A stretch of 64,000 nt of DNA. Source: Ruania halotolerans. GTDB lineage: Bacteria; Actinomycetota; Actinomycetes; Actinomycetales; Beutenbergiaceae. The DNA lies in contig NZ_CP088017.1 in NCBI RefSeq assembly GCF_021049285.1, positions 3,731,380 through 3,795,379 of the forward strand, read 5' to 3'. Shown one piece after another: positions 1 through 64,000 of the stretch. Position 1 is the first letter of the stretch. Every line of letters begins with the position of its first letter. The notes beneath the pieces were generated by a model. The model did not search any database. It was not told the origin of the DNA and saw only the letters and a program-made list of their open reading frames with translations. The translations under genes and the position numbers were made by a program.

Positions 1-1
1 A

Positions 2-154
2 TCCGACCCGGACGAGGCGACCGGCTTGGACGGTGCGCTGAAGACCCTTGCCGGGCAACCGTTCGGTACGGCGCTGCTGCTTGCGGTCGCCGTCGGCTTG
101 ATCCTGTACGGCGTGTACAGCATCGCGCGGGCTCGCTACGCGCGGATGGACTGA
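2..154 (+). CDS. C-terminal end of a DUF1206-type membrane protein (partial)
   Basis: Only the last 50 residues lie in the window; the gene enters from the left edge. The visible part reads GLDGALKTLAGQPFG, then one hydrophobic helix (about 20 residues, LLLAVAVGLILYGVYSI) and a basic tail RARYARMD. This matches the repeated unit of DUF1206 proteins, six-helix actinobacterial membrane proteins of unknown function that end in a GxxxYxxxRARYxRM pattern. The assignment rests on that short tail alone. The 107 bases that follow, up to the next gene, hold no recognised feature. Confidence 0.6.
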   Translation, partial: SDPDEATGLDGALKTLAGQPFGTALLLAVAVGLILYGVYSIARARYARMD

Positions 155-261
155 AGCGGTAGACACATCGCCTCTCTGGCAGCGCGCTCCCTCACCCATA
201 CGGGCTCGGGCACGAGAACCTGCTGCGCGCCTCGGCATAGGCGTGGAACGAGTACACCCGC

Positions 262-1533
262 TCAGGCGCCGAGCAACGCCAACGGGACCACGGCGATTCC
301 GTCCGATCGGCGATAGGCACGCGGGCCGGTCGTGAGCACCACCAGATCTACGACATCGTCACCGAGCCGATCACGCAGCCACAGCAGGTGCCGGACATCG
401 TCATCTCGCACCGCTGCAGCGAGCTTCACCTCGATCCCGAGCACCTGCCCTTCGGGCCCCTCGACGACGAGATCGACCTCATGGTCACCATTGCGGGTGC
501 GCAGGTGGCCCACCCGAGCTTCGGCGGCTTGTGCAGCGACGCGGACGGTGAGCGTCGCGAGCGACTCCAGCAGTGGCCCGGCCATCGGCGCTCCGGTAGG
601 CAACCCGAGTGCGCGGGCTGACAAGTTGAGCAGCCGGGCGGCAAGCGCCGGATCTGCGAGCTGGTGCTTCGGCGCCTGCTGCAACCGCGAGATCGGGTTG
701 CGCGCGGGGCTCCATCCGGGCACCGGATCGAGGAGCCAGAGCTGAGTCAGGTGGTCGCGGTAGGCAATAGTGGTCGTCTTCGCCGGGTGCACACCATCAC
801 CAGTCGTGGTGGCGTCCAGCAGGCGTGCGTAGGACGTCGAGGTGGACGAGACGGCGGCGTACGCTGCCAACCATCGGCGCAGCGTCTCCGGACGGCGCAC
901 CGATACTCCGTGCTCCGGTAGGTCCCGGTGGATCACCTGCTGCAGGTAGGCATCGAGAAGTCGGCGTCGATACGCGGGAGCATGCCGGTATACGCCCGGG
1001 AATCCGCTCGCTTCGACGGCTTCGAGGTACTTGTCGGCCTGCCACGTGGTCTGTCCGGTGATGGGATCGGCCCTCCCGTCGAGCAACGCGGCCAGGCTGA
1101 CGGTCGACCGCTCGAAGCCACGCTCATAGAGGGCCAGCGGCCGCATCCGCAGCGACAGGATCCGCCCCGCACCCGAATGCGTGTCCACCCCGGCTGCCGG
1201 TGTCGCGCTGCCGGTCAGGAGAAACCTATCGGCCGGGGAACCCGCGTCGACGCTGCGCCGCACGGAGTCCCACACGGCTGGATACCGCTGCCACTCGTCG
1301 ATCAGCACAGTGCCCTCGGACATCCGGAAACGGGGATCCGCGGCGACGCCGGCGACGTGGTCGTCGTTGTCCAAGAACCACGCGGTCCTCGCTCGTCGGG
1401 CAGCGGTCTCCGTCTTCCCGACGCCCTTCACTCCCTCGATTGCGATGGCAGGCGCGACGGCGAGCAGTTCGTCGAGTTCGACGTCCACGGTGCGCGGGAG
1501 ATACCCGTGCGCAATCCCATTTTCACTGGTCAC
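262..1533 (-). CDS. AAA ATPase with C-terminal DUF4143 domain
   Basis: A 423-residue protein of the AAA_14/DUF4143 type. Walker A is GVKGVGKT at residues 34-41, Walker B VLIDE at 76-80, and a sensor-like stretch RFLLTGSA lies at 103-110. The C-terminal half (about 200-400) carries the DUF4143 region, including an ExxLGIEVK-like segment resembling a nuclease-fold core (VLGIEVKLAAAV). Proteins of this family are widespread, often single and mobile between genomes; their role is unsettled, and toxin-antitoxin-like or DNA-related functions have been proposed. The gene stands alone, convergent with the partial gene before it. Confidence 0.85.
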   Translation of the reverse strand: MTSENGIAHGYLPRTVDVELDELLAVAPAIAIEGVKGVGKTETAARRARTAWFLDNDDHVAGVAADPRFRMSEGTVLIDEWQRYPAVWDSVRRSVDAGSPADRFLLTGSATPAAGVDTHSGAGRILSLRMRPLALYERGFERSTVSLAALLDGRADPITGQTTWQADKYLEAVEASGFPGVYRHAPAYRRRLLDAYLQQVIHRDLPEHGVSVRRPETLRRWLAAYAAVSSTSTSYARLLDATTTGDGVHPAKTTTIAYRDHLTQLWLLDPVPGWSPARNPISRLQQAPKHQLADPALAARLLNLSARALGLPTGAPMAGPLLESLATLTVRVAAQAAEARVGHLRTRNGDHEVDLVVEGPEGQVLGIEVKLAAAVRDDDVRHLLWLRDRLGDDVVDLVVLTTGPRAYRRSDGIAVVPLALLGA

Positions 1534-1674
1534 CGTCGTTAGGCGACCGTTAGCAGCACCTGAACGCTACCTTTAGCACGTTCCCTACGCTACCTTGAGC
1601 CGCTTCAACCGGACCCAAACATCGGCCTCAAAGGGATGGTGGGTCGAGTCGTGGACCCTCAGCGGGTGAGCGCC

Positions 1675-3135
1675 TCATGGCACCGGGGCGCACCGGTCCG
1701 CCCAGGGCAGCGCCTCCTCCAGCACAGCCGAGAGGCCGAGCAGCCGCTCTTCCCCACCCAGCCCCGCACCGAGGGCCACACCGAACGGGAGCACCGGGCC
1801 GCCGTCGGGCCCCTCATCGACAGCAGCCCAATGCACCGGCAGGGAGATCGCCGGCCAGCCGAGGATGTTCCAGGTGCTGGTCCACGGAGTGAAAGCGCAT
1901 TGCGCCCAGAAATCGGCTTCGGGGTCGGCATCGTTGCGGATCGAACCGATCGGTGCGGGCGGCTGAGCCAGGGTCGGCATGCAGATCACGTCGAAGTCCG
2001 CCCAGGCGGCCGCGGTCTCCCGGGTGAGTTGCTGGCCGGCGCTGATCGCCGACGCATACGCGAGTCCGCTCACGCCGCGCCCACGCTCGCGCATCCACCG
2101 GGTCAGCGGGACCAGCAGGTGCTCGGCCTCCTCGGGGATCGGGGCGCTGGCCGCCATCACCGACCACACGTCCAGGAACGGGTGCCACTTCTCGGCCGCG
2201 AACGGCACCGGCGCCTCGCTCACGTGGTGGCCGAGCTCGTCGAGCACCCGGGCGGTCCTCTCGACGGCGGCCCTCGCTTGGGGGTGGACAGGTGCCTCGG
2301 GCGTGATGATGGGGGTGGTGAGCAGGCCGATGCGCAGGCCGGTCTCACGGCGCTGGCACGCATCCAGGAATGTGGTGCGCGGACCGGGCAGAGATGCAGT
2401 GTCACCCGGCCATGGTGGGCTGAGCACATCGAGGGCTAGTGCGGTGTCGCGCACGTCCCGGGTCAGCACGCCTTGCGTGGCCAGAGCTGCGCCGTCCACT
2501 CCGAGCGGTCCATTCGAGATTCGCCCGCGGCTGGCCTTGAGCCCGACGAGCCCGCACGCACTGGCGGGGATCCGGATGGAGCCACCGCCGTCGCTGCCGT
2601 GGGCGATGGGGACGATCCTGGAGGCGACTGCTGCCGCGGCACCACCGGAGGAGCCACCGGCGGAGCGGGTCAGGTCCCATGGGGTGCGCGCCGGGGGTGC
2701 GATCTCGGGTTCGGTGTAGCAGGGCAGACCGATCTCGGGGGTGTTGGTCTTGGCGACCATGAGGGTGCCGGCGTCGCGGAAGCGGGTGACCACGCCGTCG
2801 TCGGCGGGTGGCACTAACCCGTCCAATGCGGCACTCCCGGCTCGCATCGGCACCCCGGCCACCATCGCCAGATCCTTGATCGGCAGGGGAACGCCGAGTA
2901 GCGGCGGGAGAGCGGCGAGCGCATCCGGATCGGTGCCGGCCTCCTCGAGGAGGCGCGTGGCGTCGTCGGCCTGGGCCCTGGCGAGCTCGGGAGCGCCGGT
3001 CACGAAGGCGCCGACCTGCTCCCCAAGCGCCTCCATCCGGGTCTCGGTATGGGTGAGCACCTCAGTTGGTGAGGTCTGCCGGGATCGGATCGCGGCGGCG
3101 AGTTCGCGGGCGCTCAGATCGTGCAGATCGGCCAT
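1675..3135 (-). CDS. Amidase (amidase-signature family)
   Basis: A 486-residue amidase-signature hydrolase, expected to cleave a carboxamide to acid and ammonia in the cytoplasm. The Ser-cisSer-Lys triad is visible: Lys87 in GVPLPIKD, Ser162 in the GGSSGG stretch, and nucleophile Ser186 in GSDGGGSIRIP. Length is normal for the family. It could be a stand-alone amidase acting on small aliphatic or aromatic amides. GatA is unlikely because gatB and gatC are absent nearby. The substrate cannot be predicted. The gene is monocistronic, with a small membrane protein 29 bases upstream on the same strand. Confidence 0.88.
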   Translation of the reverse strand: MADLHDLSARELAAAIRSRQTSPTEVLTHTETRMEALGEQVGAFVTGAPELARAQADDATRLLEEAGTDPDALAALPPLLGVPLPIKDLAMVAGVPMRAGSAALDGLVPPADDGVVTRFRDAGTLMVAKTNTPEIGLPCYTEPEIAPPARTPWDLTRSAGGSSGGAAAAVASRIVPIAHGSDGGGSIRIPASACGLVGLKASRGRISNGPLGVDGAALATQGVLTRDVRDTALALDVLSPPWPGDTASLPGPRTTFLDACQRRETGLRIGLLTTPIITPEAPVHPQARAAVERTARVLDELGHHVSEAPVPFAAEKWHPFLDVWSVMAASAPIPEEAEHLLVPLTRWMRERGRGVSGLAYASAISAGQQLTRETAAAWADFDVICMPTLAQPPAPIGSIRNDADPEADFWAQCAFTPWTSTWNILGWPAISLPVHWAAVDEGPDGGPVLPFGVALGAGLGGEERLLGLSAVLEEALPWADRCAPVP

Positions 3136-3164
3136 GGTCCGACCCTACGCCCCGGCTCGCCGTC

Positions 3165-3842
3165 TCAGGCGCGGCCCTGTTCGCCACGCCTCGGCGGCTG
3201 GCCGGCGTACCCGGGCGGAACTGCAGCACGGGCACGGGATCGCAGGTGCCACCAGATCACCCCGGCGAGCGTCATCGCGGTTCCGGCAACTCCCAGGCCG
3301 ATCGCGGCGAACACCCCGAACACGGTGCCGAACACCCCTGTGAAGAATGCGGGCAGGTCGTCACCCTCAGCGATCACCACAGTGGCCCACGGGGTCACCC
3401 CTGGATCCGCGAGGGTCGGGACGTCCACGGTGTACTCTCCGGCACCTGATGTGCGGAAAGTATGCACAATGTGTGCGCCCACTCCGTTCGAGGAACTGGA
3501 GCCCGATGGCCCCGCAGTCGAGCGCACCGTCTCACCACTGACACCGGTGACGCTCACCGCTGCGCTCAGCGCGACGCCGTCGGCGTGGCTGGGGTGCGCG
3601 AGATAGACCGCGTAGGTCGTGTCGGCGCTCAATGGGAGCGTGACCGAGCCGGGAACGTCGGTGCCACCGACAGCCTCGGGGCCAGGGGCGCCGTCGGCAC
3701 CCACAACGCCCAACGGGAGGACGGACAGGAACAGCCGCACCACCACCACGATCACGACGATCGCGCAGGCCAGGACCACAGCACCGGAGAAGGTGAGGAT
3801 CTTGGGCCCGGTGGTGGAGGTTGTGGCCGGTGGAGCAGGCAT
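3165..3842 (-). CDS. Two-helix membrane protein of unknown function
   Basis: The ATG at 3842 is preferred because a GAGGG ribosome site lies 8 bases upstream; this gives 225 residues. A strongly hydrophobic helix near the N terminus (about residues 15-38) is followed by an extracytoplasmic segment of about 120 residues rich in Ser, Thr, Gly and Val, then a second helix with small residues ([20 protein letters not shown]) and a basic proline-rich tail. No catalytic motif is seen. It lies divergent from tdh and just upstream of the amidase. Function unknown. Confidence 0.6.
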
Positions 3843-3917
3843 CGACATGACCCTCACGCTAGTGGCGCCCATGGCTCGTGCAATGGACAGCCCTCCCCCG
3901 TGTCAGCCGCTCACCTT

Positions 3918-3934
3918 GATAGCGTTCCACTATC
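3918..3934. promoter_or_regulatory. Candidate operator upstream of tdh
   Basis: GATAG-N7-CTATC forms an inverted repeat in the short region between the divergent membrane-protein gene and tdh, about 30 bases before the tdh start. It overlaps a second imperfect dyad, GTTCCA/TGGAC, reminiscent of IclR-type sites. No regulator gene is adjacent, so its use is conjecture. Confidence 0.3.
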
Positions 3935-3963
3935 TGGACACCTACCGGAGGAATCCCACCAGC

Positions 3964-5019
3964 ATGAAGGCCCTGTACAAGGCCGGCCCGCACCCCGGGC
4001 TGGAGCTCGTGGACCGACCCGAACCTGAGCCGGGCACCGGCGAGGTGAAAATCCGGGTGCACACCACCGGGATCTGCGGCACCGACCTGCACATCCTCGA
4101 CTGGGACCCATGGGCGGCCTCGATGGTGCCGGCGCCGCTGATTCCCGGGCACGAGTTCTACGGCGAGGTGGTGGCCATCGGGGACATGGTGCACGACGTC
4201 ACCGTCGGCGAGCTGGTCTCCGGTGAGGGCCACATCGTGTGCGGGATGTGCCGCAACTGCCGGGCCGGACGCCGTCAGCTGTGCATCCGCACGATCAGTG
4301 TGGGCGTGCAACGCGACGGAGCGTTCGCCGAGTACGTGGTGATTCCTCAAGAGAACGTCTGGTCGCACACCCGTGAGGGCGGGCATACCGTCAGCCCGGA
4401 ACTGGGCGCGATCTTTGACCCGTTCGGCAACGCCGTGCACACCGCGTTGAAATTCCCCGTGGTCGGGGAGGACGTGCTGATCACCGGTGCCGGACCGATC
4501 GGGTTGATGGCGGCAGCCGTGGTGCGCCACGCCGGCGCCCGGTACGTCGCAATCACCGACGTCTCCCCCGAACGGCTCACGATCGCCGAGCGCATGGGTG
4601 TGGATCTGGCACTGAACGTCAGCGGCACCCCGGTGGACCGCGCCCAGGAAGTGCTGCAGTTGCGCGAGGGGTTCGACGTGGGGCTGGAGATGTCCGGGCA
4701 CCCGAGCGCGCTGCCGGAGATGATCCGGGTGATGAACCACGGCGGGAAGATCGCGCTGCTCGGGCTCCCGAGCGAGTCCATCGATCTGGACTGGTCCCTG
4801 GTGGTCACGCAGATGCTCACATTGCAGGGCATCTACGGGCGGGAGATGTTCGAGACCTGGAACGCGATGAGTTCGATGTTGCAGACCAGCGACTGGCTGC
4901 TCGAGGCGGTCACCTCGGTGGTGACCGATCGTGTGCCGGCGCGCGAGTGGGAGTCGGCCTTCGCGGCCGCGACGTCCGGTTCTCGCGGCAAGGTCGTGCT
5001 CGACTGGACGAACCTCTAG
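3964..5019 (+). CDS. tdh: L-threonine 3-dehydrogenase
   Basis: Oxidises L-threonine with NAD+ to 2-amino-3-ketobutyrate, the first step of threonine breakdown to glycine and acetyl-CoA. The ATG at 3964 follows a CGGAGGA ribosome site; an open frame upstream is not part of the gene. The 351-residue protein is a zinc medium-chain dehydrogenase: catalytic zinc ligands Cys38 (TGICGTD), His63 and Glu64 (PGHEF), structural zinc cysteines 93, 96, 99 and 107 ([15 protein letters not shown]), and the Rossmann glycine motif GAGPIGL. The partner enzyme kbl begins 12 bases after the stop, so the two form an operon and the unstable intermediate is used at once. Confidence 0.95.
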
Positions 5020-5031
5020 GAAGGAGCACGA

Positions 5032-6267
5032 ATGTACTCGATTGCCGATGACTTGCGCGCGGAGTTGGACGAGATCCGCGAAGGTGGCCTGTACAAGCAG
5101 GAGCGTGCGATCTCCTCACCACAGTCCGCGCACGTGCTCACAGGACCCCCCGACGGCGGTCCTGCCGCGGGTAAGCCGAGCCCACCGGCCGAGGTGCTGA
5201 ACTTCTGCGCGAACAATTACCTGGGCCTGGCCGGCCACCCCGAGATCCTGGCCGCGGCGCACCGGGCGCTGGACGAGCGAGGATTCGGAATGGCCTCGGT
5301 GCGGTTCATCTGCGGTACGCAGGATCTGCACCTGGAGTTGGAGCGGCGGGTCTCGGAGTTCCTTCGCACCGACGCCACGATCCTGTTCGGTTCCTGTTTC
5401 GATGCGAACGGCGGGGTGTTCGAGACCCTCCTGGGACCAGAGGACGCGGTGATCTCGGACGAGTTGAACCACGCCTCGATCATCGATGGCATCCGGTTGT
5501 GCAAAGCGACCCGGTACCGGTACGCGAACCGGGACATGGCCGACCTGGAGGCTCGTCTGGCGCAAGCACGCGCGGCGGGTGCACGGCGGATCCTGGTGGT
5601 GACCGATGGTGTGTTCTCGATGGACGGCTACCTCGCCCCGCTCGAACGGATCTGCGACCTGGCCGAGCAGCACGGGGCGCTGGTGATGGTGGACGACTCC
5701 CACGCCGTCGGCTTCATGGGCGACACAGGCGCCGGCACACCGGAGCACACCGGCGTGGCCGACCGGGTGGATATCCTCACCGGCACGTTCGGCAAGGCCC
5801 TCGGCGGGGCCTCGGGCGGGTACGTCTCCGGCCGAGCGGAGATCGTGGAGTTGCTACGCCAGCGCGCCCGCCCGTACCTGTTCTCGAACTCCGTGGCACC
5901 GCCGATCGTGGCCGCCACACTCACCGCATTGGACCTGGTGGCCGGTGCCCGCGGGTTGCGCGAACAGCTCACCTCGAACGCCCACCTGTTCCGCGAGCGC
6001 ATGACGGCGGAGGGCTTCGATCTGCTGCCCGGTGAGCACGCCATCGTGCCGGTAATGTTCGGCGATGCCGCCATGGCCGTCCAGGTGGCGGACGCCATGC
6101 TCGCCCGCGGGGTGTACGTGACGGCGTTCAGCTATCCGGTGGTGCCTCGTGGCAAGGCCCGGATCCGGGTGCAACTGTCCGCAGCGCACGCTGCTGAGGA
6201 CATCGAGGCATGCGTGGCCGCGTTCGTGGCCGCTCGGAACGAGGTCAGTCCTCCAGGACGAAGGTGA
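5032..6267 (+). CDS. kbl: 2-amino-3-ketobutyrate CoA ligase (glycine C-acetyltransferase)
   Basis: PLP enzyme that splits 2-amino-3-ketobutyrate with CoA into glycine and acetyl-CoA, completing the Tdh pathway. The 411-residue alpha-oxoamine synthase shows the PLP lysine Lys255 in GTFGKALGG, the Asp221-x2-His224 pair in VDDSHAVG, and the family signature [10 protein letters not shown]. Length is normal (about 400), with a slightly long insert near residues 35-50. An AGGAGC ribosome site precedes the ATG. Its last 23 bases overlap the 3' end of the dodecin gene on the opposite strand. Confidence 0.95.
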
Positions 6268-6454
6268 CTTCCAGGACCACCTGGTAGGCGGTGATCTTCC
6301 CGTCGGTCACCTCGACCTTCTGCTCCTTGACCCATGCTCCGGAGACGTGACGCAGCGTAGCCGCCGCGCGCGCGACACCCGCATTCACGGCGTCCTCGAA
6401 GCTCACATCAGAGCGTGCACTGACGGTGGTGATACGACCAACTGATGCAGACAT
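6245..6454 (-). CDS. Dodecin family flavin-binding protein
   Basis: A 69-residue protein starting [15 protein letters not shown]. It matches dodecin, the small beta-alpha-beta-beta protein that forms hollow dodecamers and stores riboflavin, lumichrome or FMN. The pattern [28 protein letters not shown] followed by [16 protein letters not shown] (quoted with family spacing intact) covers the single helix and the last two strands. The expected aromatic stacking residue is the Trp of GAWVKEQ. An in-frame ATG five codons earlier exists, but MSAS gives the usual length. It is convergent with kbl and the coding ends overlap by 23 bases. Confidence 0.85.
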
Positions 6455-6591
6455 TCGTAGCCTCCTCATCGAGTGGTGCTGCTGCAGGGTGCAGCCTCGC
6501 CATCGTCACCCAGCCCTGACGGCTCTGCAACCGATGAGTTCTGCGGGCGCCGCCGGTCTACCCAGTGACCCTCCCATCGAAAGGAACGCTC

Positions 6592-7179
6592 ATGATCGAT
6601 CTCACCCCCACCACCGCCCGGACCGCGGCACTGGCCGCCAACGTCGATGACAGCCAGCTGAGTGACCCCACGCCGATAGACGCTCCCGTGTCTCAGTTGT
6701 TGCACCACCTGCTCGGCCTGACCGTGGCGTTCCACGACGCCGCGGCGAAGATCGAGGGCCCGACCACGAACACCCCGCCCGCGCCGACGACTGGCCCGTT
6801 GCCGGACGGGTGGCGCGATCTCCTGGCCCAACGGCTTGCCGAACTGGGCGCGGCCTGGCAGGACCCAGCAGCCTGGGACGGGATGACCATGGCCGGCGGA
6901 GTCCGGTTCCCGGCCGAGGTGTGCGGACTCGTGGCCATGGACGAGGTGCTCCTGCACGGCTGGGACCTGGCCGTGGCGACCGGGCAGGCCTATCAGCCCA
7001 GCAGGGAAGAACTCGAAGCGATCCTGCCGATCGTCACGCCGAACCCCGACCCTGAGGCGGCGGCCGCCGAACGCGAGGGGATGTTCGGGGAACCCGTGAC
7101 CGTCCGCGAGGACGCGCCGTTGCTTGACCGCGTGCTCGGCCTCGCCGGGCGCGACCCAGCTTGGTCAGCCGCTGGCTGA
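6592..7179 (+). CDS. TIGR03086-type DinB/maleylpyruvate-isomerase-like protein
   Basis: A 195-residue protein with an AAAGGA site before the ATG at 6592. It resembles the TIGR03086 family: the DinB-like helical fold shared with mycothiol-dependent maleylpyruvate isomerase. Diagnostic stretches are PVSQLLHHLLGLTVAFHDAA near residue 35 and LHGWDLAVATGQ near residue 120, which carries the conserved HxWDLAxATG signature. The usual HVLAH metal-ligand motif near the N terminus is weak. Two more relatives lie at 10156 and 29744. A thiol-transfer or detoxification role with mycothiol is inferred from the family only. Confidence 0.75.
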   Translation: MIDLTPTTARTAALAANVDDSQLSDPTPIDAPVSQLLHHLLGLTVAFHDAAAKIEGPTTNTPPAPTTGPLPDGWRDLLAQRLAELGAAWQDPAAWDGMTMAGGVRFPAEVCGLVAMDEVLLHGWDLAVATGQAYQPSREELEAILPIVTPNPDPEAAAAEREGMFGEPVTVREDAPLLDRVLGLAGRDPAWSAAG

Positions 7180-7240
7180 GGAGGCGGTCCCGGCTCGGAA
7201 CCGGGCGCGGTCGCGAGCGGTTCGGCCCTACCCTGGGTCG

Positions 7241-7777
7241 ATGTCCGTAGTCTTCGTCGGCGCGAACCCCATCGTGGTGCTGAAGAATGCCGAGAACGCG
7301 ACCACCGCCGTCGCCTCGGTCTGGGTGTCCGACTGGTCCACCCACGGCGTGGGCGCCGCCCTGGTGTTGTGGTCCAGCGGCCGGGTGCGCCTCCTCGGCG
7401 AGAAGGCGCCCCTGGCACGATGGCTGGAGCGCGACTTCACCCGGTACTTCCCCGAGGTCGCCGGGCTGGCATGGCCCGAGCCCGACGTCGAGGAGGTGCC
7501 CGTCCAGGTCGACCTGGATCTCAGCTCCCTGCACGCCTGCGCCGGGGACATCGTGATCCGAGCCGACGGCATCCTGGACCGGCGTGCGTTCAGCACCGAC
7601 TCCTTCGACCTGGGCGGGACGCCGCATGCCCTCTCCCTGGTGCTGGCCCCGGCGGCGCGGGGCAGCATCTGCGTGGCCGGGGCACCGCTTCCCGGGCAGG
7701 TGGTGAGCGATCCGACTGCTGAGCGCCCCACCTCCTCGGCGTTCCTCACCGCAGCGGAGGTCTGGTCCCGTTCCTAG
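7241..7777 (+). CDS. Conserved-looking hypothetical protein
   Basis: A 178-residue protein beginning MSVVFVGANPIVVLKN. I do not recognise the family. It is soluble, beta-rich and acidic, with a WxxDWxTHGVGAALVLW-like stretch near residues 27-43, a central Pro/Glu/Val-rich segment and no signal peptide or membrane helix. Codon use matches real genes here, and no opposite-strand gene competes. It sits 61 bases after the TIGR03086 gene on the same strand, so co-transcription is possible. Confidence 0.55.
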   Translation: MSVVFVGANPIVVLKNAENATTAVASVWVSDWSTHGVGAALVLWSSGRVRLLGEKAPLARWLERDFTRYFPEVAGLAWPEPDVEEVPVQVDLDLSSLHACAGDIVIRADGILDRRAFSTDSFDLGGTPHALSLVLAPAARGSICVAGAPLPGQVVSDPTAERPTSSAFLTAAEVWSRS

Positions 7778-7987
7778 GTCGGCCGCGTCGTCCCGTGGGT
7801 GCGATGTTCACAGGCAGTCCTCACTGCTGCCAACTCGTCCGCAGGTGGTCGCACGAAGGGTGAACACGCAGCTCGCCGGCCACATGCGCACATACCGACT
7901 CCAGGGGGTCGGTGGTTCAGCGGGAAGGGCGCCGCGGTCCGGGAGTGGGCACGTAGTCTGAGGTATCCCCGATTGGAAGGACGTGCG

Positions 7988-10042
7988 GTGACCGACCTCG
8001 CCCCCAAGGACCCTTACAGCTGGCTCGAGAACGTCGACGGTGAGGAGTCCCTGAACTGGGTTCGTGCCCGCAACGCCGAGCAGGCCGCCACCCTGGCCGG
8101 AACCCAGGAGTTCACGGCCACCCGGGACCGGATCCGCACCATCCTGGACTCCGACGAGAAGATCCCGGGTATCTCCAAGGTCGGTGAGTACTACTACAAC
8201 TTCTGGCGGGACGCCGGCCACGAACGTGGGATCTGGCGGCGCACCACCCTGGAGTCCTATCGCACCGATGCGCCGGAATGGGAGATCGTCCTCGACATCG
8301 ACGCACTGAACGAGGCCGAGGGTGAGAACTGGGTGTGGCACGGTGCGAGCGTGCTGCGCACCGGCCCGGACGCGTACCGCCTCGCGATCGTGGACCTTTC
8401 CCGCGGCGGCGCCGATGCGGACGTCTCCCGTGAGTTCGACCTGCAGAGGAAGACATTCGTCGACGGCGGGTTCTACCGTCCGGAATCGAAGGGCGGAACC
8501 TCCTGGATCGACTCCGACACTCTGTTCGTCTTCACCGACACCGGTGAAGGTTCGATGACCCCCTCGGGGTACCCCCGGATCGCCCGCCGGTGGCGGCGCG
8601 GCACTGCGGTGGAGCAGGCGGAGGTGGTCTACGAAGGTACCGATGAGGACATGTACATCGGTGCGGTGCACGACTCCACACCGGGTTTCGAGCGGGATTT
8701 CGTCTCCCGCGCGATCGCGTTCTACAACGACGAGCTGTATCTGCTCGGTGAGAATGACGACCTCACCCTGATCGAGGTGCCGAATTCGGCGAACGCCGGG
8801 GTGCACCGCGAATGGATCACCGTGGAACTACGCGAGGACTGGACGGTCGAGGACACCGACGGTCGGCGCACCTATCCCGGCGGCTCACTCCTCGCTCTCG
8901 GTTTTGACACGTTCCTGGCTGGTTCACGCGACTTCCACGTGCTGTACGAGCCCACACCCGGCATCTCCCTGGCGGACTACACCTGGACCAGGCACCACCT
9001 GGTGCTGAACATTCTTGACGACGTCAAGAGCCGACTGGTGGTTCTCACCCCTGACGGCGGCCGCTTCCGCTCCTCGGAGTTCGTCGGCGCCCCGCAGGTG
9101 GGCACCGTTCAGGTGGCGCCAGTGGATCTGCGCACGTCGGACGCCGTCTGGCTCTACGCCACGGACTTCCTCACCCCCACCACGCTGTCCATTGCCGAGA
9201 TCGGCTCCGAGCCGGAACCGTTGAAGGCGATGCCACAGTTCTTCGATCCGTCCGGCTTGATGATGGAGCAGCACTTCGCCACCTCCGACGACGGCACCCG
9301 GGTTCCGTACTTCCTGGTGCGCCCGGAAGGGCTCACGCTCGACGGGTCGAACCCGACCCTGCTCTACGGGTACGGCGGGTTCGAGATCTCCCTGACCCCC
9401 ACCTACTCCGGGGCCCTGGGGAGCGCATGGCTCGAGCGGGGTGGCGTGTACGTGCTGGCGAACATCCGTGGCGGTGGTGAGTACGGGCCCACATGGCACC
9501 AGGCGGCACTGAAGGAGAACCGGCATCGCGCGTACGAGGACATGGCCGCCGTGGCCAAGGATCTGGTGGCCCGCGGCGTGACCAGCGCCGAACATCTGGG
9601 CGTCCAGGGCGGTTCGAATGGCGGGCTACTGACTGGGAACATGCTCACGCAGTACCCGGATCTGTTCGGCGCCGTCGTGATCCAGGTGCCGTTGCTGGAC
9701 ATGAAGCGGTACTCGCACCTGCTCGCGGGAGCCTCCTGGATGGCCGAGTACGGCGATCCGGACGAGGACGACCAGTGGGAGTTCATCCGCACGTTCTCGC
9801 CCTATCACCTGTTCGACGCGGACGCCGACTACCCGCCGGTCCTGTTCACGACGTCAACTCGCGACGACCGGGTACACCCCGGGCACGCCAGGAAGATGGC
9901 AGCGCAGATGATCGCCGCCGGCAAGGATGTGACCTACTACGAGAACATCGAGGGCGGGCATGGCGGTGCGGCCACCAATGCGCAGGCTGCCCACATGAGC
10001 GCCCTGGCCTACCGGTTTCTCGCCGAGCGCCTGGGGCTCTGA
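7988..10042 (+). CDS. Prolyl oligopeptidase family serine peptidase (S9A)
   Basis: GTG start at 7988 with a GGAAGGA site; the open frame extends 63 codons further upstream, but that part lacks family similarity. The 684-residue protein has an N-terminal beta-propeller (about 70-400) that gates the active site and a C-terminal alpha/beta hydrolase. The triad is Ser543 in GGSNGG, Asp626 or Asp627 in STRDDRVHPGH and His658 in EGGHGG. The oxyanion-loop motif GYGGFEISLTP is present. No signal peptide is seen, so it should be a cytoplasmic endopeptidase acting on short peptides after proline or alanine. Monocistronic; a complex hairpin follows it. Confidence 0.9.
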   Translation: MTDLAPKDPYSWLENVDGEESLNWVRARNAEQAATLAGTQEFTATRDRIRTILDSDEKIPGISKVGEYYYNFWRDAGHERGIWRRTTLESYRTDAPEWEIVLDIDALNEAEGENWVWHGASVLRTGPDAYRLAIVDLSRGGADADVSREFDLQRKTFVDGGFYRPESKGGTSWIDSDTLFVFTDTGEGSMTPSGYPRIARRWRRGTAVEQAEVVYEGTDEDMYIGAVHDSTPGFERDFVSRAIAFYNDELYLLGENDDLTLIEVPNSANAGVHREWITVELREDWTVEDTDGRRTYPGGSLLALGFDTFLAGSRDFHVLYEPTPGISLADYTWTRHHLVLNILDDVKSRLVVLTPDGGRFRSSEFVGAPQVGTVQVAPVDLRTSDAVWLYATDFLTPTTLSIAEIGSEPEPLKAMPQFFDPSGLMMEQHFATSDDGTRVPYFLVRPEGLTLDGSNPTLLYGYGGFEISLTPTYSGALGSAWLERGGVYVLANIRGGGEYGPTWHQAALKENRHRAYEDMAAVAKDLVARGVTSAEHLGVQGGSNGGLLTGNMLTQYPDLFGAVVIQVPLLDMKRYSHLLAGASWMAEYGDPDEDDQWEFIRTFSPYHLFDADADYPPVLFTTSTRDDRVHPGHARKMAAQMIAAGKDVTYYENIEGGHGGAATNAQAAHMSALAYRFLAERLGL

Positions 10043-10065
10043 GGCGCGCATCCGTCCGCACCGTA

Positions 10066-10137
10066 GGAATCCACTTCCTGGATTCGAATCCGCTTCCCGC
10101 GGCTCGGAAGTGGATTCCACGGCACGAAGTGGATTCC
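10066..10137. repeat. Three-copy inverted repeat (probable bidirectional terminator)
   Basis: GGAATCCACTTCC at 10066-10078 pairs perfectly with GGAAGTGGATTCC at 10106-10118. A second partner, GAAGTGGATTCC, follows at 10126-10137, so the left arm can pair with either copy. The palindrome GATTCGAATC lies inside the loop at 10081-10090. The element sits between the convergent peptidase and maleylpyruvate-isomerase-like genes, a natural place for a two-way terminator. There is no T tract. Confidence 0.7.
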
Positions 10138-10155
10138 GATGCACGCAGGGGTATG

Positions 10156-10908
10156 TCAGGTCGGCGGCAGGGCCGAGGGCCACGGGCCCAGGTCGGGCAA
10201 ATCCACCGGCTCGCCGCCGTGGGTGGCGGCCGGCAGGTCGGCGATCTCCCGCCCGGCCAGCCAGGTCGTGAGCGAGATCAGCGAGCCGGAGATCTGCACC
10301 GCCGAGTCCGGGTCGCCAGCCACGGTGTAGCTGAACCGCTCGTGCGGAGCGTCCAGCACGAACTCGGGCCCGTCGGGTAGTCGCACCGAGAGGAAGTCGA
10401 TGAGGTGCTCGGACAGCGCTGGCGACCACTCCTCCTCGGCCCGGGCACCGGCGTCCAGGTCAACCAGGTGCACGCAGGTCTCGCGCCACCACGCGAGCGC
10501 CACGTCGGCCACAGTGCCCCGGCGGAACTCCACGGGCTCGACCCACAGCGAATCGTCGTCATCCGGCCAACTGGCGTGGTGCCGGTCTCGCAGGGTGCGT
10601 AACGCCGTCAGGTGTTCGGCCCGGGTGCGCCCGGCTCCGACGTTCACGGCCTCCTCCAGGGCCGACCGGCCGCCGTCGAGAAAGGGCAGCTGCCGCCCGC
10701 GGGCGGCGGCCTCAACCTGCCGCACCAACGCCTGCCCGACCACATCCACGTGGGCGAGCACGTGACCACGGGTCCACCCGGGCAGCGGGCAGGGCGCGGT
10801 GACCTGCTCGGGGGCGAGGCCTGCAAGTGCGGCGATGATGCGATCGAGCGCCTGCTCGGCCTCGGCGGCGGCGAGCAGGTGGTTACCTGCCGGATCGATC
10901 GGCGTCAT
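10156..10908 (-). CDS. TIGR03083-type mycothiol-dependent maleylpyruvate isomerase-like protein
   Basis: A 250-residue protein starting MTPIDPAGNHLL. The N-terminal DinB-like four-helix domain has the family signature PLPGWTRGHVLAHVDVVGQAL (split here: GWTRGHVLAHV is the metal-ligand region, near residues 43-53) and a second histidine segment WWRETCVHLVDLDAG. The C-terminal alpha/beta part (about 170-250) is typical of the long form. Family members use mycothiol as cofactor or carry it in small-molecule detoxification; the substrate is unknown. Its ATG overlaps the pdxH stop by 4 bases (ATGA), so it is translated with pdxH. Confidence 0.82.
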   Translation of the reverse strand: MTPIDPAGNHLLAAAEAEQALDRIIAALAGLAPEQVTAPCPLPGWTRGHVLAHVDVVGQALVRQVEAAARGRQLPFLDGGRSALEEAVNVGAGRTRAEHLTALRTLRDRHHASWPDDDDSLWVEPVEFRRGTVADVALAWWRETCVHLVDLDAGARAEEEWSPALSEHLIDFLSVRLPDGPEFVLDAPHERFSYTVAGDPDSAVQISGSLISLTTWLAGREIADLPAATHGGEPVDLPDLGPWPSALPPT

Positions 10909-11558
10909 GGCCACACCAGTCCCTTCTCCCACCCGTCCTCGCGCCGGGTATAGCGGAGGCGAACCTGACCGCCCTCGGCTCGCGCCGCCCAGAACTCCAC
11001 CGTGCGGGCCTCGATGGCGTAGCAACGCCAGGTGCCGGGCACCTGGTCGGGGTGGTTCTGAACGGCGGCCAGCGCCTCTGCGTAGGCGCGGTCGTATGTC
11101 TCGATGGAATCGAGCGGTTCGCTCTGGCGCCCAGTGCGCGCCGCGGCGCGGGACCCGGCCGGGCGCGCGAGGTAGTCGGCGGCACCGACCTCGTCACCGA
11201 GGTCACGGACGGCGCCGCTCACCCGAACCTGCCGGCCGAGCGCACACCAGAAGGAGGTCAGGGCGGCTCGCGGGTTCTCCGCGAGGTCGCGCGCCTTCGG
11301 GCTCTCGGCGCTGGTGGCGATCACCCAATCGCCGTCGGAGATGTCCTTGAGGATCAGAGTGCGCGCGGACACAACGCCTGATCCGTCGGCCGTGGCCAGG
11401 ACCACCGCGTGCGGCGCCGGGGTGCCGGTGGCCGCCGCCTCCTCGATCCAGCTCAGGTGCAACGCCGCCGGGTCCTCGGGCGCTGCGGCGACATCGAGGC
11501 CGGCGACCTGATCACGGTCGAAGGTGGGCAAGGTTCGCAGCCACGCTCGTAGGTCCAT
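10905..11558 (-). CDS. pdxH: Pyridoxamine 5'-phosphate oxidase family protein
   Basis: A 217-residue FMN split-barrel protein, the right length for PdxH, which oxidises pyridoxamine or pyridoxine 5'-phosphate to PLP. Motifs include the FMN-binding SARTLILKDI near residue 65, SPKARDLAENPRAALTSFW (phosphate and FMN contacts) and the C-terminal VEFWAAR-x-RLRYTR segment typical of the PdxH C-terminal domain. The usual QS-x-I-x-S region is degenerate, so a specialised paralogue cannot be excluded. It is the first gene of a two-gene unit with the maleylpyruvate-isomerase-like gene. Confidence 0.8.
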   Translation of the reverse strand: MDLRAWLRTLPTFDRDQVAGLDVAAAPEDPAALHLSWIEEAAATGTPAPHAVVLATADGSGVVSARTLILKDISDGDWVIATSAESPKARDLAENPRAALTSFWCALGRQVRVSGAVRDLGDEVGAADYLARPAGSRAAARTGRQSEPLDSIETYDRAYAEALAAVQNHPDQVPGTWRCYAIEARTVEFWAARAEGGQVRLRYTRREDGWEKGLVWP

Positions 11559-11706
11559 GCACCGATCATGACACCGTCAGCCGCTCCTACCCCCGGCACT
11601 CGCCTACGCCGAGCGGTCGCCCCAGGTGGGAGCCCGTTCCGCCGCGTTGACACGACGCGCGGAAGGCATCCGGATCCCGTCCGCGTGTCGTGACCAGTCA
11701 GTGCAA

Positions 11707-11722
11707 GCCTCGACGTCGAGGC
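11707..11722. promoter_or_regulatory. 16-bp perfect palindrome upstream of otnK
   Basis: GCCTCGACGTCGAGGC is a perfect dyad in the 235-base non-coding stretch between pdxH and otnK, 72 bases before the otnK start. Such a site would suit a dimeric repressor of the otn genes, though no regulator gene is adjacent. The rest of the stretch shows only a GAGGAAG ribosome site for otnK. Confidence 0.4.
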
Positions 11723-11793
11723 CGGACCTATGGCATCGTTCCCACAGCACGGTCAATGATGGCGACCGCACCCGAGACTGAGGAAGACAGAGC

Positions 11794-13068
11794 ATGGTGA
11801 TCTACGGCGGTATCGCCGACGACTTCACCGGCGCCACGGATCTGGCCGCAGCATGGCGCTCCCGCGGGCTACGCACCGCCGTCGTGCTGGGACTGGACGA
11901 TCAGGCCGCGAGCACCGACGGACTGAACCACCACGACGCCGTGGTGGTGGCCCTGAAGATCCGCACCGCGCCGGTGGCCGAGGCGGTGGATGCCGCTCGC
12001 CGCGCCGCACGCCTTCTGCGCGAGCTGGGCGCGCGCCAGCTCTACAGCAAGTACTGCTCCACCTTCGACTCCACCCCGGCTGGGAACATCGGCCCAGTGC
12101 TGGATGCCCTCAGCGAGGGTGACTGCCGCGGCCAGGCGCCGGGCGCCGTCGTGGTGGTGCCTGCCTTCCCCGCGGCCGGGCGCACCGTCTACCAAGGCCA
12201 CCTGTTCGTGGGAGAGGAACTGCTAGAGAACAGCTCAATGCGGCACCACCCGCTCACGCCGATGACCGGTTCGCACCTGCCAACACTTCTCGAGCCGCAG
12301 ACCGGCCATCGGGTGGGCCTGGTCCCCTGGGCCACCGTGCAATCCGGAGCCCAGGCAGTGCGCGCCGGACTGGATCGGCTGGGCTCCGACGGCGTCCGGT
12401 ACGCCGTGGTGGACGCTCTCACCGCCGCCGACCTCACCACGATCGCCGTGGCAACGTCCGAGGATCCAATCGTCTCCGGCGGGTCAGGGCTGGCCGCGGG
12501 CCTGCCGCAGCGGCCGGACCGGCCCACCGCGATACCGACCGTCCCCGGACATCGCGCCATCGTGGCCGGTAGCGCCTCGGCAGCGACCCGTGGTCAGGTG
12601 GCCGCGGCCCGGGAGCACCTCCCACATCAGCGTCTGGACCTGGATGCGTTGCGCGCGAACCTGCCCGGTGAGGTGGAGCGTCTGCGCACCTGGGCGAGCC
12701 GTTGCTGGGCGGAGGAACCGGAGCAGCCGGTGCTGATCTACGCCGTGGGCGAGCTCGCACACGTCCAGGACGATCCCCAGGTAGCCGTACTCGTGGAGGA
12801 GGCGCTGGCCGCCTGCGCTGTGAGGATGGCCGACGACGGCGCTCGCCGGTTCGTGGTGGCCGGGGGCGAGACATCGGGAGCCGTGGCCACCGCCCTCGGG
12901 GTGCGGGCACTGACTCTCGGCGCCTCGCTCGGGCCGGGGTTGGCCTGGGCACACGGACTGGGCGCCGGCCGTGGCGGTGATCCGGCCACCGGATTCAACC
13001 TCGTGCTCAAGTCGGGCAACTTCGGCACCCCCACTCTGTTCGTCGACGCCTGGGAGCACCTCGCATGA
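11794..13068 (+). CDS. otnK: Four-carbon acid sugar kinase (OtnK / DUF1537)
   Basis: A 424-residue kinase of the OtnK family, expected to phosphorylate 3-oxo-tetronate (from L-threonate, D-erythronate or a relative) at the 4-position with ATP. The N-terminal sugar-binding domain begins MVIYGGIADDFTGATDLA, the family hallmark. The C-terminal nucleotide domain contains VVAGGETSGAVATALGV and LKSGNFG, the usual ATP-site glycines. A GAGGAAG site precedes the ATG. The stop overlaps otnC by 4 bases. The dehydrogenase that would make 3-oxo-tetronate (LtnD or DenD) is not in the window. Confidence 0.9.
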   Translation: MVIYGGIADDFTGATDLAAAWRSRGLRTAVVLGLDDQAASTDGLNHHDAVVVALKIRTAPVAEAVDAARRAARLLRELGARQLYSKYCSTFDSTPAGNIGPVLDALSEGDCRGQAPGAVVVVPAFPAAGRTVYQGHLFVGEELLENSSMRHHPLTPMTGSHLPTLLEPQTGHRVGLVPWATVQSGAQAVRAGLDRLGSDGVRYAVVDALTAADLTTIAVATSEDPIVSGGSGLAAGLPQRPDRPTAIPTVPGHRAIVAGSASAATRGQVAAAREHLPHQRLDLDALRANLPGEVERLRTWASRCWAEEPEQPVLIYAVGELAHVQDDPQVAVLVEEALAACAVRMADDGARRFVVAGGETSGAVATALGVRALTLGASLGPGLAWAHGLGAGRGGDPATGFNLVLKSGNFGTPTLFVDAWEHLA

Positions 13069-13748
13069 CCATCGACGACGCCACCCTGGCCACGGCACCC
13101 GATCCCGCTCGCGAGCTCGCTGCCGCCGGGATCGAACTGACCGACGCCGGCCTGAGCCCGGGCTCCTCCGGAAACGCCAGCGTGCGTATCGGCACCGAGA
13201 TGTGGATCAGTCCGAGCGGGGTGCGACTGGGTCAACTCGACCCGGCCGCCATGTCCCGGATCTCCCTCGACGAGAGCTCGTGGGGAGAGCACCTCGGCGG
13301 CCCGACACCGTCCAAGGAGGTGCCGCTACACCTGGCCATGTACCAGCGAGAGGCATCCACCACCTGTGTGGTGCACCTGCACTCCCCCGCCTGCGTGGCA
13401 CTGGCCTGCCTGCCGCCGTGGACAGCCACGAACGCGCTCGCGCCGCTCACCCCGTACCCGGTGATGCGGCTCGGCCAGGTGCCGCTCATCGCGTACGCCC
13501 CACCCGGCGACCCGAGGCAGGCCCAGGATGTCGCCGAGTGGGATCGGCCGTTTCGGGCGGCACTCCTGGGTAACCATGGATCGCTGGTGGCAGGCGAGGA
13601 GGTTCGGACCGCCGTCGAGCGGACGCTGGAACTCGAGGATGCCGCTCGGCTGGATGTGACCACCCGGCACCTGCCCGATCGTGTGCTGCTGGACACTGAC
13701 CAGATCGCCGAGCTGGTGCACCGGTACCGATCTCCCTGGACCTTCTGA
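13065..13748 (+). CDS. otnC: Class II aldolase, 3-oxo-tetronate 4-phosphate decarboxylase-like
   Basis: A 227-residue class II aldolase/adducin protein that, given its coupling to OtnK, should decarboxylate 3-oxo-tetronate 4-phosphate to dihydroxyacetone phosphate. Visible motifs are the N-terminal LSPGSSGNASVR substrate loop, ISPSGVRL, and the metal-binding His-x-His of VVHLHSPACVALAC near residue 105. A third histidine, GNHGSLVAG, is near residue 168. The ATG overlaps the otnK stop. An alternative reading is an L-fuculose- or ribulose-phosphate aldolase, but the neighbour argues against this. The companion isomerase OtnI is missing. Confidence 0.85.
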   Translation: MTIDDATLATAPDPARELAAAGIELTDAGLSPGSSGNASVRIGTEMWISPSGVRLGQLDPAAMSRISLDESSWGEHLGGPTPSKEVPLHLAMYQREASTTCVVHLHSPACVALACLPPWTATNALAPLTPYPVMRLGQVPLIAYAPPGDPRQAQDVAEWDRPFRAALLGNHGSLVAGEEVRTAVERTLELEDAARLDVTTRHLPDRVLLDTDQIAELVHRYRSPWTF

Positions 13749-13757
13749 CCCCCTGCG

Positions 13758-13812
13758 CGAGCGCAAACCTGTGCGGCTAATTCCTGGTCAAAGCCGCACA
13801 GGTTTGCGCTCG
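13758..13812. terminator. Long bidirectional hairpin terminator
   Basis: The arm starting CGAGCGCAAACCTG at 13758-13777 pairs perfectly over 20 bases with the arm at 13793-13812, leaving a 15-base loop. It lies between otnC (+) and the convergent secreted hydrolase gene (-). The stem is unusually long and perfect, and no T tract follows on either side, as is common for actinobacterial terminators. Confidence 0.8.
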
Positions 13813-13858
13813 GCGGGGATGGGGGGTGCGATGCGAGTGAGGTGGGCGGATGGAGCGA

Positions 13859-15463
13859 CTAGTGGCCGCCGGGGCCGACCGCGCCGAAGTCCTCCCGCTC
13901 GAGCAAGGGCTGCAGCACCTCGCGCACCTCACCGCGAGCGAAGTACCGGTGTAACGCATCGTGGCCGAGGACGTTGCCGATCGCCCCCATCACCATGCCC
14001 TGATCGAGGGAGAGGTAGCGCTCGGCAACGGTGCCATCGGAGGTGACGGCGTCGTAGAAGCCGCCCGGCCCGTATGCTCCCAGATCCTCGGCCATTGCAT
14101 CGAGGTTCTCGAGCGCGTCGTTCGGCGCGTAGTACATGGCGAGGAACGCGGCATGCGGGGTCATCACACCGGTGCCGTACTCCGGGTTCGGGTTGGCGGC
14201 CTCGCGGCAGTCCCCGTAGCCGATATCGGCGTCAGTGCCCTCCACATCGGAGACGTATCCATCGGATTGCATCCCGGCCAGGTCCACCCCGTAGGCCTGG
14301 TATCCGCCGAGCGGGTTCGAGGACGGGGAGAAGCCCCAGTAGCCGTAGGCGTCCTGCCCGTGCCGGATCTGGGTCTCGACGGCGGCCGGATGGTTCACCG
14401 CCCAGGAGTCCTCACCCCACCGCGCCTCGGGCACGAAGAGGTCCGGCATCAGCTCCTCGAACATGGCGCCGCCCCAGGTGGGGACGAACCGCATCTCCTC
14501 ATAGCCGTAGGTGCCTTGATAGACATCGATGCCCAGGTGAGTCGATGTCTCACCAACGGGCTCCTGTTCCTGCCAGGCCCAGTCGCAGCCCGTGGGCATG
14601 GTGCGGTACAGGGAGAAGTACGCCTCCGGCGGGATCTGCCCCTGAGCGATGGCCACGTAGACGGCGATCCGGGTTTCGGAGTTGAGCACGTCGTAGTGGT
14701 GACAGGTGTAGTAAAGATCGTCGCCGGCGGGGTCGCCGTAGTTGGCTGGGGCAGAGCACTGATCCTCGCCGGGATCGGCCACCCAGAAGCCGCCGCGGTT
14801 CCACCCGGGCAGGTCACCCCCGCGCGCGTCCGGGTTGTAGAAGTAGCTGAAGTCCATCTGATCGAGCAGCGCCTGCGCCTCGGCGCGCAGACGCGGCTCC
14901 GCATTGCGCACCACCATGAAGGCGGCGGCCAGCCATCCGTTGTCCACGGTAGAGACGAAATGCTTGATCTGCTCACCCGAGTCGAACTCGTCGATCAGGT
15001 CTCCGGTGGCCTCGTCGTACCAGTTGAAGTACATCCCGCTCGGCTCGTGGTGCTCCATCCCGGCCAGCGTGCCCAGGGTGACCGACATCCGCTCATGCGC
15101 CTCACTCCGGGAGATCAGGCCCAGGTCACGAGCCACGATGGAGGACCACAGGTACGAGCCGATGTTCGTGGGCGAAGTGTAGCCAGATCGACTCTCGGTG
15201 GAGAGGTCACCGTCAATATTGTCGGCGGGCAGGCCGGTTTCGGGAACGGTCATCGCATCCATCGAAGCCCAGGTGTCGGCGGCCCACTGGCGCACGTGGG
15301 CGCGATCGCTGCGATCGAACTGTGCCCACGGTGGCATCGAGGCCGCCGGCGACTGCCCGTTCGATCCGTCGTCGCGTCTTCCGCCGCCGGCATCCGCCGA
15401 TGCTGCTGCCGGCATCAGGGCCAATGCGGCCCCGGTCAGCACAGCGATGAGTCGTACGCGCAT
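13859..15463 (-). CDS. Secreted glucoamylase-like glycoside hydrolase
   Basis: The ATG at 15463 is chosen because AAGGGAA lies just upstream and the protein then begins with a clean Sec signal peptide (MRVRLIAVLTGAALAL, cleavage after ASA near residue 23). The remaining 510 residues are aromatic and Gly-rich, with NIGSYLWSSIVARDLGLIS, GMYFNWYDEATG, DNGWLAAAFMVVRN and FVPTWGGAMFEELMPDLFVPE (segments near residues 95, 145, 175 and 320). This fits the glucoamylase-like (alpha/alpha)6 barrel family PF10091, which includes GH144 endo-beta-1,2-glucanases. The exact substrate is inferred only loosely. No transporter is adjacent. Confidence 0.65.
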   Translation of the reverse strand: MRVRLIAVLTGAALALMPAAASADAGGGRRDDGSNGQSPAASMPPWAQFDRSDRAHVRQWAADTWASMDAMTVPETGLPADNIDGDLSTESRSGYTSPTNIGSYLWSSIVARDLGLISRSEAHERMSVTLGTLAGMEHHEPSGMYFNWYDEATGDLIDEFDSGEQIKHFVSTVDNGWLAAAFMVVRNAEPRLRAEAQALLDQMDFSYFYNPDARGGDLPGWNRGGFWVADPGEDQCSAPANYGDPAGDDLYYTCHHYDVLNSETRIAVYVAIAQGQIPPEAYFSLYRTMPTGCDWAWQEQEPVGETSTHLGIDVYQGTYGYEEMRFVPTWGGAMFEELMPDLFVPEARWGEDSWAVNHPAAVETQIRHGQDAYGYWGFSPSSNPLGGYQAYGVDLAGMQSDGYVSDVEGTDADIGYGDCREAANPNPEYGTGVMTPHAAFLAMYYAPNDALENLDAMAEDLGAYGPGGFYDAVTSDGTVAERYLSLDQGMVMGAIGNVLGHDALHRYFARGEVREVLQPLLEREDFGAVGPGGH

Positions 15464-15500
15464 GGTGTGTTCCCTTCTTCGCGAACAAGTCTTACGCGAG

Positions 15501-15514
15501 TGTATGCGCATACA
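15501..15514. promoter_or_regulatory. Palindromic operator candidate before the secreted hydrolase
   Basis: TGTATGCGCATACA is a perfect 14-base dyad 38 bases upstream of the hydrolase start. Position and symmetry suit a LacI- or GntR-type sugar regulator, which would have to be encoded elsewhere. Confidence 0.5.
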
Positions 15515-15565
15515 TTCCATGCGACAATAGCGGCCCCCATGCTCCCGCGCTCACCTGCGCGCCTG

Positions 15566-16534
15566 TCAGCAGGTGGCCCCAGACGCCGCAGCGACGAGCC
15601 GTTCACCGAAGGTGCGGCATGCGCGACGAGCGTGCGCGCCGGCCTCGATCCGGAAATCGGCCCCCAGGAATGCCAGGTTCAGCACGAGCCAGTGCCAGGA
15701 GTCCGGCGTGAGCGTGACTCTGGTCTGCCCACTCGGCACTGAGTTGATCTCGGCGTCCTGGTATTTCAGCACGTCTGCCACGTCCGCCGCCGGTGCGTCC
15801 ACGATGAGCGTGACCGGCTCCTTGCCGGTGGCCATTCCGTGGCGCAGGTAGTCAAGGGCCGAGTCGGCGGGCAGATCGCGCTGGTGGTATCGCTGGCCCG
15901 TCCGCCGCGGGTCGGCGATCCGGTCGAGGCGGAACACCCGCCAGTCCTCACGCTCCAGGTCAAACGCCATCAGGTACCAACGCAGCAGGTGGTGCACTTG
16001 GCGGTAGGGCTCCACGCGTCGATCGGAGCGATCGCCACGGGCATCGGTATAACCGAACGTGAGCGTTTCCCGTCCGGCGATCGCCTCGGCGACAGTGGCA
16101 ATCTGGTGCGCCGTCAGGCTCGGTGCACGTTGCTGGCTCGTCTCCAGGCTCGCGCGGATGGACGCCAGTTGAGGGCGCAGTCGCGCGGGAAGGAACTGGT
16201 CCAGCTTTCCGTAGGCGCGAGTCGCGGCTGCATCGATTCCCCCGTCGGTCGGCTCGCCGACGGCCGCCAGCGTGGCCAATGCGATGGACGTGGCGATCGC
16301 TTCGTCATCGTCCAGCACGAGTGGGGGCATCGAGCGGCCCGCGACCAGCCGGTAGTACCCGCCCGGACCCGGCCGGGTCTGCACGGGATATCCGTACCCC
16401 CGGAGCCGTTCGATGTCACGGCGCAGAGTCCGCGGGCTGATCTCCAAGCGCCCGGTCAACTCCTCGGCACTGAACGACCGTCCTGACTGCAACGTGGACA
16501 ACAGTGCCAACATGCGTTCGGTGACGTCCGCCAT
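15566..16534 (-). CDS. YafY/WYL-domain transcriptional regulator
   Basis: ATG at 16534 with an AGGGA site; 322 residues. An N-terminal DeoR-like winged helix (ERMLALLSTLQSGRSFSAEELTGRLEIS split over residues 5-32, then TLRRDIERLRGYGYPV) is followed by a linker and a WYL domain, visible as VEPYRQVHHLLRWYLMAFD near residue 205. WYL domains bind ligands or nucleic acid and often act in DNA-damage or defence responses. The gene is divergent from the UvrA-like gene with only 62 bases between the starts, so it very probably controls that gene and itself. Confidence 0.88.
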   Translation of the reverse strand: MADVTERMLALLSTLQSGRSFSAEELTGRLEISPRTLRRDIERLRGYGYPVQTRPGPGGYYRLVAGRSMPPLVLDDDEAIATSIALATLAAVGEPTDGGIDAAATRAYGKLDQFLPARLRPQLASIRASLETSQQRAPSLTAHQIATVAEAIAGRETLTFGYTDARGDRSDRRVEPYRQVHHLLRWYLMAFDLEREDWRVFRLDRIADPRRTGQRYHQRDLPADSALDYLRHGMATGKEPVTLIVDAPAADVADVLKYQDAEINSVPSGQTRVTLTPDSWHWLVLNLAFLGADFRIEAGAHARRACRTFGERLVAAASGATC

Positions 16535-16596
16535 TCCCTGATCGTTCCATAAAATCCGGTCACGATCTGGCCACATCTGGCCCTAGCGTGACCGCT

Positions 16597-18864
16597 ATGA
16601 CCGATCGCATGATCTCCCTTCGCCGGACCCGCACCAACAATCTCGCCGATCTGGACATCGACATCCCGCGCAATCAGTTGGTGGTCGTCGTCGGTGTGTC
16701 CGGATCGGGCAAGTCGTCACTGGTGTTCGACACGATCGCCGCCGAGGCCGGGTTTCAGCTCAACGAGACCTTCCCCCCGTTCGCCAGGAATCGGCTGCCG
16801 AAGTGGACTCGGCCGGACGTCGAGCACATCCAAGGCCTCACCCCGGTCATCGTGATCGATCAGCGCCGGATCGGTGGCAATGCGCGCTCGACCGTCGGTA
16901 CCGTCACCGACGCCTGGACCTACCTGCGCCTGCTGTTCTCCCGGATCAGTACGCCCCACGTGGGCGAATCGAACCACTTCTCCTTCAACGAACCCGCCGG
17001 TATGTGCCCCACCTGCTCCGGGATCGGCGAGGTGGTGGTCAGCGCCGTCGATCGCTTCCTGGACCTCGGCAAGTCCCTCGCCGATGGCGCCATTCGGCTG
17101 CCCGGCTTCGGCGACGGTGGCTACTGGTACGCCCAGTACGCCGACATCGGCGCCTTCGATGCCCATACGCCGCTGCGGGAGTGGAGCGTTGCCGAACGCG
17201 AAGCGCTTCTCTACGGCGGCCAGGCGGCCGCGACTCTGGGGCACCGGCCCCCTGATGGTTACGAAGGCGTCGTCGAACGATTCGAGCGTATCTACCTGCA
17301 TACCTCGGACAACCTGTCCGAGCGTAAGCAAGAGACCATCCGCCGATTCACCCGTGCCGACACGTGCCCGGACTGCGCCGGGGACAGGCTGAACGAGGCC
17401 GCACGAACCGCCACGGTGCTCAACCGCACTATCGGGGAGATGGCGCGCGTGGAGATCTCCGAACTTCTCGACCTCGCGCGCGCGATCGACTCCCCCCGGG
17501 TGGCGCCCGTGGTTGCAGCGCTGACGGCCAAGTTGGAGGCGATGGTCACGATCGGGCTCGGCTACCTCACCCTTGCACGCGCCACCACCAGCCTCTCGGG
17601 TGGAGAGTCACAACGGATCAAGACCGTCAAACACCTCGGCTCGAGCCTGACCGAAATGACCTACATCGTCGACGAACCCACCGTCGGACTGCACCCCACC
17701 GATGTGGAATCGATGATCGAACTCCTGGAACGACTCCGTGACCTGGGCAACAGCATCGTTGTTGTCGAACACGATCCGGCCGTCATGGCCCGCGCGGACC
17801 AGATCATCGAGATCGGGCCCGGTGCGGGCGAGGCAGGAGGGGAACTCGTCTTCCAGGGCAATTTCACTGCGCTCCGCGGCTCCGACACCCCCACGGGCCG
17901 AGCGCTCACCGTACCTGCGCCGCCGACCCGCCGGCCCCGGCCCGCCAGCGGGAGCGTCACGGTCGCCCATGCCAATCGGAACAACCTGCGAGACATCACG
18001 GTCGCGTTCCCCACCGGCGTGATGACCGTGCTGACCGGAGTTGCCGGCTCGGGGAAGTCCAGTCTCGCCACGGAACTGGTGTCCCGTCATGAGGCAACCG
18101 TGGTGGATCAGCGACCGGTCAGTACCAACCGCCGTTCCACCCCCATCACGTACACGGGCATCGCCCCCGCGATCCGCACGCTGTTCGCCACGCGCAACCA
18201 CGTCCGACCTAGTCTGTTCAGCGCCAACTCCGAGGGTGGGTGCCCCGACTGCAAAGGCCTCGGCGTCATCTACACCGATCTGGCATTCATGGACGGCCAG
18301 GAAGTGACGTGCGAGACCTGCCACGGCCGACGCTTCACACCCGAGGCGCTCGCGCACACCGTGAACGGGCATTCGATCGCCGATGTCGACGATCTGACCG
18401 TAGAGCAAGCCATCGGGCAACTCCCCGACGAGCGCATCGCCAGAGCGCTACGCCAACTCGCCGACGTCGGCATGGGCTACCTACGCCTCGGGCAGTCCTT
18501 GAACACCCTCTCGGGAGGCGAGTGCCAACGAGTCAAGATCGCCAAGGAACTCCGCCAGGCAAACCACGTCACCACCTACGTGCTCGACGAGCCCACCACC
18601 GGGCTGCACATGAGGGATATCGAGACCCTGCTACAGGTCCTCGACCGGCTCCTCGATCACGGTCACACAGTCGTCGTCATCGAGCACAACCTGGACGTGA
18701 TCCGGCACGCCGACTGGCTGATCGATCTCGGCCCCGGGCCGGGCCGGCACGGCGGAACGGTGCTGTTCGAGGGAGTGGTCGCCGAGTACGTCGGCTATCC
18801 GACCCCTACGTGCGGCGCCCTGACCTCGGGCAGTGACCCGGTGCTACCGAACGGTCAGCGCTAG
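16597..18864 (+). CDS. UvrA-like ABC protein (drug-resistance / DNA-lesion type)
   Basis: A 755-residue soluble tandem ABC protein, shorter than the roughly 950 residues of UvrA. Walker A motifs are GVSGSGKS (residues 33-40) and GVAGSGKSS (near 482); signature motifs are LSGGESQRIKT and LSGGECQRVKI. CxxC zinc pairs are kept (CPTC, CPDC, CPDC, CETC). The UvrB-binding region of true UvrA appears reduced. This shape fits the UvrA2/DrrC-like class, linked to resistance to DNA-intercalating drugs. An in-frame GTG at 16588 is an alternative start. The direct repeat ATCTGGCC just upstream may be the site for the divergent WYL regulator. Confidence 0.85.
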   Translation: MTDRMISLRRTRTNNLADLDIDIPRNQLVVVVGVSGSGKSSLVFDTIAAEAGFQLNETFPPFARNRLPKWTRPDVEHIQGLTPVIVIDQRRIGGNARSTVGTVTDAWTYLRLLFSRISTPHVGESNHFSFNEPAGMCPTCSGIGEVVVSAVDRFLDLGKSLADGAIRLPGFGDGGYWYAQYADIGAFDAHTPLREWSVAEREALLYGGQAAATLGHRPPDGYEGVVERFERIYLHTSDNLSERKQETIRRFTRADTCPDCAGDRLNEAARTATVLNRTIGEMARVEISELLDLARAIDSPRVAPVVAALTAKLEAMVTIGLGYLTLARATTSLSGGESQRIKTVKHLGSSLTEMTYIVDEPTVGLHPTDVESMIELLERLRDLGNSIVVVEHDPAVMARADQIIEIGPGAGEAGGELVFQGNFTALRGSDTPTGRALTVPAPPTRRPRPASGSVTVAHANRNNLRDITVAFPTGVMTVLTGVAGSGKSSLATELVSRHEATVVDQRPVSTNRRSTPITYTGIAPAIRTLFATRNHVRPSLFSANSEGGCPDCKGLGVIYTDLAFMDGQEVTCETCHGRRFTPEALAHTVNGHSIADVDDLTVEQAIGQLPDERIARALRQLADVGMGYLRLGQSLNTLSGGECQRVKIAKELRQANHVTTYVLDEPTTGLHMRDIETLLQVLDRLLDHGHTVVVIEHNLDVIRHADWLIDLGPGPGRHGGTVLFEGVVAEYVGYPTPTCGALTSGSDPVLPNGQR

Positions 18865-18873
18865 CACCGGGTC
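18835..18873. terminator. Bidirectional terminator overlapping the UvrA-like stop codon
   Basis: GACCCGGTGCTA (18835-18846) pairs perfectly with TAGCACCGGGTC (18862-18873) across a 15-base loop. The right arm contains the TAG stop of the UvrA-like gene, and the next gene converges from the other side at 18880. Confidence 0.75.
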
Positions 18874-18879
18874 TGCTAC

Positions 18880-19539
18880 CTATTCCCGCTCAGCGAGGAT
18901 CGACGTGTTCTGTGAGGTCTTGATGGTGGCGACCACGAACTCGAGGCCGACCCGCACACCCACCAGGAACAACGCCGGAGGGATCCAGCCGAAGAGGATG
19001 GCGAGCACACCGAGGATGGCGCCGCCGCCGTCACTGCGGCCGTAGGGGTTCGCCATGCTGCTGAGCGCACCGGCACCGAAGCCGCCGATGATGATGCCCA
19101 ACCACCACAGGATCGCGATGATGATCGCGATCACGAAGATGACCTTCGCGAAGGTCAGGGTGACGTAGCGGGAGAAGCTGAAGTCGAAGAAGGCACTGAA
19201 GAAGCCGCTGGCCTTCGGCTGACCGTACTGCCCGGCGTCCGGCTGCTGCGGGTAGCCCATTGGCTGACCATAGCCGCCCGGTCCGGCCGGAGGCGGTGCC
19301 TGCGGTGGCTGCCCGGAGGCCGCGCCATAGGAGTGCGGGGCTCCGGGTGGTTGCTGGCCCGATGGAGCGCCGTAGGACGGTGCACCGGCAGGTGGGTGCT
19401 GCCCCGAAGCCGCGCCGAACGAGGGCGTCCCCGGCGGCGGCTGCGGGACTGACCCCGGCGGGGGCCCGCTGGGCTGGGGCGGCTGCGGGTTCTGATTCGG
19501 GTCGTTCTGGCCACCGGGCGGTGGCGGGGCATAGGACAC
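18880..19539 (-). CDS. DUF4282 membrane protein with proline-rich N terminus
   Basis: A 219-residue protein. The first 110 residues are a low-complexity Pro/Gly/Gln/Ser/Tyr region with repeats of the type SYGAPSGQQPPGAP. The C-terminal half is DUF4282: FSRYVTLTFAKVIF, a long membrane helix (FVIAIIIAILWWLGIIIGG), then a second helix with a GVRVGLEFVVATIKTSQNT end. Function is unknown; such proteins are common in actinobacterial envelopes. It lies downstream of hspR with an 89-base gap and probably has its own promoter. Confidence 0.85.
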   Translation of the reverse strand: MSYAPPPPGGQNDPNQNPQPPQPSGPPPGSVPQPPPGTPSFGAASGQHPPAGAPSYGAPSGQQPPGAPHSYGAASGQPPQAPPPAGPGGYGQPMGYPQQPDAGQYGQPKASGFFSAFFDFSFSRYVTLTFAKVIFVIAIIIAILWWLGIIIGGFGAGALSSMANPYGRSDGGGAILGVLAILFGWIPPALFLVGVRVGLEFVVATIKTSQNTSILAERE

Positions 19540-19628
19540 TGTGACCTCCAGAGACGACGCATCCTCGACAGACGCGTGCTACCTCGACCCTAACGACCGC
19601 CGTCCGCCCGTGGCGAGCACTGGGGGCA

Positions 19629-20036
19629 TCAGCGGTGCGGCCGCCAGACCACGAGGGCGTTCGACTGCTCGACCCGCCGCAAGCGGGTACCTAGCGGCAC
19701 GGCCACCACATCGCCGGCGGCATCGGCGGTGAAGACGCGACGAGAGAGGCCCGCTCGCTCGCGCAGACGGAGATTCTCCACCTCAAGGCGTTCGTTCTCT
19801 CCTGCGAGTTCCAGAATTCGTTTGATTCCCGCGAGGTTGATGCCCTCCTCTTGGGAGAGTCGTTGCACCTCACGGAGTACGTCCACGTCTCGCGCGGAGT
19901 AGCGCCGGCCCTGGCCACGCGCGCGGCGCGGCACCACGAGACCGAGCCGGTCGTACTGGCGCAATGTCTGCGGGTGCATCCCGGCACGTTCGGCAGCCAC
20001 CGAGATCAGGAAGATCGGTGCGTCGTAGGCCGCCAT
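19629..20036 (-). CDS. hspR: HspR, MerR-family heat-shock repressor
   Basis: A 135-residue MerR-type repressor of the dnaK operon. The winged helix reads FLISVAAERAGMHPQTLRQYDRLGLV (in parts: AAERAGMHPQTLRQYDRLGL), followed by RRYSARDVDVLREVQRLSQEEG and the coiled coil LELAGENERLEVENLRL. HspR binds HAIR sites, here two upstream of dnaK, and in known systems uses DnaK as co-repressor. It is the last gene of dnaK-grpE-dnaJ-hspR, 6 bases after dnaJ, so its amount follows that of the chaperones in a feedback loop. Confidence 0.95.
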   Translation of the reverse strand: MAAYDAPIFLISVAAERAGMHPQTLRQYDRLGLVVPRRARGQGRRYSARDVDVLREVQRLSQEEGINLAGIKRILELAGENERLEVENLRLRERAGLSRRVFTADAAGDVVAVPLGTRLRRVEQSNALVVWRPHR

Positions 20037-20042
20037 CGTCGA

Positions 20043-21074
20043 TCAGGCCTTCGCTGAGGCGGCCAGGTGCGCACGAGGGTCGGTTCCGTCGCTCGCCTCG
20101 GCGAAAGCGGCGAGCGCCTCAGTTGCTGCCTTGTTGAGGTTGCGTGGAACGGCCACCTCGATGGTGACGATCAGGTCACCGGTGCCGGATTTGGTCCGCA
20201 CGCCGCGACCCTTGGCCCGCAATCGGGTGCCGGACTGAGTACCGGGTGGCACCTTGAGTCGCACCTCGTCTCCGGCGAGCGTGGGTACCGAGATCGTGGC
20301 GCCGTTCACTGCCTCGGGGAAGGTCACCGGCACGGTGATCGTGAGGTTCTTCCCGTTCATACCGAAGACGGGGTGCGGCTCCACGTTGACGGTGACGATC
20401 AGGTCACCGGCGGGGCCACCGGAAGGGCTGGGCTGTCCCTTGCCGGCGAGCTTGATCTTCTGTCCGTCACGCACCCCGGCCGGGATTCGCACGGTCATGG
20501 TGCGTGAGCCGTCGAGAGTCAGCGTGACAGTGGCACCTTCGACAGCGGATCGAAACGGTAGTGAGGCCGAGGTGGTGATGTCGCCACCCTTGACCGGGGC
20601 ATTGCGGGAGAACCCTGCCGGGCCGCCCGGACCGCCTGGCGCGCCACCGAAAAGTCCGCCGAGCAGATCCTCAAACCCTCCCCCGGGCATCCCGCCGGGT
20701 CCACCGCTGGTGGTGTAGCGCACGCGGGCACCGCCAGGCGCGCCCTGCCCGGGTGCGCCGCCGAACATGCCGCCGAACAGGTCTTCGAACCCGTTCGCCC
20801 CGGCCCCGCCTGGGCCGGAGGCGAACCGCGGTCCGCCTCCGGCCATGGCGCGTAGCCCGTCGTACTGTTTGCGCTGCTCGGGATCGGAAAGTACCCCGTA
20901 GGCCTCGCCGATCTCCTTGAACTTCTGCTCCGCCTTGGCATCACCCGTGTTCTTGTCCGGGTGCCAGGTGCGGGCCAGCTTGCGGTAGGCCTTCTTGATC
21001 GCGGCGGCGTCGGCGTCCTTGGGCACGCCGAGCGTTGCGTAGAAATCCTTCTCCAGCCAATCCTGCCCGGTCAT
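20043..21074 (-). CDS. dnaJ: DnaJ co-chaperone without zinc fingers
   Basis: A 343-residue Hsp40. The J domain (about residues 10-75) has the DnaK-stimulating HPD in [12 protein letters not shown] long Gly/Phe-rich linker (about 80-165) contains two FEDLxGGxFGGAPG units. The C-terminal beta-barrel peptide-binding domains follow ([15 protein letters not shown] onward). The CxxCxGxG zinc repeats of classical DnaJ are absent; the protein has no cysteine at all. It is therefore a type II (CbpA-like) J protein occupying the operonic dnaJ slot. It should deliver substrates to DnaK and speed ATP hydrolysis. Confidence 0.93.
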
Positions 21075-21147
21075 CGCGCCACACCTCCTTCGATCATTCT
21101 TCCTCCTGCGTTCCTGCTGGTCCCGCCCCCGGGCGGCAGCTGCTGCG

Positions 21148-21831
21148 TCACTGCGGTCCGGTCACCGCCACGCGGGCGGGGCGCACCACGCGCTCGCCCA
21201 CCCGGTAGCCGGGCTGGAGAACCTGAGTGACCGTCTCGGACTCGACCTCGTCGCTCGCCGCGTGCATGAGCGCTTCGTGCACATTCGGGTCGAATTCCTC
21301 GCCCACTGCGCCGAACCGCTCCACCTCGAACCGGGTGGTCAGGGTGGATTCAAGTTTCTCCACCACGGCGGCCAACGGGCCTTCGAGGCCGCCATGCGCG
21401 CGTGCGGCGTCGACGTCATCGAGCACCGGCACCAGCGCCTCGACCACCGACTCCACACCCCGGAGCTTCTCGGCCTGCACTTCCACCCGGGAGCGCTTCA
21501 CGAACTGATTGAAGCGCTGGTCCAGGTTGTACAGGTCCGCCTTGGCTCGTGCGAGCTGATCCTGCAGGTCGGCAGCTTCGGCTTTGGCTGCGGCCACCGG
21601 GTCGTCAGCATCCGTGGCGCCTGAAGCAGCCCCGGCCGAGGCAAGATCGGGCGTTTCCGAGGCTCCGCCGTCGGGCTCCTCACCAGGCAACGCGCCAGCC
21701 TCAGCGGCGCGTTCGGCCGCGGCGGTGGCCGCAGCATCCGCCGCGGCCACCTCCTCGGCCGTGCGGAGCTCACCCGTGGTGGGGTCGAGCCTGCGTTTAT
21801 CCCGGATCACCGGCTGTTCGGCATCGCTCAC
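21148..21831 (-). CDS. grpE: GrpE nucleotide exchange factor
   Basis: A 227-residue GrpE. An acidic, Ala-rich, probably disordered N-terminal part (about 1-90) precedes the long helix ([20 protein letters not shown]) and the core with [14 protein letters not shown] and [18 protein letters not shown]. The beta domain ends [23 protein letters not shown], the family signature. GrpE exchanges ADP for ATP on DnaK. Its ATG overlaps the dnaK stop by 4 bases, giving tight coupling. Confidence 0.95.
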
Positions 21832-23690
21832 TTCTTCTCATCCTCGTCCACGATCTCGGCGTCCACGATGTCCTCGTCTTCCGACGGCGTCCCCTCGCTG
21901 GGGGCTTCACCCTCGGATGCACCTTCGGCGGGCGCCTCCTGCTGGGCGTAGAGGGCCTGGCCGATCTTCTGGCTGGACTCACCGAGCTTGCTCTGGGCGG
22001 CCTTGATCGCCTCGATGTCGTCGCCCTCGAGTGCGGCCTTGAGGGCGTCAACGTCCGTACGCACCTCGGCGGAGACATCCTCGGGAAGCTTCTCGGCATT
22101 GTCGGTGAGTAGCTTCTCCGTGGAGTAGACGAACTGCTCGGCCGAGTTGCGGGTGTCGGCCTCTTCGCGGCGCTTGGCGTCCTCTGCGGCGTGCGCCTCG
22201 GCCTCCTTGATCATCCGGTCGATCTCGTCCTTCTCAAGGGCGGATCCGCCGGTGATCGTCATGGACTGCTCCTGGCCGGTGCCACGGTCCTTGGCGTTGA
22301 CGTGCACGATGCCGTTGGCGTCGATATCGAAGGTGACCTCGATCTGCGGCATCCCGCGGGGGGCCGGTGCGATCCCGGTGAGTTCAAAGGTACCGAGCGG
22401 CTTGTTGTCCCGGGCGAACTCACGCTCACCCTGGAACACCTGGATGAGCACGCTGGGCTGGTTGTCCTCAGCGGTGGAGAAGACCTCACTGCGCTTGGTC
22501 GGGATGGCCGTGTTGCGCTCGATGAGCTTGGTCATCACGCCACCCTTGGTTTCGATACCGAGGGAGAGCGGGGTGACGTCGATGAGCAGCACGTCGGTGC
22601 GCTCACCCTGGAGAACACCGGCCTGCAGTGCGGCGCCGACGGCCACTACCTCGTCCGGGTTGACGCCCTTGTTGGGGTCCTTGCCACCGGTGAGCTCCTT
22701 GACCACCTCGGTGACCGCGGGCATGCGGGTGGAACCACCCACGAGGACCACGTGGTCGATCTCGGAGATGGAGATGCCCGCGTCCTTGATCACGTTGTGG
22801 AACGGGGTCTTGGTGCGGTCCAGCAGGTCCGAGGTCATCTGCTCGAACTGGGCGCGGGTGAGGCGCTCGTCGAGGTGGATCGGACCGTTCTCGCTCATCG
22901 AGAGGTACTGCAGCGAGATGTTCGTGGACGTGGCCGAGGAGAGTTCCTTCTTGGCCTGCTCGGCAGCCTCGCGCAGACGCTGCACGGCGATCTTGTCCTT
23001 GGACAGGTCCACGCCGCTGCTGTTCTTCACCTGGGTGACCAGCCAGTCGACGATGCGCTGGTCCCAGTCGTCACCACCGAGGCGGTTGTCACCGTTGGTG
23101 GCGCGCACCTGGATGGTGGAGAACTCGTCCTCGTCCTTGCCCACTTCGAGCAGGGAGACGTCGAAGGTACCGCCACCGAGGTCGAAGACCAGGATGAGCT
23201 CGTCTTCCTTGCCCTTCTCGAGGCCGTAGGCGAGGGCGGCGGCGGTGGGCTCATTGATGATGCGGGAGACGTTCAGGCCCGCGACCTGACCGGCGTCCTT
23301 CGTAGCCTGGCGCTCGGCGTCGTTGAAGTAGGCCGGGACGGTGATGACCGCGTCGGTGACCGGCTCGCCGAGGTAGGACTCAGCGTCCTTCTTCAGCTTG
23401 CCGAGGATGCGCGCGGAGATCTCCTGTGCGGTGTACTTCTTGTCGTCAATCTCCGTGGCCCAATCGGTGCCCATGTGACGCTTGACCGAGCTGATGGTGC
23501 GGTCCACGTTCGTGACGGCCTGCCGCTTGGCGACCTCGCCGACGAGCACCTCGCCGGTCTTGGAGAAGGCCACCACCGACGGCGTCGTACGGGCGCCCTC
23601 AGCGTTGGCGATGACGGTGGGCTCGCCACCTTCGAGGACAGAGACCACAGAGTTCGTGGTGCCGAGGTCGATACCAACGGCTCGTGCCAT
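21828..23690 (-). CDS. dnaK: Hsp70 chaperone DnaK
   Basis: A 620-residue Hsp70, starting [18 protein letters not shown] after a GGAAGGAG ribosome site. The ATPase domain (1-380) has phosphate loops GIDLGTTNS and [15 protein letters not shown]. The substrate-binding domain follows, and the lid ends in an acidic Glu/Asp/Pro tail as is usual for DnaK. It folds and refolds proteins with DnaJ and GrpE. It is first in the operon; two HAIR operators flank its promoter. A long open frame on the opposite strand (22191-23732) is the well-known dnaK shadow. Confidence 0.98.
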
Positions 23691-23731
23691 GGTTCCAGCT
23701 CCTTCCGCTCCGGCGGTACCGGATGCGACTA

Positions 23732-23752
23732 GTTGAGTCTTCCGCACTCAAG
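23732..23752. promoter_or_regulatory. HAIR operator 1 (HspR binding site)
   Basis: GTTGAGT-N7-ACTCAAG differs from the published HAIR consensus CTTGAGT-N7-ACTCAAG at one base. It overlaps the predicted -10 region of the dnaK promoter, 42 bases before the dnaK start, which suits repression by HspR. Confidence 0.9.
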
Positions 23753-23779
23753 TGTGAGCCGATCAGATCTGAAGATCAA
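23751..23779 (-). promoter_or_regulatory. Predicted dnaK operon promoter
   Basis: Read on the minus strand, TTGATC (23774-23779) and CACACT (23751-23756) are separated by 17 bases. The hexamers lie between the two HAIR sites, and HAIR 1 abuts the -10. This is the best sigma-70-like candidate in the region, but it is not a strong match. Confidence 0.5.
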
Positions 23780-23794
23780 ATCGAGAAGCTCGAA

Positions 23795-23815
23795 CTTGAG
23801 TCTGTTTCGCTCAAC
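23795..23815. promoter_or_regulatory. HAIR operator 2 (HspR binding site)
   Basis: CTTGAGT-N7-GCTCAAC has a perfect left half and a two-mismatch right half relative to the HAIR consensus. Its centre is 63 bases from that of HAIR 1, six helical turns, consistent with cooperative binding by HspR on one face. Confidence 0.85.
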
Positions 23816-23925
23816 TATGAAGGCAGCGAAACTATTCCGGAGGCGGTGGCAACGGGTTCACGGGCCCGGGGCGGCGGCAACCGCCCTTCGCTCGATCGGA
23901 CCGACGCCCTATCGACGGCTCGGTT

Positions 23926-23943
23926 TCACGCTAACTAGCGTGA
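23926..23943. promoter_or_regulatory. Operator-like dyad before the orphan antitoxin gene
   Basis: TCACGCTAACTAGCGTGA is an 8+2+8 perfect inverted repeat that ends 8 bases before the ATG of the small ribbon-helix-helix gene. Antitoxins of this fold normally bind such a dyad and repress their own promoter. Confidence 0.6.
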
Positions 23944-23951
23944 GAGTGCCG

Positions 23952-24155
23952 ATGACACGACTCTGCGCCTCTGGCGATGCCGAGGCCGACGCGGTCCGGC
24001 GCCGAGTTGCGCGCAAGTCGCGCTCGATGCAGGACGTCGCCCGACAGGCCGTGGGCGAGTACGTCGAGAACCACGGTCGTGCTGATCTGCTCAACCGCGT
24101 GCTCGACAAAGAGCCGCCGCGCTACGCGGAGGCATTGGAGCGCCGAGGTCTGTAA
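23952..24155 (+). CDS. Ribbon-helix-helix antitoxin-like protein (orphan)
   Basis: A 67-residue protein, MTRLCASGDAEADAVRRR followed by SRSMQDVARQAVGEYVENH and LLNRVLDKEPPRYAEALERRG. The pattern of a short strand, then helix A (DAEADAVRRRVAR) and helix B (SMQDVARQAVGEYVENH), fits CopG/Arc-type antitoxins, whose C-terminal tail wraps the toxin. An in-frame GTG at 23940 is an alternative start. The next 300 bases, where a Doc/Fic or PIN toxin would be expected, hold none. The strand residues (RLCASGD) look less regular than usual, which may signal decay. It is divergent from dnaK. Confidence 0.65.
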   Translation: MTRLCASGDAEADAVRRRVARKSRSMQDVARQAVGEYVENHGRADLLNRVLDKEPPRYAEALERRGL

Positions 24156-24452
24156 ACCTCCCGCTGGGCGTGGAGTCGTCGCACGGCAAGAGGCACCACT
24201 GCCGGTACGCGGCCAGGCCCTTCGACCTGATGCTCCACTGCCCTGGCACTTATCGAGGACTCGCTCCTAGCGAGTTGCTGTCGCAACAGCCAATGATTCC
24301 TGATTCAAGCTCGCCGTATCGGCTAGTGCCGATGGGTGGCGCCCGTTCCGCCCGCTCGCGCCCGCCGATGTTCCCGAGGCGCCGTGAGTGATGTGCGCCT
24401 TGAACTCAATGCCCAAGTGCCGTCCATTGATTTGCGTCCCCATGGGTGGCCT
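24156..24452. other. Non-coding stretch with two adjoining hairpins
   Basis: No gene is supported here. At 24259-24275, ACTCGCT pairs with AGCGAGT around a 3-base loop. Directly after it, GTTGC-TGTC-GCAAC (24274-24287) forms a second hairpin. Together they may end the antitoxin transcript. Base composition is lower in GC and irregular, as expected for decayed DNA; the place of a missing toxin gene would be here. Confidence 0.45.
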
Positions 24453-25238
24453 TCACACTAGGCGATGACGCGAAAGTCGGGTGCCGTGGAAGCGCCACGC
24501 CTGCACGGTCTGGCGGACAGTCCAGACCAATCGCGGCGATGACCATGCCTGCGAGGGCTTGCAGAGCGTCCAACCCTCACCGATCGTCACGGCCGCGTGA
24601 GCAAGCGATCCGTTCTCGGTCCACACCAACACCGTGCCTGGCTCATGATCGCGGCTCGTGCCCTCGATCGGCCTCGTCCGATCCGAGAGCCACGCCGCGA
24701 AGGTTTCCAGCTGCATCCAATCACTGGCGGCGTCAGGCCCCTCGACCGCTCCAACCACGGTCGCGAAACAGTTCGCGCCGGACCCCGTCATCGGGAAGCT
24801 ACCGGCCAGGAGGCGTGCGGCCGGAAGCGGCGCGTCGGCTCGTCGCCAACAGTCGGCCGGAACGTGATCGTGCTGACTCGGCCGCACGCCACGCTCGATC
24901 CAATCGATCATCGGCCCGTCGCCTACGCGCGCCAGCTGCGAAGGCCAGAGTGGTTGTGGTTTGGGCGACATGGCTCGTCGCCGCCCCGCCATCAGTGAGC
25001 GTCGTACACGTGGGGCGAGCCCAGCGACCTCCTCCTCAGTGAGCCACGTCCACTCCCCGCCATACATGAAGAACGTGTCACGCCACTCCGCCGATCCGGC
25101 AGATTCATGCTTCGGAACTTGGGCAGCGATCGTCGGCGCGAGCCGATCGGTAGGAAACGGCTGACGAGTAGGGGCGTACCAGCGTCGCCACCTGCGGATC
25201 AACTCAGTTGAGACACCTATGCCGAGGACCGTACGCAT
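24453..25238 (-). CDS. Putative cysteine-hydrolase-like protein of unknown function
   Basis: A 261-residue soluble protein. The C-terminal half has the order Cys, then His expected of NlpC/P60- or papain-like folds: FPMTGSGANCFATVVGAV (Cys near residue 157) and GSLAHAAVTIGEGW (His near residue 213), followed by LCKPSQAWSSPRLVW and a basic end RLSRHRLV. The N-terminal half is Trp-rich (RRWRRWYAP, GEWTWLTEEE, DCWRRADAP). The same Cys-His layout occurs in uncharacterised actinobacterial proteins as I recall them. No signal peptide is seen. The substrate may be a peptide or amide, but this is unproven. Confidence 0.6.
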   Translation of the reverse strand: MRTVLGIGVSTELIRRWRRWYAPTRQPFPTDRLAPTIAAQVPKHESAGSAEWRDTFFMYGGEWTWLTEEEVAGLAPRVRRSLMAGRRRAMSPKPQPLWPSQLARVGDGPMIDWIERGVRPSQHDHVPADCWRRADAPLPAARLLAGSFPMTGSGANCFATVVGAVEGPDAASDWMQLETFAAWLSDRTRPIEGTSRDHEPGTVLVWTENGSLAHAAVTIGEGWTLCKPSQAWSSPRLVWTVRQTVQAWRFHGTRLSRHRLV

Positions 25239-25550
25239 CGACCCATCCTGCTATGGCGCTTCGCCGCGGTCGATGCCCCAGTCTTTGTCTCGCAAGCCAC
25301 CGTCCGTGGGACCGCTGGACACGGAAGAACATCCGGGCCCGCGTGGCGCTATGTCGACGGCGCACTGACGACGGAGTGGTGGCGCACCGATTTGCCTGTT
25401 CGAGCACCTGTTCATCCATGTCCGTGCCAGCCGACGAGCAGATACCGAACGTCGTTCCCCGAGCTGACCGTAGACCACCAGCTCCGTCCGTTGCGGATAC
25501 CAACAATTTCGTGGCGGCAGCCTGCGCGCTGGATTGCCTACGCTGTTGCG
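25239..25550. other. Region without a supported gene
   Basis: About 310 bases between the divergent hydrolase-like and methyltransferase genes. Open frames exist in several phases, but none has recognisable protein similarity or a ribosome site, and GC content is below that of neighbours. The frame of the methyltransferase is open back to 25392 without family-like sequence. Promoters for both flanking genes must lie here; no clear hexamers stand out. Confidence 0.4.
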
Positions 25551-26201
25551 ATGGGATTGCTCGCCGCGCTCAACTCCTTTAACGCATCTCACCCTTGGTC
25601 GCACAACGTTGCTTTCGCGTGGTTCGTGCTCGGGCAGGCGAGAGCTGTACGCCGCCGTGGCGGTACAACGGCAGTAGACGTGGGCTGCGGCACCGGGCAT
25701 ATGGTGCAGCGTCTGACGGCAGTTCTCCCCTCGGTGATCGGCATCGAGCCCGACGCCGAGACTGCCGCGATTGCTGCCCACAGGCTCCGAGACTCGAAAA
25801 GCGCTCGGATCGATCAGCAGAGTTTTGGAGATGAGTCACATCAGAAGTACGACCTGATCCTGTTCGTCGCGTCACTACATCACATGCCGCTGAGAGCAAC
25901 GCTTCGCCAGGCCCGCTCGGCGCTCCAACCTGGTGGAAGAATCGTGATCGTCGGACTCGCGAAAGAGACTTCCCACGACACAGTGCGGTCCCTAATCTCT
26001 CTCGCGCTCAATCCCATCGTCGGCTTTGTGCTCCACCCCACGCGCGCCACGAAGCCCCCCGCGCACATGCGGGCCCCCACGGCCCAGGCGACCGAGACCT
26101 TCGACGAGATTCGCACCATTGCCAACGAGGTACTGCCAGGTATTCGCATGCGTCGCGGCTTGTTCTGGCGCTACACGGCGTCATGGGTTGCGCCCACCTG
26201 A
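25551..26201 (+). CDS. Class I SAM-dependent methyltransferase
   Basis: A 216-residue methyltransferase, with ATG at 25551 chosen because MGLLAALNSFNASHPWSHN begins the conserved part. Motif I is AVDVGCGTGHMV (residues about 41-52), motif II IGIEPDAE, motif IV YDLILFVASLHHMPL and post-motif LQPGGRIVIVGL. The fold is that of Methyltransf_11/25 proteins acting on small molecules; the acceptor is unknown. The tail AHMRAPTAQATETFDEIR is typical of a group found near stress and resistance genes. It stands alone in a worn region. Confidence 0.82.
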   Translation: MGLLAALNSFNASHPWSHNVAFAWFVLGQARAVRRRGGTTAVDVGCGTGHMVQRLTAVLPSVIGIEPDAETAAIAAHRLRDSKSARIDQQSFGDESHQKYDLILFVASLHHMPLRATLRQARSALQPGGRIVIVGLAKETSHDTVRSLISLALNPIVGFVLHPTRATKPPAHMRAPTAQATETFDEIRTIANEVLPGIRMRRGLFWRYTASWVAPT

Positions 26202-26276
26202 GGAACGCCAGCTGGTCACCAGAATCCACCGACTTTGATGGAGCCGGACACAGCCCAGCGAGCAATTCGGGTGGGG

Positions 26277-26810
26277 TCAGCGCCGGATGGTGACGGCAAC
26301 GCATCGGTCGTCATCAAAGGTGAGAGTGGCACCCTGGAGCTGATGGAGGGTGGCTCCCCAGCTAGCGTGATCGTCATCTGGGCTGGCCGCGACGAGGGCG
26401 GGTTCGATCGAGCCTCCGGATGAGATAGCCGTCTCTGCTGGAGCCACCTAGCGGACGGCGCTGAGCCAATGACCCAGGTGGGCTTGAGCCACCTACCGAA
26501 GCGGGCTGTGGGTCCTGAGGAGGTGGGCGTACCGTTCGAAGGGGCGCTCCCAGCACCACTGGTCGTGGTGCTCGATGACCGCAGGAATGTATCCGGACGG
26601 CCATTCGATCATCGCGTCCACCACGAAGCCAATCGCGATCGCAGTCTCGAGATGTCGTCTGTCAGGACCCGTCACGACGTAGCTGATGGCATGAAGCTCG
26701 ACGCTGAGTTGCCGCTCTCGGCTGACTCCCTCGCCGCTGAGCAGGGAGCCCGCCTCGCGCGTCGAGCCCTTCTTCGTCAGCGAGTGACGGCGCACTTCGA
26801 GCGTTCGCAC
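26277..26810 (-). pseudogene. Histidine phosphatase gene with two in-frame amber codons
   Basis: The reading frame stays open in one phase over 178 codons except for two TAG codons, at 26493-26495 and 26448-26450. The first part begins MRTLEVRRHSLTKKG, with the catalytic RH, LSGEG and VVTGPDRRHLETAIAIGF. After the first TAG the frame continues VAQAHLGHWLSAVR, and after the second ISSGGSIEPALVAA, HASWGATLHQLQGATLTFDD and a normal end. This matches a complete phosphoglycerate-mutase-like protein of about 180 residues. The second catalytic histidine (usually SHGG) is now Ser. Both stops are followed by GTGGCTC. It is most simply a young pseudogene. Confidence 0.8.
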
Positions 26811-26932
26811 ATGCGAACACTAGCGACCGGCGTTGCAGTCGAGCGGAGGAGTGTCGGAACTCGAACGCAGTCGCTGGGTCCGTCGCGACGGGCACCCTCG
26901 CAGGGCTAGGAATGGGCCATCAGCGCCGTGTC

Positions 26933-27760
26933 CTAGCGGCCGCCGTCGGCGATCTTGCTCAGATGCGCATGCGCGTACTCGCACACCAGCGCATGCCGGT
27001 AGACCAGCTGCGGGACGTCCACATTGGTGTCCATCCACAGACTCAGCCCGCCCATCTTCCAGTGCCGATAAGTCTCGTCCTTGGTGAGCACCGCGAGGAT
27101 CTCCAGGAAGGAGTCGTCGAAGCGCAGCGAGTGGATCGCCCGCCGGAACTCCTCCAGGCTGAGCGCGATGCAGAACGGGATGTTCATCAGGCACAGCGCC
27201 GTCTGGATGTCCAGGCGCATCAGGCGCGGGTGACGGCGTTCGGGGTCCAATGCAGGCACGTCCAGGTGGGAGAAGTCCAAGCGTTCCGGCGCCTCGACAT
27301 CCACCCCTTCCAGCGCGATGAGCACGTCGTAGACGTTGATGTCGTGCTCCACCACCGCGTTGTCACCCAAGCCGGCCAACGTCGTCGGGCGGAGCGTGAC
27401 CGGCTCGATATCGGCCGGAGTGTTCCGGATGATGAAGTTCACCAGGTTGGTCTCCACCACGAAGTGCCGGATCAGCAACTCCACGGCATCGGGAGCGACG
27501 AACCGGCGCAGGAACCACAGGCACAGCGCGTCCATCGTGCGCAGCGACATCCACCGGCCCGGGGCCAACCTCTTCAAGATCGAGATCACGGCCACGAGAA
27601 CGCGCGAGACGATGCGTGCGATCGGGTAGAGGTAGCGCCGGGACACCCGGCGCTGATCTTTGATGATCATCCGCACCAGCGGGCGATCGAGAGGGATGGA
27701 GGGGTCGGCGTAGATCGCCTCCCACATGCTGGGGTCAGATTTGACGAACTCTGGCGGCAT
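26933..27760 (-). CDS. Unknown protein of the ketosynthase/diiron cassette
   Basis: A 275-residue protein starting MPPEFVKSDPSMWEAIYAD; I do not recognise the family. It appears mainly helical, with a hydrophobic, possibly membrane-associated segment IARIVSRVLVAVISILKRLA (residues about 47-66). Several His/Glu sites look conserved in type: ELLIRHFVVETNLVNF, NAVVEHDINVYDVL and QLVYRHALVCEYAHAHL. These could bind metal. It begins 1 base after the stop of the heme-oxygenase-like gene, so the two are surely co-translated. Its role should be sought in the same pathway as that enzyme and the ketosynthase. Confidence 0.7.
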   Translation of the reverse strand: MPPEFVKSDPSMWEAIYADPSIPLDRPLVRMIIKDQRRVSRRYLYPIARIVSRVLVAVISILKRLAPGRWMSLRTMDALCLWFLRRFVAPDAVELLIRHFVVETNLVNFIIRNTPADIEPVTLRPTTLAGLGDNAVVEHDINVYDVLIALEGVDVEAPERLDFSHLDVPALDPERRHPRLMRLDIQTALCLMNIPFCIALSLEEFRRAIHSLRFDDSFLEILAVLTKDETYRHWKMGGLSLWMDTNVDVPQLVYRHALVCEYAHAHLSKIADGGR

Positions 27761-27761
27761 C

Positions 27762-28463
27762 TCAGACCTGATCCAGTTCGGTGAGCTGCATGACATAGAG
27801 CCGGGCGACCACTCTGGCGCAGGAGACGATCGCGTCGCCCGCCGGGCCATCGATCCGGTCGGAGGTCAGAATCGCGTCGAGCGTGCCGGTGTGCTCGGCG
27901 TCGGCCTCCTGGTGGTAGCGCATGAAGTGGACCTGGTTGTCGGCCAGTCCGAGCACCTCCTGGAACCGCTCGGCCCAGGCCAGCGCCTTCTGCGCGCCGA
28001 GCCCTTCGATGATGAACATCGCCCCCAGGCACCCGATCGGGTTCGGCTGGCTCGCCTGGTGGAACATGTAGCCCGAGAGCGCCTGCGAGCCGATGTTCTT
28101 GCGGCCCGCGCGCAGCTGCTCGAGCGAGCCGCCCACGGCCACGTAGTCCCGTTCCAGCAACAGGTGGTCGCGGTGCTCCTCCAGTGCGTGGGAGATGGCC
28201 GCCGAGCGCAGGTCGAAGTGGTCCATATCGAAGTTCGAGGCAGCCCGCGCGATCCAGAGCGACCCGTCCACCACCTGCTGGCGCAGGTTGTGCAGCAGCC
28301 GCTGGTAGTCCGCAACGCTCACATCGCCGTCGGCGAGCGCCCGCAGAATCGGCACGTCAGCCAGCTGCGCCTCGAACTCGGTCCACACATCGGCCAGCCG
28401 GGCCAGGAGGCTGGCCTGATCCGGCTCCGGCGGGCGGTAGCCCTCAACAGTCTCGGTGGTCAT
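27762..28463 (-). CDS. Heme-oxygenase-like diiron oxidase (iron-containing redox enzyme)
   Basis: A 233-residue helical protein of the heme-oxygenase-like fold that binds two irons rather than heme. Likely ligands are in ALEEHRDH (Glu95/96, His97, His100), Glu153 in FIIEGLG, and the His184-x3-Asp188-x2-His191 motif in RYHQEADAEH. Related enzymes include UndA, which makes terminal alkenes from fatty acids, and SznF/BelK-type N-oxygenases. Here the ketosynthase next door points to an acyl substrate. Its ATG overlaps the ketosynthase stop by 4 bases. Confidence 0.8.
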   Translation of the reverse strand: MTTETVEGYRPPEPDQASLLARLADVWTEFEAQLADVPILRALADGDVSVADYQRLLHNLRQQVVDGSLWIARAASNFDMDHFDLRSAAISHALEEHRDHLLLERDYVAVGGSLEQLRAGRKNIGSQALSGYMFHQASQPNPIGCLGAMFIIEGLGAQKALAWAERFQEVLGLADNQVHFMRYHQEADAEHTGTLDAILTSDRIDGPAGDAIVSCARVVARLYVMQLTELDQV

Positions 28464-29590
28464 CTCGTGCTCCTTCGTGGCTCAACAACGGTCAGGTGGG
28501 CGAAGCCGAACGAGAACCGGCCCGACTCAGGAACGGCAAGCAGCACGGTCTCGCCTGGGGCGAGTCGCTCGGTGCGCCACGCCTCCTCCAGCGCGATGAA
28601 GATGCTGGCCGCGCCGGTGTTCCCGCAGGTCTCGAGGTTGGAGAACCATCGGCTCTGGTCGAGGCCGGGGATTCGCGCACTCAGGGCGTCGAAGACCAGA
28701 TCGCGGAAGACGTTCGTGCTGTAGTGGCAGATCACGTGATCGAGCTTCTTCAGGTCCACCAGGCCCAGATCCACGAGTTCCTCGAACTGTGCCAAACCCG
28801 CGGCGGCGAGTTCGTCCAGCACCTTGGTCTCCTGCCGGATCTGCATCAGACCGGCACGCTCTGCCGATGCCACATCCTCGAAGTCCTGCCAGGTGCGGCC
28901 GGCAACGGCTGACCCGCCATCCAGGCCTGCCCGCATGCAGACCTCGTGCTCGTGCGCGAGGGAGACCTGGCGCACCCAGTCCACCCGCAAGGAGGGCCGG
29001 TCGGGTCGTGGCTGGAACTCGACCACCGCGGCACCTGCGCCGTCGGAAAGCATCCACCGGAGGAAGTGGGCGTCCAGGTGGTCCTTGACCCCATCGAACC
29101 GCCGCTGGTGCAACCAGCGGCTGGCCAGCTCAGAGCCCACGACGGCGGCCCGTGGGTGGTCGCCGAGCCTCACCTTGCTCACGGCTGCGTCGAGCGCAGC
29201 CATGCTGGAAGCACAGACTCCTGCGGCAGTGAGCACCTGCATCGGACCGCCGCCGAGCCGGCCGTGCACCATCGAGGCGAAGCCGGGTACGAGCAGATCA
29301 CCCTGGGTGGTGGCGCAAGCCAGCATGCCCAGGTCCGCCGCGGCGATCCCGCGATCGGCCAGCGCGTCCTGGAGCGCGTGGACTGCGAGTTCCTCGTTGA
29401 GCTCGGTGGTGCGGCCGTCGGTATCCATCGCGTAGTAGCGCTGCCGGATGCCGTTGGCCTTCTGGATTCGCTCGCGGATCCGCTCAGTTCGGCGGTCAAG
29501 GCCGCCCAACCGGCTCGCGACCGCCTCGTTCGATACCGGTTCGCCGGGCAGGTACCGGCCGAGTCCGGTCAGGTAGGCAGTCGCTGGCAT
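28460..29590 (-). CDS. 3-oxoacyl-ACP synthase III-like ketosynthase
   Basis: A 376-residue thiolase-fold condensing enzyme starting MPATAYLTGLGRYLPGEPVS. The triad is Cys126 in TAAGVCASSM, His289 in ICHYSTN and Asn324 in CGNTGAAS. The usual HQAN is replaced by HYSTN, so it is not a housekeeping FabH; OleA-like or specialised starter-unit ketosynthases are nearer. It should join or transfer acyl chains by Claisen condensation or ester formation. It is first of three coupled genes. No acyl carrier protein or ligase is adjacent. The leader upstream contains competing hairpins. Confidence 0.85.
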   Translation of the reverse strand: MPATAYLTGLGRYLPGEPVSNEAVASRLGGLDRRTERIRERIQKANGIRQRYYAMDTDGRTTELNEELAVHALQDALADRGIAAADLGMLACATTQGDLLVPGFASMVHGRLGGGPMQVLTAAGVCASSMAALDAAVSKVRLGDHPRAAVVGSELASRWLHQRRFDGVKDHLDAHFLRWMLSDGAGAAVVEFQPRPDRPSLRVDWVRQVSLAHEHEVCMRAGLDGGSAVAGRTWQDFEDVASAERAGLMQIRQETKVLDELAAAGLAQFEELVDLGLVDLKKLDHVICHYSTNVFRDLVFDALSARIPGLDQSRWFSNLETCGNTGAASIFIALEEAWRTERLAPGETVLLAVPESGRFSFGFAHLTVVEPRRSTR

Positions 29591-29662
29591 GGCTTCATTC
29601 AGCCACAAGTCTCATGACCTGACTACAGCGCCTGCCCAGCCTGTGGACAGCCGGGCGTGCCC

Positions 29663-29722
29663 ACTTGCCCATCAGGGCAAGGTTGTGGCCGTTCCTCCAC
29701 CTGGAGCGACCGCAACCTTGCC
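29663..29722. repeat. Competing hairpins between the ketosynthase operon and the upstream gene
   Basis: GGGCAAG at 29674-29680 can pair with CTTGCCC at 29663-29669 (4-base loop) or, as part of a longer 17-base arm, with CTTGCCC at the end of 29706-29722 (one wobble and one mismatch). The two pairings exclude each other. The element ends transcripts from the upstream gene at 29744 on the same strand and lies about 75 bases before the ketosynthase start, so it may act as terminator, attenuator or both. Confidence 0.6.
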
Positions 29723-29743
29723 CAATCCTGAGGCCGGCCGATC

Positions 29744-30295
29744 TCAGCCCAACGGATCCCGCCCGATGAACCCCAGCAGACGGGTCTGGGCGTCAGAACC
29801 CTCCGGCACCTCCACGCGCGGACCGTACTGGCCGCTGGAGCGAATCAGCTCCTCCATCGGCTCCATCCCCTCAAGCATCGCCTGACACTTGTCCGGATCC
29901 AGCGTCTCGTCTTGCCCTGTCGCGCGAGCCAGGTCCCAGGTATGCATGAAGACGTCGCCCGTGTAGAACTGGTCGATCGCCTGGGCGAGTGGAAGCTCGC
30001 CGATGTGGGGATGAGAGAAGGTGCGCTCCGCCGTCGCCGGATCATCGAGCACCGCCTGCACGCCATCGGCGTGCACCTGCCAGGCAGCCACCGGATCCTC
30101 GTCCACGGAAGGGCCGACCGGCAGTTCGATATCGGCGCCGACCTTGAGGAACTCGGGGAACCAGGTGACGAGGTGGCGCACCACGTCCCGTGCCGCCCAG
30201 CCCTCCACGGGTGCGGGGGCGTCCCAGTCGACGGCGCCGCGCGCCCGGTCTGTGAAGGTGCTGGCGACCCGGCGGTGCTCCTGCGCCGGGTTCAT
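29744..30295 (-). CDS. TIGR03086-type DinB/maleylpyruvate-isomerase-like protein
   Basis: A 183-residue protein with the family signatures WAARDVVRHLVTWFPEFL near residue 33, which includes the first metal-ligand histidine, and FYTGDVFMHTWDLARATGQ near residue 110. The C-terminal GSDAQTRLLGFIGRDP matches the usual RLLAFLGRDP ending of TIGR03086 proteins. It is the third gene of an ArsR-SRPBCC-DinB-like operon, and its ATG overlaps the SRPBCC stop by 4 bases. The context suggests small-molecule handling together with the SRPBCC protein. Confidence 0.82.
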   Translation of the reverse strand: MNPAQEHRRVASTFTDRARGAVDWDAPAPVEGWAARDVVRHLVTWFPEFLKVGADIELPVGPSVDEDPVAAWQVHADGVQAVLDDPATAERTFSHPHIGELPLAQAIDQFYTGDVFMHTWDLARATGQDETLDPDKCQAMLEGMEPMEELIRSSGQYGPRVEVPEGSDAQTRLLGFIGRDPLG

Positions 30296-30774
30296 GCCAC
30301 GCCCTCGGCGAGGAGCTCGTCGAGCTTCTCGTATCCCTCGTTGATGCCGATCTCCATACCGCTGGCCAGCATGCCCTGCTGCGCCTCCATCGACTCCACG
30401 ATCGACTTCGCCACGATCCGCGTGCGGCCGCCCTCGAGCGGTTCAAACGTCATGATCTCCAGCGCGACGGCGTCCCGCATCTCCTCGAAGCCAAAGGTCT
30501 GCACGAGTTTTTCCCCAGGGATCGCATCGTGGAAGCACCCGAAGAAGTGCGCTACCACCTCACCGTTCTGGATGGCGTTGTAGCGGTAACTACCCCCGGT
30601 CTGGCAGTCCCAGGTCGCGATGTCCATCTCGACCGATCGCGGGCCCATCCAGCGCTTGACCAGCTCGGGCTCGGCCCAGGCACGGTAAACCCGCTCCGGT
30701 GGAGCGTCGAACTCGCGCGTGATCGTGATCACCGGGAGGTTCGGATCGGCGTCGATCGTTGCTTCTTTGCTCAT
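30292..30774 (-). CDS. SRPBCC (AHSA1-like) lipid/ligand-binding protein
   Basis: A 160-residue protein from the ATG at 30774 (MSKEATIDADPNLPVITITREFDAP). The START/AHSA1 fold is shown by FDAPPERVYRAWAEPELVKRWMGP, TWDCQTGGSYRY and FEPLEGGRTRIVAKSI. These proteins hold hydrophobic ligands in a deep cavity; pairing with an ArsR regulator is a very common arrangement of unknown purpose. It overlaps both neighbours by 4 bases (ATGA). Confidence 0.88.
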   Translation of the reverse strand: MSKEATIDADPNLPVITITREFDAPPERVYRAWAEPELVKRWMGPRSVEMDIATWDCQTGGSYRYNAIQNGEVVAHFFGCFHDAIPGEKLVQTFGFEEMRDAVALEIMTFEPLEGGRTRIVAKSIVESMEAQQGMLASGMEIGINEGYEKLDELLAEGVA

Positions 30775-31151
30775 GATGCTGCTCCTTCGTTGGTCGTGGC
30801 CCCCGTCGTGGGGCCCGTCGCGTTGTGCTCGCCGTCGGCCATCTCGGCCAGGACGGCGTCCAGGCGTTGGAAACGTTCCTCCGCTTCCCGCCGATAGCGC
30901 TCGATCCATTTCGTCATCAGGCTGAGCACTTCGGCTTCCAGGTGAACCGGCCGCTTCTGCGCGTCTCGGCTCCGGCTCACCAGCCCGGCGTCTTCGAGGA
31001 CGCGCACATGCTTGGACACCGCCTGCAGGCTCATCTCGTACGGCTCGGCCAGGTCGCCGACCGTCTTGTCACCCGAGGCGAGCCGGGCCACCAGATCCCG
31101 CCGGGTCTCGTCAGCCAGGGCTTGGAACACCCGAGAGAGTTGATCGGCCAC
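30771..31151 (-). CDS. ArsR-family transcriptional repressor
   Basis: A 126-residue winged-helix protein: LSRVFQALADETRRDLVARL, then DLAEPYEMSLQAVSKHVRVLEDAGLV as the recognition region (given in family order), and RDAQKRPVHLEAEVLSLM as the wing. There are no cysteine metal sites, so it is not an arsenic sensor but the type that accompanies SRPBCC genes. Two identical-type dyads upstream are its probable operators. It leads a three-gene operon. Confidence 0.9.
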   Translation of the reverse strand: MADQLSRVFQALADETRRDLVARLASGDKTVGDLAEPYEMSLQAVSKHVRVLEDAGLVSRSRDAQKRPVHLEAEVLSLMTKWIERYRREAEERFQRLDAVLAEMADGEHNATGPTTGATTNEGAAS

Positions 31152-31163
31152 AGGATCACCTCC

Positions 31164-31229
31164 TCAACTAATTGGTTGAATACAGTGAGCGTAGATCCGC
31201 TGTCGATCGCTTGTCAACCATTTGGTTGA
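31164..31229 (-). promoter_or_regulatory. Paired operators and promoter of the ArsR-SRPBCC operon
   Basis: TCAACTAATTGGTTGA (31164-31179) and TCAACCATTTGGTTGA (31214-31229) are near-identical dyads with centres 50 bases apart. On the minus strand, TTGACA (31212-31217) and TCTACG (31190-31195), 16 bases apart, form a likely promoter whose -35 lies inside the distal dyad. Binding of the ArsR protein to both would block initiation. Confidence 0.75.
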
Positions 31230-31284
31230 TTACGTTGCCGAGAGCGCGTCTTCAGGCTTGACCACATGCGCCTCGCTGTGTCAT

Positions 31285-31304
31285 TGTATTGAGCGCTTAA
31301 TACA
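31285..31304. promoter_or_regulatory. Operator of the GntR/ABC operon
   Basis: TGTATTGAGCGCTTAATACA is an 18-of-20 palindrome, 19 bases before the GntR start. A TTGACC hexamer upstream (31258-31263) and TAATAC inside the dyad could serve the promoter. YtrA-type regulators bind such sites and repress their own ABC operon. Confidence 0.65.
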
Positions 31305-31322
31305 GTGATACGAGAGGCTCTG

Positions 31323-31712
31323 ATGGAGTTCGACACCGCGTCCCCGATCTGGGGCCAGCTCGTGGCGGAGTTCTCCCGGCGCATCGTCACCTGGGCGTGG
31401 CCACCGGGCGCGAGGATCTCCGGTGTCCGCGAACTCGCCGCAGAACTGGGCGTCAACCCGAACACCGTCCAGCGGGCATTGGCCGAACTGGAGCGACAAG
31501 GCCTGTGCCACTCGGAGCGGACCTCGGGCCGGTTCGTCACTTCAGATGAGGCCCGGATCGACACCCTTCGCGCCGAGCTGGCCCAGGAAGCAGCCGATGA
31601 GTACGTGCGCCGTGCCCGAGGGCTCGGGATGCCTGCAAGTCAGGCACAGCAACTGATCAAGGAGAGATGGCACAGCGATGACGACCACAGCGACCACAGC
31701 CCGGGAGCGTGA
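31323..31712 (+). CDS. GntR-family (YtrA subfamily) regulator
   Basis: A 129-residue protein. The ATG at 31323 (MEFDTASPIWGQLV) is preferred over one six codons earlier because a GAGAGG site lies upstream. The winged helix covers the first 70 residues: GARISGVRELAAELGVNPNTVQRALAELERQG. A short C-terminal helix pair instead of a ligand domain marks the YtrA subfamily, which controls ABC exporters in response to cell-envelope antibiotics. The ABC ATPase gene begins inside its 3' end. Confidence 0.9.
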   Translation: MEFDTASPIWGQLVAEFSRRIVTWAWPPGARISGVRELAAELGVNPNTVQRALAELERQGLCHSERTSGRFVTSDEARIDTLRAELAQEAADEYVRRARGLGMPASQAQQLIKERWHSDDDHSDHSPGA

Positions 31713-32427
31713 GCCGGCGATGCCAGGCAACGAGCCGCTCCTGCAAATCCGCGACCTGACGATCCGCTACGGCAACCACACCGCCGTGGACCGGCTCAAC
31801 CTCAACCTCCCGGCCGGCCAGATCGTCGGTCTGCTCGGCGAGAACGGCTGCGGGAAGTCGACACTGCTGAAGGCGCTCGCCGGCGTCTATGCCGACTACA
31901 CCGGCGAGATCTCCTTAGGCGGGCACTCCCCCGGCCCGCAATCCAAGGCCATCACAAGTTACCTGCCCGACCGCAGCGCGCTCCCGGACCGGGTCCGGGT
32001 GAGCTACTGCCTCGACCTGTACGGCGACTTCTTCGCCGATTTCGACCGCGCGAAGGCCGGCGACCTGCTCGACTTCTTCGGACTTCCCGAGTCAATGCGG
32101 CTCAAGGAGATGTCCAAGGGCATGCGCGAGAAAGTGCAGATCACGCTGGCCATGGCCCGCCAGGCCCGGGTCTATCTGCTCGACGAGCCGATCTCTGGCG
32201 TTGACCCGGCCGCGCGCCAGGGCATTCTCGACGGCATCCTGCGCAACCTCAACGAGGACTCGCTGCTGCTGATCGCCACCCACCTGATCCATGACCTCGA
32301 AGCCACCCTGGACTCGGTGGTGATGATGCGCCGCGGCAAGGTCTTGCTCACCGGGCAGGTCGACGACCTGCGCGCTGAGCACCAAGCCAGCCTCGACCAG
32401 CTCTTCCGGAAGGTGTACGGCTCATGA
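31678..32427 (+). CDS. ABC transporter ATP-binding protein
   Basis: A 249-residue ABC ATPase. Walker A is GLLGENGCGKSTLL, the signature region reads EMSKGMREKVQ (a diverged LSGGQ), Walker B is VYLLDEPISGVDP, and the switch histidine is in LIATHLIHD. It starts at 31678, overlapping the GntR gene by 35 bases, with AAGGAG 13 bases upstream; MPGNEPLL at 31720 is a possible shorter start. With the permease gene it forms an exporter of the YtrB/BcrA type, likely for an antibiotic or a lipid-linked compound. Confidence 0.9.
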   Translation: MTTTATTAREREPAMPGNEPLLQIRDLTIRYGNHTAVDRLNLNLPAGQIVGLLGENGCGKSTLLKALAGVYADYTGEISLGGHSPGPQSKAITSYLPDRSALPDRVRVSYCLDLYGDFFADFDRAKAGDLLDFFGLPESMRLKEMSKGMREKVQITLAMARQARVYLLDEPISGVDPAARQGILDGILRNLNEDSLLLIATHLIHDLEATLDSVVMMRRGKVLLTGQVDDLRAEHQASLDQLFRKVYGS

Positions 32428-33242
32428 GCACACTCCTCAAACACGAGTTCCTGCGAACCCGGGGCCTGCTCGCGCTCATTCTCGGGGCAGCCGTCCTGGT
32501 CGCTACCGTCGGGGCGCTCCTCGCCGCGACCGGCTGGCCGGTCATCGCGGCCGTCGGAGTCCTTGCCTGCGTGGTCGCGGTGTTCGGCCTCTTACCAGCC
32601 ACACAGCTTGTGCTCGCCATCGAGTACTGGCGCTCCAGCTACGGCCGCACGGGCTATCTCACGCAGACGCTGCCGGTGCGAGGATCCACGATCTACTGGG
32701 CAAAGATCATCTGGGCCTGGGTGGTGTCCCTGGCGGGGGCGGCGTTGACCCTCGGGCTGACCTTGGCGGTCGCACCGGCCGTTGCCAGAGGGACGGGCGG
32801 GCAACCCGCGCAGATCCTCACTTCGATTCGTGAAGCGTGGCAAACACTGATCGACGTGGCGCCGACCTGGCTCGTCCTCGCTGCAGTGCTGGCCCTCATA
32901 GCATTGATCCTCGTCTGGCCGGTGCACTACTTCTTCGCCGCTTCCATCGGCAGCCAGGCCCCCTTGAACAGGTGGGGCATCGGTGGGCCGGTGGTCGTCT
33001 GGCTGGTCCTGTACGTCACCACCCAGATCGTCACATTCGCGTCATTCGCAGCGGTGCCGCTGGCGGTCGGACTGAACGGCGACCAACTCGGTATCGTGCA
33101 GTTCGAGCTCTTCGCCGAGATCGCGGCCGGTAGCAGCGCGAACGTCATGCCCGTCGGCTTCGTGCCGGCCCTGCTCATAATCACCGGGGTCTGCCTGGGG
33201 TGGAGCGTCCACTCATGGAACCGCAAGGTGTCGCTCACCTGA
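32424..33242 (+). CDS. ABC transporter permease
   Basis: A 272-residue membrane protein with about six hydrophobic helices: LIAL-like segments near residues 12-32 and 36-56, then around 95, 145-165, 190-210 and 240-255. The N terminus MSTLLKHEFLRTRGLLA is typical of ABC-2 exporter permeases. It overlaps the ATPase gene by 4 bases. The transported compound is not evident. Confidence 0.85.
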   Translation: MSTLLKHEFLRTRGLLALILGAAVLVATVGALLAATGWPVIAAVGVLACVVAVFGLLPATQLVLAIEYWRSSYGRTGYLTQTLPVRGSTIYWAKIIWAWVVSLAGAALTLGLTLAVAPAVARGTGGQPAQILTSIREAWQTLIDVAPTWLVLAAVLALIALILVWPVHYFFAASIGSQAPLNRWGIGGPVVVWLVLYVTTQIVTFASFAAVPLAVGLNGDQLGIVQFELFAEIAAGSSANVMPVGFVPALLIITGVCLGWSVHSWNRKVSLT

Positions 33243-33320
33243 TCTCGCCCTGACCAGCGCGTCCGGTCCGGATACGTTGGAGGACGTGACCACCGATGAG
33301 CACAGGGCCCACCACCGCAC

Positions 33321-34091
33321 GTGCAGCCGTACCGATGCACTGATACCTCCCCGACGGTGACTGGCCGAGGCTCGGCTGCCGCCGTGCGGTTGGTCGCGAC
33401 CGTGCTTCCCGTGCTGCTCCTGCTCATCCTCGCGCACGTTAAGCCCATCCCCCCGGCTGGCGTGATCCTCGCGATACTCGCCGGCGCCGCCGTCCCGCTC
33501 GTTGCGTCGATCCTGGTGAACCGGCGCACGGCGGGAGGTCGATTCCTTCCGGGCGATGAGGTGACACTTCTGCGCACCGGCCTCATCGGCGGTTGCGCGG
33601 GATACGCACTCTTGCTGCCGGCGGGCCTGAGCGCACAGTCATGGCCGATCTTCGTGGTGGCGCTGATCGCGTGGGTGATGGATGGCCTGGACGGAATCGT
33701 GGCCCGTCGCTCTGGCACTGCCTCGGCGGAAGGCGGACGTTTCGACGTGGAGGCAGATGCCGTCTTTGTTCTCGCAGTCTCCGTCATCGCTGCCGCAACA
33801 GTCGGCTGGTGGGTGCTCGTGATCGGCCTGATGCGGTACCTGTGGGTAGTCCTCAGTTGGTGGGCCCCACCGTTGAATCGTCCCCTGGCGCACCGCCCGT
33901 CCCGACGGCGGATTGCTGGCTTCCAAGGTGGCGTGCTGGTGGCAACCCTCGCGCCCATCACCCCCGCCCCCCTTGCGGCACTCGCCTGCGCCTTGGCGCT
34001 GGGTTTCCTGATCTACTCCTTCGCGCGCGACGGCGTTCACGCGTGGAGATCGGGCAGGGGGAGTGACCCACCGGTCACGGTGTGGGGATAG
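33321..34091 (+). CDS. CDP-alcohol phosphatidyltransferase family protein
   Basis: An integral membrane enzyme of up to 256 residues that swaps CMP on a CDP-lipid for an alcohol in phospholipid synthesis. The complete family motif D-x2-DG-x2-AR-x8-G-x3-D-x3-D is present, from Asp121 in MDGLDGIVARR to Asp146. Six hydrophobic stretches are visible. The start is uncertain: GTG at 33321 is the longest sensible choice, GTG at 33357 another, and neither has a strong ribosome site. The alcohol (glycerol phosphate, inositol phosphate or other) cannot be told. Confidence 0.82.
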   Translation: MQPYRCTDTSPTVTGRGSAAAVRLVATVLPVLLLLILAHVKPIPPAGVILAILAGAAVPLVASILVNRRTAGGRFLPGDEVTLLRTGLIGGCAGYALLLPAGLSAQSWPIFVVALIAWVMDGLDGIVARRSGTASAEGGRFDVEADAVFVLAVSVIAAATVGWWVLVIGLMRYLWVVLSWWAPPLNRPLAHRPSRRRIAGFQGGVLVATLAPITPAPLAALACALALGFLIYSFARDGVHAWRSGRGSDPPVTVWG

Positions 34092-34307
34092 ACAAATCGA
34101 CGGGGCCAACCGGTGGCCGAACAGATCGCATGTAGGGCGTTCAGCTCGGCGTCGGTGACCGCCCCGTTGATCTCGAGAACCACATCACCCTCGCCGCACA
34201 CCTGATCGACGGTATCCGAATCCCCCAGGGTGACATCAGTGTCGCGAAATGGCCGGCCTACGACACTGAGGCCACCCTCGCCAGCGGACCGCGTTGTACG
34301 TTGGCGT
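34092..34307. other. Non-coding stretch with a possible GNAT-like remnant
   Basis: No intact gene. On the minus strand one frame reads GEGDVVLEINGAVTDAELNA and continues LHAI, which resembles the N-terminal RGDFTNAEVNALHAEAF segment I know from some actinobacterial GNAT acetyltransferases; similarity is lost after about 20 residues. This may be a remnant or chance. The GH13 promoter should lie in the 3' part, but no clear hexamers are seen. Confidence 0.25.
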
Positions 34308-35603
34308 ATGAGCTCGGCCGAGAACCTGATCTGGTGGCATGTCTATCCCCTGGGGTTCGTGGGCGCGGACACCACCGGCGCCGACCGCACCCCGACCACC
34401 CGGTTGCCTGCCCTGACTCAGTGGGTGGATCACCTGCTCGAATTAGGTGCCAATGGCCTCGCGCTCGGACCGATCTTCGACTCCTCCACGCACGGTTACG
34501 ACACGATCGACTACTTCCGAATCGACCCGCGCCTGGGTACCGAGGACGACCTCGTCGAGTTGATCGAGGCCGCCCACGCGAAGGGCATCGACGTGATGCT
34601 CGACGGAGTCTTCAATCACGTGGGACCAGACTTCCCTGCGCTGCACACCGCCCGGGAGAGCCCGTCGGCTGCTGAGGGGCGCCTGTTCAAGAAGGACCCC
34701 GACGGCGGACTGGTCGCCTTCGAGGGGCACGGCGGCCTGATCACGCTGAACCATGCGGCACCCGAGGTGGCTGGGTTGGTCACCGAGGTCATGACCTATT
34801 GGTGCGACCGGGGCGTGGATGCGTGGCGTCTCGACGCCGCCTATACGGTGCCTGTCGAGTTCTGGACCACCGTGCTGCCCGCCGTCCGCGAGCGCCATCC
34901 GCACGTCTACGTGATGGGAGAGGTGCTGCACGGCGACTACGCCACATTCGTCCGGGACGGAGGCATGGACGCCGTCACCCAGTACGAGTTGTGGCAGGGC
35001 ATCTGGCATTCCATCGCCGATCACAACTTCCACGAGCTCGACCACGCGCTTGGCCGGCACAACACCTTCCTGGACGCGTTCGTGCCGTACACCTTCGTGG
35101 GTAACCACGACGTGACGCGGATCGCCAGCCAGATCGAGGACGAGCGCCACCTCCCGCACGCGCTCGCGCTGCTGTTCACGCTCGCCGGCACGCCGTCGGT
35201 CTATTACGGCGATGAGTTGGGCCTGCGCGCGGTCAAGGAAGAACGGGTCGGCGGGGACGATGCGATCCGACCCAGCTTCCCAGCCAGCGCGAACGTCCAA
35301 GAGATCCCGGGCGCCAACACGGAGATTCTCTCCTTGCACCAGGAGCTGATCGGCCTGCGCAGGCGGCACCCATGGCTACACACAGCCCGAACCCGGACGG
35401 TCGCCGTCGGCAATGACGTGATCACGCTGGAAGTGACCGGCGCGTCCGGGGAGGCATTGATCGTCTCGCTCAACATCGGCGACGAGCAGGTACGGATCGC
35501 AGATCCCGCGCCGGGAGCGTACCTGGCCGGCCGAGACTGCGGACTCGACGGCGACGAGCTGGTGGTGGGACCGCACGGCTGGACCGTGGCCAGGCGGCGG
35601 TAG
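34308..35603 (+). CDS. GH13 alpha-amylase family enzyme
   Basis: A 431-residue cytoplasmic glycosidase starting MSSAENLIWWHVYPLGFVGA. The catalytic trio is Asp176 (AWRLDAAY), Glu205 (VMGEVLHG) and Asp268 (FVGNHDVTR). Region I is DGVFNHVG (99-106). Only a short beta domain follows the barrel and no carbohydrate-binding module is present, so the enzyme is compact. The insertion between strand 3 and helix 3 (GHGGLITLNHAAPEV) resembles cyclomaltodextrinase-, neopullulanase- or maltogenic-type enzymes. It likely acts on small malto-oligosaccharides. There is no adjacent sugar transporter. Confidence 0.88.
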   Translation: MSSAENLIWWHVYPLGFVGADTTGADRTPTTRLPALTQWVDHLLELGANGLALGPIFDSSTHGYDTIDYFRIDPRLGTEDDLVELIEAAHAKGIDVMLDGVFNHVGPDFPALHTARESPSAAEGRLFKKDPDGGLVAFEGHGGLITLNHAAPEVAGLVTEVMTYWCDRGVDAWRLDAAYTVPVEFWTTVLPAVRERHPHVYVMGEVLHGDYATFVRDGGMDAVTQYELWQGIWHSIADHNFHELDHALGRHNTFLDAFVPYTFVGNHDVTRIASQIEDERHLPHALALLFTLAGTPSVYYGDELGLRAVKEERVGGDDAIRPSFPASANVQEIPGANTEILSLHQELIGLRRRHPWLHTARTRTVAVGNDVITLEVTGASGEALIVSLNIGDEQVRIADPAPGAYLAGRDCGLDGDELVVGPHGWTVARRR

Positions 35604-35708
35604 TCAGCCTGCGGGGTATTGAGCAGTTCTGGCGCGGAACAACGCAACCGAACTCGGGTCACTCCACGTGCGATCTGGCTGCGGAGCGCGCGGAGGAGCG
35701 ACTGTCGA

Positions 35709-36497
35709 TCACACGGGAGCTGCCACGCACTCGTGGATGCCCAGGTCGAGCGGCGCGGCGCCGGTGATGAGCCGCTGGTCGCGGTCGTAGCCGCCGTGAC
35801 GCAACGTGCGATAGTCGATCGGCGCCTCGCCATCGAGGTGATCCAGTCGCGCGAGCAATCGATCACGCTCGACGTCCAGTCCGGCGAACTCACGCCGGTC
35901 GGTGGCGGCAATCAAGTGCGGACGCAGCGGCTGGATGCCGGTGTACCAGAGGATCCCGTGCAGCACCGGGAACAGCAGCGCCTCCAGATGTCCGTTCACT
36001 CCCCCGGCCGCGAACGAGAGTTCCCGGTCGCCCGCGGTGACCACCACGAGTGCACGCTTGCCCTCCAGTCCACCCTCGCCGTACTTGAGGGTGCGCCCGG
36101 TCTCGTTGGTGACGTTGAACGCGAATCCATTCACGAAGACCCTGTCCACCCAGCCCTTGAGGATCGCCGGCATCCCGCCCCACCAGAGCGGGAACTGCAG
36201 CACAAGCAGGTCAGCAGCCCGCAGTTTTTCCTGTTCGGCGCGGATCTCGGGGGCAAGCGTGCCGTTCAGGTGCGCCTGGCGGGTACGGGCGCCGAAGGTG
36301 GCCGATTCGTCCTGCCCGACGGCGGCCCCCAAGTCCTGTTCGGTCAAGGCCGCCTGCCAGCCCATGGCGTACAGGTCCGAGGTGGCGACGGCGTGATCCC
36401 GGCTCAGGTGCGCCACGCCCGCCTCCTGCAAGGCACCATTGAGTGAGCGGCCCGTGGGGTGTGCGGAGATCCAGAGAGTGGATGAGGTGTCAGTCAT
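35709..36497 (-). CDS. NAD(P)H:quinone oxidoreductase-like flavoprotein
   Basis: A 262-residue flavodoxin-fold reductase, ATG at 36497 (MTDTSSTLWISAHPTGRSLN). The FMN/FAD site appears as ISAHPTGRSLNGAL, and the signature LVLQFPLWWGGMPAILKGWVDRV (in two halves around residue 105) marks the NQO/Kef-ancillary family. VVVTAGDRELSFAAGG completes the flavin pocket. It reduces quinones or electrophiles by two electrons. It is divergent from an HxlR regulator with three repeated motifs between, the usual quinone-responsive layout. Confidence 0.9.
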   Translation of the reverse strand: MTDTSSTLWISAHPTGRSLNGALQEAGVAHLSRDHAVATSDLYAMGWQAALTEQDLGAAVGQDESATFGARTRQAHLNGTLAPEIRAEQEKLRAADLLVLQFPLWWGGMPAILKGWVDRVFVNGFAFNVTNETGRTLKYGEGGLEGKRALVVVTAGDRELSFAAGGVNGHLEALLFPVLHGILWYTGIQPLRPHLIAATDRREFAGLDVERDRLLARLDHLDGEAPIDYRTLRHGGYDRDQRLITGAAPLDLGIHECVAAPV

Positions 36498-36512
36498 GCC
36501 TCCATCAGACGT

Positions 36513-36537
36513 AGTACATCGAGTACATACAAGTACA
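36513..36537. promoter_or_regulatory. Triple AGTACA(T) repeats between quinone reductase and HxlR
   Basis: AGTACAT at 36513 and 36522, and AGTACA at 36532, recur every 9-10 bases, close to one helical turn. Within them GTACATACAAGTAC (36524-36537) is an interrupted dyad. This is the likely binding site of the adjacent HxlR protein, controlling both divergent genes. Confidence 0.65.
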
Positions 36538-36571
36538 GTCTTCACTTGCAGGTACCCACAGATGTGTAAGT

Positions 36572-36937
36572 ATGGAGGTCATGCGCACATCAGTGGTGAA
36601 TGCCCTCGCGGTCTGTCCCGTCGAGGTGGCGATCAGCGCCGTCGGTGGAGCGTGGAAGCTGACCATCGTGAAACATCTGCTCACCGGTACGTTGCGGTTT
36701 GGCGAGTTGCGTCGCGCGGTCGGCCCGGTGAGCGAGCGGACACTGGCCCGCCAGCTGCGCGAACTCGAAACTGACGGCCTCATACACCGGGAGGTCTACG
36801 CCGAGGTCCCACCCCGTGTGGAGTACAGCCTCACCGGGCTCGGGGCGTCGCTGCGCGAGGTCGTGACGGCGATGGACGCCTGGGGCGCCGTACTCAGCCG
36901 GGAGGTCGAGACCGAGCACCGGGCCCGTCCAGCCTGA
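36572..36937 (+). CDS. HxlR-family transcriptional regulator
   Basis: A 121-residue winged-helix protein with family motifs GGAWKLTIVKHLLTGTLRFGELRRAVGPVSERTLARQLRELETDGLI (seen as GAWKLTIVKHL, RFGELRR and TLARQLRELE) and REVYAEVPPRVEYSLTGLG. The N-terminal cysteine in LAVCPVEV is at the position used by QorR/YodB-like quinone sensors, so thiol sensing is plausible. An ATG at 36581 is an alternative start. It should control the divergent quinone reductase gene. Confidence 0.9.
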   Translation: MEVMRTSVVNALAVCPVEVAISAVGGAWKLTIVKHLLTGTLRFGELRRAVGPVSERTLARQLRELETDGLIHREVYAEVPPRVEYSLTGLGASLREVVTAMDAWGAVLSREVETEHRARPA

Positions 36938-36961
36938 GCCGGTGGTCCGACGGCGTCCCGA

Positions 36962-37909
36962 TCAGTCGGAGCCATACTGGCCCACGAGCTCTCGCCCGAG
37001 GCAGGCGAGCTCGGCTCGCACTTCCTCCGGTTCGAGAACCTCCACGGCGGCACCCAAACCAGCGGTGTGCTCGGCAATCGATCGAGCCATGTGGGCGCGG
37101 AGCCGGACACGGACGCGGCCATCCTCGAGTGTGTCGAGCACCTCGCAGTGTCGGCCGAACTGGCTCTGCAGCACCGGCAGCACTCCGGCCGCCGCGAGGG
37201 CCGTCGCCGTGACGGCGGATCGTCGCTGCTCCACCGACTCGACCACACGCTCCCACTCGCTGGCCAGGTCGAGATCGGCAGGCTGATCGGCGGGCTCGTC
37301 AATCACGGTGGCGGCAACAATTCGATCGGCGCGGAACGTTCGGCGGCCGCTCTCCGTACCGGCCACCAAGTACCAGACATCATCTTTGCTCACCAGACCC
37401 CACGGATCGACGAGTCGACGCCTGCGGCGGCGGTCACGGCCGACGTAGTCGAGCGCGACCTTGCGCCGGCGCACCAGGGCGTCTTCCAGCACCCCCACAT
37501 GAGCCGCGGGTTCTCGACTGCGCTCGCCCCACCCCGCGGCGTCGACCACGACGGCGTCAGCCGCGGCCTGCGCGTCGGCCCGGAACGTCTCCGGCAACGC
37601 CTGCATCAGCTTGCGCAACGCCGACCGGACCGGGGGCGCAACGGATGAACCCGGCCCGGCCGAGAGGAACAGTGCTCTCACCTCAGCGGAGGTGAGACCG
37701 GTCAGGTCCGTCCGCGCACCGCCGAGCAGCATCCACCCACCACCGCGGCCAGGCTGGGAGTAGACCGGCACACCGGCCGCGGACAGTGCCTCCAGGTCCC
37801 GGCGAGCGGTGGCCACCGACACTTCGAGTTCCGAGGCAAGCTCAGCCGCGGTCACCCGGCCGCGCGTCTGCATCAGCAGGAGGGTGGCGACCAACCGATC
37901 CGCGCGCAT
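36962..37909 (-). CDS. YafY/WYL-domain transcriptional regulator
   Basis: A 315-residue regulator from MRADRLVATLLLMQTRGRV. The N-terminal winged helix has TAAELASELEVSVATARRDLEALSAAGVPV; the WYL domain contains RRRLVDPWGLVSKDDVWYLVAGTESGRRTFRADRI (core near residues 180-215) and a C-terminal WCX-like extension. It is convergent with the HxlR gene and divergent from the VOC protein gene, which it probably controls; this pairing is common in actinobacteria. Confidence 0.88.
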   Translation of the reverse strand: MRADRLVATLLLMQTRGRVTAAELASELEVSVATARRDLEALSAAGVPVYSQPGRGGGWMLLGGARTDLTGLTSAEVRALFLSAGPGSSVAPPVRSALRKLMQALPETFRADAQAAADAVVVDAAGWGERSREPAAHVGVLEDALVRRRKVALDYVGRDRRRRRRLVDPWGLVSKDDVWYLVAGTESGRRTFRADRIVAATVIDEPADQPADLDLASEWERVVESVEQRRSAVTATALAAAGVLPVLQSQFGRHCEVLDTLEDGRVRVRLRAHMARSIAEHTAGLGAAVEVLEPEEVRAELACLGRELVGQYGSD

Positions 37910-38012
37910 CTCACCATGATCTCTCGAAAAAGTGATCAATAGATGAGCACTTTACCTGCGCACTATGGATGCACACGGCGGCCGCACGAGCCGCCCCGCC
38001 CATGGAGTACTG

Positions 38013-38432
38013 ATGTTCCGAGGATTCGCCACGATCAGCTTTTACGCCGACGACATGGCTGCGGCACGCGACTGGTACATCGAGCTGCTCGGGATGGAGC
38101 CGTACTACGCATTCCCGCCGCCTCCCGCCGCGCCGGCATATCTGGAGTTCCGCATCGGCGACGATGAGGACGAGCTCGGCTTCATCGACCGCCGATACGC
38201 TCCCCGCGGCGCCGCCAATCCCCCCGGTGGCGCGGTGATGTTCTGGCACGTCGACGACCTGAGCGCCACGGTGGAGCGGCTGCTGGCGATGGGGGCAATT
38301 GAGTATGAGCCCGTCACCCCCAGGGAGGCAGGATTCACCACCGCTTCCGTCGTGGACCCGTTCGGCAATGTGCTCGGTGTGATGCACAACCCGCACTACC
38401 TGGAGATTCTCGCGGCGAGGAAGGGCGAATAG
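38013..38432 (+). CDS. VOC (glyoxalase/bleomycin-resistance) superfamily protein
   Basis: A 139-residue protein from ATG 38013, with GGAG upstream. The paired beta-alpha-beta-beta-beta modules are visible: MFRGFATISFYADDMAAARDWYIELLGM, then FWHVDDLSATVERLLAMGA and SVVDPFGNVLGVMHNPHY. The second module carries the usual DPFGN loop. Members bind metal or drugs, or act as lyases. It is divergent from a WYL regulator and may be a small-molecule or drug-binding protein. Confidence 0.85.
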   Translation: MFRGFATISFYADDMAAARDWYIELLGMEPYYAFPPPPAAPAYLEFRIGDDEDELGFIDRRYAPRGAANPPGGAVMFWHVDDLSATVERLLAMGAIEYEPVTPREAGFTTASVVDPFGNVLGVMHNPHYLEILAARKGE

Positions 38433-38447
38433 CGGACCGCGGCAACG

Positions 38448-39821
38448 CTACGGCCTCGCCGGTTCGCGGGGCGGCGGGACCGCGCGGGCGACCACCCCCG
38501 GCGCGGGCAGCCCGACGGCCACGAGCGCGACAAGGGCGAGCAGCGCGGCCATCAGAAGGAACGCCACTCGATCCGTGCCTGCTGCCGCGACCGCGACCGT
38601 TGCCGCCGCCAGCCCCATCGCGCCACCGAACTGCTTGGCCGTGTTCATCAGACCCGAGGCAGCCCCCGCCTCCGAGCTGACGACACGACTGGTGACGACG
38701 GCAGCCAGCGGGGTGTTCATCAAGCCCCCACCCGCCCCGATCACGGCCGCCGGTGCCGCGATCATGAGGAGGAAGCCCCCGTGCTCGGCCACGGACTGCC
38801 AGACCAGGCCGAGGGACGCCGTCAGGGCACCGGCCACGATCAGGGGGCGCGCACCGATACGTCCCATCAATCGAGGGACCACCCACAGGTTCACGGCGAT
38901 CAATGTGCCGGTCAGGGGCAAGAAGGCCAATCCGGCCTGGAGCGGGGTGTAGTCCCAGCGGGTCTGCATGCGGTAAGTGAGGAAGTACCAGATCCCCACT
39001 TGGAAACACGCGGCGGTGAGGAACGTCGCGATGTTGCCGAGCGCGATCCCTCGCCTGCGCAGCAGCCCGGGCGGAACCAACGGGTGCGCAGCGCGGTGCT
39101 GGTGCAGGCCGAGCAGGGCGAAGAACACCACGCTCACCATTGCCGTTGCGACGGGAATCGACACAGTGCTCGCGCCCACCATGGAGAGCGCGAGGATCGC
39201 GCAGGTAAAGCCACCGATCGCGAGCGCCACCGCGGTGAGACTCACCGGCACGGCACGGGGGCGGCTGATCGCCCGCCGAGCCAGCGCACCGGCTGCCAAC
39301 ACGATCGCGAGGCCAATCGGCAGGTTGATGAGCAGGACCGCCCGCCAGGAGATCAGCTCGGTGAGTAATCCGCTCACGACGTTGCCCACGCCGCCGCCCG
39401 CCACGCTGACCGCAGTCCAGACGGCGATCGCCTGCGTCCGCTCGCGACCCTCCGGGTACGTGACGGTCAGGAGGGTGAACGTGGCCGGCGAGATCGCGGC
39501 CGCGGCGAGACCCTGGCCCGCTCGGGCCCCGATCAGCATCGCGCCGTCGGTAGCGAACCCGCCCGCGGCGCTCGTCACGGCGAAGAACGCCACACCACCG
39601 ACGAGGACTCGCTCGGCGCCGAGTGCGTCTGCCAGACGTGCGGCCACGAGCAGCACGCCAGCGAAAGTGACGCAGTAGGCCATGGCGACCCATGAGGCCG
39701 TCGTCGGACCGAACTCGAGCTCCGCCTGGATGGACGGCAGTGCAACGTTCACCACGGAGACGTCGAGCACCACCAGCAGTTGAGCAGTACAGGCGACCCA
39801 CAGAACGAGCCGGGCGTGCAT
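38448..39821 (-). CDS. MFS drug efflux transporter, DHA2 (EmrB/QacA) type
   Basis: A 457-residue transporter from MHARLVLWVACTAQLLVVLD. Motif D1 is LDVSVVNVALPSIQ, motif A DALGAERVLVGG and motif C AVWTAVSVAGGGVGNVVSGLL. About 14 hydrophobic helices are expected. Antibiotics or dyes are the usual substrates, exported with protons. It is divergent from a TetR regulator, with a strong palindrome covering its start region, so expression should be induced by its substrate. Confidence 0.9.
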   Translation of the reverse strand: MHARLVLWVACTAQLLVVLDVSVVNVALPSIQAELEFGPTTASWVAMAYCVTFAGVLLVAARLADALGAERVLVGGVAFFAVTSAAGGFATDGAMLIGARAGQGLAAAAISPATFTLLTVTYPEGRERTQAIAVWTAVSVAGGGVGNVVSGLLTELISWRAVLLINLPIGLAIVLAAGALARRAISRPRAVPVSLTAVALAIGGFTCAILALSMVGASTVSIPVATAMVSVVFFALLGLHQHRAAHPLVPPGLLRRRGIALGNIATFLTAACFQVGIWYFLTYRMQTRWDYTPLQAGLAFLPLTGTLIAVNLWVVPRLMGRIGARPLIVAGALTASLGLVWQSVAEHGGFLLMIAAPAAVIGAGGGLMNTPLAAVVTSRVVSSEAGAASGLMNTAKQFGGAMGLAAATVAVAAAGTDRVAFLLMAALLALVALVAVGLPAPGVVARAVPPPREPARP

Positions 39822-39831
39822 GATCTCTCCT

Positions 39832-39865
39832 TGATACAGTCGTATCATTTGGTACGACTGTATCA
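39832..39865. promoter_or_regulatory. TetR operator between MFS and tetR genes
   Basis: TGATACAGTCGTA (39832-39844) and TACGACTGTATCA (39853-39865) are perfect 13-base arms around 8 bases. The dyad lies 11 bases before the MFS start and 19 bases before the TetR start, so one bound repressor would silence both. Confidence 0.85.
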
Positions 39866-39883
39866 TTGCTGGAGGAGGCGCCC

Positions 39884-40471
39884 ATGTCGAACGAGGAACG
39901 CCGCACCACGATCCTGGACGCAGTCGAACGACTCCTGGGCCGGGGCGGGATCGCCGCCGTGACCATGCGTGAGGTCGCGGCCGAGGCCGGAGTCTCGCTC
40001 CGCCTGGTCCAGTACTACGGCAAGAGCAAGGATGAGCTCCTCACGGCCGCACTGGAACGGCTCGCCACGAGGAGCGCCAGCCGATGGCAGGCGCGCCGAG
40101 ACTCCAGCGCCACCGCCGGCTCGCTCGCCGCTGAGATCCGGGCGTTCTTCGAGGAGGCTCTGCCCACTGACGAGATGAGCCGGTCATTTCATCGCGTCGG
40201 CGTGTCCCTGGAGTTGCTCGCGGTGACCTCTGCCGACACGCCACACGGTGCTTATGACGCTCACCTCGGATCTCTCGCCGACCATCTCACCGAGGTCTGC
40301 CGGGCCGCGGAACCGGGATTGGATGAGGCACAAGCCCGCCAGCTCGCCGTGGAGACGATGGCCCTCTGCCACGGGCTGGGGTCGCTGTTGATGACCGGCC
40401 AGGTCTCAGCAGCGGACGTCGAGGCGATCGTCACGAGGTATGTCGGCGCGATCGAAGAGAACCGCGTCTGA
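39884..40471 (+). CDS. TetR-family transcriptional repressor
   Basis: A 195-residue protein from ATG 39884 with a GGAGGAGG site. The N-terminal helix-turn-helix reads TILDAVERLLGRGGIAAVTMREVAAEAGVSLRLVQYYGKSKDELL; the last part, VSLRLVQYYGKSKDEL, is the recognition helix with the YxxKxxL end. The C-terminal ligand domain is all-helical (TetR_C type). It should repress the divergent DHA2 exporter and itself through the adjacent dyad. Confidence 0.92.
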   Translation: MSNEERRTTILDAVERLLGRGGIAAVTMREVAAEAGVSLRLVQYYGKSKDELLTAALERLATRSASRWQARRDSSATAGSLAAEIRAFFEEALPTDEMSRSFHRVGVSLELLAVTSADTPHGAYDAHLGSLADHLTEVCRAAEPGLDEAQARQLAVETMALCHGLGSLLMTGQVSAADVEAIVTRYVGAIEENRV

Positions 40472-40531
40472 ACCCAGTTTTCGTGTATGAACCTGACCCG
40501 GCGGGGGTTCGAACACGAGAACTGGGTTCAG
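40468..40531. terminator. Long bidirectional hairpin terminator
   Basis: The 19-base arm at 40468-40486 (CTGAACCCAGTT...) pairs with 40513-40531 at 18 of 19 positions; an inner GAACC/GGTTC pair extends the fold. The left arm contains the TGA stop of the TetR gene, and the efflux gene converges at 40540. Confidence 0.78.
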
Positions 40532-40539
40532 ATCGATCC

Positions 40540-41700
40540 TCAGCGGTTGCGGTACCAGGCCGAGCGACCCAGTAGGAGGCTGGCTCCCACGAGGGCTACC
40601 AGCGCCGCACTCACCCAGATCGGGCCGAGTGCGCCGCCTCCGATTCCGAGCACGACCGCCGCCAGGGCAGGGCCCGTTCCAGCGCCGAGATTGAGTGCTG
40701 CCGTGGCGTATGAGCCGCCCATCGTGGGGGCACCGGCGGCTTCATGGAGCACGCGGGTGATGAACGTGCTGCCCACGGCGAAGGACAGCATCCCCTGGAC
40801 CAGCGCCAGGGTGAGCAGCGCCACCGGTGCATCCGCCATCGTGGCCATCGCCACCCAGCCGATCAGCAACAGCGGCGTTCCCAGTCCGATCAACGCACTG
40901 GAGCGGAGATCGGAGAACCGGCCCGCGGCCGTGACACCCACGAACGAGCCGACCCCGAAGCACATCAGTGCCACTGAGACCCACGGGCCGGCCAGCCCCG
41001 CGACGTCGGTCACGATCGGTGCGAGGAATGTGAAAGTGGCGAACGTGGCGGCGTTGACCACCGCTCCTAGCACCATGACCTTCATGAGAGCGGGCCGGTG
41101 CAGCTGGGCGATCTCCACCCGCAACGACACCCGCCCCCCTGCACTCGGAGCGCCGTCATCTCGCCTCAGGCCGAGCACGATGCCGGCCACGGCCGGCAGA
41201 CAGAGCATCGCGATCGCCCAGAAGGTCGCGCGCCAACCCAGCATCGCACCGAGCAGCGCGCCACCGGGCACGCCGGCCACCGTGGCCACGGTGACACCGG
41301 ACAGGAGCACTGCCACCGCTCGCCCGGTCCGTTCGGGCGGTACCAGGGTGGTCGCAGTGCGCAGAGCCACGGCAAGAAAGCCGGCGTTGGCCAGGGCTGC
41401 CAGCACCCGGGTGGCGAGCAAGACGCGGAAGCTGGGGGTCAGGGCACCGAGCACGTGCACGGCGGCAAAGAACAGCAGGAACCCGAGCAGTGCCCCGCGG
41501 CTCGGCCAGCGGCGGGCGAGCGCCGCCGTCACGGGTGCGCCCACCACCATCCCGACGGCGAAGGCTGAGGTGAGCAGGCCGGTGGCACCCACCGGCACGT
41601 TGAGGTCGGTGGCGATGTCCTGGATGAGGCCGGCGAGCATGAACTCTGAGGTCCCCATAGCGAAGATCGCCAGGGCAAGGAGGTACAGCGGACGAGGCAT
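40540..41700 (-). CDS. MFS efflux transporter of the Cmx/CmrA (chloramphenicol) type
   Basis: A 386-residue, 12-helix transporter starting MPRPLYLLALAIFAMGTSEF. Close match in memory to actinobacterial Cmx/CmrA/CmlR chloramphenicol exporters: FAMGTSEFMLAGLIQDIA, VGATGLLTSAFAVGMVVGAP, LARRWPSRGALLGFLL and VLLSGVTVATVAGVPGGALLG. These occur both as true resistance genes and as general DHA1 exporters. A CGGAG site precedes the ATG. The 222 bases to the divergent nucleotidyltransferase gene contain short open frames that could be leader peptides, but none is convincing. Confidence 0.87.
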   Translation of the reverse strand: MPRPLYLLALAIFAMGTSEFMLAGLIQDIATDLNVPVGATGLLTSAFAVGMVVGAPVTAALARRWPSRGALLGFLLFFAAVHVLGALTPSFRVLLATRVLAALANAGFLAVALRTATTLVPPERTGRAVAVLLSGVTVATVAGVPGGALLGAMLGWRATFWAIAMLCLPAVAGIVLGLRRDDGAPSAGGRVSLRVEIAQLHRPALMKVMVLGAVVNAATFATFTFLAPIVTDVAGLAGPWVSVALMCFGVGSFVGVTAAGRFSDLRSSALIGLGTPLLLIGWVAMATMADAPVALLTLALVQGMLSFAVGSTFITRVLHEAAGAPTMGGSYATAALNLGAGTGPALAAVVLGIGGGALGPIWVSAALVALVGASLLLGRSAWYRNR

Positions 41701-41922
41701 CGAAGAACTCCGAGGTGGGAGAGAGCGAACAAGGGTCGTCTCGTCACCGCGGCCAGCCCTGGACCGCGTGCACCTCAGCGGGCGCTGCGGCTCAGCTCAA
41801 TGGCTCAGATCTGTGATTCAGGGACTGACGGCGTGACCGGCAGCCCCACGGTGGATGCCTCAGGGGTGGACATGCCTGAACGTTACGTCGACCGGCATGC
41901 TCGCGCGCAATAGGTTTTCACC

Positions 41923-42708
41923 ATGCAGCATCACCAGGAAACCCTCGCAGCCTTCGTCGAGCGCGTCCGCCACGACCCTGACGTCGAGGGCGTGGTGCTC
42001 ACCGGATCGGTGGCCCACGGGACTGAACGCCCGGACTCGGACGTGGACGTCCAGCTCGTGCTGACTGAGGAGGCATTCGCTCGAGCATGGGCGCAGAACC
42101 GGCTCAGCTACGTCCTCAGTGAGGTCGCCACCTATGAGGGCGGTTACGTGGACATCAAGGTGGCCAGCGCAGATTTCTTGCGCCAGGCGGCCGAGAGCGC
42201 GGACGATCCGATGCGTCACTCGATGCTCGGCGCCCGCGTGGTGTGGTCCCGCCTGCACGGTCTCGGCGAGCTGGTGGCGGCCATCCCGGTCGTGCCGGCA
42301 GACCGGTGGAACGAGCGCATGGCCTCCTTCATCGCGCAGGCTCGACTGCACAGCGGCTACTTCCTCAAGCAGGCGGTGCAGTTGGAGAACACCCATCTGC
42401 TGCACCATGCAGCGGTGCACACCGTGACCGCCGGCGGGCGGGCGCTACTCGCGCTGAACCGCACGCTCTTCAAGGGGCACAAGTACCTGGAGGGAATGCT
42501 CGCCGGCTTGGAATTGGTGCCGACGGGCTACGCCGAGGCGACCATCGATCTGCTGGCGAACCCGGGCCCTCGGACCTGCGCGGCCTACATGGATCTGCTG
42601 GAATCGTTCCACCCGTGGCCGCTGAGCCGCGAGCAGACCCTCTCCACGTTCGTACGAGACAACGAGCTCGGGTGGTACTCCGGCCAGCTGCCGCCGGAGT
42701 ACTCCTAG
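41923..42708 (+). CDS. Nucleotidyltransferase-domain protein
   Basis: A 261-residue protein. The N-terminal Pol-beta-type nucleotidyltransferase core has GSVAHGTERPDSDVDVQLVL (helix-turn GS-x3-G and the metal-binding Asp-x-Asp), with a third acidic residue in GGYVDIKVA near residue 77. The C-terminal 160 residues are helical (FIAQARLHSGYFLKQAVQLEN and similar), as in substrate-binding caps of aminoglycoside or other small-molecule nucleotidyltransferases. The substrate is unknown. It is divergent from the Cmx-like exporter. Confidence 0.8.
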   Translation: MQHHQETLAAFVERVRHDPDVEGVVLTGSVAHGTERPDSDVDVQLVLTEEAFARAWAQNRLSYVLSEVATYEGGYVDIKVASADFLRQAAESADDPMRHSMLGARVVWSRLHGLGELVAAIPVVPADRWNERMASFIAQARLHSGYFLKQAVQLENTHLLHHAAVHTVTAGGRALLALNRTLFKGHKYLEGMLAGLELVPTGYAEATIDLLANPGPRTCAAYMDLLESFHPWPLSREQTLSTFVRDNELGWYSGQLPPEYS

Positions 42709-42716
42709 GCGCGGCC

Positions 42717-42734
42717 GATCTGCACGCGCAGATC
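42717..42734. terminator. Short hairpin between convergent genes
   Basis: GATCTGC-ACGC-GCAGATC lies immediately after the nucleotidyltransferase stop and touches the stop of the converging SDR-TspO gene. It is a small but perfect 7-base stem suited to a two-way terminator. Confidence 0.5.
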
Positions 42735-44127
42735 AGTGATTCCGCCTCCACATCGACCCCGTCAGCGCCGTCGCGAAGGCGCACCAGAGCGAGTACGGCG
42801 CGAGTGCGATGCCGTAGCGGCGACCCGCCCGCGACGCGCGGCGCGCCAGACCCGCTGAAGACGCCGTCAGCAGCGCGGCGTCCAGCAGCGCGAGTGTGGG
42901 CTTCTTGGCCGTGAAGAACAGGCCACTCCACCCAGCATTCAGTGCGAGGTTCACCCAGAGAGCCTGTTCGTACTCGCGTGCGAGCCGGTGATGCCCGTTC
43001 GCGGTGAAGCTCACCTGTGCAGCGGCGCTCGTGGTGGCAAGAGTGCCATACAGCGCCGTCCACACGAGTGGGAAGGCCCACCCGGGAGGTTGCCAATCGG
43101 GGGTGGACAGTCGCCGGTACCAGCGAGACCGCGGGTTCGTCAGCACAGTGCCGAGCGCTGCGCAGGCCGCGACAGCCCCGAACGTGCGCGCCCAGATCCG
43201 GACCGCATCGCCCGGATCAGGCGGTGCGTCTTCCAAAGCACGCGCGACCGCCTTGCGGTAGGGCGTGCGACCTCCTGGCGGCGGCCCCACCAGGTCCACC
43301 AGATCGTTCTCCGAGCAGATCACCTCGTGCACCAGTGAGCGCACCAATGGTTTCGCCACGGCGGCATCCACGGGTGTGACCAGAGCGATCCAGTGGCTTG
43401 CCAACTGCGGGCTGAGCACCGGGACCGCCTGCACCAGGCGGCGTCGGAGGCCCGCCACCTCGGCGAAACCCTCCATCATCTCGAGGTAGGTGAGCACCTC
43501 GGGACCGCCGACGTCGAACGTCCGGTTGACGTCGGCCGGCAGGTCCGCTGCCGCCTCGAGATAGTGCAGCACATCGTCGATCCCGATGGGCTGAATCTTG
43601 TTCTCCACCCACCGCGGGGCCACCATCACCGGTAGCCGACTGGTCAGATAGCGCAGCATCTCGAAGCTTGCCGACCCCGCCCCGAGCACGGTCGCCGCCT
43701 GCAGCACCGCCGTCGGAACACCAGAGTCGAGCAGAACCTGCCCCACCTCCACCCGGGAGGATAGGTGGGTGGACAGCTCACCGGAGGGATGCAACCCGGA
43801 CAGGTACACGATCCGTTTCAACCCGGCCTCGCGGGCCGCCTCGGCGAACCCACCCGCCATCTCCCGGTCCCGGGCGGCGAGATTGCCCTTGCCGTCCATC
43901 GAATGCAGCAGGTAGTAGGCCACATCGACGGCGTCCAGCGCCTTGTGCAGGTCGCTCGCCGTGGTGGCGTCTCCCTCGACCACGTCCACCTGAGACCGCC
44001 AGGCACGGGGCAGGCGATCGGCGGACCGGGTGAGCACGCGGACGGTGTGGCCGGCGTGAAGCAGTCGCGGGACGAGCAACCCCCCGATATTGCCGGTGGC
44101 TCCGGTGACGAGGATGCGATGAGACAT
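42733..44127 (-). CDS. Fusion of NAD(P)-binding SDR and TspO/MBR membrane domain
   Basis: A 464-residue fusion. Residues 1-290 form an atypical short-chain dehydrogenase (NmrA/YbjT-like): ILVTGATGNIGGLLVPRLL, VVEGDATTASDLHKAL and YYLLHSMDGKGNLAARD. Residues about 315-464 form a five-helix TspO/MBR domain: TPDWQPPGWAFPLVWTALYGTLA, ALWVNLALNAGWSGLFFTAKKP and APYSLWCAFATALTGSMWRRN. TspO binds porphyrins and tetrapyrroles and affects stress responses. The junction has no frameshift or stop. It follows a CPBP protease gene by 2 bases. Redox-linked tetrapyrrole or isoprenoid handling is a guess. Confidence 0.9.
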   Translation of the reverse strand: MSHRILVTGATGNIGGLLVPRLLHAGHTVRVLTRSADRLPRAWRSQVDVVEGDATTASDLHKALDAVDVAYYLLHSMDGKGNLAARDREMAGGFAEAAREAGLKRIVYLSGLHPSGELSTHLSSRVEVGQVLLDSGVPTAVLQAATVLGAGSASFEMLRYLTSRLPVMVAPRWVENKIQPIGIDDVLHYLEAAADLPADVNRTFDVGGPEVLTYLEMMEGFAEVAGLRRRLVQAVPVLSPQLASHWIALVTPVDAAVAKPLVRSLVHEVICSENDLVDLVGPPPGGRTPYRKAVARALEDAPPDPGDAVRIWARTFGAVAACAALGTVLTNPRSRWYRRLSTPDWQPPGWAFPLVWTALYGTLATTSAAAQVSFTANGHHRLAREYEQALWVNLALNAGWSGLFFTAKKPTLALLDAALLTASSAGLARRASRAGRRYGIALAPYSLWCAFATALTGSMWRRNH

Positions 44128-44129
44128 GG

Positions 44130-44774
44130 CTAGGCCAACCTTTCCAGCAGCGGCGGCAGCAGCAGGAGCATCCCGCTGGACCAGATGATGTGGATCACGG
44201 CGGCGCCGAGCACGCCGCCCGTGGCGCGCCGGTACAGCGCGCAGACCAGCCCGAGAACGGCTGCGGCGAAGATCAGCAGCGGCACTCCGGAACCGACCGT
44301 GCTTAGTGTGTAGAGCATCGTCGAGACGGGGACCGCGTACTGGGAGCCGACGGCGTGGAACAGCGCACCGCGGAAAAACAACTCCTCCGCGAATCCGCTC
44401 ACGACGGTGGTCGCGAGCACGACCGGCAGGGCCCCGTATCGTGCGTGGTCGAGCAGGTCCTGCACCGGTTCAGTGAGCGTAGGGACCCGCGCGACGACGA
44501 GGGCCCCTACGCAGAAGACGGCGAGCAGTGCCAAGCCGATCGCGACTGGACGCCATAACGAGAGGCGTCGGCCACCGTCGGGATGTTCTGGGCGCCAACG
44601 CAACGGCCCGGAGGCGAGCGAGCCTCCCAGCCACACCCCCGCGAGAAGGAGCGAGCCGAGATAGAACAACGGGTCGCCAGGTCTCAAGGCGAGAGACCAC
44701 CACAGCAGCACGCTGCCGCAAGCCACCGTGAGCGCGACCGCTACTCGGCGACGTGACAGTCGTGCTTCGCTCAT
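44130..44774 (-). CDS. CPBP-family intramembrane metalloprotease
   Basis: A 214-residue polytopic protein with the CPBP (CAAX/Abi) motifs: EELFFRGALFHAV (EExxxR, motif 1), a second-motif region around TLSTVGSG where the typical Phe-x3-His is weak, and AVIHIIWSSG (motif 3 histidine). Six to seven hydrophobic helices are visible. Family members cleave prenylated peptides or bacteriocin-related proteins or act in immunity. It is coupled to the SDR-TspO gene (2-base gap). Confidence 0.8.
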   Translation of the reverse strand: MSEARLSRRRVAVALTVACGSVLLWWSLALRPGDPLFYLGSLLLAGVWLGGSLASGPLRWRPEHPDGGRRLSLWRPVAIGLALLAVFCVGALVVARVPTLTEPVQDLLDHARYGALPVVLATTVVSGFAEELFFRGALFHAVGSQYAVPVSTMLYTLSTVGSGVPLLIFAAAVLGLVCALYRRATGGVLGAAVIHIIWSSGMLLLLPPLLERLA

Positions 44775-44857
44775 GCGGGCACTACCTCTCGACGGGTCTC
44801 ACCATCCTCACCCGTGCTGCCGAGGTACACCACTGCTCACAGTGTGTGCGGAAGGGT

Positions 44858-45286
44858 TCAGGCCGTCAGCTCCCGCACCGGCACCTCGAGTTCACCCAGG
44901 AGCACCGTGATCCGACCGCGGATCTCGTCCCGGATCGGGCGGACCGCCTCGATCCCTTGCCCGGCCGGGTCGGCCAGTGCCCAGTCTTCGTACCGCTTGC
45001 CCGGGAAGATCGGGCAGGCGTCTCCGCAGCCCATGGTGATCACCACGTCCGAGGCCTGCACGGCTTCGGTGGAGAGAACCTTCGGCTGTTCGGCGGCGAT
45101 GTCGATACCGAGTTCGGCCATGGCGGCCACGGCCGTGGGGTTGATCTGCTCGGCCGGCATCGACCCGGCGGAGCGGACCTCGACGGCGTCGCCGCCGAGC
45201 GCCCGGAGGAATCCGGCGGCCATCTGGGACCGGCCGGCGTTGTGCACGCAGACGAAGAGCACGCTGGGCTTGGCGTCATGGGTCAT
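44858..45286 (-). CDS. arsC: Arsenate reductase, LMW-phosphatase type
   Basis: A 142-residue enzyme that reduces arsenate to arsenite for export. The phosphate loop is FVCVHNAGRSQMA with nucleophile Cys13; redox cysteines Cys86 and Cys90 lie in TMGCGDACP. It may take electrons from thioredoxin or from mycothiol/mycoredoxin, as known for actinobacterial relatives. It is the last gene of acr3-arsRC-arsC and overlaps the preceding gene by 4 bases (ATGA). The same fold occurs as a fused domain in that neighbour. Confidence 0.93.
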   Translation of the reverse strand: MTHDAKPSVLFVCVHNAGRSQMAAGFLRALGGDAVEVRSAGSMPAEQINPTAVAAMAELGIDIAAEQPKVLSTEAVQASDVVITMGCGDACPIFPGKRYEDWALADPAGQGIEAVRPIRDEIRGRITVLLGELEVPVRELTA

Positions 45287-46341
45287 CGGTTGTTCTCCTC
45301 ACGGTGAGTGGACTCGGAGGCGGAAGGGCCGCCGTCGGGAATCTGCAGATCGGGCACCAGATCCGCCAGCAACTCGCGCACGTGGCGGTCGATCTCGGCT
45401 TGGATGGCGGCCACACCCTCGGGCGAGGCCAGGGCGGGATCGCCCACCTGCCAGTCCTCGTAGCTCACCCCGGGGATCACTGGGCAGACGTCCCCACAAC
45501 CCATGGTGACCACCACATCGGCGGCGCGGACGGCGTCGTCAGTGAGCGGCTTGGGGAAGGCGGGCGGGGCCGCCAGCGCCGTGAGTGCTCCCCGTACGCC
45601 GGTGTGGATCTCCGACGCCGGAGTAGACCCGGCCGAACGTACGGTCACCCGATCTCCGGCGTAGTGATGCACGAGGGCGGCGGCAAGCTGAGAGCGACCG
45701 GCGTTCGCCACGCAGACGAAGAGCACCTGCGGGGGTGTGGCGGCCCGGTCCCGGGTGAGGTCGCTCAGGCGCTGGCGAGCGAACCGTTCGGTCAGTGGTA
45801 CGAGGTGGGCGCTGATCGTGGCCGTGCGGGCCAGGCCGGTGTAGGACTCGCGCACGATGGCACGCACCAGCGAATCGTCCACCTCGGCGAATCGCCCGGA
45901 CAGAGCCTCGGCCAGACGTTCGAGCGCGATATCGACGTCGGAGAGCCCGGTCATATGCGGGGCATCGGTGGTCGCGGCGAGAGCCGTCGGGGCGAAAGAA
46001 TCCAGCAAGGCCGTGACGGCGCTGCGGTAGCCCGGGGTGATGGAGTACCAGACCCAGGTGCCGCGGCGCTCGCTGGTGAGCACGCCGACCTCGCGGAGCA
46101 CCTTGAGGTGGTGGGAAACCGTCGGCTGCGACAGGTCGGTCAGTGCGGTGAGATCACACACGCACGCCTGACCTGCGGGAGCGGCGGAGATGAAGGAGAG
46201 CATCCGCAGCCGGAGCGGGTCGGAGAGCGCCTTGAGCGCGGCTCCCACCTGGTCGGCGACGGAGCGGTCGATGGCGCGCGCCTCGAGGGCGGGGGCGCAG
46301 TCGGGATCGGTGGACAGGGGCTGGAGTTCGGAGGTGGTCAT
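45283..46341 (-). CDS. ArsR repressor fused to arsenate reductase domain
   Basis: A 352-residue fusion. Residues 30-125 are an ArsR winged helix with an arsenite-site-like CVCDL (Cys60, Cys62) and recognition region LSQPTVSHHLKVLREVGVL. Residues about 130-200 are a three-helix bundle (SDVDIALERLAEALSGRF) also seen before ArsC domains in actinobacteria. Residues 205-335 are an LMW-type arsenate reductase with Cys210 in FVCVANAGRS and Cys282/Cys286 in GCGDVCP. It both senses arsenite and probably reduces arsenate. It overlaps acr3 and arsC by 4 bases each. Confidence 0.93.
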   Translation of the reverse strand: MTTSELQPLSTDPDCAPALEARAIDRSVADQVGAALKALSDPLRLRMLSFISAAPAGQACVCDLTALTDLSQPTVSHHLKVLREVGVLTSERRGTWVWYSITPGYRSAVTALLDSFAPTALAATTDAPHMTGLSDVDIALERLAEALSGRFAEVDDSLVRAIVRESYTGLARTATISAHLVPLTERFARQRLSDLTRDRAATPPQVLFVCVANAGRSQLAAALVHHYAGDRVTVRSAGSTPASEIHTGVRGALTALAAPPAFPKPLTDDAVRAADVVVTMGCGDVCPVIPGVSYEDWQVGDPALASPEGVAAIQAEIDRHVRELLADLVPDLQIPDGGPSASESTHREENNR

Positions 46342-47477
46342 GAGCGGATCTCCTCGTGGGAGGTGGGGGTCTCAGCGGTGACAGCGGTGTCGCCCTGTGA
46401 GCTACGAGAGCTGCGTGGATCATGGCCCCACCAGCGGCGGCCGACCCACAGGGAGACGTAGACGAGGCCCACGAGCACGGGGACCTCGATGAGCGGGCCG
46501 ACGACGCCGGCGAGCGCCTGCCCGGAGGTGGCTCCGAAGGTGCCGATCGCCACAGCGATCGCGAGCTCGAAGTTGTTGCCGGCCGCGGTGAATGCGAGCG
46601 TGGCAGAGCGTTCGTAGCCCAGGCCGAGAGCCTTGCCGGTCACGATGCCCAGGCCCCACATGAGCGCGAAGTAGACGAGCAGCGGCAGGGCGATGCGGAC
46701 GACGTCCCAGGGATTGGAGGTGACCGCCTCACCCTGGAGCGCGAACAAGCCCGCGATGGTGAACAGCAGACCGTAGAGGGCCCAGGGACCGATGCGGGGG
46801 ACGAAGCGCTCCTCGTACCAGTCACGTCCGCGGGCGCGTTCACCGATGAGGCGGGAACCGAAGCCCGCCAGGAGCGGTATCCCGAGGAAGACGAGGACGT
46901 TGATCGCGATCTTCCCCATGGAGACGTCCAGTGCAGCACCCTCGAGTCCGAGCCAGTCGGGCAGCACGGCGAGGTAGAAGTAACCGAGCAGGCTGAAGGC
47001 GAGCACCTGGAAGACGGAGTTGAGGGCGACGAGCACGGCAGCCGCTTCCCGGTCCCCGCAGGCGAGGTCGTTCCAGATGACCACCATGGCGATGCACCGG
47101 GCCAGGCCCACGATGATCAGACCGGTGCGGTACTCGGGCAGGTCGGCGAGGAAAATCCAGGCCAGGGCGAACATCAGCAGCGGGCCGAGCAGCCAGTTCA
47201 GCGCGAGCGAGGCGAGCAGGAGCTTACGGTCGCCAGCGACAGCGCTGACCTTGTCGTATCGGACCTTCGCCAGCACCGGGTACATCATCACCAGCAGGCC
47301 GAGCGCGATCGGCAGGGAGATCCCGCCGATCTCGAGCCGGACGAGCAGATCGCTCAGCGCGGGGACGAAGCGACCGAGAACCAATCCGGCGACCATCGCG
47401 AGCCCGATCCAGAGCGGGAGGCCACGGTCGAGGGCGGAGAGGCGGGCCGGCTGAGCGACCGGAGACTGCATCGACAT
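46338..47477 (-). CDS. acr3: Arsenite efflux transporter Acr3
   Basis: A 379-residue, ten-helix arsenite/proton antiporter. The essential cysteine is Cys128 in GLARCIAMVVIWNDLACGD; NNFELAIAVAIGTFG is the second conserved membrane motif. It pumps out arsenite made by the two reductases downstream. The ATG at 47477 lies only 6 bases from a predicted -10, so the transcript may be leaderless. The tail (HDPRSSRSSQGD onward) is polar and unconserved. Confidence 0.94.
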   Translation of the reverse strand: MSMQSPVAQPARLSALDRGLPLWIGLAMVAGLVLGRFVPALSDLLVRLEIGGISLPIALGLLVMMYPVLAKVRYDKVSAVAGDRKLLLASLALNWLLGPLLMFALAWIFLADLPEYRTGLIIVGLARCIAMVVIWNDLACGDREAAAVLVALNSVFQVLAFSLLGYFYLAVLPDWLGLEGAALDVSMGKIAINVLVFLGIPLLAGFGSRLIGERARGRDWYEERFVPRIGPWALYGLLFTIAGLFALQGEAVTSNPWDVVRIALPLLVYFALMWGLGIVTGKALGLGYERSATLAFTAAGNNFELAIAVAIGTFGATSGQALAGVVGPLIEVPVLVGLVYVSLWVGRRWWGHDPRSSRSSQGDTAVTAETPTSHEEIRS

Positions 47478-47480
47478 ACT

Positions 47481-47512
47481 TCAATATTGACGGACTTCGA
47501 TCCAGCCGTCAA
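47481..47512 (-). promoter_or_regulatory. acr3 promoter with overlapping ArsR dyad
   Basis: On the minus strand TTGACG (47507-47512) and CAATAT (47484-47489) are 17 bases apart. The palindrome TCAATATTGA (47481-47490) covers the -10, matching the TCAA/TTGA half-sites of ArsR-family operators. The expected start point falls on or next to the acr3 ATG. Confidence 0.6.
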
Positions 47513-47682
47513 CTGTCGATCGAGACCGGACCAGAGTCGCCACAGCGCGGCGCATCGCATCGCTATCTCTCAATTTTCAACACCTTAGTATCGACATCTT
47601 TCATCTTCAGGATCGATCGCGACACTCGACGACCTCGCCATCTACTCTCGCTGCATCATCCTGTCTCCCGGAGGTGCGCACG

Positions 47683-49104
47683 GTGCCTGATAGTCGCCGA
47701 CCGAACATCGTCCTCATCCTGAGCGACGACCACGCCGCGCATGCGATGAGCTGCTACGGCAGCCAAGTGAACGAGACGCCCTCCTTGGACCGCATCGCCA
47801 CCGAGGGCGTCAGGTTTGACCGCGCCGGCTGCACCAATGCGCTCTGCGCCCCGAGCCGGGCGTCGATCCTGACCGGAACCCACAGTCACCGCAACGGGAT
47901 GATGACGCTGACCACGACCTTCGACTCGACCCAGCCAACCTTCCCCGCACTGATGCAGGCGGCCGGATATCGCACGGCACTGTTCGGCAAGTGGCACCTG
48001 GGTCACGGCGCCGGGCACGACCCCGACGGTTTCGACGAGTGGCAGATCCTGGACGGCCAGGGCGAGTACGACGATCCCGAGCTGATCAGCCCAACCGGAC
48101 GCACCCAGCACCCCGGGTATGTGACCGACGTCCTCACCGACCTCGCCCTCGATTGGCTGGATCAGCAGGACGGCACACAACCCTGGCTACTACTGCTGTG
48201 GCACAAGGCCCCGCACCGGCGCTGGTTCCCGGGTCCGCACGAGCAGCACCTCTACTCAGGCGTCACCTTCCCTGAACCGCCGACTCTCTTCGACGACTAC
48301 GGAGCACGGGCTGATGCGGCCGGCGAGGCCGCGATCCGGGTAGGCCGCGACCTGGACGAACTGGACGTGAAGACCACGATCCCGACGTTTGACACGACCC
48401 AACAGCGCACCTCCTGGTTCTACCAGCGCTACCTGCGCGACTACCTGCGCTGCGTCGCCGGGATCGACCGCACCACGGGCCGCCTCCTGGACTACCTGGA
48501 CGCCACCGAACAGACCAGCAACACCCTGGTCACCTACGCCAGCGACCAGGGCTTCTTCCTCGGCGACCACGGGTGGTTCGACAAGCGCTTCATGTACAGC
48601 GAATCGATGCGTATCCCACTCCTCATGCGCTACCCGGCCGAGATCCCACCCGGGACGGTCAGCACCGACTTCGCCCTCAACCTCGATCTGGCGCAGACGT
48701 TCCTCGACTTCGCCGGGATCGAAGCGCCGGATCGGATGCAGGGACGCAGCCTGCGGCCGCTCTGCCGTGGCGAACGCACCCCCTGGCGCACGCACGTCTA
48801 CTACCGCTACTGGGAACACCTCAAGGCCGGTGTGGGCGCCCATGTGGGCGTGCGCACTGAACGCTACGCACTCATCCATTACTACGGCGAGGCCCTCGGC
48901 GTCACCGGCGCGATCGATGAGCCGCGCCACCCGGAGTGGGAACTCTTCGACCTCGAGCCCGACCCGCTGGAGCTGCGCTCCTGCTATCACGACCCTGCCT
49001 ACGCGCAGATTCGCCACGAGTTGACGGAGTTGCTGGTGGCCTCCATCCGTGAAGCCCACGACATACCTCCGCCGAGCCTGCAGCACCTCGCCCGCGCCTC
49101 CTAG
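47683..49104 (+). CDS. Type I sulfatase
   Basis: A 473-residue sulfatase with GTG at 47683, chosen because GGAGG lies 8 bases upstream; a GTG at 47674 would overlap that site. The formylglycine precursor is Cys55 in CAPSRASILTG; metal ligands include Asp15-Asp16 in LILSDDHAAH and the later SDQGFFLGDHGWFDK. No signal peptide is seen, so it should act inside the cell on imported sulfated sugars. It needs a formylglycine-generating enzyme, not found here. It opens the + arm of the glycan locus, before a sugar importer. The divergent ars operon is unrelated. Confidence 0.92.
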   Translation: MPDSRRPNIVLILSDDHAAHAMSCYGSQVNETPSLDRIATEGVRFDRAGCTNALCAPSRASILTGTHSHRNGMMTLTTTFDSTQPTFPALMQAAGYRTALFGKWHLGHGAGHDPDGFDEWQILDGQGEYDDPELISPTGRTQHPGYVTDVLTDLALDWLDQQDGTQPWLLLLWHKAPHRRWFPGPHEQHLYSGVTFPEPPTLFDDYGARADAAGEAAIRVGRDLDELDVKTTIPTFDTTQQRTSWFYQRYLRDYLRCVAGIDRTTGRLLDYLDATEQTSNTLVTYASDQGFFLGDHGWFDKRFMYSESMRIPLLMRYPAEIPPGTVSTDFALNLDLAQTFLDFAGIEAPDRMQGRSLRPLCRGERTPWRTHVYYRYWEHLKAGVGAHVGVRTERYALIHYYGEALGVTGAIDEPRHPEWELFDLEPDPLELRSCYHDPAYAQIRHELTELLVASIREAHDIPPPSLQHLARAS

Positions 49105-49138
49105 ACAACCGACCGACGCGATGCAAAGGAGCAACACC

Positions 49139-50527
49139 ATGAGAAGAGAAGGACGACTCACCGGAACGGCGGCGGCAGCGCTGGCGTCCTGTCTGGCACT
49201 GGCCGCCTGTTCAGGTGGTGACGGCGGCAACGGCACCGATGGCGGTGCCGCTGCGGACGGTCCCCTCACGTTCTGGACACCGCACGTGCAGCCGGACCGG
49301 ATGGCCGCGCAGCAGGAGATCGCCGCGGAGTTCACCGCCGAGACGGGCATCGAGGTGGAGGTCGTGGCCATGGCGGGCGCCGACCAGGACCAGGCACTGA
49401 TTACCGGGGCAGCGTCCGGTGATGTCCCCGATGTGGTGCTGCACGCCCCTGATCTGAGCGCCTGGCAGTCCCAAGGGCTGGTCGACTCCGCTGCCGCCAC
49501 CTCGGCGATCGAGAGTCTCGGCGCGGACACGTTCAACCAGCAAGCGCTCGATTTCATCACCATCGACGACAGCTATCAAGCGATCCCGGCCGACGGCTGG
49601 GTCCACCTGATCGCCTATCGTGCGGACCTGCTTGAGGAGGCGGGTATCGCGGTACCCACATCCCTCGACGAGCTCGCCAGCGCAGCCCAGACCATCCGAG
49701 CCGACGTCGGGATCACCGGAATGGCGATGGGCACCCAGGCGGGCACGCCGTCAGCCACCGAGGCGATCGAGTCCACCTTCCAGCAGACCGGGTGTGAGCT
49801 GGTGCAGGACGGAACAGTCACCTTCGACTCCCCGGAGTGCGTCCAGGCAGCCGGGAACTTCGCCACCCTCGCCGACTCCAGCGCTGCCGGGCCGTTCGAC
49901 GTGCTCAGCGCGCGCTCGGCGTACCTCAACGGCGATGCCGCGTTCCTGCTGTTCTCCACGCACATCCTGGACGAGCTCGCCGGCCTCGATGCGGACAACC
50001 CGCTCACTTGCGACGAGTGCGCCGACAACGAGGACTTCCTGATGGAGAACACCGGGTTCATCACCGTGCTGGACGAGAGCAACCCCGCTCAGTACGGCAC
50101 GACCCTGAACTATGTGATCCCCGAAGGTGCGAACGCCGAGGGCGCGAGTGAGTTCGTGGAGTACATGCTCAGCGATGGCTACAGCGCCATGCTCGGCACT
50201 GCTCCCGAAGGGCGGATCCCGCTGCGACCAGGCAATGCCGACAACCCGACCGAGTACCTGGACGCATGGGGCACCCTGCCGATGGGTGGATCAGACCAGT
50301 CGGTCGCCGATCTGTACGGCGATGAGCTGGTGACCTCCCTCGGCGACGGCATGAACGCCGTCTCCCGCTGGGGTTTCGGGACCGAGGATGCAGTGCTCGC
50401 CGGGGAGGCGTTCGCGCAGAACACTCTCGCGGAGCAGTTGGAGGCGCTTTACTCCGGTACCGATCCTGAGCAGGTGGTGGCAGATATGGCCGCCGCGGTC
50501 CAGTCGCTGCAGGACGAGCTCGGCTAG
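49139..50527 (+). CDS. ABC sugar-binding lipoprotein
   Basis: A 462-residue extracellular solute-binding protein (family 1). An AAAGGAG site precedes the ATG at 49139. The lipoprotein signal ends in LAAC (LALAACSGGDGG), giving an acylated cysteine near residue 24. The mature part has the family fold: FWTPHVQPDRMAAQQEIAAEF near the start and EGASEFVEYMLSDGYSAMLG near the end. Two permease genes follow directly. The sugar is unknown, but the upstream sulfatase suggests a sulfated oligosaccharide. Confidence 0.92.
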   Translation: MRREGRLTGTAAAALASCLALAACSGGDGGNGTDGGAAADGPLTFWTPHVQPDRMAAQQEIAAEFTAETGIEVEVVAMAGADQDQALITGAASGDVPDVVLHAPDLSAWQSQGLVDSAAATSAIESLGADTFNQQALDFITIDDSYQAIPADGWVHLIAYRADLLEEAGIAVPTSLDELASAAQTIRADVGITGMAMGTQAGTPSATEAIESTFQQTGCELVQDGTVTFDSPECVQAAGNFATLADSSAAGPFDVLSARSAYLNGDAAFLLFSTHILDELAGLDADNPLTCDECADNEDFLMENTGFITVLDESNPAQYGTTLNYVIPEGANAEGASEFVEYMLSDGYSAMLGTAPEGRIPLRPGNADNPTEYLDAWGTLPMGGSDQSVADLYGDELVTSLGDGMNAVSRWGFGTEDAVLAGEAFAQNTLAEQLEALYSGTDPEQVVADMAAAVQSLQDELG

Positions 50528-50530
50528 GAG

Positions 50531-51490
50531 ATGTCTGACGCCCGTTCGACGAGGGTGGCGCGGGGGTCCCGGCTCAGCCGGGGCCAACGCGCCAACCTCC
50601 ATGGATATCTGCTCTCAGCACCGTCCTACCTGACCATCACCCTGGTCATTCTCATCCCGTTCTGCGCCGTGGTGGTGTTCGCGTTCGCAGAGTTCCGGCT
50701 GATCGACGTTTCTCAGATGAGCCTGGGCACGATCGACTGGTCGCTGGCGAACATGTCCGGCGCCCTGCAGTCCGGACGGTTCTGGAGTGCGCTCGGGACC
50801 ACCGCGGCCTATGCGGTTTTCACCACCATCGGTGTGATCGTCGGCGGCGTCACCGTGGCACTGGCAATGCGCAAGCCATTTCGCGGCCAGCACGTGGTCA
50901 GGGCGCTCTTCCTCGTGCCGTACGTGCTCCCGGTGATCGCCGCGGCCACGATCTGGCGCACCATGCTCAACCCCCAGTACGGGATCGTCAATGCGTTCGG
51001 AACCTCCGTACTCGGCTGGGAAGCACCGATCGCGTTCCTCACCACGAGGTCGGCGGAGCTCGGCAGCCTGTCGATCCCGGTGGCCCTGACGATGGTGATC
51101 CTGTTCGAGATCTGGAAGTCGGCTCCGTTCACGTTCTTGTTCGTGACGGCCCGCTTGCAGAACGTCCCAGCGGAGCTGGAGGACGCTGCTGCCATCGACG
51201 GCGCCAATGCCCGCCAGCGGCTCACCCACATCGTGCTGCCACAACTGCGGACCGTGGTGATGGTGCTCGTCCTACTCCGGTTCATCTGGTCGTTCCAGAA
51301 CTTCAACGACATCTACCTGCTCACCCAGGGCGCCGGCGGCACCGAGGTGATGGCCGTGCAGGTGTTCAAGCAGCTCACGGTGCGCGCCGACGTCGGCAGC
51401 GCGGCGGCATACGGCCTGTGCATGACGGCGATCCTGGCCGTGTTCGGGATCGCGTGGGCGTTGACCAACCGGCGGAAGGAGGCGCTGTGA
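50531..51490 (+). CDS. ABC sugar permease (MalF/UgpA-like)
   Basis: A 319-residue inner-membrane permease with six core helices. The EAA loop reads ELEDAAAIDGANARQRLTHIVLPQL, the contact for the ATPase. The N terminus is a basic cytoplasmic tail (RGSRLSRGQRANLHGYLLSAPSY). It starts 3 bases after the binding-protein stop and overlaps the second permease by 4 bases (GTGA). No ATPase gene is present; actinobacteria often share one MsiK-type ATPase. Confidence 0.92.
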   Translation: MSDARSTRVARGSRLSRGQRANLHGYLLSAPSYLTITLVILIPFCAVVVFAFAEFRLIDVSQMSLGTIDWSLANMSGALQSGRFWSALGTTAAYAVFTTIGVIVGGVTVALAMRKPFRGQHVVRALFLVPYVLPVIAAATIWRTMLNPQYGIVNAFGTSVLGWEAPIAFLTTRSAELGSLSIPVALTMVILFEIWKSAPFTFLFVTARLQNVPAELEDAAAIDGANARQRLTHIVLPQLRTVVMVLVLLRFIWSFQNFNDIYLLTQGAGGTEVMAVQVFKQLTVRADVGSAAAYGLCMTAILAVFGIAWALTNRRKEAL

Positions 51491-52344
51491 GCGCGGTACG
51501 AGAGCCAACCTCCATCCGGGCGCTACGGGCCACGATCATCATCATCGCCATGGTGCTCACGTGCGGGCCAGTGCTGTACGGCCTGCTGCTGTCCCTGCGG
51601 CCCTTCGCCGCCGCGCTGAACGACCCGCTCAGCATCGTGCCCAGCCCGGACGAGATCAGCTTTGACGCCTACGTGCAGGCCATGCGATCGACCGCAGACG
51701 GCGGCTACGGTCTCGGCGGGTTCCTGCTCAACTCCCTGATCCTGGCCGCCGGGACGGTGCTCGCCTCGGTCCTCGCCAGCATCCTGGGCGCATACGCCAC
51801 CGCCAGGATCCGCTTCTCCGGACGCAGCGTGGGCAACACGATCATCGTGGCCGTCTACATGTTCCCCGGCATCGTGCTGGCGGTGCCGCTGTTCGTGCTA
51901 CTCAGCCGTGCCGGACTCACCTCGAGCCTGGTCGGGCTGGTGATCGTCTATGTGGCCCTGACCGTGCCGGTGTCGCTGTATATGCTGCGCAACTACTTCA
52001 TCGCGCTACCCGCCAGCATCGAGGATGCCGCCATGATCGACGGGTGCTCCCTGCTGGGTGTGATCTGGCGGATCGTGCTGCCGATCGCCCTCCCCGGGAT
52101 CGCAGCCACGGCGATGTACATCTTCATGATCGCCTGGAACGAGTATCTGTACGCCCTGCTGTTCCTCGTTCAAGCGCGCGACCTGTGGACCGCACCGCTG
52201 GGTATCGCCCAGCTGACCGAGTTCGACACTCCGGTGACGATCCTGCTCGCCGGGTCGATCGTGGTGACGATCCCGGTGGTGCTGCTGTTCGTTCTCGCCC
52301 AGCGGCTGCTGATCAGCGGGCTGGCAACGGGAGCGGAGAAGTGA
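51487..52344 (+). CDS. ABC sugar permease (MalG/UgpE-like)
   Basis: A 285-residue permease with GTG start at 51487, coupled to the first permease by a GTGA overlap. Six helices are visible and the EAA loop is SIEDAAMIDGCSLLGVIWRIVLP. The C-terminal segment AQRLLISGLATGAEK is typical of the family, the Gly-rich end helping ATPase contact. It closes the importer genes of the + arm; a decayed murQ follows after 57 bases. Confidence 0.92.
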   Translation: MSAVREPTSIRALRATIIIIAMVLTCGPVLYGLLLSLRPFAAALNDPLSIVPSPDEISFDAYVQAMRSTADGGYGLGGFLLNSLILAAGTVLASVLASILGAYATARIRFSGRSVGNTIIVAVYMFPGIVLAVPLFVLLSRAGLTSSLVGLVIVYVALTVPVSLYMLRNYFIALPASIEDAAMIDGCSLLGVIWRIVLPIALPGIAATAMYIFMIAWNEYLYALLFLVQARDLWTAPLGIAQLTEFDTPVTILLAGSIVVTIPVVLLFVLAQRLLISGLATGAEK

Positions 52345-52401
52345 GGCCCGACTCCACCGAGGACCGCCACCCAGGCACTATCGACATCGACACCTAGGAT
52401 C

Positions 52402-52903
52402 CGGCTCACCTTCGGCGTGGACGACTTGTTCGCCGCTCATTTCCCCGGTGGCCCCAGAAGCCCTGCTGGACTCCTCGATCGCCCGGGAGGACGCCGAAGC
52501 TGCCGGGGGCGGAGGACGCCGAGACCCTCACCTCCAACGACGTGGCGATCGGCGTGACCGCCTCCGGTAGGGCCGCCTAGGTCCGCGGCGCCGTGGGCCG
52601 GCACTACCCACGAAGGTACGATCAACCCTTCTCCACAGCGCTGATGATGCGCGCGGGCGCACCTGGTCCAACCTCATGGTGCAGATGGTGGCCACCAACT
52701 CCAAGCTGGACGAACGGGCCGTACGGATCCTGACCATGGCCACGTCTCGCCCGAGCGAGGAGTGCGGAGAGGTTCTCGCCGCCTGCGAGGGCGAGCTCCC
52801 GGTCGCGCTGACGGCGATGCTCTCCGGAGCGAGCCCGGGGGCGAGCCGCCGCGCCCTGGCCGCGGGCGGCGGGGTCCGCGACGCCGTTCAGAGCCTCAGT
52901 TAG
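52402..52903 (+). pseudogene. murQ: Decayed N-acetylmuramic acid 6-phosphate etherase gene
   Basis: Pieces of MurQ follow one another in the right order but in different frames. RLTFGVDD is at 52402, SPVAPEALLDSSIAREDAEA near 52436 in another frame, and EDAETLTSNDVAIGVTASG at 52512 in a third, ended by TAG at 52578. STALMMRA comes at 52632, and GRTWSNLMVQMVATNSKLDE with the helical C terminus (from about 52655 to 52903) is in yet another frame. The N-terminal third and a central block are missing; intact MurQ is about 300 residues. The gene sits in line with the + arm importer genes. Confidence 0.8.
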
Positions 52904-53015
52904 CGTTGCGGTACCTGGCCAGCAGTTCGGTCGCGATGGCGCGCAAGTCTGGTAGAAGCCGCCAAGGAGTCCGGCCCAGTGCCAACCGGAAGAAACCACC
53001 GAGGCCTGGCCACGC

Positions 53016-54404
53016 TCATCCGTCCACCGCTTTGCGTTGGTGGCCGAATCGGAAACCGGACGTCTCGATCGACCCCACCCGGGGGTCGAGGTGCCGTCCT
53101 TTCCGAGTTGTCGTCGCAGGCTCGATCACGGGCTCCGGTTCACCGACGTCGATCATGCGCTCGGCGAGCCTTCTGCGCAGGTCGGACGTGACGGTGGCGC
53201 TCGACTCCTGACCGATCAGGTTCTCGAGCTCAGAGGGATCATTCTCCAGGTCGTACAGCGCAGATTCGACGTATCGGTGGCCATGGCGGTCGTTCCATGC
53301 ATGAGCGTCGGGGGCAGTGACGTAGTACTTCCACCGACGCGTACGGAGCCCTCGCCCGACCTCGCTCTCGCTCACCTGGAACAGGACGGCGTCGCTGCGC
53401 TCCCGCTCCAACAGCGAACTGCCCTGCATGGTGTCCGGCACTGCGATGCCCGCAGCAGCAAGAAGCGTCGGTGGCAGATCCAGCGTACTGATCGGGCCCT
53501 CGATGCGGCGCCCGCGGTGGAACCCAGGGCCGGATATCGCGAAGGGTACTCGCACGGACGCCTCGTGGCAGGACCGCTTGTACTCACCGACCCGGGTGCG
53601 GAAGTGGCAGCCATGATCGGAGGTGAAGGCCACAATGGTGTCCTCGAGGATGTGCAGACTGCGCAAGGCATCCATCAGTCGGCCCAGGCACTCGTCCACT
53701 CGTTTGATCTGCCCGTAGTAGCCACCGATCTGCTCGTGCACCTTAGAGCCATTTCCGAGAGCCGCCAGGTCAGGCGGGAGCGGACTACCGATGTACTGCT
53801 CGGCATAACCCTCGGGGGCGTCGTAGGAGTCGGTCTCGTTCTGCTGGTGAGGTTCCAGCAACGAGAGGAAGAGCAGGAACGGCTCGTCACTGTGGTCGGC
53901 CGCGTAGCGGATGGCCGCGTCGGTCAGGGCGTCGGCCCGATATCCCGGCAGTCGAACCGGGTCACCTTCATCGTCATAGACGACGGTGTTGTATGCGTCG
54001 GACGTGTGCTCAAGCACGTTGGCGGCTAACCAGTCCTGGTATCCACCGCGCTCACCTTGTTCGACCGGACCGGCAACATCGGGATCACCGAGGTGCCACT
54101 TGCCGATATAGCCCGTCGCATACCCGGCACCATGGAAACAGGCGGCCAAGGTCGGGAGTTCGGAGTCCAGCGTGAGCTGGTTGCGAAAGCAGCCGCTCGC
54201 TGATGGATACATCCCGGTCTGCATGGCCGCTCGCGCCGGCGCACAGACCGGATTCGGCGTGATCGCGGTGGCGGCATACGTGCCGCGCGTGGCGAGCCGA
54301 TCGAAGGCAGGGGTGACTCCGAGTGAGTTTCCTCCGGCACCCGTGGTGTCCCAGCGCTGTTGGTCGGTCAGGATGACCACGACACTCGGCCTGCGGGTGT
54401 TCAT
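53016..54404 (-). CDS. Type I sulfatase
   Basis: A 462-residue sulfatase from ATG 54404 (MNTRRPSVVVILTDQQRWDT). The formylglycine site is Cys54 in CAPARAAMQTG (C-x-P-x-R with Ala in place of the common Ser). Metal ligands lie in LTDQQRWD and FTSDHGCHFRTRVGEYKR. No signal peptide, so cytoplasmic. It differs clearly from the sulfatase at 47683, suggesting that two sulfate positions are removed. It overlaps the GH2 stop by 4 bases and is the last gene of the - arm. Confidence 0.92.
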   Translation of the reverse strand: MNTRRPSVVVILTDQQRWDTTGAGGNSLGVTPAFDRLATRGTYAATAITPNPVCAPARAAMQTGMYPSASGCFRNQLTLDSELPTLAACFHGAGYATGYIGKWHLGDPDVAGPVEQGERGGYQDWLAANVLEHTSDAYNTVVYDDEGDPVRLPGYRADALTDAAIRYAADHSDEPFLLFLSLLEPHQQNETDSYDAPEGYAEQYIGSPLPPDLAALGNGSKVHEQIGGYYGQIKRVDECLGRLMDALRSLHILEDTIVAFTSDHGCHFRTRVGEYKRSCHEASVRVPFAISGPGFHRGRRIEGPISTLDLPPTLLAAAGIAVPDTMQGSSLLERERSDAVLFQVSESEVGRGLRTRRWKYYVTAPDAHAWNDRHGHRYVESALYDLENDPSELENLIGQESSATVTSDLRRRLAERMIDVGEPEPVIEPATTTRKGRHLDPRVGSIETSGFRFGHQRKAVDG

Positions 54405-57343
54405 GTGTCGGCTCCACCTTCCGGTGCTCGTGCGGTTGGCTGGCTGCTGATTCGTCGGAACCGGACTTCGGTGTTCGCGATCACGATGTCGAGATGGTCC
54501 GCGCCCTGGTCCGTGAGGTGCAGCTCGGACGTACTCCCGTCGATCCACCTGATCTCGCCTGTCCCGGCGTCATCGAGGTCCTCGAACCGGTCATGCGGAA
54601 AGTCGTACCACCACGATCCGACCAGCTCAGACTTGGACCCATAGGCCTGCGGCCTGCCGACAGTACCGTCGTCTCGAAGTGAGATCTCCTGGTGGGGTGA
54701 TCGCCAGGTGCCGACCGCCTGCTGGTCGTGGGGGCCGGGCGCGACCGTGAGGTCCGCCGGCGATTCGTTGCCGTGCGTCATGTCGACCACCTGCGGGCGT
54801 TCACCTCTGATGAACTCCTGCTCCATGGAGAGCACAGGCCGGTCCTCGCCGACGACCACGGCCCTGACCACACAACTGCGGTCGAGGCGGATCGGCCCCT
54901 GATAGCGAGCCGCCAGCTTCGAAGGCTCCGAACCATCGGTGGTATACCGGATGTCGTAGGCACTGAGGTCGGGAGCCGTCCCGCCACGAAGGTCGATCCC
55001 TTCGATGACCACCGACACGTCGGTGACATCGCCGAAGTACTGGTCCCCCAGGACTGCACCGGCGATGATCTCGATGTCACCGGCCTCCTGCGTCGATGAG
55101 AAGATCCCCAGCCCGAGACCATTGAACACGCGACGCTGACTCGCCTGGTGAGCCGTGAGGTCGAGCGGGTCGCCATTGTCGAACCCCAAGCATCGGATCG
55201 GGCCGGACCAAGAGAACCACACCGTGTGACCAGCCTGCGGCACCTGAACACCTGCTCGATCCACCACTGCGAAGACGACGTGGCTGATGTCGCAGCCATC
55301 TGCGGCCAGATCGGTGTTGTCCGACGAGAGTCGCAATGCGGCTGGGGTGGCGGCGGTGGTCACCGCCGTCACCGCGCGATCCCTCGCGTCACGTCGGGCG
55401 ACCGCGCGAAGCGTGCCCGGCGAGTATGGCACCCTCCACTCCATATGGAGGTCATCGCCCACGTGCTTGACCCCGAGCGACTCGTCGTCAAGGAAGAGCT
55501 CCACCGCGTCGCAATTCGTGTAGACCCACACCGGAATCTCCACCCCCTCCAGCCCCGGGTGAGTCCAGTGCGGCAGCACGTGCACCATCGGCTCGCGGGT
55601 CCACTGGCTCTGGTAGAAGTAGAAGTGGTCCTTGGGGAACCCGCACAGATCGATGACGCCGTAGTTGTAGGTCCGCGCAGGCCAACGCGGCGATTCACCC
55701 AGGTAGTCGAAGCCCGTCCATCGGAACTCACCGCACAGGTACGGCAGGGCCCGGGTGCGCCGCCAGGAGTGCCGTGCGCAGCAGCGCACCCCGCTGTTGT
55801 CGTAGGAGGAGTTGTAGAGCACCGAGCCATCGGTGAAGAGCTCCTTCTCCGTGAGGTTCGGCACCTCCTGCCGGGGGCGGTTCCTGTCGCGCCACCACGT
55901 CCTGGTCCGGTAGAACCCACGCGTCTGCAGCGTGTGCGGCTCCTCGGTCAGCAGGAGGACACGATCTGGAAACTCCTCGTGATACGCCTCAAGCACACCA
56001 GGTACCCCGCCTTGTCCGTTGAAACCCTGGACATCCTCGATACCGGAGATGCCCCGACCACATGTCACCGGTCGCGTCGGGTCCAGCTCGTGGACGACAT
56101 CGACGAGTTCCTGTGCCTGCTTGTCGGTCTTGTCGGGAACCTCGTTGCCGATGCTCCACATGATCACGCTCGGATGGTTGCGGTCGCGCGCAATGAGGTC
56201 GGCCAGATCTCGCTGCCACCATTGCGCGAAGGACAACCCGTAGTCGTAGCGGGCCTTCGGCGTGGCCCACCCGTCGAAGGCTTCGTCGATCACCAGGAAC
56301 CCGAGTCGATCGCACAGGTCGTAGAACTCCGGCGCGGCGGGACTGTGTCCGACCCGGATAGCATTGCACCCCATGTCCTTGAGCATGCGCAGCCGGCGTA
56401 GCAGCACCGGCTCCGGCACCGCTGCGCCGACCGGTCCTCCGTCCCGGTGATGACAGACGCCCCGCAGGGTCATCGGCTTGCCGTTCAGGAAGAAGCCGTC
56501 CGTCGGGTCGAACCGGATGCTCCGCACGCCGAATGTGGTGTCCACCAGGTCGACGGCCCGCCCGCGCTCCTCCAGTGTGATCCGCAGCAGGTACAGCTCA
56601 GGGTGGTCCGGTGACCACAGCCGTGGGGATGGCAGGGCAAGGTCCACCTCGAGCATCGCCTCACCTTCGGGCGGCAAGCTCACGTCGGCTTGCCCGTGGG
56701 CGTACACGGTCCCGTCAGCGTCCATGACTTCGAAACTCCCGACGGCGTCCCTCGCCAACGCGCTCATGTTCTGTATCCGCGTACGTACGGCAATGGCCGC
56801 CGATTCAGCGGTCACGGCCGGTGTGGTGATCTGCACGCCCCAGTGGTCGATGTGGACCTCATCGGTGACAGTCAGCCAGACGTGCCGGTAGATGCCCGAT
56901 CCGGTGTACCACCGGGCGCTCGGTGCCTGCGAGTGATCCACTCGCACGGCGAGCACGTTCCGGCCCGGTCGCAGAGCGGAGGTCAGGTCGTAGGCGAACC
57001 CGATGTTCCCGCTCGGGCGATGCCCCAGATGCGCACCATTGATCCAGGCGTCGCTGCAGCGGTAGACGCCGTCAAACTCGACGACCGCCCTCGCGCCTGA
57101 GGCAAGGTCGGGCAGGTCGACCTCCCGCCGGTACCAGCCGATCCCTGTAGGCAGGAATGCCCCTTCGCGGCCTGACGGATTGTCCTCGGCGTAGCTGCCC
57201 TCGATGCTCCAGTCATGCGGGAGATCGAGCGTACGCCACCTCGTGTCGTCGTAGTCCTCGCGCTCGGCCCCGGGGGCGTCTCCGAGGTGGAAGCGCCACC
57301 CGTGATCGAGACTCTCGCGTTGCCTGGTATCACCTGTCCTCAT
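54401..57343 (-). CDS. GH2 glycoside hydrolase (beta-galactosidase/glucuronidase-like)
   Basis: A protein of about 980 residues; ATG at 57343 is used, GTG at 57352 is possible. Order, numbered from the GTG: sugar-binding jelly roll (about 15-170, DLPHDWSIEGSY), Ig-like domain, then TIM barrel with acid/base Glu404 (WSIGNEVPDK) and probable nucleophile Glu470 (LLLTEEPH). Later come GEFRWTGFDYLGE, Ig-like domains (DUF4982 type) and, near residues 800-870, a chitobiase/hexosaminidase C-terminal-like segment (IRYTTDGSEPSKLA). No signal peptide, so it probably cuts imported oligosaccharides. The exact sugar (galactoside, glucuronide or other) is open. Confidence 0.92.
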   Translation of the reverse strand: MRTGDTRQRESLDHGWRFHLGDAPGAEREDYDDTRWRTLDLPHDWSIEGSYAEDNPSGREGAFLPTGIGWYRREVDLPDLASGARAVVEFDGVYRCSDAWINGAHLGHRPSGNIGFAYDLTSALRPGRNVLAVRVDHSQAPSARWYTGSGIYRHVWLTVTDEVHIDHWGVQITTPAVTAESAAIAVRTRIQNMSALARDAVGSFEVMDADGTVYAHGQADVSLPPEGEAMLEVDLALPSPRLWSPDHPELYLLRITLEERGRAVDLVDTTFGVRSIRFDPTDGFFLNGKPMTLRGVCHHRDGGPVGAAVPEPVLLRRLRMLKDMGCNAIRVGHSPAAPEFYDLCDRLGFLVIDEAFDGWATPKARYDYGLSFAQWWQRDLADLIARDRNHPSVIMWSIGNEVPDKTDKQAQELVDVVHELDPTRPVTCGRGISGIEDVQGFNGQGGVPGVLEAYHEEFPDRVLLLTEEPHTLQTRGFYRTRTWWRDRNRPRQEVPNLTEKELFTDGSVLYNSSYDNSGVRCCARHSWRRTRALPYLCGEFRWTGFDYLGESPRWPARTYNYGVIDLCGFPKDHFYFYQSQWTREPMVHVLPHWTHPGLEGVEIPVWVYTNCDAVELFLDDESLGVKHVGDDLHMEWRVPYSPGTLRAVARRDARDRAVTAVTTAATPAALRLSSDNTDLAADGCDISHVVFAVVDRAGVQVPQAGHTVWFSWSGPIRCLGFDNGDPLDLTAHQASQRRVFNGLGLGIFSSTQEAGDIEIIAGAVLGDQYFGDVTDVSVVIEGIDLRGGTAPDLSAYDIRYTTDGSEPSKLAARYQGPIRLDRSCVVRAVVVGEDRPVLSMEQEFIRGERPQVVDMTHGNESPADLTVAPGPHDQQAVGTWRSPHQEISLRDDGTVGRPQAYGSKSELVGSWWYDFPHDRFEDLDDAGTGEIRWIDGSTSELHLTDQGADHLDIVIANTEVRFRRISSQPTARAPEGGADT

Positions 57344-57353
57344 GTGGGGCACA

Positions 57354-58526
57354 TCATCTGATCATCGGCCGGAGGGCGCGCTCGTAGGCCCCGGCATACC
57401 GCACCATCCCCAGGTCGCTGGGGTGAGAACCATCGGTCGTGGCTTCGCCATCATCACCGAGCAGCCTGTCTCCCTCGAGGTAGCGCAGGTTCTCGACACC
57501 CGCCTGCCGGAGCCGCAGGTAGGCGGCCCGCAGTTCGGCGCGTGAGCCGTCGTGCCGATCGTGGACCTCCGGGGACAGCCACGCCCGTTGGTTCGTTCGG
57601 TCCTCCACCAACAGAATCGGCGTCCCGGGGTGAGCCTCATTCAGGGCGTGCACCAGCGGCTCGGTCCGCTCGGCGACCAACCGGCTGTGCATGTTCGGTA
57701 GGCAGTCGATCACATACACCTCCGCGTCCAGTTCGGTCAGCAGGTCAACCACGGGCTCGTCCATCCGCCCCGCACCGGCGAACCCCAGGTTGACCGTGGG
57801 TACGCCCAGACGGCGCCCCACCAGTGCCGGGATCGCCATCCCGGGCCGGGATGCGCACGAGCCGTGCATGATGGAGGTGCCGTAGAACACGATCGGCTTC
57901 TCCGGCCGGGGGGCAATGGGAACGAAGGTCGCTCCCGCCTCCACCCCGATCTCCATCCGCAGGACCTGGTTGCGCAGCGGGAAGTGCATGGTGAACTCGT
58001 GCATGCCCGGGACCATGTCCTTGATCACGCCATAGTTCATGCTCAGATCGTCCTTGAGCCATGGGTGTTCCGGCCGGGCCGTCGAGACATACCGTTCCTG
58101 GCTGTTGGCATCCCGGGCATAGATGTCGACGCCACTGGATCCGGTTGCCGCCATGGTGGAGCGCGTGATCAACTCCCGACCGAGCCGGTAGCGCACCCGC
58201 ACCTGTGGCGAGTCGGTACGAAAGCGGGTGAGCATGCCTGCGCTGTCACGACTGAGATCCCACAACTGTGCCGAGACTGTTTCCTCGGCTCGCGCCGGGA
58301 AGCGGTCGTAGGACGATGCGGTGTCGTCGAAGGCTCTGCCTTCGACACCCCAGTCCGCAACGTCGTGCCAGATCATGCCGGTGGCAACACAGTCGCCGTC
58401 CTCGACGGCCCCGTATTCATCCTCACTGGGTGCCGCCGCTGCCCGGGCGGTGTCAGCAACCATCGCTGTCGCCACCCCTGCTCCGGCGGTGAGCACGCTG
58501 CGGCGCGCCACGCTTCGATACGACAT
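57354..58526 (-). CDS. Tat-exported SGNH/GDSL esterase
   Basis: A 390-residue hydrolase. The N terminus MSYRSVARRSVLTAGAGVATA is a Tat-like signal with cleavage near ARAAAA. An N-terminal beta domain (about 40-205) precedes the SGNH domain: nucleophile Ser in VFYGTSIMHGS, block II NLGFAGAGRMDEP, and Asp/His in TDGSHPSDLGM. This two-domain form (SGNH_N plus GDSL_3) includes carbohydrate acetyl esterases. It would remove acyl groups from the glycan outside the cell. It lies 15 bases after the GH30-like gene and 10 bases before the GH2 ATG. Confidence 0.88.
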   Translation of the reverse strand: MSYRSVARRSVLTAGAGVATAMVADTARAAAAPSEDEYGAVEDGDCVATGMIWHDVADWGVEGRAFDDTASSYDRFPARAEETVSAQLWDLSRDSAGMLTRFRTDSPQVRVRYRLGRELITRSTMAATGSSGVDIYARDANSQERYVSTARPEHPWLKDDLSMNYGVIKDMVPGMHEFTMHFPLRNQVLRMEIGVEAGATFVPIAPRPEKPIVFYGTSIMHGSCASRPGMAIPALVGRRLGVPTVNLGFAGAGRMDEPVVDLLTELDAEVYVIDCLPNMHSRLVAERTEPLVHALNEAHPGTPILLVEDRTNQRAWLSPEVHDRHDGSRAELRAAYLRLRQAGVENLRYLEGDRLLGDDGEATTDGSHPSDLGMVRYAGAYERALRPMIR

Positions 58527-58541
58527 GAGGTTTCCCGGCCT

Positions 58542-61500
58542 TCATCGCAGGGCCCGGCGGCGGCGCAGTACCCGGCGGTCCGTCCAGAACTGCATGGTCT
58601 CGGGCTCCAGCACACAGTCCAGCCGAGACGCGACCTGTGTTCCCAGGTCGGTGAACCGGTCATGCTCGGAGAAGCCGGCACCGGTCATGTGATGGGTGTC
58701 CCCGAGGTCGATCGAGAGCTCAGTACGTGCTGATCCGCCGTTGAGTACGGCGACCCCACGGCTCCCATCCGGTCCTTCGAACGCAAAGAGGGTCACGTCG
58801 CGATCTTTTGGGGAGTCCCCGAGGACGGAGTACCGGACCGCATCGTGCGGCATGAGTTTGACGAAGCCGACGATCGGGTGCCAGTTGATGCCGACGAATT
58901 CCCAGTGACCGACGTTGAGGTGCGCGTACCGGTCATCCGGATCACTGTCGGTGTCGGGCCGCCAGACACCCAGCGCTCGTGTGTCTGCGAAGTTGGAGTT
59001 CGTGGGCTGCAGAGCGTGCAGCCAGTACCAGGTGGGAGAGCCGTAGTACAGGAAGTGGTACAGGATGTTTTTCGCCGTGCTCACGAAGTTGGCGGCGCTT
59101 GAGCCCGAGTAGGAGAACTCCGTGTTGACCAAGGGCTTGTCGCGCAGGTTCTTCCAGGTAGCGCCTGCCTCGACAAGCGAGTCGGGGTCGTCCGAGCGGT
59201 GGCCGTTGTGCCAGGACCAGCCCTCCATCAGGGCGGACGCCTGGTCGTCGGCGGTCAGCTCGGTGATCCAGGTGGTGCCCGCGCCACTGTCGGGGCCGAA
59301 GATATGCAACTCCGGATGATCGGACCGGATCCTCGCCGCAACAGTGTTGAATGTTGTCACGTAGTCCGGCGGCGCGTAATAGCACATCGAGTACGGGCCA
59401 GTTGACTGGTTCGGTGGCCGGTTCTGCGGCTCATTCTGCAGGGACCACGAGCCCACCGGTACCCCGTGGGCCTTGAGGGTGTCGATATCGGCCGACATGG
59501 CATCGGCGATGTCACCGAGCAGCGACGAATCGTACGATGTGAGTTGTCCGCCCAAGAGGTGGTCGGTCGACTTGAAGTAGGGAGCTGGCGACCAGTACGT
59601 CGGGGTGACCGTGGCTCCGGACCGCTGGGCGGACTCGGCGATGTCGTCGATCTGACCGGGATATACGCCCTGGATGAGCCGACCCTCTTCGTCGGTCCCG
59701 CGCAGGTAGAGGCCCAGAGCCAGCCGGATGTGCCGGAAGCCCGTCAGCATCTCGTCGTACCATCGGTCCCGCTCGGCGTCAGCAAGGGACTGCGGGACAC
59801 GTTCGGTGGTGCACTGGAGCTGCCCGCCGGGCTGCAGGCAGTCGTAGAGGACCTCCACACCCATGCCCTCGATCAGCTGCTGTGGGTCCGTCCAGTCCAC
59901 CTGGTAGGTGGTGCTGGCGGTTTCGGCAGCGGGGAGAAGCCTGATCGCATCGGCGACGACGTACCCCTCACTGCTGCTCGACACGCGCACGTGATGCCCG
60001 GCGGTCGCGTCGAAGGTGAACACCCCGTCGCCGAGCCGGGCCCAGTGGCAACCGGCTCCTCGCTGGTCGATCGCGAAAGTGTCTTCGCCGCCTGCGTGGA
60101 CGACGGTCACGGGCGCGTTGCTGGCCGCGTCCTCGTCACCGTGCGGGAACCACATCCACACGCTGTACTGTCCGGTGAGTTGCGCGGGGGGAGTGTAGGT
60201 GGCGGCGCCCCCGGACCCGGCCGGAGTGACCATCGCCTCGTGCCCTCGATATCCAGGCATGACGCTGGAGGCGCCCCACTCGCCGTCGAGTTCGGCATCC
60301 GAATGACGCATGACGAACTCGATACTGGTGCCCGGGACGGCCGACGCCTGGAACGACGATCGCACCGCCGGACCGTCGTCATTCTTCCCGCGTACCCGGT
60401 AGTGGTGGACAAATCCGGCGGCTACGTCCTCATCCACATAGATCGGCTCTGTGGTCTCCGCGACCATCTCGAACGTGGCAGTCCGGCGACCGCGAGGAAT
60501 CGCACGCTCCACGAGATAAGACTCGGCGTCGTCGGTCCCATGCCACCTCAACTCGACGGCTCCGTCGCGTGCCGCCGCCACCAGTCCCTGCGGAGTGTGC
60601 AGCGGCGGGCCGGACGGACGTGCTTCCAGCACCTCGGTTTGCGGTCCTTCACCACCGGCGTTGGCTGCCGAGACAGTGAGTTTGGCGTCAATGCCGTGCG
60701 GCAGCCGCCCGACCGTGTACGTCAACCGGACGATCCGGTTGGCGACGACGACCCAGGACCCGTCATCGACTTCACGGCGCACCACGTAGCGATCGGCGCT
60801 GTCGACGTCGTCCCAGGTCAACCCGATCTGCTGGTTACCCGGCTCGATCGTGACCTCCGGTGCGTCTCTGGGTGGATCCGGCCGTTCCAACAGGAACGGC
60901 TCGCTCGGGTCGCTCTCCCCGCCTGGCCCAACGGCGGCAACCGTGTACGCGAAGTCGCTCTCGCCCTCGGTATCGACGTCCAGGAAGGATCCGCTGACTA
61001 CGCGGGCTGCAACCGTCTCGAAAGGGCCGTCGATCGAATCGCTGCGACGGACGACGTAGTGATCGACGTCGTCGGCCACGGCCCATCCGACCTCCGCCTC
61101 CCCACCGGGGATCCAGACCGCAGTGACCTCCTGCGGTACAGCGGGAACATACGGCTCGACGAACCGCGCAGCATCGGCATTGACGTGCTTCAGAGGCGTC
61201 TGCGCCTCGCTGACGACCAGTTCGATGTACTCGGAGCCGTCGGCGGTGAAAGGCAACGGGTCGCTCACCGCACGCCAGAACCCACCCGCCTCCTGCTGAT
61301 TGAGGTGGACCGTGGTCACCTGACCGGAGTGGTGGACCTTGTACGCTGCCGCTCCGGAACGGTTGGGGTCACCATCCGGCAGCCAGATCTGGACGCTGTA
61401 GTCGCCCGGTGAGGGCAGGTCCGGCCGCCAGCGAGCGACGGCCGTGGTGGTCTCGCTCCAGTTGGAAACTGCGTAGTTGCCGCCGTAGTAGCCGTTCGCA

Positions 61501-61706
61501 TACCTCGACGTCGACCAGTCAGAGGCCGGGAGGAGCTCGGCGTCCGGGTTGTCGACGATGATGTCGATCGGGCCCGAAGGGGCCGCATCGGCCGACGCGA
61601 GCGCTGTCGGCGTACTGCTCGCCACGACGACGGTGCTGGCAGCGGCAGCGGAGTACTTCAGGAATCTGCGGCGGTCGAAGCCAGCAGGGGTTGCGGAGTT
61701 TTCCAT
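58542..61706 (-). CDS. Tat-exported multi-domain GH30-like hydrolase
   Basis: A 1054-residue exported enzyme. A Tat signal (DRRRFLKYSAAAAST) is followed by a golvesin-like beta domain (about 45-190, GPIDIIVDNPDAELL), three FN3-like domains (about 190-470, with repeats of the RYVVRR and YLVERA type) and a second golvesin-like domain (about 475-615). A (beta/alpha)8 catalytic part follows (LIEGMGVEVLYD to the end). Acid/base is Glu759 in SLQNEPQNRPP and nucleophile Glu863 in LVNTEFSYSG. QLIEGMG and TYWSPAPYFKSTDHLLGG recall GH30. The substrate is unknown. The accessory domains suggest attachment to a polymer. Confidence 0.82.
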   Translation of the reverse strand: MENSATPAGFDRRRFLKYSAAAASTVVVASSTPTALASADAAPSGPIDIIVDNPDAELLPASDWSTSRYANGYYGGNYAVSNWSETTTAVARWRPDLPSPGDYSVQIWLPDGDPNRSGAAAYKVHHSGQVTTVHLNQQEAGGFWRAVSDPLPFTADGSEYIELVVSEAQTPLKHVNADAARFVEPYVPAVPQEVTAVWIPGGEAEVGWAVADDVDHYVVRRSDSIDGPFETVAARVVSGSFLDVDTEGESDFAYTVAAVGPGGESDPSEPFLLERPDPPRDAPEVTIEPGNQQIGLTWDDVDSADRYVVRREVDDGSWVVVANRIVRLTYTVGRLPHGIDAKLTVSAANAGGEGPQTEVLEARPSGPPLHTPQGLVAAARDGAVELRWHGTDDAESYLVERAIPRGRRTATFEMVAETTEPIYVDEDVAAGFVHHYRVRGKNDDGPAVRSSFQASAVPGTSIEFVMRHSDAELDGEWGASSVMPGYRGHEAMVTPAGSGGAATYTPPAQLTGQYSVWMWFPHGDEDAASNAPVTVVHAGGEDTFAIDQRGAGCHWARLGDGVFTFDATAGHHVRVSSSSEGYVVADAIRLLPAAETASTTYQVDWTDPQQLIEGMGVEVLYDCLQPGGQLQCTTERVPQSLADAERDRWYDEMLTGFRHIRLALGLYLRGTDEEGRLIQGVYPGQIDDIAESAQRSGATVTPTYWSPAPYFKSTDHLLGGQLTSYDSSLLGDIADAMSADIDTLKAHGVPVGSWSLQNEPQNRPPNQSTGPYSMCYYAPPDYVTTFNTVAARIRSDHPELHIFGPDSGAGTTWITELTADDQASALMEGWSWHNGHRSDDPDSLVEAGATWKNLRDKPLVNTEFSYSGSSAANFVSTAKNILYHFLYYGSPTWYWLHALQPTNSNFADTRALGVWRPDTDSDPDDRYAHLNVGHWEFVGINWHPIVGFVKLMPHDAVRYSVLGDSPKDRDVTLFAFEGPDGSRGVAVLNGGSARTELSIDLGDTHHMTGAGFSEHDRFTDLGTQVASRLDCVLEPETMQFWTDRRVLRRRRALR

Positions 61707-61797
61707 GGGATTCTCCCATCAGGCGGGTACGCTGACACGCACCCATCGAGGTGTGACATCTGACATGGGCAGTGAGGCGGGGACTGACCTCCCCGTC

Positions 61798-61827
61798 CCC
61801 GGGGCCGGGCTGCTACCCGGCCCCGGG
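61798..61827 (-). terminator. GC-rich hairpin after the sugar-binding protein gene
   Basis: CCCGGGGCCGGG (61798-61809) pairs perfectly with CCCGGCCCCGGG (61816-61827) over a 6-base loop, 20 bases past the stop of the binding-protein gene. It separates the importer genes from the hydrolase genes and may lower read-through so that binding protein is made in excess. Confidence 0.75.
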
Positions 61828-61846
61828 ACATCTCGGTCGCGTGGAC

Positions 61847-63355
61847 TCAGCCGAATCCGAGATCGTTGAGTTGTTCGATGCCGGCGGCGACGTACTCCTG
61901 GTGCCCGAAGTCGTTGGCGAGCGTCTCGAGGAATTCGTCATACTCGTCCATCGAGCGATCGCCGGTGACGAAGCCGATGAAGCCTTCCTGAGCGAATCGG
62001 GTCGAGTCGCCCATGCTGAATCCATCCGGCGCCAGCACCAAGCTGCCGAGCGTGGTGAACGTCGGCTGTTCCTGTGCGAAGTGGATCTCGTCCACGGCTT
62101 CGGGAAAGGTGATCGGGAGGTACTCACCTTCGTTCCGGCCCGTGAACTGGTAGATCCACATATAACTCCCCTCGTTCACGCGTGCCTGCGTCGGGACAAC
62201 CTCGCCATCCTCGAGGTTGTAGTGGACGCCCTCGATCCCGTGAGAGACGAGCGTGCGCCCCTCCTCGCTCGCGGAATAGTTGATCAGATCGAAGATCGCC
62301 TGCATCTTCTCCGGCTCGTTCGCCAGTTCGGCGGAGAATCCGTACATCCGTGCTGAGTATCCATCCCGGCTGTAGCCGCTCTCGCCATCGGGTCCGGTCG
62401 GTGGGAGCATCTGGATCCACTCGGCGTCGGGCTGGACCTCACGGTACTGGTCGACAAACTCGGGCTTGGTGAAGTTCGGCCAGCCGATGTTGATCATGCC
62501 GACGGTGCCCTGCATGGCCCGTTCGTGCGCCTGGTTGCTGTCCAAGGTCATGAAATCAGGGTCGACCGCGCCGGTTGCGACCAGTTCCTGGATCCACTCG
62601 AGGGCTTCGCGGGTGTTCGGGTCGTAGAAGCCGTGGACGACCTCACCGTCCTGCTCGTAGAAGGTTCCGCCACTCGTGCCGCCGTAGTCGGTGCCAATAC
62701 CCCCGGAACCGAATGCAGGCCATATCGGAGACCAACTCCCGCCGTCACTGGCAGCGCCAAGCCCATAGGTGTCGTCATGACCGTTGCCGTCGGGGTCATC
62801 TTCGGTGAAGGCGACCGCAACGTCGTAGAAGTCATCGATGGTCTCCGGGACGTCCAGACCTAGGTTGTCCAGCCAGTCCTTCCGGATCCAGAACGAGTTG
62901 TAGTTCCACCCGCTCCCGGTGACAGTGGCATACGTCCCTTCGTTCATCTGCCCGATCGTGACACTGTCCTCGCCCATCGCCTCTGCGTACGGGGCCAGCT
63001 CATCGTCGAGATACTCGGTCACGTCCAACAGAAGGCCCTGGTCGGAGAATTCGTTCGCCTGGACCCGGTTGAGCTGGAACATGTCTGGCAGATCACCTGC
63101 GGCCACGTCCGCTGAGAGTTGTGTGCCGTAGTCGTCGCCAGCAGTAGCCGTCATGGTGATGTCGATGTCGAGCACCTCTTCCAGTGCTTCTCTGATCGGA
63201 TCGTCCTCGGGGATCGTCACCCCCGCCTGCACGCGAATATCCAGAGCCACCGGGCCGCCGTCGCCGTCGGCGCCGTCGTCGGTCGAGCTGCATGCCACGA
63301 GCGCGAGGGCACCGACAGCAACGACAGCGGAAACTCTTCGAACAACTTTGGTCAT
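61847..63355 (-). CDS. ABC sugar-binding lipoprotein (LplA/YtcQ-like)
   Basis: A 502-residue binding protein from ATG 63355, with GGAGG upstream. The lipobox LVAC (ALVACSSTDDGADGDGG) gives an acylated cysteine near residue 22. The mature part shows the long family pattern of LplA/YtcQ proteins, which import oligosaccharides such as pectin or mannan fragments: IPEDDPIREALEEVLDIDITM near the start, WIRKDWLDNLGLDVPETIDDFY near residue 160 and SMGDSTRFAQEGFIGFVTGD near the end. It differs in family from the + arm binding protein, so the locus has two unlike importers. Confidence 0.92.
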   Translation of the reverse strand: MTKVVRRVSAVVAVGALALVACSSTDDGADGDGGPVALDIRVQAGVTIPEDDPIREALEEVLDIDITMTATAGDDYGTQLSADVAAGDLPDMFQLNRVQANEFSDQGLLLDVTEYLDDELAPYAEAMGEDSVTIGQMNEGTYATVTGSGWNYNSFWIRKDWLDNLGLDVPETIDDFYDVAVAFTEDDPDGNGHDDTYGLGAASDGGSWSPIWPAFGSGGIGTDYGGTSGGTFYEQDGEVVHGFYDPNTREALEWIQELVATGAVDPDFMTLDSNQAHERAMQGTVGMINIGWPNFTKPEFVDQYREVQPDAEWIQMLPPTGPDGESGYSRDGYSARMYGFSAELANEPEKMQAIFDLINYSASEEGRTLVSHGIEGVHYNLEDGEVVPTQARVNEGSYMWIYQFTGRNEGEYLPITFPEAVDEIHFAQEQPTFTTLGSLVLAPDGFSMGDSTRFAQEGFIGFVTGDRSMDEYDEFLETLANDFGHQEYVAAGIEQLNDLGFG

Positions 63356-63403
63356 GAGTCCTCCAATGAACAAGTGCATCCCCAGGGATGCAGGAAAGTG
63401 CGG

Positions 63404-64000
63404 TCATCCTTTGACCGAGCCGAGCGTGACTCCTTTCTGAAAATGGCGCTGAATGAACGGGTAGATCGCGACCATGGGAGCGGCAGCGACGACAACGGCC
63501 GCCATCTGCAATGTCACCGTCGGGACAGCTGCTTCGATGTTCTCCAACGACTGCGACCGTTCAAGAATGTTGTGGATCACCACCTGGAGCGGGTACAACG
63601 CACTGTCCCGCACATACAGGATCGCCTGCATATAGGTATTCCACTGCCCCACCGCGTAGAAGAGGGTGAGCGTCATCAATACTGGCACCGACAGCGGCAC
63701 CGCCAGGATCACCAGGATTCGAAACTCACCGGCACCGTCGATGCGGGCCGCTTCGAACAATTCGAGCGGGAGCCTCTCGAAGAAGGTCTTCATGACCAGG
63801 AGGTTGAACACGGCGACCGCTCCGGGAATGATCATGCCCCATATCGTGTCCACCAAGCCTGTCGCCTGTACTACCAGATAGGTGGGGATGAGGCCGGCGT
63901 TGAACAGCATCGTGAACAACACCCCCATGAGGATGACAGTCCGACCGGGCAACTTCTTGTTGGAGAGCGGATATGCCAACAGCGTGGTGAGCGCCATGTT
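63404..64000 (-). CDS. ABC sugar permease (LplC/YtcP-like, partial)
   Basis: The gene runs off the right edge; about 198 C-terminal residues are seen of an expected 290-300. The reading frame is open at the edge, so the ATG at 63997 is internal. Helices and the EAA loop (ELFEAARIDGAGEFRILVILAVPLS) are visible, and the end IYPFIQRHFQKGVTLGSVKG is the standard LplC/YtcP C terminus. Together with the LplA-like protein 48 bases downstream it belongs to an oligosaccharide importer; the partner permease should lie just outside the window. Confidence 0.92.
   Translation of the reverse strand, partial: NMALTTLLAYPLSNKKLPGRTVILMGVLFTMLFNAGLIPTYLVVQATGLVDTIWGMIIPGAVAVFNLLVMKTFFERLPLELFEAARIDGAGEFRILVILAVPLSVPVLMTLTLFYAVGQWNTYMQAILYVRDSALYPLQVVIHNILERSQSLENIEAAVPTVTLQMAAVVVAAAPMVAIYPFIQRHFQKGVTLGSVKG

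Follow-up and report, generated by a model that had tools for sequence, protein, structure and literature searches.

PULs of Gram-positive bacteria that use ABC importers of the LplABC/YtePQ type cluster an exported enzyme, a lipoprotein binding protein (SBP), two permeases, a regulator, and cytoplasmic glycosidases. The island described here has the same plan, and its permeases share 55-60% identity with those next to a Paenibacillus GH30. It differs from these systems in being actinobacterial, in adding three cytoplasmic sulfatases and the protein U476, and in having an IclR regulator instead of a two-component system. A second comparison is with SusC/SusD PULs of Bacteroidota (L046-L049, L051, L053, L054, and L061), where, as in the island, a GH30 of the same clade lies near U476; L061 also shares the IclR regulator and a LacZ-type GH2. 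Unlike these PULs, the island has no SusC/SusD, and its U476 is single and signal-less, whereas theirs is a double, lipoprotein-type protein. Locus L062 of Flammeovirga sp. OC4 resembles the island in its three sulfatases, two GH2 enzymes, and same-clade GH30 but has a GH16 and lacks U476. For the block next to the island, the nearest solved structures to sulfatase 1 are the S1_11 sulfatases BT4656 and BT3177 of Bacteroides thetaiotaomicron; sulfatase 1 differs in having no signal peptide and in its GH89/ABC-importer setting, which replaces the Sus-type PUL. Actinobacterial sulfated-glycan loci with ABC importers are little described, and the open-access titles and abstracts that we searched contained no description of them or of the GH30 pairing reported below.

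The window, a stretch of 64,000 nucleotides, lies on a complete actinobacterial chromosome of 4.27 Mb with 18 sulfatase-family matches genome-wide. All sulfatases named here contain a Sulfatase domain (family S1) and the formylglycine motif C-x-[PA]-x-R, which reads C-x-P-x-R in both window sulfatases. The host genome encodes a formylglycine-generating enzyme (FGE), supporting sulfatase maturation. No tRNA lies in the window, searches of Rfam and of viral contigs gave no match, and promoter and terminator scans performed no better than on shuffled sequence.

The right arm belongs to an inserted island

A first-pass annotation had read the end of the window as one two-armed glycan locus with a decayed middle. 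Its gene content holds: Pfam and NCBIfam recover the two sulfatases, the GH2, the Tat GH30, and the Tat SGNH esterase with the families it gave, and the two ABC importers are as unlike as it proposed (MalFG/UgpAE-like on the left, LplBC-like with a DUF624 protein on the right). Twin-arginine starts can be read directly in the GH30 protein (RRRFLK) and the SGNH protein (RRSVLT); the sulfatases and GH2 have no Tat-type start. The unity of the locus does not hold. When we checked the conservation of the arms in relatives, four same-genus genomes (G002, G003, G004, and G005) had the left block without the right arm, indicating that the arms differ in history. The annotation had itself named arms that do not co-occur in related genomes as grounds against one locus.

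Comparison with the closest relative, G003 (contig L131), delimits the foreign segment. Nucleotide identity is 92% over window positions 44909-52402 and 94% over 74312-79044, while the ~21 kb between these flanks match nothing substantial in G003, where the flanks are contiguous. The island absent from this site measures ~21.4 kb, from ~52950 to ~74311, so the right-arm gene set continues past the window end at 64000. Its GC content is 64.4%, against 67.4% in the flanks and at least 66.2% in every other 21.3-kb stretch of the surrounding 124 kb, and its GC3 is also lower (p 0.003).

Right-arm genes have only distant relatives (37-41% identity) in the family. The best relatives of SBP2 and GH2a, the binding protein and GH2 of this arm, are 38% identical among 24 family genomes, and the SGNH esterase has relatives at 39-41% in G002, G005, and G007. 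The GH30 catalytic domain had no match in family genomes, where only the Golvesin/Fn3 parts of the protein found matches. These distant relationships, together with the left blocks that lack a right arm, show that the right arm is part of the insertion. Absent in relatives and deviating in composition, the island is best explained as horizontally acquired. Its ORFs include no mobility gene or integrase detectable with Pfam, and we do not class it as a mobile element.

An eroded gene and a duplicated GH89 end at the insertion point

The decayed middle (52345-53015) was correctly recognized: it holds an eroded murQ-like etherase gene (52401..52894, + strand) at the insertion point. By blastn, 52401-52592 matches the intact G003 gene at 84% and 52596-52939 at 94%, and the remnant is short of that gene by about 183 and 137 bp. 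On the + strand, the frame 52571-52900 corresponds to the C-terminal part of MurNAc-6-P etherase (PRK05441.1, E 2.1e-13). G002-G005 all carry an open copy of the gene at the same site, and only here is it reduced to a remnant. Another MurQ is encoded elsewhere in the host genome.

Next to the remnant, at the left island junction, lies a relic of about 55 bases of the GH89 3' end (52895..52949, - strand); 52881-52949 matches G003 L131:13259-13327 at 62 of 69 positions. A second copy occupies 74312-74369, placing the GH89 3' end at both junctions. This duplication suggests recombination at the 3' end of GH89.

The junctions also bear on whether the locus could have been two-armed from the start, with relatives such as G003 having lost the right arm. 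In favor of such a history, the genes lie side by side and all have to do with sulfated glycans. However, none of the four relatives that carry the left block has the right arm, and the losses would have had to be precise enough to leave the murQ-like gene intact. A murQ-like gene broken only here, a duplicated GH89 end, and the deviating GC of the island also speak against this history, which we strongly disfavor and consider highly improbable.

Instead, two glycan systems of different age have likely become adjacent through insertion of one into the other, leaving a sulfated-galactoglycan island next to the ancestral locus for alpha-GlcNAc(6S). The ~21.4-kb island would have entered between the murQ-like and GH89 genes and ended in or near the GH89 3' end, with that end now duplicated and the murQ-like gene decayed. 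G003 and the host genome form a before-and-after pair for the gain of a whole catabolic island and the decay of a neighboring gene.

The left block and its GH89 partner

The left block begins with sulfatase 1 (47674..49104, + strand; Pfam Sulfatase and SGSH_C), an S1_11-like protein of the GlcNAc-6-sulfatase type. Its best solved relative is the N-acetylglucosamine-6-sulfatase BT4656 (5g2v, E 1e-125), followed by a mucin-desulfating sulfatase (7p24, E 4e-113), placing it by sequence closest to characterized S1_11 enzymes. Orthologues in G002-G005 are 79-94% identical. Importer 1 follows on the same strand. Its lipoprotein SBP (49049..50527; SBP_bac_8, E 5e-21) is 94% identical to that of G003, 88%, in two pieces, to that of G004, and 76-79% to those of G002 and G005. 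Both permeases match BPD_transp_1: permease a (50531..51490, MalF/UgpA-like) is 98% and permease b (51418..52344, UgpE/MalG-like) 97% identical to the G003 copies.

The original partner of this block is not the right arm but a group of genes outside the window. The complete GH89 gene lies at 74313-76517, followed by a GFO/IDH oxidoreductase and an AsnC/Lrp regulator, all within 15 kb of the window end. In G003, sulfatase 1, SBP1, the two permeases, and an intact murQ-like gene are met by convergent GH89 and GFO genes, then AsnC.

S1_11 sulfatases act on the 6S-GlcNAc found in mucin and heparan sulfate and recognize it through a His and Asp/Arg triad and a region that contacts the C2 N-acetyl group (PMC10154612). 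The N-acetyl recognition region is missing in about half of S1_11, and aquatic members recognize L-galactose (PMC10154612); for this reason, the annotation of sulfatase 1 and GH89, an alpha-N-acetylglucosaminidase, points to alpha-GlcNAc with a 6-sulfate as the target without fixing it. The older system would comprise sulfatase 1, importer 1, the MurQ-like etherase, GH89, the GFO/IDH oxidoreductase, and the AsnC/Lrp regulator. Most likely, it would take up small 6-sulfated oligosaccharides containing alpha-GlcNAc and cleave them in the cytoplasm.

Gene content of the island

All window genes of the island lie on the - strand. Sulfatase 2 (53016..54404; Pfam Sulfatase, E 3e-50) has no signal peptide; its longest ORF begins at 54548, and the start is probably at 54404. 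Its best PDB match, 2qzu (E 3e-37), is not strong, and no subfamily is assignable to sulfatases 2 and 3. The nearest relative of sulfatase 4 is a carrageenan galactose-4-sulfatase. Adjacent to sulfatase 2 is a GH2 with a DUF4982 domain (54401..57352), likewise signal-less and of the GalA/GalB-like beta-galactosidase type. It matches GalB at E 8e-209, yet below the GalB cut-off, and its best PDB match is 3gm8 (E 7e-210), followed by beta-galactosidases.

The Tat SGNH esterase (57354..58526) carries GxDLY and Lipase_GDSL_3 domains (Pfam E 6e-61 and 2e-35). Beyond the GH30 gene are the importer 2 lipoprotein SBP (61847..63379; SBP_bac_1, E 6e-21) and an LplC-type permease (63404..64297; BPD_transp_1) that crosses the window end at 64000. 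The remaining genes, up to 74224, encode an LplB permease, a DUF624 protein, an IclR regulator, U476, a LacZ-type GH2, and two sulfatases. Pfam and NCBIfam domains of the island ORFs include no SusC/SusD pair, the ABC importer standing in its place.

Together, these genes could form a self-contained Gram-positive glycan utilization locus under control of the IclR regulator. The Tat GH30 would cut the polymer outside the cell and the Tat SGNH esterase would strip acyl groups. The LplBC-type importer and its lipoprotein SBP would bring in oligosaccharides, whose breakdown three cytoplasmic sulfatases and two GH2 enzymes would complete. This sequence of outside cutting and deacylation, import, and cytoplasmic desulfation and cleavage had been proposed for the locus before; it is compatible with the signals and gives a plausible outline.

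The GH30-type enzyme

The exported glycosidase (58542..61706, - strand) is a 1054-aa, Golvesin/Fn3-decorated protein (Golvesin_C, E 2e-47) with its catalytic domain at 58542-59909 (- strand). The Pfam TAT_signal match is weak (E 0.007, below cut-off). Profiles of the catalytic domain match AcXbh30A (E 2.5e-15) and the xylanase 1nof (E 1.9e-11), and Glyco_hydro_30C reaches only E 0.0012, below cut-off. Identity to solved members is about 15-18% for nearly all of them, across the solved GH30 subfamilies. An AlphaFold model of the domain (pLDDT 86) has the TIM barrel and side beta-sandwich and aligns 350-400 residues with GH30 structures (Z 30-35, rmsd 2.6-3.1). Among 26 aligned sequences, E160 (in QNEP) is invariant and E264 nearly so; by analogy, these would be the two catalytic glutamates. 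The profiles and the model indicate a divergent but sound GH30.

We found 34 relatives of this domain at 29-39% identity in Actinomycetota, Bacteroidota, Acidobacteriota, Paenibacillus, Chloroflexi, and planctomycete/verrucomicrobial MAGs, and one more on an Embleya replicon. A genome scan with the full-length 1054-aa protein gave no match, most of its patterns lying in the linker and Golvesin domains. In Paenibacillus, the GH30 relative adjoins the same importer type (permeases 55% and 60%, SBP 37% identical).

Candidate glycans of the island

The two beta-galactosidase-type GH2 enzymes, sulfatase 4, and the neighbors of module relatives favor a sulfated, galactose-rich glycan, which we take to be the most likely target. 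Those neighbors include GH36 and GH97 in L046, GH2, GH16, and sulfatases in L062, GH42 in L109, GH110-type (GLAA-B) barrels with a GH2 and a sulfatase in L116, and a sulfatase with a GH2 in L112. In some GH30 carriers, the neighborhood has a GH95 or GH3 and lacks a sulfatase. Because galactosidases are frequent in glycan loci generally, the galactose theme can be taken only as a hint. Gene content does not separate a carrageenan/agar-like from an arabinogalactan-like target. Heparan sulfate was considered and rejected, as the island has no lyase or uronidase by Pfam/NCBIfam.

Within the insertion model, the glycan could be another sulfated plant or algal polymer, such as a sulfated AGP type II galactan, in place of a carrageenan/agar-like one; the GH30 would then be an endo-beta-galactanase and U476 a debranching enzyme. 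Bacteroides plebeius uses sulfated AGP with sulfatase and GH145 enzymes (PMC8406133), and relatives of the GH30 are found among soil and rumen-type bacteria. However, we found no arabinofuranosidase, rhamnosidase, or glucuronidase among the island ORFs, and we hold this variant to be possible but rather doubtful.

A different proposal would have both blocks serve a single route for degrading a glycan of host type, for example keratan sulfate or sulfated mucin, with selection for joint use having brought them together: the S1_11 enzyme would remove GlcNAc-6-sulfate, the GH2s beta-galactose, and GH89 alpha-GlcNAc caps. A GlcNAc-6-sulfatase, beta-galactosidases, and GH89 are indeed mucin/keratan-type enzymes, the activity of S1_11 on mucin and heparan sulfate noted above (PMC10154612) agrees with it, and the blocks are adjacent now. 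Yet the left block occurs alone in four relatives, the island brings an importer and a regulator of its own, its relatives sit in galactan-like loci, and Pfam/NCBIfam domains of its ORFs include no hexosaminidase, fucosidase, or sialidase. A single host-glycan pathway is therefore unlikely, and we retain two systems joined by insertion as the preferred reading.

U476 and its association with GH30

U476 is a 476-aa, single-unit protein of the island that lacks a signal peptide; Pfam, NCBIfam, and PDB sequences offer no family match for it. In 10 of 34 loci, its gene stands within 10 kb of the GH30 gene. These pairs occur in Bacteroidota and Acidobacteriota, often with galactosidases and sulfatases nearby, and in Bacteroidota U476 is usually the next gene directly after SusC, SusD, and GH30. 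Fifteen of 31 GH30-carrier genomes encode it, in a set picked by two sequence patterns and so not a random sample. Among order relatives, it is present in 8 of 119, all of the same family and including the host genome; 395 other Actinomycetota gave no credible match and one marginal, broken one. In one relative, U476 belongs to a sialidase/NanA-like operon and so need not be galactan-specific.

Dozens of residues, many of them polar, are invariant across ten aligned U476 sequences. Elsewhere the protein appears lipoprotein-like or secreted, being double-unit and lipoprotein-type in Bacteroidota. Its signal appears to follow the site of oligosaccharide processing, which argues for an enzyme over a surface binding protein; the cytoplasmic form found here would act on imported oligosaccharides. 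The structural model (pLDDT 61) is too poor to fix a fold; propellers are its most frequent matches, with many unrelated ones tied at Z 12-13. We rejected a relationship to any solved protein: profiles gave none, and the Foldseek TM-scores of 0.2-0.3, obtained on the poor whole model, were not used.

We tentatively propose, at somewhat less than even confidence, that U476 founds an undescribed carbohydrate-active family, probably propeller-like, that acts together with a distinct clade of GH30 enzymes, in several phyla, on glycans that are rich in galactose and often sulfated, as an extracytoplasmic double-unit lipoprotein in Bacteroidota and an intracellular single unit here. U476 is the novel element of the locus; an acquired Gram-positive glycan locus is itself of a known kind. 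The cross-phylum pairing with GH30 makes this one unannotated protein an immediate candidate in the search for new enzymes. Another frequent neighbor is an FAD-dependent oxidoreductase (PF12831). In a Spirosoma record, U476 stands right after a SusC/SusD pair and is labelled "hypothetical protein".

Additional features of the locus and its surroundings

A further glycan cluster lies directly to the left of the window, some 50 kb away from the sulfated-glycan locus under study (L009:6199-19268, on the same chromosome; window coordinates -13801 to -732). Alongside a solute-binding protein and the two permeases that accompany it, this cluster encodes two sulfatases, a Tat beta-helix protein, a BNR-type sialidase-like protein and a DHDPS/NanA-like aldolase.

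The 476-residue island protein U476 also occurs in a setting unlike the GH30 module. In the same-genus genome G002, its operon (L104:7707-16206) also encodes a BNR sialidase-like protein and a NanA/DHDPS-like aldolase, along with a GntR regulator and an ABC importer. Beyond the right edge of the window, two ORFs with a 4-base overlap together make up a split FAD-dependent oxidoreductase (PF12831; L010:17902-19337), and in relatives of this genome such proteins are paired with U476. The solute-binding protein of importer 1 is broken into two frames in G004 (L134:9552-10951), with the remainder of the ancestral block intact.

Within the window, the 3.2 kb adjoining a DnaK gene (23747-26933) contain no confident long coding sequence, only short ORFs, one of them methyltransferase-like, and match no RNA family. 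An arsenic-type operon at 44858-47477 encodes a transporter, a 352-residue fused ArsR regulator/arsenate-reductase-type (LMWP) protein and then a second LMWP-type protein; it is also kept in G003, the closest relative, and in G004.
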